From: Chloroflexota bacterium
GTDB taxonomy: Bacteria > Chloroflexota > Anaerolineae > B4-G1
NCBI GenBank assembly: GCA_024232355.1
Contig: JAAEPW010000396.1
Location: forward strand, 1 to 25,504
Direction: 5' to 3'
Length of the DNA: 25,504 nt
Of this stretch, positions 1 to 25,504 are shown one piece after another. Made by a program: the position numbers and the translations under genes. Each line of letters begins with the position of its first letter. The stretch's first letter is position 1. The notes beneath the pieces were generated by a model. It did no database searches, had not been told where the DNA came from, and was given only the letters and a program-made list of their open reading frames with translations.

Positions 1-612
1 CAGGATACCGACATCGCAGGATTGCTCATCACCGACCATCTCCCGGCAGAAGTGGCGCCCATCGCGATGGTGTGGGGCGCACCCTACCAGGTGCAGCCGG
101 ATGGCGCACTCACGTGGGGGCCGCTGGATCTGACAGCCGGAGAGAGCTACACACTGGCCTTTACTGCACGTGTCACCGAGAGCCTGAATCTGCAAGGGAG
201 CACTGTGGTCAATACCGCCACCTTTAGCGCGCCGGGCTTTGGCAGCGGTGTCACGCCACGGGCGACGTTCAAGATCGCGCTGGAACTGGTCTCGTTCATC
301 TACCCCGATGCGGGCGATGTATTCTCTGCGACTAACGGCGTGAGCGCCACTGTGCCTGTCCGCGTGGACACACCCTACACTGTGCTGTCCGACGAGGGCT
401 ACTGGGCCTTGTGGGCGGATGGCGCAGTGCTCGCCAGCCCGATACTCACCCACACCACGCAGATATCGCTGTTGGTGGGGACGCACACGCTCAGCGCCAC
501 CCTGCACACGACGGACACACTATTACTGGCAACCGCCATACCGGTGGATATCGTGGTCGTCTCGGAGATGCCGCTCTGTTACCTGCCTATCGTTTTGAGA
601 AAAGCGCCATAA
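1..612 (+). CDS. C-terminal part of a secreted DUF11-type surface protein (5' end outside window)
   Basis: The reading frame is open from base 1 to a TAA at 610-612, so this is the last 203 codons of a longer gene; the TTG at 22 is not a credible start because coding continues upstream of it. The first ~95 residues look like a DUF11 repeat, the Ig-like module of bacterial surface proteins: an acidic 'DTDIAG..ITDHLP' opening, a 'TWGPLDLTAGESYTLAFTA' core and a closing 'NTATFSAPG' strand. A second beta-rich, Ig-like segment follows (about residues 96-190), with no catalytic motif visible. The protein ends in CYLPIVLRKAP, a short hydrophobic tail with a basic end that resembles the tail of the giant protein downstream. 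It is probably exported, but the signal peptide is outside the window. It converges on the minus-strand regulator gene with a 222-bp gap. The exact function is unknown. Confidence 0.8.
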   Translation, partial: QDTDIAGLLITDHLPAEVAPIAMVWGAPYQVQPDGALTWGPLDLTAGESYTLAFTARVTESLNLQGSTVVNTATFSAPGFGSGVTPRATFKIALELVSFIYPDAGDVFSATNGVSATVPVRVDTPYTVLSDEGYWALWADGAVLASPILTHTTQISLLVGTHTLSATLHTTDTLLLATAIPVDIVVVSEMPLCYLPIVLRKAP

Positions 613-700
613 AGGTAGAGCCAGTGGCGGAGCCTGCCGGAACGAGGACGTTCGTTTCTCTCGGATATTTAGTGCAAGATCGATTGGGCTAATCAAAATA

Positions 701-731
701 AATCGGCTCGGAGACATTCTCCGGGCCGGTT
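701..731 (-). terminator. Rho-independent terminator for the minus-strand regulator gene
   Basis: The arms 704-714 and 718-728 pair over 11 bp with one G-U type mismatch and a 3-base loop; A-T pairs at 701/731 and 702/730 and a wobble at 703/729 lengthen the stem to 14 bp. Read on the minus strand, the GC-rich stem is followed at once by ATTTATTTTGATT, a reasonable U-tract. It sits about 105 bp past the stop of the 835-4377 gene. On the plus strand the stem has no T-run after it, so it suits the minus-strand gene better. The rest of 613-834 holds no convincing gene. Confidence 0.7.
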
Positions 732-834
732 ATGATGTCTCTTGCGTGAATGACGCCCGTCGCTCCCGCAAGTGGCATCACAAGTATCGGATCAGAAAAT
801 ATCGCTGCCCAGGTTTCTTCAGCCGATATAGTTC

Positions 835-3800
835 TTAATCCTGTACGAGTTCTTCAAGCAGCGCCTTGGCTTGCTGCAAGTCGATTGTATCGAATCCCTC
901 GGTGAGCCAACCTAACGTCTTGGCCAGGAGTTGCCGGGCTTCCTTGTGCTTGTCCTGCTCCCGCCACAAACGGCACAGGATCGTGACCGCCCGCAGTTCC
1001 CACGATTTGGCGCTCTGCCGTCGAGCGACCTCAATGGCTTGGTACAAACAGTCTTGAGCCTCAACCCAATGCGCGCGCCCTTTCACCATCAGCAGCTCTC
1101 CCTTGCGCAGGGAAAGGTCTGCTTCAAAGTGACGTTCGTCGGCCTCTTCCACCAGCGCCAGTGCCTCTGCGATCACGCTCAACCCCTCTTCAATCTGGCC
1201 TGCGCTGGCGCACGCCTTGGCAAAGTTGGCGAGCTGCTGGGTGTGGGATGCCAGTATCCCCACGGATTTGCAGGCCACCACCCCCTCCCGCAGGGTGGAC
1301 AACCCCTCTTCTGTTCGTCCCAATTCGGTCAACGCTCGACCTTTGACGCATTTGCCCCATGCCTGGTACAGCGCGAATCCATGCTCAGCCCAAAGTTCTA
1401 GTAGAGTCTCCGCTTCTTCCAGGGCCACGTCATATTTCCCGCAGCGAAGGTGGACGACGCAGCCGGCGATACCCAGAGCAAAGCCTAGGCCAAAGGGCTG
1501 GCCCAGATCTCGAGCCAGGGCGATCGCCTCGTCCGTTCGTTGCAGGGCCTGGTCAGGGTATCCCAAGAACCACAGAACCCAGCTCAGGTATGCCAGGCAA
1601 GTTACCTTTATATCTTGACCAATCAATGAAATCAGGGACTGACGCTGGCGGGGATCATAGTCAGCTAGTGCGAGTTCAAAATTGATGCGAGCCTGTGTGA
1701 ACTCGCCTAAATATACCAAGTTCATTCCTAACGCTGTGTGGGCTGCTGCTGTCTGCACCGGATCCTCTATTTGCCGAGCGAGGTCGAGAGCTTGCTTGGC
1801 CATACCCAGTGCTTTCCGGTGTTCCGCTCTCGGCATACAATAACTCCATTGCATAAGCAGTGTCTGGAATATCTGGGAGGGTTCGCCGATTTGTTGGCTC
1901 AGTTGGTGGGCCCGGTCGTAGACGCGACCACGCTCTGGGGTTCCATAGCTCTTGATGGCTCGCAGTGGTACTCCCAGGGCAAGTTGGAACGAGAGTTCGT
2001 GCTGGGCGCGCTCTGGAGAGCCCGGCAGCGTTTCGAGCAGTTCCAGCCCACGTGTATAATGTACAAGAGCTTCCTCGTTGGCAGACATTTGCACAGCCCG
2101 CTCCCCCGCTTGGAACAAATAGTCCACGGCCTTGTCGACCATTCCTGCGACCTCAAAGTGCCACGCCAATTGGCCAGCGACAGTTGCCATATCCACCGCC
2201 TCGGCTCTATTCTCCGCGTACATTGTCTCCAGGGTGTTTCCCACAGCCTCATGTAAATGGGCACGCTCTACGTCGTCCAGCCGGTTGTACAGATACTTTT
2301 GGAACAAAATGTGCCGAAAGCGATAGCGAGACAGTCTCAGCGTGCCCAACCGCCGTAGACTTGAGGCACGTACCAGGCGATGCTGCTTGCCGAATACATC
2401 GCTCAAGTGCCGTATGGTTTCAACTTCTTCAAGGCCCTGTACGCGGGCTACTACTTCTGCGGTGAACGTCTCGCCCTCCACGCTGGCTACTGCCAACGCT
2501 GCCTGCCATTCGAGTGATAACCGACCCAAGCGCTCGGCGATGACTGCCTCGACCCGTGCCGGCAGTTGTTCCCAGTTCAAGGTTGCTCCTTCGATCCACT
2601 GACCGGCCTGGTCTTGCACCAGGTCTTTACGCTCTCGCAACCCCTGCAGCAGTTCGACGGCGAACAACGGATTGCCACCGGTGTGTTGGTAGAATGTCTC
2701 GCGGAACGCAGCGTTCAGGCGATTAGGCTCGACGTCTATCAAAGCATCTACAAATCCCCGGTCATCAACCTGCGCCAGGTCTATTTGGATGTCTCCCAGA
2801 TCACGCTGCAACTCGTGGACGATCGGCTCTAGCGGGTGACGTGCCCCATCCTGTCCCAGCGCCACGTCACCCGGGCGGTACGCACCGACGATCAAAATCC
2901 GTGTTCCCGCCAGCCGCCGCCCCAGATGAAAGAGCAAGCTAATAGACCCAATGTCTGCCCACTGCAAATCGTCCAACACGAGGATCAATGGGTGCCAACG
3001 TGCCAATGCCAGCAACACTTTGGTGACTTGCTCAAACAGGTCCATCTGTTTCGGGGTGGTATCGAGTTTGTCGCTGCTTTGTTGGAGTGCTTTGCGCTTT
3101 ACAATCTCTTCCAACCGTTCTTTCCAAGCGGATCCTGCGGGGGCAAACGCTTCGGTGCGCAACACCAGTGCCGCTCCGGGCACGAGGATATCTATTAGAC
3201 CGGGACCGGCATCTACCAACGTTTGAACCGCATCGGGCAACACGCGCCATAGGCGACGGGCAGATTCATACCCAATCGCGCCGCTCGCTCGTTTGGCCTC
3301 TACGTCTCCGGTGAGCATTTGCAGTATCTCGCGAAAGGGCAAATAGGGATCGCCGATGCCGGTATGTGCATTGCAGTTTCCGTGGGCCACGACGACGTCG
3401 CCGTGCTTTTCCATCGCTCGCCGGGTAAATTTGTTGACCAGCACAGTTTTACCGGTACCCGCGTCACCGACGACAAAAGCAACTTGTCCCTGCCTCGCCA
3501 AAACCGCATCGAGAAATCCATCCAATCTGATCAACTCGCGCTCTCGCCCAACAAAAACCGATTTCTCTGCCTCGATCAAGGATGGAGCAATCAGAACTGC
3601 CCTCTTTTCCTGGCCGGACAGCATTCCATCGCGGATGCTTTCGGACAACGCAGTCGTCTCCCGCTCCGGTTCGATGCTCAACTCGTCGTTCAGCAGGCGG
3701 CGGCACGTCTCGTACTGGGTCAAAGCAGCATTGCGCTGACCATCGAGCGCTAGCATACGCATCAGGTGTCGGTGGGCCTGTTCATCCCACAACTCTAATT

Positions 3801-4377
3801 CGAGTTGCCGTCGGACGTGACCCTGGGCCTGGGCGTATTCTCCGCGTCTCTCGTAGATGCTTGCCAGGAGATGGAGCGCGTCCGCTACTTGACGGGCGAT
3901 CTGTTCTCGCTTGAACAGCGCCCATTCCTCAAAAGCAGGGCTGTCTTTCACCGAAAAGCCTTCCAGAAAAGCCCCACAATACAACTGAACTGCCAAGCTC
4001 AGATCACTTTCGTCCGCCATGTGACGGCGGCTGGCGGCGAGATGCTGCTGCAAGTCCGCCACGTCCAGGTTGTGATCGCTGGTGGCGTTGAATTGGATCG
4101 TGTCTCGGGTGACGAGCAAGAAAGGATGCGTCGCCGTGTGGTCTCTGATGACTGTGCGCAGGTTGTAGAGGGCGTAACGCAGGTTGCTACGGGCGTCTTG
4201 ATTAGACCACTCAGGCCACAGCAGCCCGGCCAGCACGTCGCGCCGGTGCGGACGGTCCGCTTCGACAGCCAGGTAAGCCAGCAGTGCCCGTACCTTGTCC
4301 GACTTGAAGGTCGTTACCGGCTCGTCGTCTAGCGTTACGTGAAAGGTTCCGAGAAAGGCAAGTGATAAGTGGGTCAT
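835..4377 (-). CDS. SARP-like transcriptional regulator: winged helix + BTAD + AAA ATPase + TPR
   Basis: Numbering from the upstream ATG at 4404: residues ~12-110 form an OmpR/SARP-type winged helix (SLAFLGTFHV opening, then SDKVRALLAYLAVEADRP and the recognition-helix region around SNLRYALYNLR). Residues ~112-255 are the helical BTAD domain. An AAA_16-type NTPase begins at FVGRERE (~284-290), with Walker A GDAGTGKT at 313-320, Walker B LILVLDDLQWAD at ~473-484 and a sensor-like strand IVGAYRPGD at ~505-513. From ~740 to the end there are TPR-like helix pairs. No C-terminal LuxR helix-turn-helix is visible. About 1,180 residues is normal for this family of NTP-dependent cytoplasmic regulators. 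I place the start at the ATG at 4377, because the ATG at 4404 lies inside a consensus -10 box and the conserved domain begins just after 4377. The gene is divergent from the giant-protein operon, its likely target. The effector is unknown. Confidence 0.9.
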   Translation of the reverse strand: MTHLSLAFLGTFHVTLDDEPVTTFKSDKVRALLAYLAVEADRPHRRDVLAGLLWPEWSNQDARSNLRYALYNLRTVIRDHTATHPFLLVTRDTIQFNATSDHNLDVADLQQHLAASRRHMADESDLSLAVQLYCGAFLEGFSVKDSPAFEEWALFKREQIARQVADALHLLASIYERRGEYAQAQGHVRRQLELELWDEQAHRHLMRMLALDGQRNAALTQYETCRRLLNDELSIEPERETTALSESIRDGMLSGQEKRAVLIAPSLIEAEKSVFVGRERELIRLDGFLDAVLARQGQVAFVVGDAGTGKTVLVNKFTRRAMEKHGDVVVAHGNCNAHTGIGDPYLPFREILQMLTGDVEAKRASGAIGYESARRLWRVLPDAVQTLVDAGPGLIDILVPGAALVLRTEAFAPAGSAWKERLEEIVKRKALQQSSDKLDTTPKQMDLFEQVTKVLLALARWHPLILVLDDLQWADIGSISLLFHLGRRLAGTRILIVGAYRPGDVALGQDGARHPLEPIVHELQRDLGDIQIDLAQVDDRGFVDALIDVEPNRLNAAFRETFYQHTGGNPLFAVELLQGLRERKDLVQDQAGQWIEGATLNWEQLPARVEAVIAERLGRLSLEWQAALAVASVEGETFTAEVVARVQGLEEVETIRHLSDVFGKQHRLVRASSLRRLGTLRLSRYRFRHILFQKYLYNRLDDVERAHLHEAVGNTLETMYAENRAEAVDMATVAGQLAWHFEVAGMVDKAVDYLFQAGERAVQMSANEEALVHYTRGLELLETLPGSPERAQHELSFQLALGVPLRAIKSYGTPERGRVYDRAHQLSQQIGEPSQIFQTLLMQWSYCMPRAEHRKALGMAKQALDLARQIEDPVQTAAAHTALGMNLVYLGEFTQARINFELALADYDPRQRQSLISLIGQDIKVTCLAYLSWVLWFLGYPDQALQRTDEAIALARDLGQPFGLGFALGIAGCVVHLRCGKYDVALEEAETLLELWAEHGFALYQAWGKCVKGRALTELGRTEEGLSTLREGVVACKSVGILASHTQQLANFAKACASAGQIEEGLSVIAEALALVEEADERHFEADLSLRKGELLMVKGRAHWVEAQDCLYQAIEVARRQSAKSWELRAVTILCRLWREQDKHKEARQLLAKTLGWLTEGFDTIDLQQAKALLEELVQD

Positions 4378-4402
4378 ATCGCAACACGTAAGGATTAGGG
4401 GC

Positions 4403-4430
4403 ATTATACCAAATCAATGGGGTTTATCAA
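4403..4430 (-). promoter_or_regulatory. Sigma70-type promoter of the regulator gene
   Basis: On the minus strand, TTGATA (4430-4425; 5 of 6 to the -35 consensus), a 16-bp spacer and TATAAT (4408-4403; 6 of 6) are preceded by TGG, an extended -10. Transcription would start near 4396. This puts the ATG at 4404 upstream of the transcript start and makes the ATG at 4377 the first usable one, with a leader of only about 19 nt and no clear Shine-Dalgarno sequence. Confidence 0.75.
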
Positions 4431-4438
4431 CATCCGTC

Positions 4439-4458
4439 CGCCACGTTCTCGCCACGTT
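4439..4458 (+). promoter_or_regulatory. Direct repeat with 11-bp period, candidate SARP operator
   Basis: CGCCACGTT occurs twice, at 4439-4447 and 4450-4458, identical over 9 bp with an 11-bp period. SARP regulators are known to bind direct repeats phased at about 11 bp, with the proximal repeat roughly 8 bp upstream of the -10 box. Here 7 bp separate it from the rightward -10 at 4466. The repeat also lies just upstream of the -35 of the regulator's own promoter, so one site could serve both directions. The match of spacing is observed; binding by the adjacent regulator is inferred. Confidence 0.6.
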
Positions 4459-4462
4459 TAAC

Positions 4463-4471
4463 TGGTACAAT
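4463..4471 (+). promoter_or_regulatory. Extended -10 of the small-protein/giant-protein operon promoter
   Basis: TGG followed by TACAAT (4466-4471; 5 of 6 to consensus) forms an extended -10. No good -35 hexamer is present at 16-18 bp; that place is taken by the 11-bp-phased repeat, as expected for an activator-dependent promoter. Transcription would begin near 4478 and give a leader of about 92 nt before the ATG at 4570. Confidence 0.55.
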
Positions 4472-4491
4472 GGAGATGTTTTGGTCCGTGT

Positions 4492-4542
4492 TTACCACGA
4501 ATTTTTACTTTCACATTCGTGGTAATTCGTGCAATTCGCGGC
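4492..4542 (+). repeat. Inverted repeat plus short tandem repeat in the operon leader
   Basis: TTACCACGAAT (4492-4502) and ATTCGTGGTAA (4515-4525) are a perfect 11-bp inverted repeat with a 12-nt spacer. The right arm begins a tandem series with 9-10-base steps (ATTCGTGGTA, ATTCGTGCA, ATTCGCGGC; 4515-4542). It could fold as a leader hairpin, act as an operator, or be a copy of a dispersed intergenic repeat; similar ATTCGTG-type repeats are familiar from other bacterial genomes, but that is from memory. It is not followed by a T-run, so it is unlikely to be a terminator. Confidence 0.6.
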
Positions 4543-4569
4543 AAACAATCAATATCTGTAGGAGCATCT

Positions 4570-4782
4570 ATGAACGACAAGCGACGACAACATTATCTGG
4601 CGTACATGTTGCGCTTGTGGAAAACCAATACCGGCAAAGGCCCAGCTTGGCGGGCGTCCCTGGAAAGTCCCCACACCGGCGAACGCCAGGGATTTGTCGA
4701 TCTGGAAACGTTGTTTGCGTTCTTGAAGGAAAAGACCGATAATAAATCTCAGTCTGATACAATGGGAGGAGAAAAAGAATGA
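4570..4782 (+). CDS. Small conserved-looking protein (70 aa), first gene of the giant-protein operon
   Basis: I start at the ATG at 4570 because an AGGAG (4560-4564) sits 5 nt upstream; an in-frame ATG at 4519 lies inside the leader inverted repeat and has no ribosome site. The product is small, charged and soluble, with no signal peptide or membrane segment. A core of about 45 residues contains YLAYMLRLWK, WRASLESPHTGERQGF and a C-terminal LETLFAFLKE helix. I recall similar short proteins with the W-RASLE-HTGER-GF signature from Chloroflexota but know no assigned function. The stop TGA overlaps the ATG of the giant gene (ATGA at 4779-4782), so the two are very likely cotranscribed and translationally coupled. 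Possible roles are a regulator, chaperone or partner of the giant protein; none can be shown here. Confidence 0.85.
   Translation: MNDKRRQHYLAYMLRLWKTNTGKGPAWRASLESPHTGERQGFVDLETLFAFLKEKTDNKSQSDTMGGEKE
4764..4770 (+). promoter_or_regulatory. Ribosome binding site of the giant gene, inside the small gene
   Basis: GGGAGGA lies 8 nt upstream of the ATG at 4779 and inside the last codons of the 70-residue gene. Together with the ATGA stop/start overlap it fixes the start of the giant gene and suggests translational coupling. Confidence 0.8.
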
Positions 4783-5820
4783 ACCGTTCTCGTCAATATG
4801 GTTATTGGATTTTGACCTTGAGCATCACGTTGCTTCTGTTAGGGTTCGCGGCGGTTCCATCAGTTTTAGGAGCCGATCGTCCCCCCACGCCAGAAAAAGT
4901 GGTGCAGCGTGCGTGGCAGTTGGCCCAAGAGTCAGGCGCATACCACTTTACTACTGAGATTGTGCAAACGACGTACCCGGCCCCAACGATGGCTAACTTG
5001 GGCCGCAGCAGCCGGCAAGAGGCGGTGTACATCGAGGGAGATCTAGATCTACCGATGCACACTATGTGGATGAGCCTATGGCAAGATGGCGGCACCGTGC
5101 TGAATCCCCGACGGGACGGCGTCGAAATACGCATCGAAGGCGACCGTGCGTACGTCCGTCAAACTGGAGGGGCGTGGCAGGAGATAGATGACTTTACTGG
5201 TGCCTTTGCACCAAGCAGTGATCTGATGTCCTACTTGGTAGGGGCAAAGAATGTACAAGAGCTAGATACTGATACCCGTCAACTACCCTCTCCAGATGAG
5301 AGCGAAATAACAACAGTCACCTTTACCCGCTATTCCTTCGACGTGGACGGCCCTGTGTTCGCTCGTCACGTGCGCGACCGGCTGGAGACTTATTTGCGAG
5401 AGAAAGGTGAACTGCCACTTGGAATGACATTGGACACCTCTCGCACATACCTGGATATGACCGGTCAGGGAGAGGTGTGGATCGATAGTCAAGGCCTGCC
5501 TCTGCGTCTGACCGTGCATCTGGTCTATCCTGAGCAAGACAATGGCGAGCGCGTTGAGGCCGACATCAAGAATGACTTTGCGGGTTTTGCACCGCAGTCG
5601 CCACAAGTCTCCGATTCCCCTATCGCACGTGGTGTAATGATAAAGCTCGATCTATCCCGCACGCCCCGCGAGTGGCAGCAGATTGGGCAACGGGCTGTTT
5701 TGGTGGTGAGCTTTTTGGGGTTTCTGATGATGCTCCTCGCGCGCCGTGCGACGCGGAAGGTCTATGCAATCCTAATCTTGATCGTCGTCGTCTCGATGGT
5801 TGTCACACCCTTGTTGCAAA
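4779..5820 (+). other. Signal peptide, LppX/LolA-like domain and two-helix membrane anchor of the giant protein
   Basis: A basic start (MNRSRQYGYW) leads into a hydrophobic LTLSITLLLLGFAAV core and a small-residue cut site. Residues ~35-285 resemble the LppX_LprAFG/LolA fold, with alternating strands such as EAVYIEGDLDL, DRAYVRQTGGAWQEI and GQGEVWIDSQGLPLRLTV. Helices at ~306-323 and ~328-347 flank the basic ARRATRKV loop, which by the positive-inside rule lies in the cytoplasm. The N-terminal domain and everything after residue 347 would then face outward. Confidence 0.65.
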
Positions 5821-8800
5821 GCCACCATGTCTATGCTTTTTATGAACGCCAGTCAGCCCGGGCGGCGCAGTATGAACAGCGTGTACAGGAGCAAGAGACC
5901 ACCCGTGAGCTACAGGAGGAACTCTCGGCCTCCGATTGGCACCCTCACCGTGACCCTCTAGCGGTCGACCCTCAATTGCATGTAGCCAGTGATTTGTCGT
6001 CGTCGCGCGCTACACTTTTCAACTCACAATCTACACACTCGAGTCTGGTCGCTGACGATGAAGGTGACCCTGACCTCGATCAAGATGGGCTGACCAACGG
6101 GCTTGAGGAGGCCCTGGAAACCGATCCAGCAGTTGCCGACTCGGATGGCGACGACCTCGACGACGGTGTAGAAGTCCTTCGCCTGGGCACCGATCCTCTG
6201 AACCCGGATACCGACGGCGACGGTATTGCCGATAACGTGGAAGTGGCAGGCTTCACGCTCCCAGGCCAAAGCCAGCGTTGGTATCTCGATCCGAAAAGCC
6301 CAGACACCAACGAGGACGGTCAGGTGGACACGACCGAGTGCCCCGACTTGGTGGGCGAGGACGATGCGGACGCTTTCTATTGCTCCGACACGGATAATGA
6401 CAACATCCCCGATGTCTTTGACTATGACAATGACGACGACGGTGTGCCCGACAAAGTGGACATTTCCCCCAACGGCGTGGTGGACCGTTGGGGAAAGCGT
6501 GACGATATCGCCAGCCTGAGCCCCTTTGATGGTGACCATCCCTTTGCCCTCCAGGTGGACGGTTTGACCGCCGATGAGCCGGTTTTGGTGGACTTTCAGT
6601 TACGCCCTGTCACAGCCACTCACCTTTCGTATGCCCTTAACGTACTAGATTGGCCTGGTGATGATAGTGAGGGCCAGATTCAGCGAGTCAAAAACACCAC
6701 TTTTGCCACCTCGGACAACCCCCAGGTGAGAGACGAGTACGACCCGCGGGCCGCCAACGGCGACATGCGCTTGATCCCGATGTTAGAGATCGAGATGCCC
6801 GTCAAAGTAGGCGACAAGGTACCCCTGGCACTGACCAATCCGGCTGTCACCGTCCAGGTGCGCGGCGACATCTCGGCCACGGTTCAGATGGAACAACATG
6901 ACAGCGATTCCAACCAAACTGTCCTAGAGTTTACGAGAGGGGACGAACAGACTTATTATGCCGGGGTTTGGGAAGGCGCTTGTCCTGCCTCTCCACCTTC
7001 CTCCGCATCAGATTACCAATGCTACGTTGACTCGGACCAAGAGACCTGTACCATAGATGGCAGGCTCACAGATTTGGCCAACGGAGAGCACCAGTTGATC
7101 TTTTACGACGCCGTGTCGGAATGGACCTGCACGCGGATAGACAATGTGATTAACGGGCCGTATACGGACAAGATGATAGATCCTGCGCCACTACAACCTT
7201 ACGGCATCTCGGTGCGGGAAGCCGACGAGTCTGGCACGCTGTTGGCCTATGTGCCGCTGAATCTACAGGCCGACGACACTGGTGGCGGCAAGGCGGCCTT
7301 TTCTGCTCGCATGATATACTGGCCCGGCGCTGACGCCATCTGGGAGCAAGCCCAGTACGTGCGCGTGGTGTGGCTGGTGCAGATGTTGACCGATTGGTGT
7401 GACGAGACCGGATTTCAGCCTTCTAACGAGGCTGAGGATGACCCTGACCAGTACAGTGACGAGCTTGATGCCTGGTGCGCCGATTCCGCCAACCGGACGA
7501 TGGACGATATCCAGATCGTGCACATGTACGACGAGGAGTGGTATCTCACCGGCCTCTCGGTGCGCGAGGATCACGGCCTGGACGTGGCCGTGGCCTACGA
7601 AAACCCCGCCACCGACACTGACCCTTACAACGAAGACGCCCTATGGCATCTGGCATGGGGCCTGGGCAGTACGTTTGCCGCCGGCCGCGATTCCAACGGA
7701 GATAACGAACGCGACATCACCATCTTTGACACTGACCAAGCCGGGATGCACACTGGTAACTCGACCATCAAGGATCGCTTTGATCCCGATCCCTCCACCA
7801 ACGTTCCCGAGAAAAAGCGGTGGGCCATTCCCAAAAATACGCTGCGCGTGGAAAACCTCCCCCGTTATGACCACCAGGATTATATCACCTACATCGCAAT
7901 GACAGAGACGCCCCGTATTCTGGATCAATTCTCACACGATGTCGCTCCCACGCTGCTCTTTGCCCGCGAGGAGCGCTATCGCGGCGTCGACCTGGGCACG
8001 GGAGTCTGGGACGATGGCATTTTGTCCATTGATGCGACGTCAGCCAAAGCCGTGACTATCGCCGCGTTGCAGTGGGCACCTTACCGCTACAACAGCGACA
8101 TCGGTTCAGACGGTCAGGTTGTCGGCTGGGAGTCCTATCCCATTGACGAGTACTGGGATCAGATGGAGATCGATCTCACGGATCAGTTCGAGTTGCTTGA
8201 TCCTGAGGACTCGGAATACGTCAACCTGGGCCGTATGGTCGTCGCCCGGTCGTTCTACATCTCGCTCGTCCATGGGATCGTAAGCCAGGTGGAGAACGGC
8301 TTGGATGTGATGTGGACCTCTGACCCTGACCAGGAAGACTCGGATCGGTTCCTCACTACCCAGCTCAAGTCGTCGGTTAGCGGAGTCAAAGTGGCTGCCA
8401 AGCAGGTTGCCAAAGCCACATTGAGAAACCTCAAGTATGTGGTCGAGTTGGATTTTGGGATCATGGATATGGAGACAGGTGTCTTTGAAATAGCGACAGA
8501 AATGCGGGAGCGATCTCTTTTTGAATCCCTCGGTAAGGCGATGAAGGAATTTTTCATCACCCCCTGGAAAACGCTTGTAGAAAACCTGGGCAAGGCGCGG
8601 ACGGCTGTGATCGGGGGTGTGGTCGCCTTGGGTGCTGTCGCCGCGCTGGGCATCTCTATCTATGCTGCCAGCAAGGGCAGCAGCGGGATAGAGGTTGCCG
8701 TGCGGGTATTGCTTGGCCTGGGCACAGTGCTGGCAATCGCGGCGGTGGTGCGCACCGCTTCTGCCCTGCTACAAGCGGCCAAGACGGCGGGTTCCGTCGC

Positions 8801-11800
8801 TGCTGCGGTGAAAACGGCCGTCCGTGCCGCCAATGGACTCAAGGGATGTGTGACTAAAGCGGCTGTCGCCGGTCTGGTTCTCGGAGCAGTGATTACGTGG
8901 GCCGCTTTTGGACTGCAGGCAGGACTTTCGGGCGGCATGTCGCGCGTCGAGTGGGGATATGCCATCGCGGGAGCCATTGCCAGCACCATCGTGGCCGTCA
9001 TCATGTTCGTCGTCGAGCTGATTCCCCTGGTTGGACCGCTCATCGTCGCCGTGATCGCCTTGATCGATACCGCCGTGACCCTGCTTTGCAGTGCTTTTCT
9101 CTCGGATGAACAGCAGCAAGGGGATGCCGGTCAGTGGCTATGTGGCGGTCTCACCGGTACCGTTACCAACCTCATCAAGTTTATTATCTTTAGCAGCAAC
9201 GTGATGGTCGATATGCAGCCCGAGGACTATGAACGACTCGAGTTCAGCAGCTTTGACGCCAACGATTTCGTGGACCCCGCCAAGGGTTTTTCCGAGGGCA
9301 ATCTGATCCAGTACGGAATCTCACTCACCAACACCATTGATCTGATCAAAATCCCCTCCAACCTGGGAGGGGGCTACTGGTATCAGTACAGCGACGGCGC
9401 GTTGCAGAGTTCTACTTTTGAATATCGATTACAGTCCGAGGAGGTTGATTTTCACGATGAACTGTCCCGCAATACGATGAAGAACGAGTGGCGGCGTACA
9501 GATAGCGGGCGGCCCTTTTTCATCACAGAAACGATCCGCAGTGAGGATGGCCTTCCCTTGCCGGAGCCTGGTATCAACCGTCCGGCGGGACTATACGTTT
9601 CAGAAGGGTATGCCATCCCCCTCCAAGAGTGTTACGTGGGCGTCTGCACCATTCAGACAGAAAGGGGCACAGAGCATTATGACCTGGGCCAGGGCCTCAA
9701 GTTTGACATCTTTCCGGTCACGTTGGATGGGTTCTATGATCTGACGCCAAAGCAGTGGGGTTGGACTTTGGCCTGGGGCCAGGAGGGTGATGTGACCTTT
9801 CCCCAGTTGCAGGACGCCGATGGCGATGGGATGAACTATGACCAGCACGACAATTTGTGGGACGCCGACTATGACGGTCTTTCGGACTGGCACGAGACCC
9901 AGACTGGCAGCGATTCCACGAGTCCAGACAGTGATGGAGACGGACTGACCGACTACCAGGAGGCCCGGTTGGGTACCTATCCTGGTCGTGCAGATAGCGA
10001 CGGCGATGGGTTGTTGGATTGCGAGGAGGTCTTTCACCAGGTCTTGGTGGCGGATATCTTTGGTGATGGTTCTGGCCCGCGATGCGACGCAGTTGGTTCG
10101 TGGTCCGGAGGTTGGGAGTTTGTCTACGCTATGGAGAAGGACGGCGACGTGCACACCACTTGGGTCGCGTCTGACCCGCTGGCGGTGGATACCGATGGCG
10201 ACGGCTTGACCGATTTCCAAGAAAAGACCTTTGGTTTCCACCCCCGCTGGCTCTCCGGTGCCAATGTTCTGACACTGGAATCGGTAGTCATGGAAGATGC
10301 GGGTGGCGGTGCTTACACGACATCGGATGGATTCGTCGCGCCCGGCGATACCCTTCACTATGAGGCCACGGTCACCAACGAACTGTACAACCGCTATGCG
10401 CAGGGATTGCTGGAAACCGACTTTCCCCGCGAAATGGATGCCGTGGCCGTGCCGCCAGAGGACTTTATCCTGTACCCCCAGGAGCAGCAGACGATCGCCG
10501 GCGAGGTGGATGTGGATGGCGTTGCCACCTCTGGCATCTACAGCTTGACTCAGGTGGCAGGCGCGTTGATCACTGATTGGAGCGAGGTGTCTGGTCACGC
10601 GGATCTTTGGATGCCCTTTGAGGACCCTATTACGATGGACCGGTCGGGCAGTCAGCCGTCCCACGACGGCATCTGCGTGGGTACATGCCAATCTCTCCCA
10701 GGACTGTATGGCGACGCTATGCGCTTGTACGGGAACAGTTACATGACCTCAGACTTTGACCCCTCTGAGATTAACTATGCGGTGTCGCTGTGGTTCAGGA
10801 CAGGTCAGGCCGACGGGGGACTGTTCTCCGCCGGCGAGAGAGGTGTGCAAGTCTCTGTGGAAGATGGGAACGTATGCTCGCGGGTGCCGTGGAACTATGG
10901 CATCCATAGCACCGTTGTCGTTTTTGAAGACCTTTGCACCGGAGACACTAGCTATAATGACGGTGATTGGCATCACGTCGTGCAGACCTTTGGCAGCACG
11001 GTCGGCGGTCACAAACTCTACGTCGACGGTCTGCTGGTGGGCAGTGGTTCGAGGACCGCGGAGGATTTCCCAAGCCAGCATGGAGTCGACATTGGCCGCT
11101 CGCTCGATCCTGACAGTCTGTTTATCGAATATTTTCAGTTCAACGGCCGGATTGACGACGTGCGCGTTTTTAACGAGGGGCTTACCTCGTCAAAAGTACA
11201 GACCCTATTCAATCAACCGGTCTTTGACATGACATTCGATGAGAACGCTGGCTGGAAAGATCACTCGGCTTTCGGTAATGACGGCTCTTGCCAAGGCGAC
11301 GCCTGCCCCAGCCGTGTAAGCGAAAGCGTATCTGGAAAGGCCGCCAAGTTCGACGGAGGCGATCACATCTCGATTGACTCTGATCCCAGCCTGAACTTGA
11401 ATGATGGCCAGTTCACTATCGCGGCCTGGATTTACCCCAAGGCATCTCCCAAGCACTGTGTCGAGTACTGGCACGACGGGACGACGTGCCTGGCCTGGCA
11501 TCCGGAGGGTATCTTGGGACGGCGCAGCGGTGAAACGAACGGCTACCCAAGTTTGCAACGGGTGGACGTCTATGATTTGGCCCACGGCGAGGTCGAGCAC
11601 GCGATCCGGTTTGGCTTTGGTACGGGTAGCGAGTGGCTGGAATACACTAGCGGCGATGTTCTGACCGAGCATACCTGGAACCATGTGGTGGTCACATTTT
11701 ATACCGATACCCTCAAGCTCTACGTCAACGGCGAACTCCAGGGCGAGGACACCACCACGTTCCATGGCGAGGTTCCCTCCGCGGTGACAGATTTTACTAT

Positions 11801-14800
11801 TGGGCGGTCCAGCAATAGGGGCAAGATCACCTTCCAAAGCGTTCTGGTAACCGACGAGGATGATCCAGGGGACGCCGAACTGTGTATGGCCTTTGACGGC
11901 AGCGAGATATTCAACCAATCAGTCAATGCGCATCACGATGAGGATGGGGATGGCGCCCTTGATCCCTATCCCATAGACCGCATCAGGAACTTTTACGGTC
12001 AGGGTACTCTGAAAATGTGGGAGAATGACAGCAACCCGAAATGCGGCTCTGCGCCCAATGGTAATGATCAACTGATTGATACCTGGAATTTTTCCACGAC
12101 TGATCCCGGGTATGGTTCCACCAGTAAGAGTTTCTCCGGTGATGTCACGGGACGCTTGTTCTCGACATACGCCAATAACTCGATACCTTTCCACGGCAAG
12201 ATCGACGAGGTGCAGATCTACAAACGGGCGCTCACCGAGTACGACGTGGTCGATCTGTATCGGGCCGCGACCACTGTTCTACACCTGCAACTGGACGACC
12301 CGCCTGGCGAGACCAGTTTCCAGGATGCGGTGGGCGAGCACGATGCTGCCTGCGATGGCGGTGCGTGTCCCACATCTGGCGTCATTGGCCGCGTCAACGG
12401 GGCGGCCTGGTTCGAGGCGGCGGAACAGGACCACTTGAGCATCGCCAACAGCGGCATCAATCAACTGACCAAAGATTTCACGGTGGCAGCGTGGATCAAG
12501 CCGACCCAGCTATCCGACATCCAGAGAATAGTTGCCACGGCGCGAACACAGAGTACCAACGGCTTTGCGTTTGGCACCAACGGCACCAACCTGCGCTTTA
12601 CTACCTTTGACGTCCATAATTACGACATCACAGGGATAGAGCTACAGGCTGACCGGTGGACCCACGTAGCAGCCGTTATGGATGGTGAAAACAACGTCAG
12701 CTTTTATGTGGACGGCGCCTTGATGGGCCAAGTCGATCATACATCGCCTGCCGCTGCGGATATCGACGACGAGTTGCTATTTGGCGCGACGACGCTGGTA
12801 AACAGTGCATCCCTTACCCAGCAGTTCGATGGTCAGATTGACGACGTCTACGTCTTCCAGCGGGCGCTCCCGGAGCACGAGATCAAGAACATCTATCGCC
12901 GCGCACCGGTTTTCCAGATGCACTTTGACGAGAATCAAGGAGCCACCCAGTTCGTCGACGATTCCGGGAACAACAACCACGCCACCTGTACCGATCCCGC
13001 TTGCCCACAGGTCGGTATGGGCATAGAAGGCCAACTTGGCTGGGCAGCCGAGTTCGATGGCTCTTACGACAAGCTCGAGGTCCCCGATAAATGGGCCCTG
13101 GACCTGAACGAATTTAGCGTCGGGGCCTGGGTCAGACCTGCTGCCGTCAACACCACCTATCCGCAGGAACTGGTAGGAAAGTACACAAAGGGGCAGGGAA
13201 TCGCCTGGAATATCACGGACATCAACTATAGGTTGTACATTGAAAAAGACGGAATGACACCTGTCTTTCAATTCGCGAGTAATTGCAATGATACGTCAGG
13301 TTACAGAGCGACGAGCAAGGTGCCTCTGGTGATGAACCAGTGGAATCACGTGGTGGGGACGTACGATGGACATTGGCTCACCATCTATGTGAACGGCGTT
13401 CCACAGGGCAGAAACTCGTATGATCTCAATGAGGCGATACCGTGCAAGAACATTCATCCGCTGCGGGTTGGAGGCTATCGCGGGAATTCATTGCCATTCC
13501 CGTACCGGCACGATGGGTTTGCCGGCCGTCTGGACGAAGTGACCATCTACCGCCACGCGCTTTCAAAGCAAGATATCGAAGCAATCTTTCAGTACCAGGC
13601 AAAGTGGGTCGAGGACCGGCAGAGCCACGACGTCACCGTGGACGCCGACGATCCGGTCGTGGAACTGGTTGTGCCTGCCACTCATCTACCCAACCAGGAC
13701 GTACAGTTGCTTGTCACGGCCCAAGACCTGACCTCCGGCGTGACAAAGGTAGAACTGGGTGTGAGAAGATATGACGCGGGTAATTACGTCTGGACGGACG
13801 CCCCGCGCTGTAGAGGCGGTCAAACCTGGTGTCCCACCTTTGTGCCTTCTGGCGGCGACGCGAGTTACACGCTCTGGGCACGCGCCACCGACCTGGTAGG
13901 TCACATCGGTGCATCCAGCCGGGTCACCGTCTATGTGGACGACGCGCCGCCTGTCGTGGGCTTTGACTTTGCGGACGAGACACGGATGACGCCCGCTCCA
14001 CACCCCACCCGCCGGAATGCCTGGACACTCCATCTTTCCGGCTGGGTCCTTGATCAATATGACTACCTGGGCAGCGGGGTAGCCACAGATACGGTCAAGG
14101 TGCGCCTCTTTGACACCAACGGTGCGCTCGCCGGCCCGGAGGCACAGGCGGCGGTCACAGGAAATATCTGGTGGGCGGTGGACTATGCGCTTGACGAGGC
14201 GCGACCCAATGGTCCGTACACCGTCACTGTCGAGGCGGCTGACCGGATTGCCCTTTACCCCAAGATCAGTGCGGAGCAGATCGCGCGCCACACCACCATC
14301 ACCGAGACCACCATCTATGTGGATGCGACCGCCCCGGTCGCCAACCTGGATTTGAGCGATATGCCGGTGGCTATCACCAAAACGACGGTGATCAGTGGAG
14401 TGGCCACCGAGCGCCCTGTCCCGCTTCTGGTGACCTGGCTGACCGACGAGGGCGGCGAAGAGGCCAGCCTGACGATTGCGTGTGGCGGGGTGACGCTCTA
14501 CTCGGCTGAACCGGGGGCATTTCCTCCCCAGGCGACCACCCATAACTGGAAAGGACAGGTCCACCACAATGCTGCTTGCCAGGTCAGCTTGACCGATAGC
14601 GCTGGCGACGGCGGAGTGACCGGCACCGTCCGGATCTGCGGCAGCCAGGTGGCGAACTGGAGCGACAGTTACGGATACAGCTATACCATATCCTTCACCG
14701 CAGATTCTTCTGCCTGCAATCCCGACACACCAGTTGCCGGAGTGAATGGCGTGCAGATCGCCTTTACGCCGATCCTGCCCGGTTCACCCTTTTATAATCC

Positions 14801-17800
14801 GGCTGGGATTCCTGATCCCGTGCTTCACTTGCCTCTCGACGACACTCCCGCCGCCAATGGTACGCTGACCTTCCAAGACACTTCCGGCCTGGGCCACGAC
14901 GCCACCTGCAACGGCGACCGTTGCCCATTGACCGGAGAGCCTGGCAAAGTCGGGAGCGCCACCCATTTCGACGGGGTAGATGACCTGGTGCGCATTCCTG
15001 ACTCGTCCGATTTTGATTTCGGCACTGGGCCATTCGCGATCAGTATGTGGCTCAATAACGAGGGGGATTCTTGGAGTCATATCCTGAACTGGAGCAATGG
15101 TGGGGAAAACTCGTTCAAAATCTCCTTGGGCCAAGATAATCGTGTCCAAGTTTATCTGGTAATAGGTTATAGTGGGGGGACAGTTATCTCGAACGGTGGT
15201 CGATTGCAGACTGATGGATGGCATCATCTGGTCGTCGTTAGGGATAGCAGCGGCCACTTTACTACATACATTGATGGCAGTGAGACTGGTTCCGGCACCA
15301 GCAGTGCCGATATGAACGAAATCAACGCTGGCACACCTATTTGGATCTCTAAACCACCCAACAACACTCTCTACACGCCGTTCAAGGGCTTGATAGACGA
15401 GATCCGCATCTTTGGCCGCGCCCTCACGCCCAGCGAGGTCGAGGCTCTCGCGCTGGCTACCGAGTCCTCTGAACCAACGTTGATATTGCCCTTGGACGAG
15501 CCTTGGGCATTGGACGGCACGACGATGCCGGACATGTCCGGCTTTGGTAATTACGCCTTGCTGCAAACCGGCGCAGACGACGGTGACAACAAGGCCGTGT
15601 ACGGCCAGGTCGGCGCTGCCGCTCTGTACTTTGACGGCGTGGATGATCACGTCCAGGTTGCCCCAAGCGATGAGTTGGACCTGAGCGATGGGTTATTTAC
15701 ACAGGCTGCCTGGGTCCTTCCCGATCCTCAAGACACCGGCACGTATCCTATCCTGAGCAGCGGAGCCTATACCACAACGCGCTACGATTATCCCTTCCTG
15801 AACGTCGTGAATCGCACCCAGCTTTACGTCGGTTTTGGTGATGGGAACGATGTCACCGCGTTTAGCACTGGCGATATCCTGACAGAGGACGATTGGAATC
15901 ACGTGGCGACGACTTTTGATGGAAGCACCTACAAAATCTATGTTAATGGTCAGGAGCAGGTCTCAACGGACCAGTTTGCCGGCAAGTTGCCGCATCCCAC
16001 ACAGCAGTTCGACCTCGGTCGCGGCACCGACTCTGGCGGCGGGGCACTCTGTCCAGTCGTTACAGAGTTGACGCTAAAGCCCAGCGAGTACAGCGGTGGA
16101 TTCTATCGGGTGCGACTCGATGGCGACGTGATATTTACATCTGATACCTATCTATACCCTGAACGAATCTATGCCACTGGCCAGTCTCCCGAGTTCTGTG
16201 GTTCAGTGCAGGTTGAGATAGAGTGGGGCCAAGGACAATGGAACGGAATTTCATGGCATTCTATGGGCACGTACACGATAAATAGTGATTCCTTTTCCGG
16301 CAGTTACCAATTCTCGTACAAATTGCCATCAAGCGCAGTCATCTCGGCAGACGTCGTTTGGCAAGTGGCTCCTGCAGCCTCCAGCCTGTTGCACTTTGAG
16401 GGATGGCTCGACGATGTGCGCGTCTATCCGCGTCCGCTCTTGCCGTTAGAGATCTATGCATTGTATAAAAATACCTGGCGGGGAACGACACTGACGAGCG
16501 GATCGGGCACAGACCTTGCCACCTGGGCTACTCAAGTACCCTCTGGGCTAGAAGGCGCTTACCGGGTTGACGTGCGCGGTTGGGATGTAGCAAACAACAT
16601 CGGTGATGTCAACCTGGAAACCTGGCGAGGCGAGGTGGACACCCTAGCTCCACGGGTGTCTATGACCCGAACGGCGACCGCCGAGGGCTATTATTTCACC
16701 ACGGTGGCAGAAGATTTCAATCTGGCAGAGGAGGGCTTTGTGTCTCCGTGCGGCGCGGGTACGATCACAGACCGCCGGTACTATGGAGATTCCTGGTACC
16801 TGACCTTTTCCGGGGGCGATCAAAAGCTCTACCAATTGACCGCCGAATGCGAACTGCCCGTCACTGCGATGCAGGGCGAGATCGGTGACTATGACACACC
16901 AGGACTTGCCAACGACGTCGTCATCTCTGGCTCTTATGCCTACATCCCCGACGGTTTGGGTGGTTTGCAGATCGTGGATATTTCCGACCCTGGTTTCCCG
17001 ACACTCGCCGGCTCGCGCCCCATATCGGGCGTCGCCTATGCAGTCGCCATCGCTGACTATCCTTTGACGAGCACAAGCGCTCTCGTTTCCAGAAATGCTG
17101 TCCCTGACGTGCTCTCCCTGGCAGGTTCAGGCAAGGTCTTGCGCGCGCAGACCTACGGCGCTGTAGCTGATAGAGGCGGCGTCTTGGAGATGATCGAGAT
17201 CAATGAACCATCCCATCCGCACAATGCTAAATTACACGGCAACTCAAGGACCACCCAAGCTGATCGTGTGCCTGCTCCCCTGGCACCGACGGCTGTCTTT
17301 ACCGTGACGGCAACCAGTCCACTGAGCAACGGGCTGGTGATCGCCCGTGACGGGATCATCTCGGCCACCTTTAGCGCACCCATGAGCAACACCACGGTCA
17401 ACACGCACACCTTTACCGTGCGCGGGCAGCAGACGGGTATCTACGAGGGAATCTACTCCTTTGGCCCCGTGCAGTTCGATGCCACGGACGATTTCAAGCC
17501 GGGCGAGGAGATCGTGGTCAACTTGAGCAGCGGTATCCGGGCCACCGACGGCAGCACGCTGGATCCCTACGCCTGGCAGTTCCGGGCAGCGACCGTGAAC
17601 GGCACGGGTGTTTTCAGCGATAGCGGCCAGCGCTTGGGCAGTCTCCTGACCTTTGCCGTGGCGCTGGGTGATCTGGATGGGGATAGCGATCTCGACGTCT
17701 TTGCTACCAGCAGGGAGACCAACACAGTCTGGTTAAACAGTGACGGTATATTCACTGCCAGCTCCCAGACACTAGGGGTTTCAAGCACACAGGCTGTAGC

Positions 17801-20800
17801 GTTGGGAGACCTAGATAACGATGGCGATCTCGATGCCTTTGTCGGCAATGGTGACGTCTATGGCGCTCAGCCCAACACGGTCTGGTTGAACGAAGGCGGC
17901 GTGTTCACTAACAGCGGCCAGACGATAGGTGTCTCAAAAACGCTGGCCGTGGCCCTGGGAGACCTGGATGGCGACGGTGATCTCGATGCTTTCCTTGGGA
18001 ATGACGCCGACATCGACTTTGATTGCCCCGGTACGTGTTACAATGGCGGCATAAATCAGGTCTGGCTGAACGATGGCAGTGTGTTCACTGACAGCGGCCA
18101 GACTCTGGACGGTGGTTCGGCCACCCAAGCGGTGGTACTGGGAGACGTGGATGGCGACGGCGATCTCGACGCCCTGGTCGGAAACTATGCCTCCGAGTTC
18201 TCAGGCGACTGGCTAGGCGGAGAGAACCGGATATGGCTAAACGATGGCACCGGCGTCTTTACCGATAGCAGCCAAACCCTGGGCATCACCAAGACCCATG
18301 CAGTGGCGCTGGGAGACCTGGACGGCGACGGTGATCTGGACGCTTTTATCGGGAATTATGCCCTGCCTGACACGATCTGGTTGAACGACAGCGGCGTTTT
18401 TACCGATACTGGACAACGTCTGGGCAATGGATTCACTGATGACGTAGCGTTGGGAGATGTGGACAGCGATGGTGACCTGGATGCTTTTGTCACCAACGAT
18501 ACTGTCGTTCAGGTTTGGCTGAACGACGGGAGCAGCGTTTACGTTGATAGTGGTCAGAGCTTGTCCGTTTCGCGGTCACAGGCCGTGGCTCTAGGAGACC
18601 TCGATGGTGATGGTGACCTGGATGCCTTTGTCGGAGATACGGGAGAACCAGGACCTGACACGGTGTGGCTGAACAACGCGAACCCGCCCGTGGCCAACGA
18701 CGACAGTTTTGCCGTGGCCAAAGATTCCAGCGGCAACGTCCTCGACGTACTGGCCAACGACGACGATCCTGACGGTGACGGTTTGACGGTGATCGCCGTG
18801 GGCGATCCGGTCAGCGGCACCGCCACGACGGACGGCAGCATGGTGGTCTTTACACCTACGCAGGACTTTAGCGGCACTGTCGTTTTTGCCTACACCATCA
18901 GCGATCCCGGTGCGCTGACTGACACTGCCGCCATCACCGTCTCGGTGGGCGGTAGTAACGATCCGCCTGTGGCCCAAAACGACGTCGCCACAACAGACGA
19001 GGACATGCCAGTGACGATCGACGTACTGGACAACGATAGCGACCCTGATGGGCAGACCCTGTTCCTGAGCGCCGTGGGCATGCCGGCAAACGGCAGCACT
19101 GGCATCGCCGGCGACGCGGTGGACTATACGCCTGATGCGGACTGGAGCGGCACAGACATCTTTACCTACACCACCAGCGATGGCGAGTTGACCGATACGG
19201 CGACCGTCACCGTCACCGTCTACTTGCTCAATGACCCGCCGACACTGAACGCAATCGCCGACCGGACGGTTGACGAAGACGCGATCACGCAGACGGTCCC
19301 CCTGAGCGGTATCAGCACAGGGGCAGCCAACGAGACCCAATCTCTGACGGTGACCGTCAGGACAGTGGTCAATCCCGACGTGGTTCCTGATCCTATTGTC
19401 ACCTACACCAGTCCTGATTCAAGCGGTATCCTCAGTTTTGCCCCCTTGCCTGATCAGTTCGGCACAGCCCATGTAGAGGTGACTGTCAGTGATGGGTTGT
19501 CTCAGACCATCCGTTCCTTTGAGATCACAGTCAATTCGATCAACGATCCCCCAACGATGCTGCCAATCTCTGACCAAACAACCGACGAGGACACCCTGAC
19601 GAATGTTTCGGTGAGTGGCATCAGTTATGGGCCTACCAACGAAAACGCACAGCGACCAGACCTGGCGATGACAGCCTCGTCTACCAACACGGCACTGCTT
19701 CCTCATCCTACGGTCGTCTACAGCAACGGTGTAGGCACGTACACCAGTGGCGAACTCGTTCTCGATCCGGTTGCTGATCAGTTTGGCCTGGCTACGGTGA
19801 TCGTGACCATCACCGACGGCCTTTCCGAGACCGTCCGCACCTTCCAGGTCACCATCGCCCCGGTCAACGATCCACCAACCTTGGACGCGATTCCCGATCT
19901 GCAAACTTACGAGAACGCGGGTGTGCAAGTGGTCAACCTGACGGGCATCGGCACGGGAGCGACCAACGAAACTCAGTCTCTGACTGTAACGGCTTCCTCA
20001 TCCTACCCCGGCCTGATCCCCCATCCCACTGTGACCTATGTCAGTCCTGACTCTAGCGGCAGTCTCAGCTTTGCGCCGGTTGCCGAGCAATACGGCGAGG
20101 CGATGGTGACTGTGGCCGTGACCGATGGCCTTTCCGAGACCCTTCGCACTTTCCTGATCAATGTCGACCCGCGCCACGCCGGTACCTACGCCTACGTGGC
20201 CGCTGGCAGTGCTGGCCTGCAGCAAGTAGATGTATCTAATCCCGGCGATCCTCAGTACGTGAGCGGGTACACGTGGGCGTGGTGGCATCCCTACGAATGG
20301 CACCAGGCTCTCGACGTCGTCGTCTCTGGGCAATACGCCTACATGGCCACTGGTAAGGCAGGCGTGGTTGTGCTAGACATCTCCAATCCAGACGACCTGC
20401 AATACGCGGGCAGTCTGGATACAGATGGATATGCCACTGCTATCGCTATCTCTGGGACCTATGCTTACATAGCCGATGGACTCGACGGCCTGCAGGTGAT
20501 GGATGTGTCTGACCCGAGCAATCCGCAGCCTAGCGGTAGCCTGGGTCTGCCGGGCTATGCCAAGGACGTGGTCGTTTCGGGGACCTACGCCTACGTGCCT
20601 GACTATGAGGGCTTGCAAGTGATAGATGTGTCTAACCCTGGCAACCCGCAACTCGAGGGGACTTTTGAGACACCGTCGCGCTTTGCCGTGGCTGTTTCTG
20701 GACACGATGCCTACCTGGTCGGCTACGTTGGCTTGCAGGTAGTGGACGTGAGCGATCCCAGCGACCCACAGCTTACGGGTGAGTTCCGCACCGGGCGTAA

Positions 20801-23800
20801 CGGCGGCGTCGCCGTCTCTCAAGATCTGGCCTATATCGCCAGTTACGAAAATGGGCTGTTGGTGGTGAATCCAGACGGCATCCTGCCCCAGTCCACGGCG
20901 TGCGATAGTGCCGGTAACTGTGCTACAGAGAAAATAACTTTCGCACAAGCCCAAACCTCCGCGAAGCAGTTGAGCGATCGTGCTCTAGCTTTGGCCGGGA
21001 AAACGGCGGCTGAGGGGGTGAATGTCTCCATCCTGAATGTGCCTCCCGTGCTCGACAGTATCGCTCCTATCTCGATCACCGGCCGGGCCTATGCCATCAC
21101 GTCCTCTTTGCGCGCTCTGACCGTCACAGTGGACAGTGTTTCCATCTACACGGACTCGTGGGCCAGCGATACCATCACCGAGGCAACTTGGTGGGTTGAT
21201 TGGACACCAGCGAGCGAGGGACAGCACGTGATCCAGGCGGTGGTCGCGGCCTGGGACGCTAGCATCGCCAGCGACGTCATCACCATCACCGTAGATGCAC
21301 AGCCTCCACAGATCCGTATCACCTCTGCCATACTCACGGGCACCCACTACTACGAACCGAGAACCCTCGACCTGACTGGCCTGGTCAGCGATACGAACGG
21401 CGTGGCGAGCGTGCGGGCCAGTGTCGTGGGGACAGATAGTGACTGGTTCGATGCCACCCTCATCGGCAATCGCTGGATAGCGCCCTGGCGCTTGGGTTTG
21501 GACACTCTGCCCGACGGGACGACCTTTATCATCACGGCACAGGCCTTTGATATCGTCGGCCACACGATTCAGGTCACCAAGACGGTCGTCGTAGACGTGG
21601 CGCCACCTGCGCCGATGACACTCACCTTGAGCAGCGGAGGAAGTCCTCTCGCCCCCGCTGACATCTTGCGAGAGGTCTCACCCTCGCTGACTCTCGATTG
21701 GACTGCAAGCAGCGACGGAAGCGGCCTGTCCGATTATCTCGTGCGGTGGACGACTCAGACCACGTCAACCCTCCAGGTCACCGAGCAACTGACCGATCAA
21801 CTATCCAGTCAATTGACCGCCTATGATGGCCAAAAGCTGTCGGTGCAGGTTGCCGCGCAGGATGTCTATGCGCAGCAGCGGTGGCAGGAATTTGGGCACA
21901 TTTACGTGGACAGCCCTCGCACACCCGACTATGTCGTTTTGGAGGATGCGGATGGCATCTACCGTGGGTGGATGGAGAGCGGGTGCACGCTGGTGGGCGT
22001 GGACCGTCGCGTCGAACTGCGCGCGATGCCTGGCGCAGCGCTGAACGCGGAACAAAATCTCTATGCCACCTGGAACGCCGAGGCGATACGTCTGGCTTGG
22101 AGCGGCGCAAACTGGAATACCGACGGTGATCTGTTCATCTACCTAGATACCGAGAGTGGCGGTACGATCACAGTGTTCAATCCATACCTATCCACCATCA
22201 CCAACACAGCAATCTCTCTACCCGACGAAATGACAGCGGATACCCTGGTTTGGGTGCAGGATTCCAAGAACGCTGTCCTGCTGCACTGGGATGGAGGCGA
22301 ATGGGCCTTTGAGACGCTGCTCTCGACCGAGCAGTACCGGTTTGACCCTGCCTTGAATGATGGCCAAACCGACTTGTACTTGGCCTTCGACCTGATCGGC
22401 CTATCCTCAGGCCAGGGATTGGGTCTGGTGGCGCTAGCCAGCGAAGAAGGGGCTTTGCGCCTGTGGGCGACGATGCCCGACGTCAATCCCGTCAATAGCG
22501 AACGGGCAGCCAAGACGACGGCCTTGGTCGGCGTGACCCAGGTATTTACCCTTAGCCACAGCTATCGTTGGGATGGGGTGAATGCAGGCGTGTGTCCCAA
22601 TGGCAGCGACAGTGGAACGTCCACGCCGTTCTCGGATACCGACGTGCAAGTGTACATCTCGACCAATCCGGCGGGGGCCTCCTACAACCTGTTAGGCGAT
22701 GACCTGTTCTGGCTGCAAGACCTGCTGCTCAACAACGCACCGGCTGACGTTACCTCGTTCTTTAGCTTTTTGGGTGCTATTCAGCCAACCGTGGGAGATG
22801 GTCACACGATCACTTATACCGTCACCTACCGCAACCAGGGAACCATCACAGCCACCGGCGTCTATGCCGACGTCACGGCTCAGTACGCTATGCGCTTGCC
22901 GGATGGCGATTTGCCTGATCGGGATCATCAGATCGTGCTGCTGGGTGACATCAGTCCAGGAGAAGATGCCACCAAGACCTTCCGGGGTGTGATTGACGTT
23001 TCGACAGGATACCAGAATTGCGTGGGAACTTTGCTACTTGAAGACTGCACACCCTACCTGCAATGGGCAACGCTAGATGCACGGATCTATGATGACGCGC
23101 ATCCTGATGCTGGAGCGCCGCTAGAGTGGATCTGGGTGGACCACCGAGTGGACTATACCCCGCCCAATTTCTTTGGCATCCAGCAGCCTACATATCTGAT
23201 CGGGCCGGGTGCCATTGACCTGTACGGTTATGCGTACGACGATGTCGGCGTACCCGAGATTGGGGTAGAGGTTCAAGCGCCAGCCGGAGGCACCAGCACG
23301 CTCACTTGTGCAGACAGTCAGCCAGAGGATGGCGCGTGGTCGTGTGCGTGGGACGCGACCGCTAGCAATGGCGGCGTCCCGCTCGCCAATGGCGACGTCT
23401 TTACACTCTCGCTCCAGGCTATCGACGGCTTTGGGCAGGCGAGTGTGTGGAGCAAGGACCAGCCTTTCTTGGTAGACACTGTGCCCCCCACCGTCACCGT
23501 AGAGATCACGACGACTCGGATCTTTTCCGGTGCACTGGTCCGCGATACCGCCTTTACGTTGGTCGGCGACGTAGCTGACGATGGTGGTGTAGCTGGCGTG
23601 AATGTCTGTGTGGAAGATGCGTGTCGAACGGCCAATCTGCAGTTAGCGGGCGAACAATCTTCCGTGACGTACAACGACATCTTGAGCACTCCTATTGCCA
23701 TCAACAGCACGACTACCTGCGGAGGTGGTGAGATCGTGCGCACTTTTTCAGTGACAGAAAGCTTTGCGATTGCCCAGGTGAGCGTGGGTTTCTCCGCTGA

Positions 23801-24653
23801 GCACGCCCGCCGGGATGATGTACAGGCCGAATTACAGTCGCCTGCTGGCACCATCATTCGACTGCTTAATGACGATGGCATCTCTGGTACCCAGTTCGGT
23901 AACTATGACGTTCTGCTGAACGACGCTGCGCCCGTCGCGCTAGACGATGCGCAAGGCGATCACGACCCTCTCGCGCCGTTCTACGATCAGTTTGTCCGGC
24001 CCGACGAACCACTGCGTGCTTTCCAAGGCCAGGACGCTGCCGGTGATTGGACACTGCGCATCTGCGATCTGAACCCTGCGGAAAACGATGGTGTCTATCG
24101 CGGTAGTCGTTTGGTACTGGTACCGAGGGACACCGCTGCCAAGGCGGGGCGCTGGACTTGGCGGGCACCCGACCTGGAGATACTGGATTACGTGAGTCGC
24201 ACCGTTTCCATATATGGTCAAGACACTGTGGGCAACCAGACTGATAATCCACTGGACCTCGTGGTGTGGGTAGATAACGTCTCGCCGGTCATCACAGTGA
24301 CCGCCGTGATATCTGAGAGTGTACCCCTAAGCGACACGGTAACTGTTCTGAGTGGCACCGTCACTGATGGAGGACCATTGGCCGACGTATTTGTCCACGT
24401 TCAAACACCCGGCAGTGAATTTTACAGGCAGAGAGCAGCCCGGGATGGTGAGCAATGGTGGTTCGACTTGCAACCTCTCCTTGTGGGACAGTACACAGTT
24501 TGGGTGAACGCCAATGATCAGGCTGGAAACGTCACCACAATCGGGCCGTTTGGGTTGAATGCGGGTGTGTTCAAATTATATCTACCGTTGACCGCGCACA
24601 ACTGGCGAGGTCTGGGGAATCAGGTATATTTACCAGTGGTGATGAAGGAATAG
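4779..24653 (+). CDS. Giant multidomain membrane-anchored surface protein (6,624 aa)
   Basis: One frame with no interruption over 19.9 kb. Order of parts (residues): signal peptide 1-32 with a likely cut after SVLGA; LppX/LolA-like domain ~35-285; two membrane helices ~306-323 and ~328-347, with a basic loop between them; thrombospondin-3-type Ca-binding repeats 426-493 and 535-574; unassigned region ~575-1270; hydrophobic block 1276-1442; second Ca-binding array 1679-1818; LamG 1-4 at 1942-2941; Ig-like domains to ~3345; LamG 5-6 at 3347-3898; Ig-like ~3899-4025; LVIVD blades 4042-4154; Big_5 ~4171-4274; seven FG-GAP repeats 4275-4634; five cadherin-like domains 4635-5130; six LVIVD blades 5131-5367; more Ig-like domains; a DOMON-like segment ~5720-5870; a DUF11/CARDB-like domain ~6000-6100; P-domain 6296-6447; last Ig-like domains and a double YLP tail. 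No catalytic domain is recognised. The protein probably sits in the membrane with nearly all its mass outside, suited to adhesion or polymer binding. Start and operon link are set by the GGGAGGA and the ATGA overlap. Confidence 0.95.
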   Translation: MNRSRQYGYWILTLSITLLLLGFAAVPSVLGADRPPTPEKVVQRAWQLAQESGAYHFTTEIVQTTYPAPTMANLGRSSRQEAVYIEGDLDLPMHTMWMSLWQDGGTVLNPRRDGVEIRIEGDRAYVRQTGGAWQEIDDFTGAFAPSSDLMSYLVGAKNVQELDTDTRQLPSPDESEITTVTFTRYSFDVDGPVFARHVRDRLETYLREKGELPLGMTLDTSRTYLDMTGQGEVWIDSQGLPLRLTVHLVYPEQDNGERVEADIKNDFAGFAPQSPQVSDSPIARGVMIKLDLSRTPREWQQIGQRAVLVVSFLGFLMMLLARRATRKVYAILILIVVVSMVVTPLLQSHHVYAFYERQSARAAQYEQRVQEQETTRELQEELSASDWHPHRDPLAVDPQLHVASDLSSSRATLFNSQSTHSSLVADDEGDPDLDQDGLTNGLEEALETDPAVADSDGDDLDDGVEVLRLGTDPLNPDTDGDGIADNVEVAGFTLPGQSQRWYLDPKSPDTNEDGQVDTTECPDLVGEDDADAFYCSDTDNDNIPDVFDYDNDDDGVPDKVDISPNGVVDRWGKRDDIASLSPFDGDHPFALQVDGLTADEPVLVDFQLRPVTATHLSYALNVLDWPGDDSEGQIQRVKNTTFATSDNPQVRDEYDPRAANGDMRLIPMLEIEMPVKVGDKVPLALTNPAVTVQVRGDISATVQMEQHDSDSNQTVLEFTRGDEQTYYAGVWEGACPASPPSSASDYQCYVDSDQETCTIDGRLTDLANGEHQLIFYDAVSEWTCTRIDNVINGPYTDKMIDPAPLQPYGISVREADESGTLLAYVPLNLQADDTGGGKAAFSARMIYWPGADAIWEQAQYVRVVWLVQMLTDWCDETGFQPSNEAEDDPDQYSDELDAWCADSANRTMDDIQIVHMYDEEWYLTGLSVREDHGLDVAVAYENPATDTDPYNEDALWHLAWGLGSTFAAGRDSNGDNERDITIFDTDQAGMHTGNSTIKDRFDPDPSTNVPEKKRWAIPKNTLRVENLPRYDHQDYITYIAMTETPRILDQFSHDVAPTLLFAREERYRGVDLGTGVWDDGILSIDATSAKAVTIAALQWAPYRYNSDIGSDGQVVGWESYPIDEYWDQMEIDLTDQFELLDPEDSEYVNLGRMVVARSFYISLVHGIVSQVENGLDVMWTSDPDQEDSDRFLTTQLKSSVSGVKVAAKQVAKATLRNLKYVVELDFGIMDMETGVFEIATEMRERSLFESLGKAMKEFFITPWKTLVENLGKARTAVIGGVVALGAVAALGISIYAASKGSSGIEVAVRVLLGLGTVLAIAAVVRTASALLQAAKTAGSVAAAVKTAVRAANGLKGCVTKAAVAGLVLGAVITWAAFGLQAGLSGGMSRVEWGYAIAGAIASTIVAVIMFVVELIPLVGPLIVAVIALIDTAVTLLCSAFLSDEQQQGDAGQWLCGGLTGTVTNLIKFIIFSSNVMVDMQPEDYERLEFSSFDANDFVDPAKGFSEGNLIQYGISLTNTIDLIKIPSNLGGGYWYQYSDGALQSSTFEYRLQSEEVDFHDELSRNTMKNEWRRTDSGRPFFITETIRSEDGLPLPEPGINRPAGLYVSEGYAIPLQECYVGVCTIQTERGTEHYDLGQGLKFDIFPVTLDGFYDLTPKQWGWTLAWGQEGDVTFPQLQDADGDGMNYDQHDNLWDADYDGLSDWHETQTGSDSTSPDSDGDGLTDYQEARLGTYPGRADSDGDGLLDCEEVFHQVLVADIFGDGSGPRCDAVGSWSGGWEFVYAMEKDGDVHTTWVASDPLAVDTDGDGLTDFQEKTFGFHPRWLSGANVLTLESVVMEDAGGGAYTTSDGFVAPGDTLHYEATVTNELYNRYAQGLLETDFPREMDAVAVPPEDFILYPQEQQTIAGEVDVDGVATSGIYSLTQVAGALITDWSEVSGHADLWMPFEDPITMDRSGSQPSHDGICVGTCQSLPGLYGDAMRLYGNSYMTSDFDPSEINYAVSLWFRTGQADGGLFSAGERGVQVSVEDGNVCSRVPWNYGIHSTVVVFEDLCTGDTSYNDGDWHHVVQTFGSTVGGHKLYVDGLLVGSGSRTAEDFPSQHGVDIGRSLDPDSLFIEYFQFNGRIDDVRVFNEGLTSSKVQTLFNQPVFDMTFDENAGWKDHSAFGNDGSCQGDACPSRVSESVSGKAAKFDGGDHISIDSDPSLNLNDGQFTIAAWIYPKASPKHCVEYWHDGTTCLAWHPEGILGRRSGETNGYPSLQRVDVYDLAHGEVEHAIRFGFGTGSEWLEYTSGDVLTEHTWNHVVVTFYTDTLKLYVNGELQGEDTTTFHGEVPSAVTDFTIGRSSNRGKITFQSVLVTDEDDPGDAELCMAFDGSEIFNQSVNAHHDEDGDGALDPYPIDRIRNFYGQGTLKMWENDSNPKCGSAPNGNDQLIDTWNFSTTDPGYGSTSKSFSGDVTGRLFSTYANNSIPFHGKIDEVQIYKRALTEYDVVDLYRAATTVLHLQLDDPPGETSFQDAVGEHDAACDGGACPTSGVIGRVNGAAWFEAAEQDHLSIANSGINQLTKDFTVAAWIKPTQLSDIQRIVATARTQSTNGFAFGTNGTNLRFTTFDVHNYDITGIELQADRWTHVAAVMDGENNVSFYVDGALMGQVDHTSPAAADIDDELLFGATTLVNSASLTQQFDGQIDDVYVFQRALPEHEIKNIYRRAPVFQMHFDENQGATQFVDDSGNNNHATCTDPACPQVGMGIEGQLGWAAEFDGSYDKLEVPDKWALDLNEFSVGAWVRPAAVNTTYPQELVGKYTKGQGIAWNITDINYRLYIEKDGMTPVFQFASNCNDTSGYRATSKVPLVMNQWNHVVGTYDGHWLTIYVNGVPQGRNSYDLNEAIPCKNIHPLRVGGYRGNSLPFPYRHDGFAGRLDEVTIYRHALSKQDIEAIFQYQAKWVEDRQSHDVTVDADDPVVELVVPATHLPNQDVQLLVTAQDLTSGVTKVELGVRRYDAGNYVWTDAPRCRGGQTWCPTFVPSGGDASYTLWARATDLVGHIGASSRVTVYVDDAPPVVGFDFADETRMTPAPHPTRRNAWTLHLSGWVLDQYDYLGSGVATDTVKVRLFDTNGALAGPEAQAAVTGNIWWAVDYALDEARPNGPYTVTVEAADRIALYPKISAEQIARHTTITETTIYVDATAPVANLDLSDMPVAITKTTVISGVATERPVPLLVTWLTDEGGEEASLTIACGGVTLYSAEPGAFPPQATTHNWKGQVHHNAACQVSLTDSAGDGGVTGTVRICGSQVANWSDSYGYSYTISFTADSSACNPDTPVAGVNGVQIAFTPILPGSPFYNPAGIPDPVLHLPLDDTPAANGTLTFQDTSGLGHDATCNGDRCPLTGEPGKVGSATHFDGVDDLVRIPDSSDFDFGTGPFAISMWLNNEGDSWSHILNWSNGGENSFKISLGQDNRVQVYLVIGYSGGTVISNGGRLQTDGWHHLVVVRDSSGHFTTYIDGSETGSGTSSADMNEINAGTPIWISKPPNNTLYTPFKGLIDEIRIFGRALTPSEVEALALATESSEPTLILPLDEPWALDGTTMPDMSGFGNYALLQTGADDGDNKAVYGQVGAAALYFDGVDDHVQVAPSDELDLSDGLFTQAAWVLPDPQDTGTYPILSSGAYTTTRYDYPFLNVVNRTQLYVGFGDGNDVTAFSTGDILTEDDWNHVATTFDGSTYKIYVNGQEQVSTDQFAGKLPHPTQQFDLGRGTDSGGGALCPVVTELTLKPSEYSGGFYRVRLDGDVIFTSDTYLYPERIYATGQSPEFCGSVQVEIEWGQGQWNGISWHSMGTYTINSDSFSGSYQFSYKLPSSAVISADVVWQVAPAASSLLHFEGWLDDVRVYPRPLLPLEIYALYKNTWRGTTLTSGSGTDLATWATQVPSGLEGAYRVDVRGWDVANNIGDVNLETWRGEVDTLAPRVSMTRTATAEGYYFTTVAEDFNLAEEGFVSPCGAGTITDRRYYGDSWYLTFSGGDQKLYQLTAECELPVTAMQGEIGDYDTPGLANDVVISGSYAYIPDGLGGLQIVDISDPGFPTLAGSRPISGVAYAVAIADYPLTSTSALVSRNAVPDVLSLAGSGKVLRAQTYGAVADRGGVLEMIEINEPSHPHNAKLHGNSRTTQADRVPAPLAPTAVFTVTATSPLSNGLVIARDGIISATFSAPMSNTTVNTHTFTVRGQQTGIYEGIYSFGPVQFDATDDFKPGEEIVVNLSSGIRATDGSTLDPYAWQFRAATVNGTGVFSDSGQRLGSLLTFAVALGDLDGDSDLDVFATSRETNTVWLNSDGIFTASSQTLGVSSTQAVALGDLDNDGDLDAFVGNGDVYGAQPNTVWLNEGGVFTNSGQTIGVSKTLAVALGDLDGDGDLDAFLGNDADIDFDCPGTCYNGGINQVWLNDGSVFTDSGQTLDGGSATQAVVLGDVDGDGDLDALVGNYASEFSGDWLGGENRIWLNDGTGVFTDSSQTLGITKTHAVALGDLDGDGDLDAFIGNYALPDTIWLNDSGVFTDTGQRLGNGFTDDVALGDVDSDGDLDAFVTNDTVVQVWLNDGSSVYVDSGQSLSVSRSQAVALGDLDGDGDLDAFVGDTGEPGPDTVWLNNANPPVANDDSFAVAKDSSGNVLDVLANDDDPDGDGLTVIAVGDPVSGTATTDGSMVVFTPTQDFSGTVVFAYTISDPGALTDTAAITVSVGGSNDPPVAQNDVATTDEDMPVTIDVLDNDSDPDGQTLFLSAVGMPANGSTGIAGDAVDYTPDADWSGTDIFTYTTSDGELTDTATVTVTVYLLNDPPTLNAIADRTVDEDAITQTVPLSGISTGAANETQSLTVTVRTVVNPDVVPDPIVTYTSPDSSGILSFAPLPDQFGTAHVEVTVSDGLSQTIRSFEITVNSINDPPTMLPISDQTTDEDTLTNVSVSGISYGPTNENAQRPDLAMTASSTNTALLPHPTVVYSNGVGTYTSGELVLDPVADQFGLATVIVTITDGLSETVRTFQVTIAPVNDPPTLDAIPDLQTYENAGVQVVNLTGIGTGATNETQSLTVTASSSYPGLIPHPTVTYVSPDSSGSLSFAPVAEQYGEAMVTVAVTDGLSETLRTFLINVDPRHAGTYAYVAAGSAGLQQVDVSNPGDPQYVSGYTWAWWHPYEWHQALDVVVSGQYAYMATGKAGVVVLDISNPDDLQYAGSLDTDGYATAIAISGTYAYIADGLDGLQVMDVSDPSNPQPSGSLGLPGYAKDVVVSGTYAYVPDYEGLQVIDVSNPGNPQLEGTFETPSRFAVAVSGHDAYLVGYVGLQVVDVSDPSDPQLTGEFRTGRNGGVAVSQDLAYIASYENGLLVVNPDGILPQSTACDSAGNCATEKITFAQAQTSAKQLSDRALALAGKTAAEGVNVSILNVPPVLDSIAPISITGRAYAITSSLRALTVTVDSVSIYTDSWASDTITEATWWVDWTPASEGQHVIQAVVAAWDASIASDVITITVDAQPPQIRITSAILTGTHYYEPRTLDLTGLVSDTNGVASVRASVVGTDSDWFDATLIGNRWIAPWRLGLDTLPDGTTFIITAQAFDIVGHTIQVTKTVVVDVAPPAPMTLTLSSGGSPLAPADILREVSPSLTLDWTASSDGSGLSDYLVRWTTQTTSTLQVTEQLTDQLSSQLTAYDGQKLSVQVAAQDVYAQQRWQEFGHIYVDSPRTPDYVVLEDADGIYRGWMESGCTLVGVDRRVELRAMPGAALNAEQNLYATWNAEAIRLAWSGANWNTDGDLFIYLDTESGGTITVFNPYLSTITNTAISLPDEMTADTLVWVQDSKNAVLLHWDGGEWAFETLLSTEQYRFDPALNDGQTDLYLAFDLIGLSSGQGLGLVALASEEGALRLWATMPDVNPVNSERAAKTTALVGVTQVFTLSHSYRWDGVNAGVCPNGSDSGTSTPFSDTDVQVYISTNPAGASYNLLGDDLFWLQDLLLNNAPADVTSFFSFLGAIQPTVGDGHTITYTVTYRNQGTITATGVYADVTAQYAMRLPDGDLPDRDHQIVLLGDISPGEDATKTFRGVIDVSTGYQNCVGTLLLEDCTPYLQWATLDARIYDDAHPDAGAPLEWIWVDHRVDYTPPNFFGIQQPTYLIGPGAIDLYGYAYDDVGVPEIGVEVQAPAGGTSTLTCADSQPEDGAWSCAWDATASNGGVPLANGDVFTLSLQAIDGFGQASVWSKDQPFLVDTVPPTVTVEITTTRIFSGALVRDTAFTLVGDVADDGGVAGVNVCVEDACRTANLQLAGEQSSVTYNDILSTPIAINSTTTCGGGEIVRTFSVTESFAIAQVSVGFSAEHARRDDVQAELQSPAGTIIRLLNDDGISGTQFGNYDVLLNDAAPVALDDAQGDHDPLAPFYDQFVRPDEPLRAFQGQDAAGDWTLRICDLNPAENDGVYRGSRLVLVPRDTAAKAGRWTWRAPDLEILDYVSRTVSIYGQDTVGNQTDNPLDLVVWVDNVSPVITVTAVISESVPLSDTVTVLSGTVTDGGPLADVFVHVQTPGSEFYRQRAARDGEQWWFDLQPLLVGQYTVWVNANDQAGNVTTIGPFGLNAGVFKLYLPLTAHNWRGLGNQVYLPVVMKE
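6054..6500 (+). repeat. First thrombospondin-3-type calcium-binding array
   Basis: Asp-rich loops of the D-x-D-x-D-G type recur: DLDQDGLTNG, DSDGDDLDDG, DTDGDGIADN at residues 426-493, then DTDNDNIPDVFDYDNDDDG at 535-555. Such loops bind calcium and form stiff rods in surface proteins. This one follows the membrane anchor, where a stalk would be expected. Confidence 0.8.
8604..9104 (+). other. Internal hydrophobic block (four to five membrane-like segments)
   Basis: Residues 1276-1442 contain Gly/Ala/Val-rich hydrophobic stretches: AVIGGVVALGAVAALGISI, VAVRVLLGLGTVLAIAAVV, AAVAGLVLGAVITWAAFGL, and a long AIAGAIASTIVAVIMFVVEL region running into IPLVGPLIVAVIALIDTAV. They lie about 930 residues past the N-terminal anchor and between two calcium-binding arrays. 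They could be true membrane spans, a membrane-inserting domain or a hydrophobic core; I do not recognise the family. Confidence 0.7.
9813..10232 (+). repeat. Second thrombospondin-3-type calcium-binding array
   Basis: Residues 1679-1818 repeat D-x-D-G-D-G-L loops: DADGDGMNYD, DADYDGLSDW, DSDGDGLTDYQEA, DSDGDGLLDCEE and DTDGDGLTDFQE, each followed by a short helix. It lies just before the LamG array and probably acts as a calcium-stiffened spacer. Confidence 0.8.
10602..13601 (+). repeat. LamG (concanavalin-like) domains 1-4
   Basis: Four tandem jelly-roll domains at residues 1942-2146, 2147-2497, 2498-2709 and 2710-2941. Each shows a W-x-H-V signature (WHHVV, WNHVV, WTHVA, WNHVV) followed by a YVNG/YVDG hairpin, and ends in a [IL]D[DE]V strand (IDDVRVF, IDEVQIY, IDDVYVF, LDEVTIY). 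Each opens with a Cys pair (CVGTC, CQGDAC, CDGGAC, CTDPAC). LamG 2 carries an extra ~105 residues between its GRSS and IDEV strands. LamG domains usually bind glycans or other surface ligands. Confidence 0.85.
14817..16472 (+). repeat. LamG domains 5-6
   Basis: Residues 3347-3559 (CNGDRC, WHHLVVV, IDEIRIF) and 3566-3898 (WNHVATTFDG, LDDVRVY). LamG 6 lacks the opening Cys pair and holds an insert of ~115 residues (about 3752-3867) just before its LDDVRVY strand, the same place as the insert in LamG 2. Ig-like sequence flanks the pair on both sides. Confidence 0.85.
16902..17240 (+). repeat. Two separated LVIVD propeller blades
   Basis: Residues 4042-4154 contain YAYIPDGLGGLQIVDISDP and, after a loop of ~45 residues, YGAVADRGGVLEMIEINEP. 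Both match the LVIVD blade pattern of the six-blade set that resumes ~980 residues later. The second blade is degenerate. Confidence 0.6.
17601..18680 (+). repeat. Seven FG-GAP/VCBS repeats, probable seven-bladed propeller
   Basis: Seven copies of the pattern VALGD[LV]D-x-D-x-DLDAF begin near residues 4298, 4345, 4394, 4458, 4515, 4562 and 4608, each paired with a VWLN strand and a VFTDSGQ-type strand. Seven copies are just enough for one closed integrin-like beta-propeller with calcium in the D-x-D-x-D loops. A Big_5 domain (~4171-4274) precedes it. Confidence 0.85.
18681..20168 (+). repeat. Five tandem cadherin-like/Big_9 domains
   Basis: Domains start at NPPVANDD (4635), NDPPVAQND (~4728), NDPPTLNAI (~4817), NDPPTMLPI (~4922) and NDPPTLDAI (~5031). 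The NDPP linkers and DED/DNDSDPD loops suggest calcium-rigidified joints. Domains 1-2 are the compact Big_9 type; domains 3-5 are a longer type with SLSFAP and TVSDGLS strands. Confidence 0.8.
20169..20879 (+). repeat. Six LVIVD propeller blades
   Basis: Residues 5131-5367 hold six units of the form YAY[VI]A.G..GLQV[IM]DVS[ND]P: YAYVAAGSAGLQQVDVSNP, YAYMATGKAGVVVLDISNP, YAYIADGLDGLQVMDVSDP, YAYVPDYEGLQVIDVSNP, a DAYLVGYVGLQVVDVSDP variant and LAYIASYENGLLVVNP. LVIVD repeats form beta-propellers in cell-surface proteins. Confidence 0.8.
23664..24119 (+). other. Proprotein-convertase P-domain in the giant protein
   Basis: Residues 6296-6447 match the P-domain fold: a YNDILSTPIAIN start, IAQVSVGFSAEHARRDDVQ, ELQSPAGTIIRLLNDDG, DEPLRAFQGQDAAGDWTLRI and a closing NDGVYRGSRLVL strand. 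P-domains are stability or binding modules attached to secreted proteases. No protease domain is seen here, so it is a stand-alone binding or structural module. Confidence 0.8.
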
Positions 24654-24682
24654 GACAGGGGGCATCAGATTAAGGAGTAATC

Positions 24683-24701
24683 AGGTTTCTACTAGGAACC
24701 T
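24683..24701 (+). terminator. Weak terminator candidate after the giant gene
   Basis: A 7-bp stem (24683-24689 with 24695-24701, one wobble pair, 5-base loop) is followed by the pyrimidine-rich ACTCTTCTTT. It lies 30 bp past the stop of the giant gene. The stem is short and only moderately GC-rich, so this is tentative. The gap 24654-24820 must also hold the left end of the insertion element, which I could not place. Confidence 0.35.
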
Positions 24702-24820
24702 ACTCTTCTTTCGCTCTCAATCCCAAGCAGCATAAGATTGGGTAGTGGCCCATCGAAATGCGGATAATTGACAAGGGAGGAAAGCTGAAGTAAAGTCATT
24801 CGAAATGATCGGGGGAGCGA

Positions 24821-25504
24821 ATGACGATACAGCAGGTAATCCAAGTCAGTCTGGTTGTAGTGTTGGTGTGGCAAATCTGGTTTTTTCACATTCGAATGGG
24901 AGCGAAGTGGGGAGAGAAGGGGAAAAGAAGGCCAGCAAAACAGCGAAAGAAGGCGAGGAAGGGGAAAAAGCCGCCGAAACCATTCGAAGGATTGACGCGA
25001 AAACCGGTGTGCGAGCAATGTGCGGCGGAAGCAGACAAGCAAGAACAAGAAGTGAAGCGAGAAGCGCCACCAATGGTGGAGCGAGAGCGAGGGCGGAAAC
25101 CGGAAATAGACACGAGCAAGCACTTTTGTCCGAGAAAGGGATGCAGGTATTATGGATGGCTGGGGAGAGGGAACATTATCTCGAATGGGCATCCGAGTGG
25201 GGGGCGGTGGCGGCAACTGTACTGCGTAGTGTGTCGCAAGCACTTTCAGGAGACGATAGGAACGGTATTCTACGGAAGCAGTGTGCCAGCAGCAGACATA
25301 ATGCGAGGGATAGCGGCGTTGTGTGAAGGTGTGGGTCCGCGGAAGGTGGGGCGGATCTTTGGAGTGGACAAGGACACGGTGTTAGGTTGGCTGGTAGAAG
25401 CGGCAAAGCACAGCGAAGCAGTGATGGGTTATATGGTTCACAATCTGGAACTGACACAGGTACAGATGGACGAATTGTATGCACTGTTGAATGGGATGAG
25501 AGAA
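24821..25504 (+). CDS. IS1-like transposase, 5' part (runs off the window)
   Basis: An in-frame TGA at 24806-24808 is followed by ATG at 24821 with GGGGGAG 3 nt upstream, then 228 codons without a stop to the window edge. The N-terminus is hydrophobic (VIQVSLVVVLVWQIWFF), then strongly basic (Lys/Arg-rich to ~residue 55). Next come CEQC (~64-67) and a zinc ribbon with FCPRKGC (C-x4-C) and YCVVC (C-x2-C) around RYYGWLGRGN and NGHPSGG. A helix-turn-helix follows (VGRIFGVDKDTVLGWL), then TQVQMDELYALL, where the acidic D-E starts the DDE-type catalytic domain in IS1-like transposases. The rest of that domain is outside the window, so integrity cannot be judged. The coding strand is purine-rich, with many GGA, GAA, AAG and CGA codons unlike the giant gene, as expected for a mobile element. 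Confidence 0.85.
   Translation, partial: MTIQQVIQVSLVVVLVWQIWFFHIRMGAKWGEKGKRRPAKQRKKARKGKKPPKPFEGLTRKPVCEQCAAEADKQEQEVKREAPPMVERERGRKPEIDTSKHFCPRKGCRYYGWLGRGNIISNGHPSGGRWRQLYCVVCRKHFQETIGTVFYGSSVPAADIMRGIAALCEGVGPRKVGRIFGVDKDTVLGWLVEAAKHSEAVMGYMVHNLELTQVQMDELYALLNGMRE

Follow-up and report, generated by a model that had tools for sequence, protein, structure and literature searches.

A predicted SARP-type box that covaries with its adjacent AfsR-like regulator beside an exported-protein operon in Chloroflexota

A phased direct repeat between two divergent genes of a Chloroflexota bacterium is very probably the site through which the adjacent AfsR-like regulator would activate the divergent operon encoding a small protein and a giant exported protein. 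This reading is drawn from sequence comparison and from analogy to AfsR. The whole stretch of DNA analysed, 25,504 nucleotides in length, is referred to as the window. The preliminary description of this DNA proposed a SARP-type geometry, bound by the neighboring SARP-like protein, with the giant-protein operon as the target. The conserved period, the exact spacing to the −10 and the covariation with the recognition helix support the geometry and the binder. Conservation of the phased repeat, its 9-bp spacing to the −10 of the operon and the covariation with the regulator argue for the target.

Results

Genes of the Window

The regulator gene (positions 835–4377, minus strand) encodes 1180 amino acids. 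As in SARPs, an N-terminal OmpR-type winged helix is followed by BTAD. The Pfam matches farther downstream are AAA_16, an ATPase, at residues 275–497 and TPR_12 at 852–905, and this succession of a SARP domain, a nucleotide-binding domain and TPR is that of AfsR-like large SARPs. The receiver domain that precedes the winged helix in OmpR/PhoB response regulators is absent here: no receiver family is among the Pfam matches, and the winged helix is N-terminal in the AlphaFold2 model (a first model, from 10 sequences, was poor with pLDDT 64 and was set aside). The start is set at the ATG at 4377; the longest possible ORF would begin at 4404 and overlap the −10 of the gene itself. The recognition helix, residues 59–76, is assigned from the helix of the AlphaFold2 model and from covariation. 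Its codons occupy 4150–4203 of the minus strand, including those of R67 (4177–4179), Y68 (4174–4176) and N72 (4162–4164).

On the plus strand, a conserved protein of 70 amino acids is encoded at 4570–4782. It matches no Pfam family. A protein search returned 125 matches, itself included. This family, which precedes the exported gene in the putatively SARP-controlled operon, has matches in 83 of 199 genomes, with up to 10 per genome, and none in viral contigs. The giant gene (4779–24653, plus strand) overlaps the end of the small gene at its start and encodes 6624 amino acids. The protein is taken as exported based on its hydrophobic N-terminal segment, and contains LamG-like, TSP3, FG-GAP, Big_5, LVIVD, cadherin-like/Big_9 and P-domain regions. 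Direct repeats are seen within the gene at 17658–18644, which is the FG-GAP region, and at 19443–20178, with units of 53–112 nt showing 62–79% identity to the reference copy. The C-terminus (24573–24650) reads KLYLPLTAHNW...VYLPVVMKE. Exported Chloroflexi proteins commonly have tails of this kind.

The Repeat and Its Flanking Promoters

Sequence reading and a repeat search revealed two perfect 9-mers on the plus strand, CGCCACGTT-CT-CGCCACGTT, at 4439–4447 and 4450–4458 (4439–4458 in total). Their start-to-start distance is 11 bp, and the minus strand reads AACGTGGCG AG AACGTGGCG. This predicted SARP box is separated by 7 bp from the −10 of the operon, an extended TGG TACAAT at 4463–4471 of the plus strand (TGG 4463–4465, TACAAT 4466–4471), for which the promoter scan of the window found no −35. 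On the other side, 8 bp from the repeat, lies the −35 of the regulator promoter, TTGATA-16 bp-TATAAT with TG before the −10 (4430–4403, minus strand). This promoter is almost consensus, with 11 of 12 matches in the promoter scan. The layout initially described, a 9-bp perfect direct repeat with an 11-bp period, 7 bp upstream of an extended −10 without −35 and 8 bp upstream of the −35 of a strong regulator promoter, is borne out.

At up to three mismatches the box pattern occurs once in the window versus 0.03 expected; as the pattern was derived from the site itself, a shuffle test is fairer. Among 3000 dinucleotide shuffles of the 192-bp region, 11 gave an offset-11 self-match score of at least 9, and 441 gave a repeat of such strength at some offset between 6 and 40. 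Taken alone, the window repeat is mildly unusual and is modest evidence, and the weight of the case therefore rests on conservation.

An 11-bp inverted repeat TTACCACGAAT/ATTCGTGGTAA is located farther downstream, at 4492–4525 within the operon's 5' leader, with more TTCG-type repeats after it. Its stability as RNA is not unusual (z = −1.17), and no exact match to a related pattern was found among 249 fetched loci.

Conservation of the 11-bp Period

The discovery set consists of 44 different intergenic regions between a regulator gene and a divergent small gene, two of which (L099) share the regulator and the box. The regions were matched to themselves at offsets 6–40, with no motif supplied. 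The mean best score is 8.77 at offset 11 versus 3.6–5.2 at other offsets; shuffles give a mean of 4.15 (sd 0.18) at offset 11. Offset 11 is the best period in 27.3 of the 44 regions (ties shared), where 1.3 (1 in 35) are expected. The held-out set comprises 80 further loci, including a near-identical pair (L221 and L223), and in 60 of the 80 a divergent regulator is beside the small gene. Here offset 11 is the best in 32.6 of 60 regions, again with 1 in 35 expected. Where no divergent regulator could be seen, it ranks first in 2.3 of 19 usable regions, and control intergenic regions show a slight excess (10.7 of 147 versus 4.2 expected). Scores of at least 7 at offset 11 are seen in 35/44 discovery and 44/60 held-out regions versus 22/147 controls, while no such segment is present in 25 of the 104 divergent regions. 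The period counts include regions dominated by other tandem repeats, such as L125 (offset 7) and L120 (offset 17). A direct-repeat target with an 11-bp period, as known for SARPs, is accordingly found in the window and in both sets of regions, and the phased repeat beside related operons, suggested at the outset as a check, is conserved.

These data bear on the idea that the repeat is a chance duplication without function. The 441 shuffles with a comparable repeat at some offset would favor it, but the period, the spacing and the covariation (see below) all recur in held-out loci. This explanation is already contradicted by the held-out set, and its probability is practically negligible.

A single-sequence regulator scan of the genome contigs yielded nothing that was confirmed; an alignment-based search of them yielded 74 loci. 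The strict pattern AACGTGGCGNNAACGTGGCG, with at most one mismatch, occurs at 10 places in 7 of 199 genomes (reversed control: 3 matches in 3 genomes). In five of the seven genomes it is directly upstream of a relative of the regulator; the other two are G081 and G174. The matches are few because the unit varies between loci. At L041, a phased GCGTGGA box and a regulator are accompanied by a weak match to the small protein (E = 6.5e-5) in a MAG labelled Acidimicrobiia (Actinomycetota), which means that the module may cross phyla or that the bin may be impure.

Spacing to the −10 and Type of Promoter

The published rule for SARP sites places the repeats 11 bp apart, the 3' copy 8 bp upstream of the −10 and the 5' copy over the −35 (PMC4393881). 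The layout here agrees with it: in the window the 9-mer is 7 bp away from the −10, and in the relatives the recurrent distance is 9 bp from the core. The phased unit could be anchored on CGT, read toward the regulator, in 25 of the 35 discovery and 32 of the 44 held-out regions scoring at least 7. The gap between the first phased CGT and a −10-like hexamer of the small-gene strand is exactly 9 bp in 16/25 and 19/32 of them, whereas 0.13 and 0.15 are expected at any one gap (candidate densities of 0.0052 and 0.0046 per bp). Other −10 candidates within 40 bp number four and three, respectively. The independent evidence for the 9-bp spacing is this CGT-anchored count; operator placement used the gap-9 hexamer, so the covariation and the 57-promoter counts below are not independent in this respect.

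None of the 57 small-gene promoters with the gap-9 hexamer has a −35 with at least 4/6 matches (12.7% in shuffles), and an extended TG is present at only 23 of these 57 −10s. Such a −35 is seen in 27 of 40 regulator promoters, and the repeat has no fixed distance to the regulator's −10, with values ranging from 4 to 52 bp. The fixed spacing, the lack of a −35 at the target and the scattered distance to the regulator tie the site to the small-gene operon, whose promoter looks activator-dependent.

The regulator could bind the box and repress the operon by covering its promoter, given that the box overlaps the −35 region and may also be a seat for a repressor. Target promoters without a −35, however, should be weak unaided, a repressor does not need an exact 9-bp spacing, and the polarity and register are those of the activator AfsR (see below), which makes repression very unlikely. 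It is most unlikely, too, that the box chiefly serves the regulator's own promoter. The position 8 bp from the regulator's −35 in the window speaks for such autoregulation, as do L110, L111 and L112, where 4 bp separate the end of the offset-11 segment from the extended −10 (TACAAT) of the regulator and the box could therefore also touch the regulator's promoter in that subgroup. Against it stand the scattered distances, the −35 that most regulator promoters own, and the polarity of the covariation, which points toward the other promoter. On the same distances and −35 counts, the early suggestion that the box adjusts the regulator's own expression found no support.

The next ORF after the small gene starts with a hydrophobic stretch in 52 of the 67 loci having room to see it. 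Phased CGTGG arrays also occur at L001, L006, L018 and L052, which have no divergent small gene; the ORFs that they precede have an export-like N-terminus. Long frames at L109, L139 and L113 were considered as fusions of the small protein and rejected, the extra part being an upstream frame not shown to be coding.

Covariation of the Box and the Recognition Helix

The operator is callable in 69 of the 104 regions, and 64 are left after dropping short and near-identical regulators. Two regulators without a readable helix (L110 and L114; 35 and 75 aa) were excluded from later counts of the 69 rows. The similarity of units tracks the similarity of winged helices (r = 0.338; 0 of 2000 permutations as high), most strongly within the winged helix at residues 58–75 (r = 0.369). 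The correlation is 0.172 for the BTAD part, and there is none for the ATPase part (−0.012). Residue 67 ranks at the top of 343 columns with a partial r of 0.527, the next being 0.190.

R67 pairs with the cores CGT, CAT, CGC or CGA, S67 with TCT, TAT or CCT, T67 with TGC, and N67 with TGA. Among 63 regulators of at least 240 residues, R67 goes with C(G/A) in both copies in 55/55 rows, and other residues go with other cores in 8/8 (7 distinct regulators). This rule has a phi of 1.00, while the next best of 218 columns reaches 0.39, and it is kept in both the discovery (23 and 4) and the held-out (32 and 4) sets. In a sign test on the tree, 5/5 independent pairs agree (p = 0.0625, the floor for five). 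Residue 68 is linked to the bases that follow: Y68 occurs with GG after CGT in 5/5 cases (one GG has another residue), N68 with A in 3/3 and V68 with T in 3/3. Q68, the commonest residue, is seen with three different bases at +3 (C, G and T). The link of residue 68 is a tendency, with no strict code as yet. By strength, R67 (z = 17–18) is followed by Y68 and S26 (z = 9–10), and links outside the winged helix (E158, F301 and D122) have z of about 6. Counted from the core, R67 is linked to 0 and +1, Y68 to +4 and less to +3, N72 to +5, and S26 to +6.

Eighteen regulators without a divergent small gene were also examined, nine of which carry the NLRY helix of the window. A clear CGTGG array accompanies six of the nine (L001, L004, L006, L018, L024 and L052) and a weak one L009; no CGTGG array was found within 350 bp upstream of L005 and L007. 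Based on these sequence comparisons, the box word and the recognition helix of the regulator appear visibly to have changed together across loci.

OmpR-type proteins are able to bind phased direct repeats. A different OmpR/PhoB-type regulator, not the product of the adjacent gene, might then bind the 11-bp repeats, and in Streptomyces PhoP and AfsR are described as sharing a site at afsS (PMC10972967). Changes in the unit, however, go along with those at residue 67 of the adjacent gene product (phi = 1.00), and the unit is linked to its residue 68. A remote regulator would show no such tracking, and this possibility is extremely unlikely.

Discussion

Comparison with AfsR and Other SARPs

The regulator profile aligns with AfsR over 5–332, and weakly over 978–1153. 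In this alignment, residue r of the window regulator corresponds to AfsR r+20 (S26 = S46, W54 = W74, R67 = R87, Y68 = T88, N72 = R92). In the AfsR structure, S46 and other residues contact the backbone at −40 to −37, R92 reads −38, T88 reads −36, and a further backbone contact within −35 to −33 is made by R87 (PMC10936776). If a core position is taken as −33 minus the AfsR position for the upstream repeat, and −22 minus it for the downstream repeat, all links agree within 1 bp. The same mapping on the promoter-proximal unit puts the −10 hexamer of the window at −12 to −7, where a −10 belongs; the text of PMC10936776 used for it gives no afsS −10 coordinates. From the comparison of the two contact maps, we infer that the covariation matches the AfsR–DNA contacts in polarity and register. 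The agreement in polarity requires the small-gene operon, not the regulator promoter, as the target. The CGTT unit of AfsR might be taken for the same word at the same place as the CGT core here, but this was rejected as a coincidence of strand, because the CGT core here reads away from the target promoter in the contact map. Of the DNA-contact residues described as conserved among Streptomyces SARPs (Q48, W74, P79, T88, R94 and K95 in AfsR numbering; PMC10936776), two of six, W and R, are identical in the window regulator (K28, W54, N59, Y68, R74 and T75).

AfsR of S. coelicolor likewise has an OmpR-type winged helix and BTAD followed by nucleotide-binding and TPR parts, and its afs box consists of two 11-bp direct repeats overlapping the −35 region (PMC10936776). 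It differs in its target, afsS, versus the divergent exported-protein operon of the window, and in the bases read; the window regulator is from Chloroflexota and its ATPase matches Pfam AAA_16. The small SARP OtcR shares the 9-nt repeats, the 11-bp period and the positions relative to the −10 and −35, but is a cluster-situated activator for oxytetracycline (PMC4393881), whereas the window regulator has 1180 amino acids and is beside a giant-protein operon. PimR, a SARP-LAL, resembles it in the SARP fused to an ATPase part and in multi-copy heptameric repeats between two divergent genes, but those of PimR are upstream of the −35 and serve another regulator gene (PMC5930380, PMC3367932). EmbR of Mycobacterium tuberculosis (PDB 2fez) contains an FHA domain (PMC10936776) where the window regulator has ATPase and TPR. 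Among the literature matches listed, from a coverage with few subscription journals, no paper was found on SARP operators in Chloroflexota, and a search of the same coverage found none on the specificity of SARP recognition helices.

Proposed Switch

Protomers of AfsR are described as binding the box side by side and engaging sigma region 4 in place of a −35, with NOD and TPR inhibiting and ATP binding relieving the inhibition (PMC10936776). By analogy, the repeat would be a 22-bp SARP box occupied by two regulator molecules side by side, one per 11-bp unit, each with its helix 59–76 entering the major groove. The box would stand in for the −35, with sigma region 4 docking on the bound dimer, and the operon promoter would be completed by the −10, which is of the extended type in the window. 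Transcription of the operon would occur once the regulator is available and has been activated via its ATPase/TPR part. The sequence, period, spacing, predicted fold and residue–base covariation come directly from the data, and from homology to AfsR we infer binding, activation, sigma contact and the ATPase switch.

A wider reading can be put forward tentatively, and is rather doubtful. Many genomes of this Chloroflexota class might hold several insulated copies of the switch, each with an AfsR-like SARP, a private 11-bp-phased box, the conserved 70-aa protein and an exported protein. A residue–base code might connect residue 67 with core positions 0/+1, 68 with +3/+4, and 72 with +5. The 70-aa protein, as the first gene product of the activated operon, might be a feedback or signal partner of the TPR/ATPase part of the regulator.

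The best-known role of SARPs is to activate antibiotic clusters in Streptomyces. In these uncultured Chloroflexota, the genes under apparent SARP control encode exported proteins, including a giant one, and an unnamed family of 70-aa proteins is tied to the regulatory module. The many paralogous copies, with DNA words and helices changed together, are a natural data set for the recognition code of SARP/OmpR-type proteins. They may provide a rule by which targets could be predicted for the thousands of BTAD regulators not yet studied (one search alone scored 5411 relatives), as well as candidate orthogonal activator–promoter pairs. The proposed switch would extend SARP control beyond its familiar context, in a family of loci where regulator and operator have visibly changed together.
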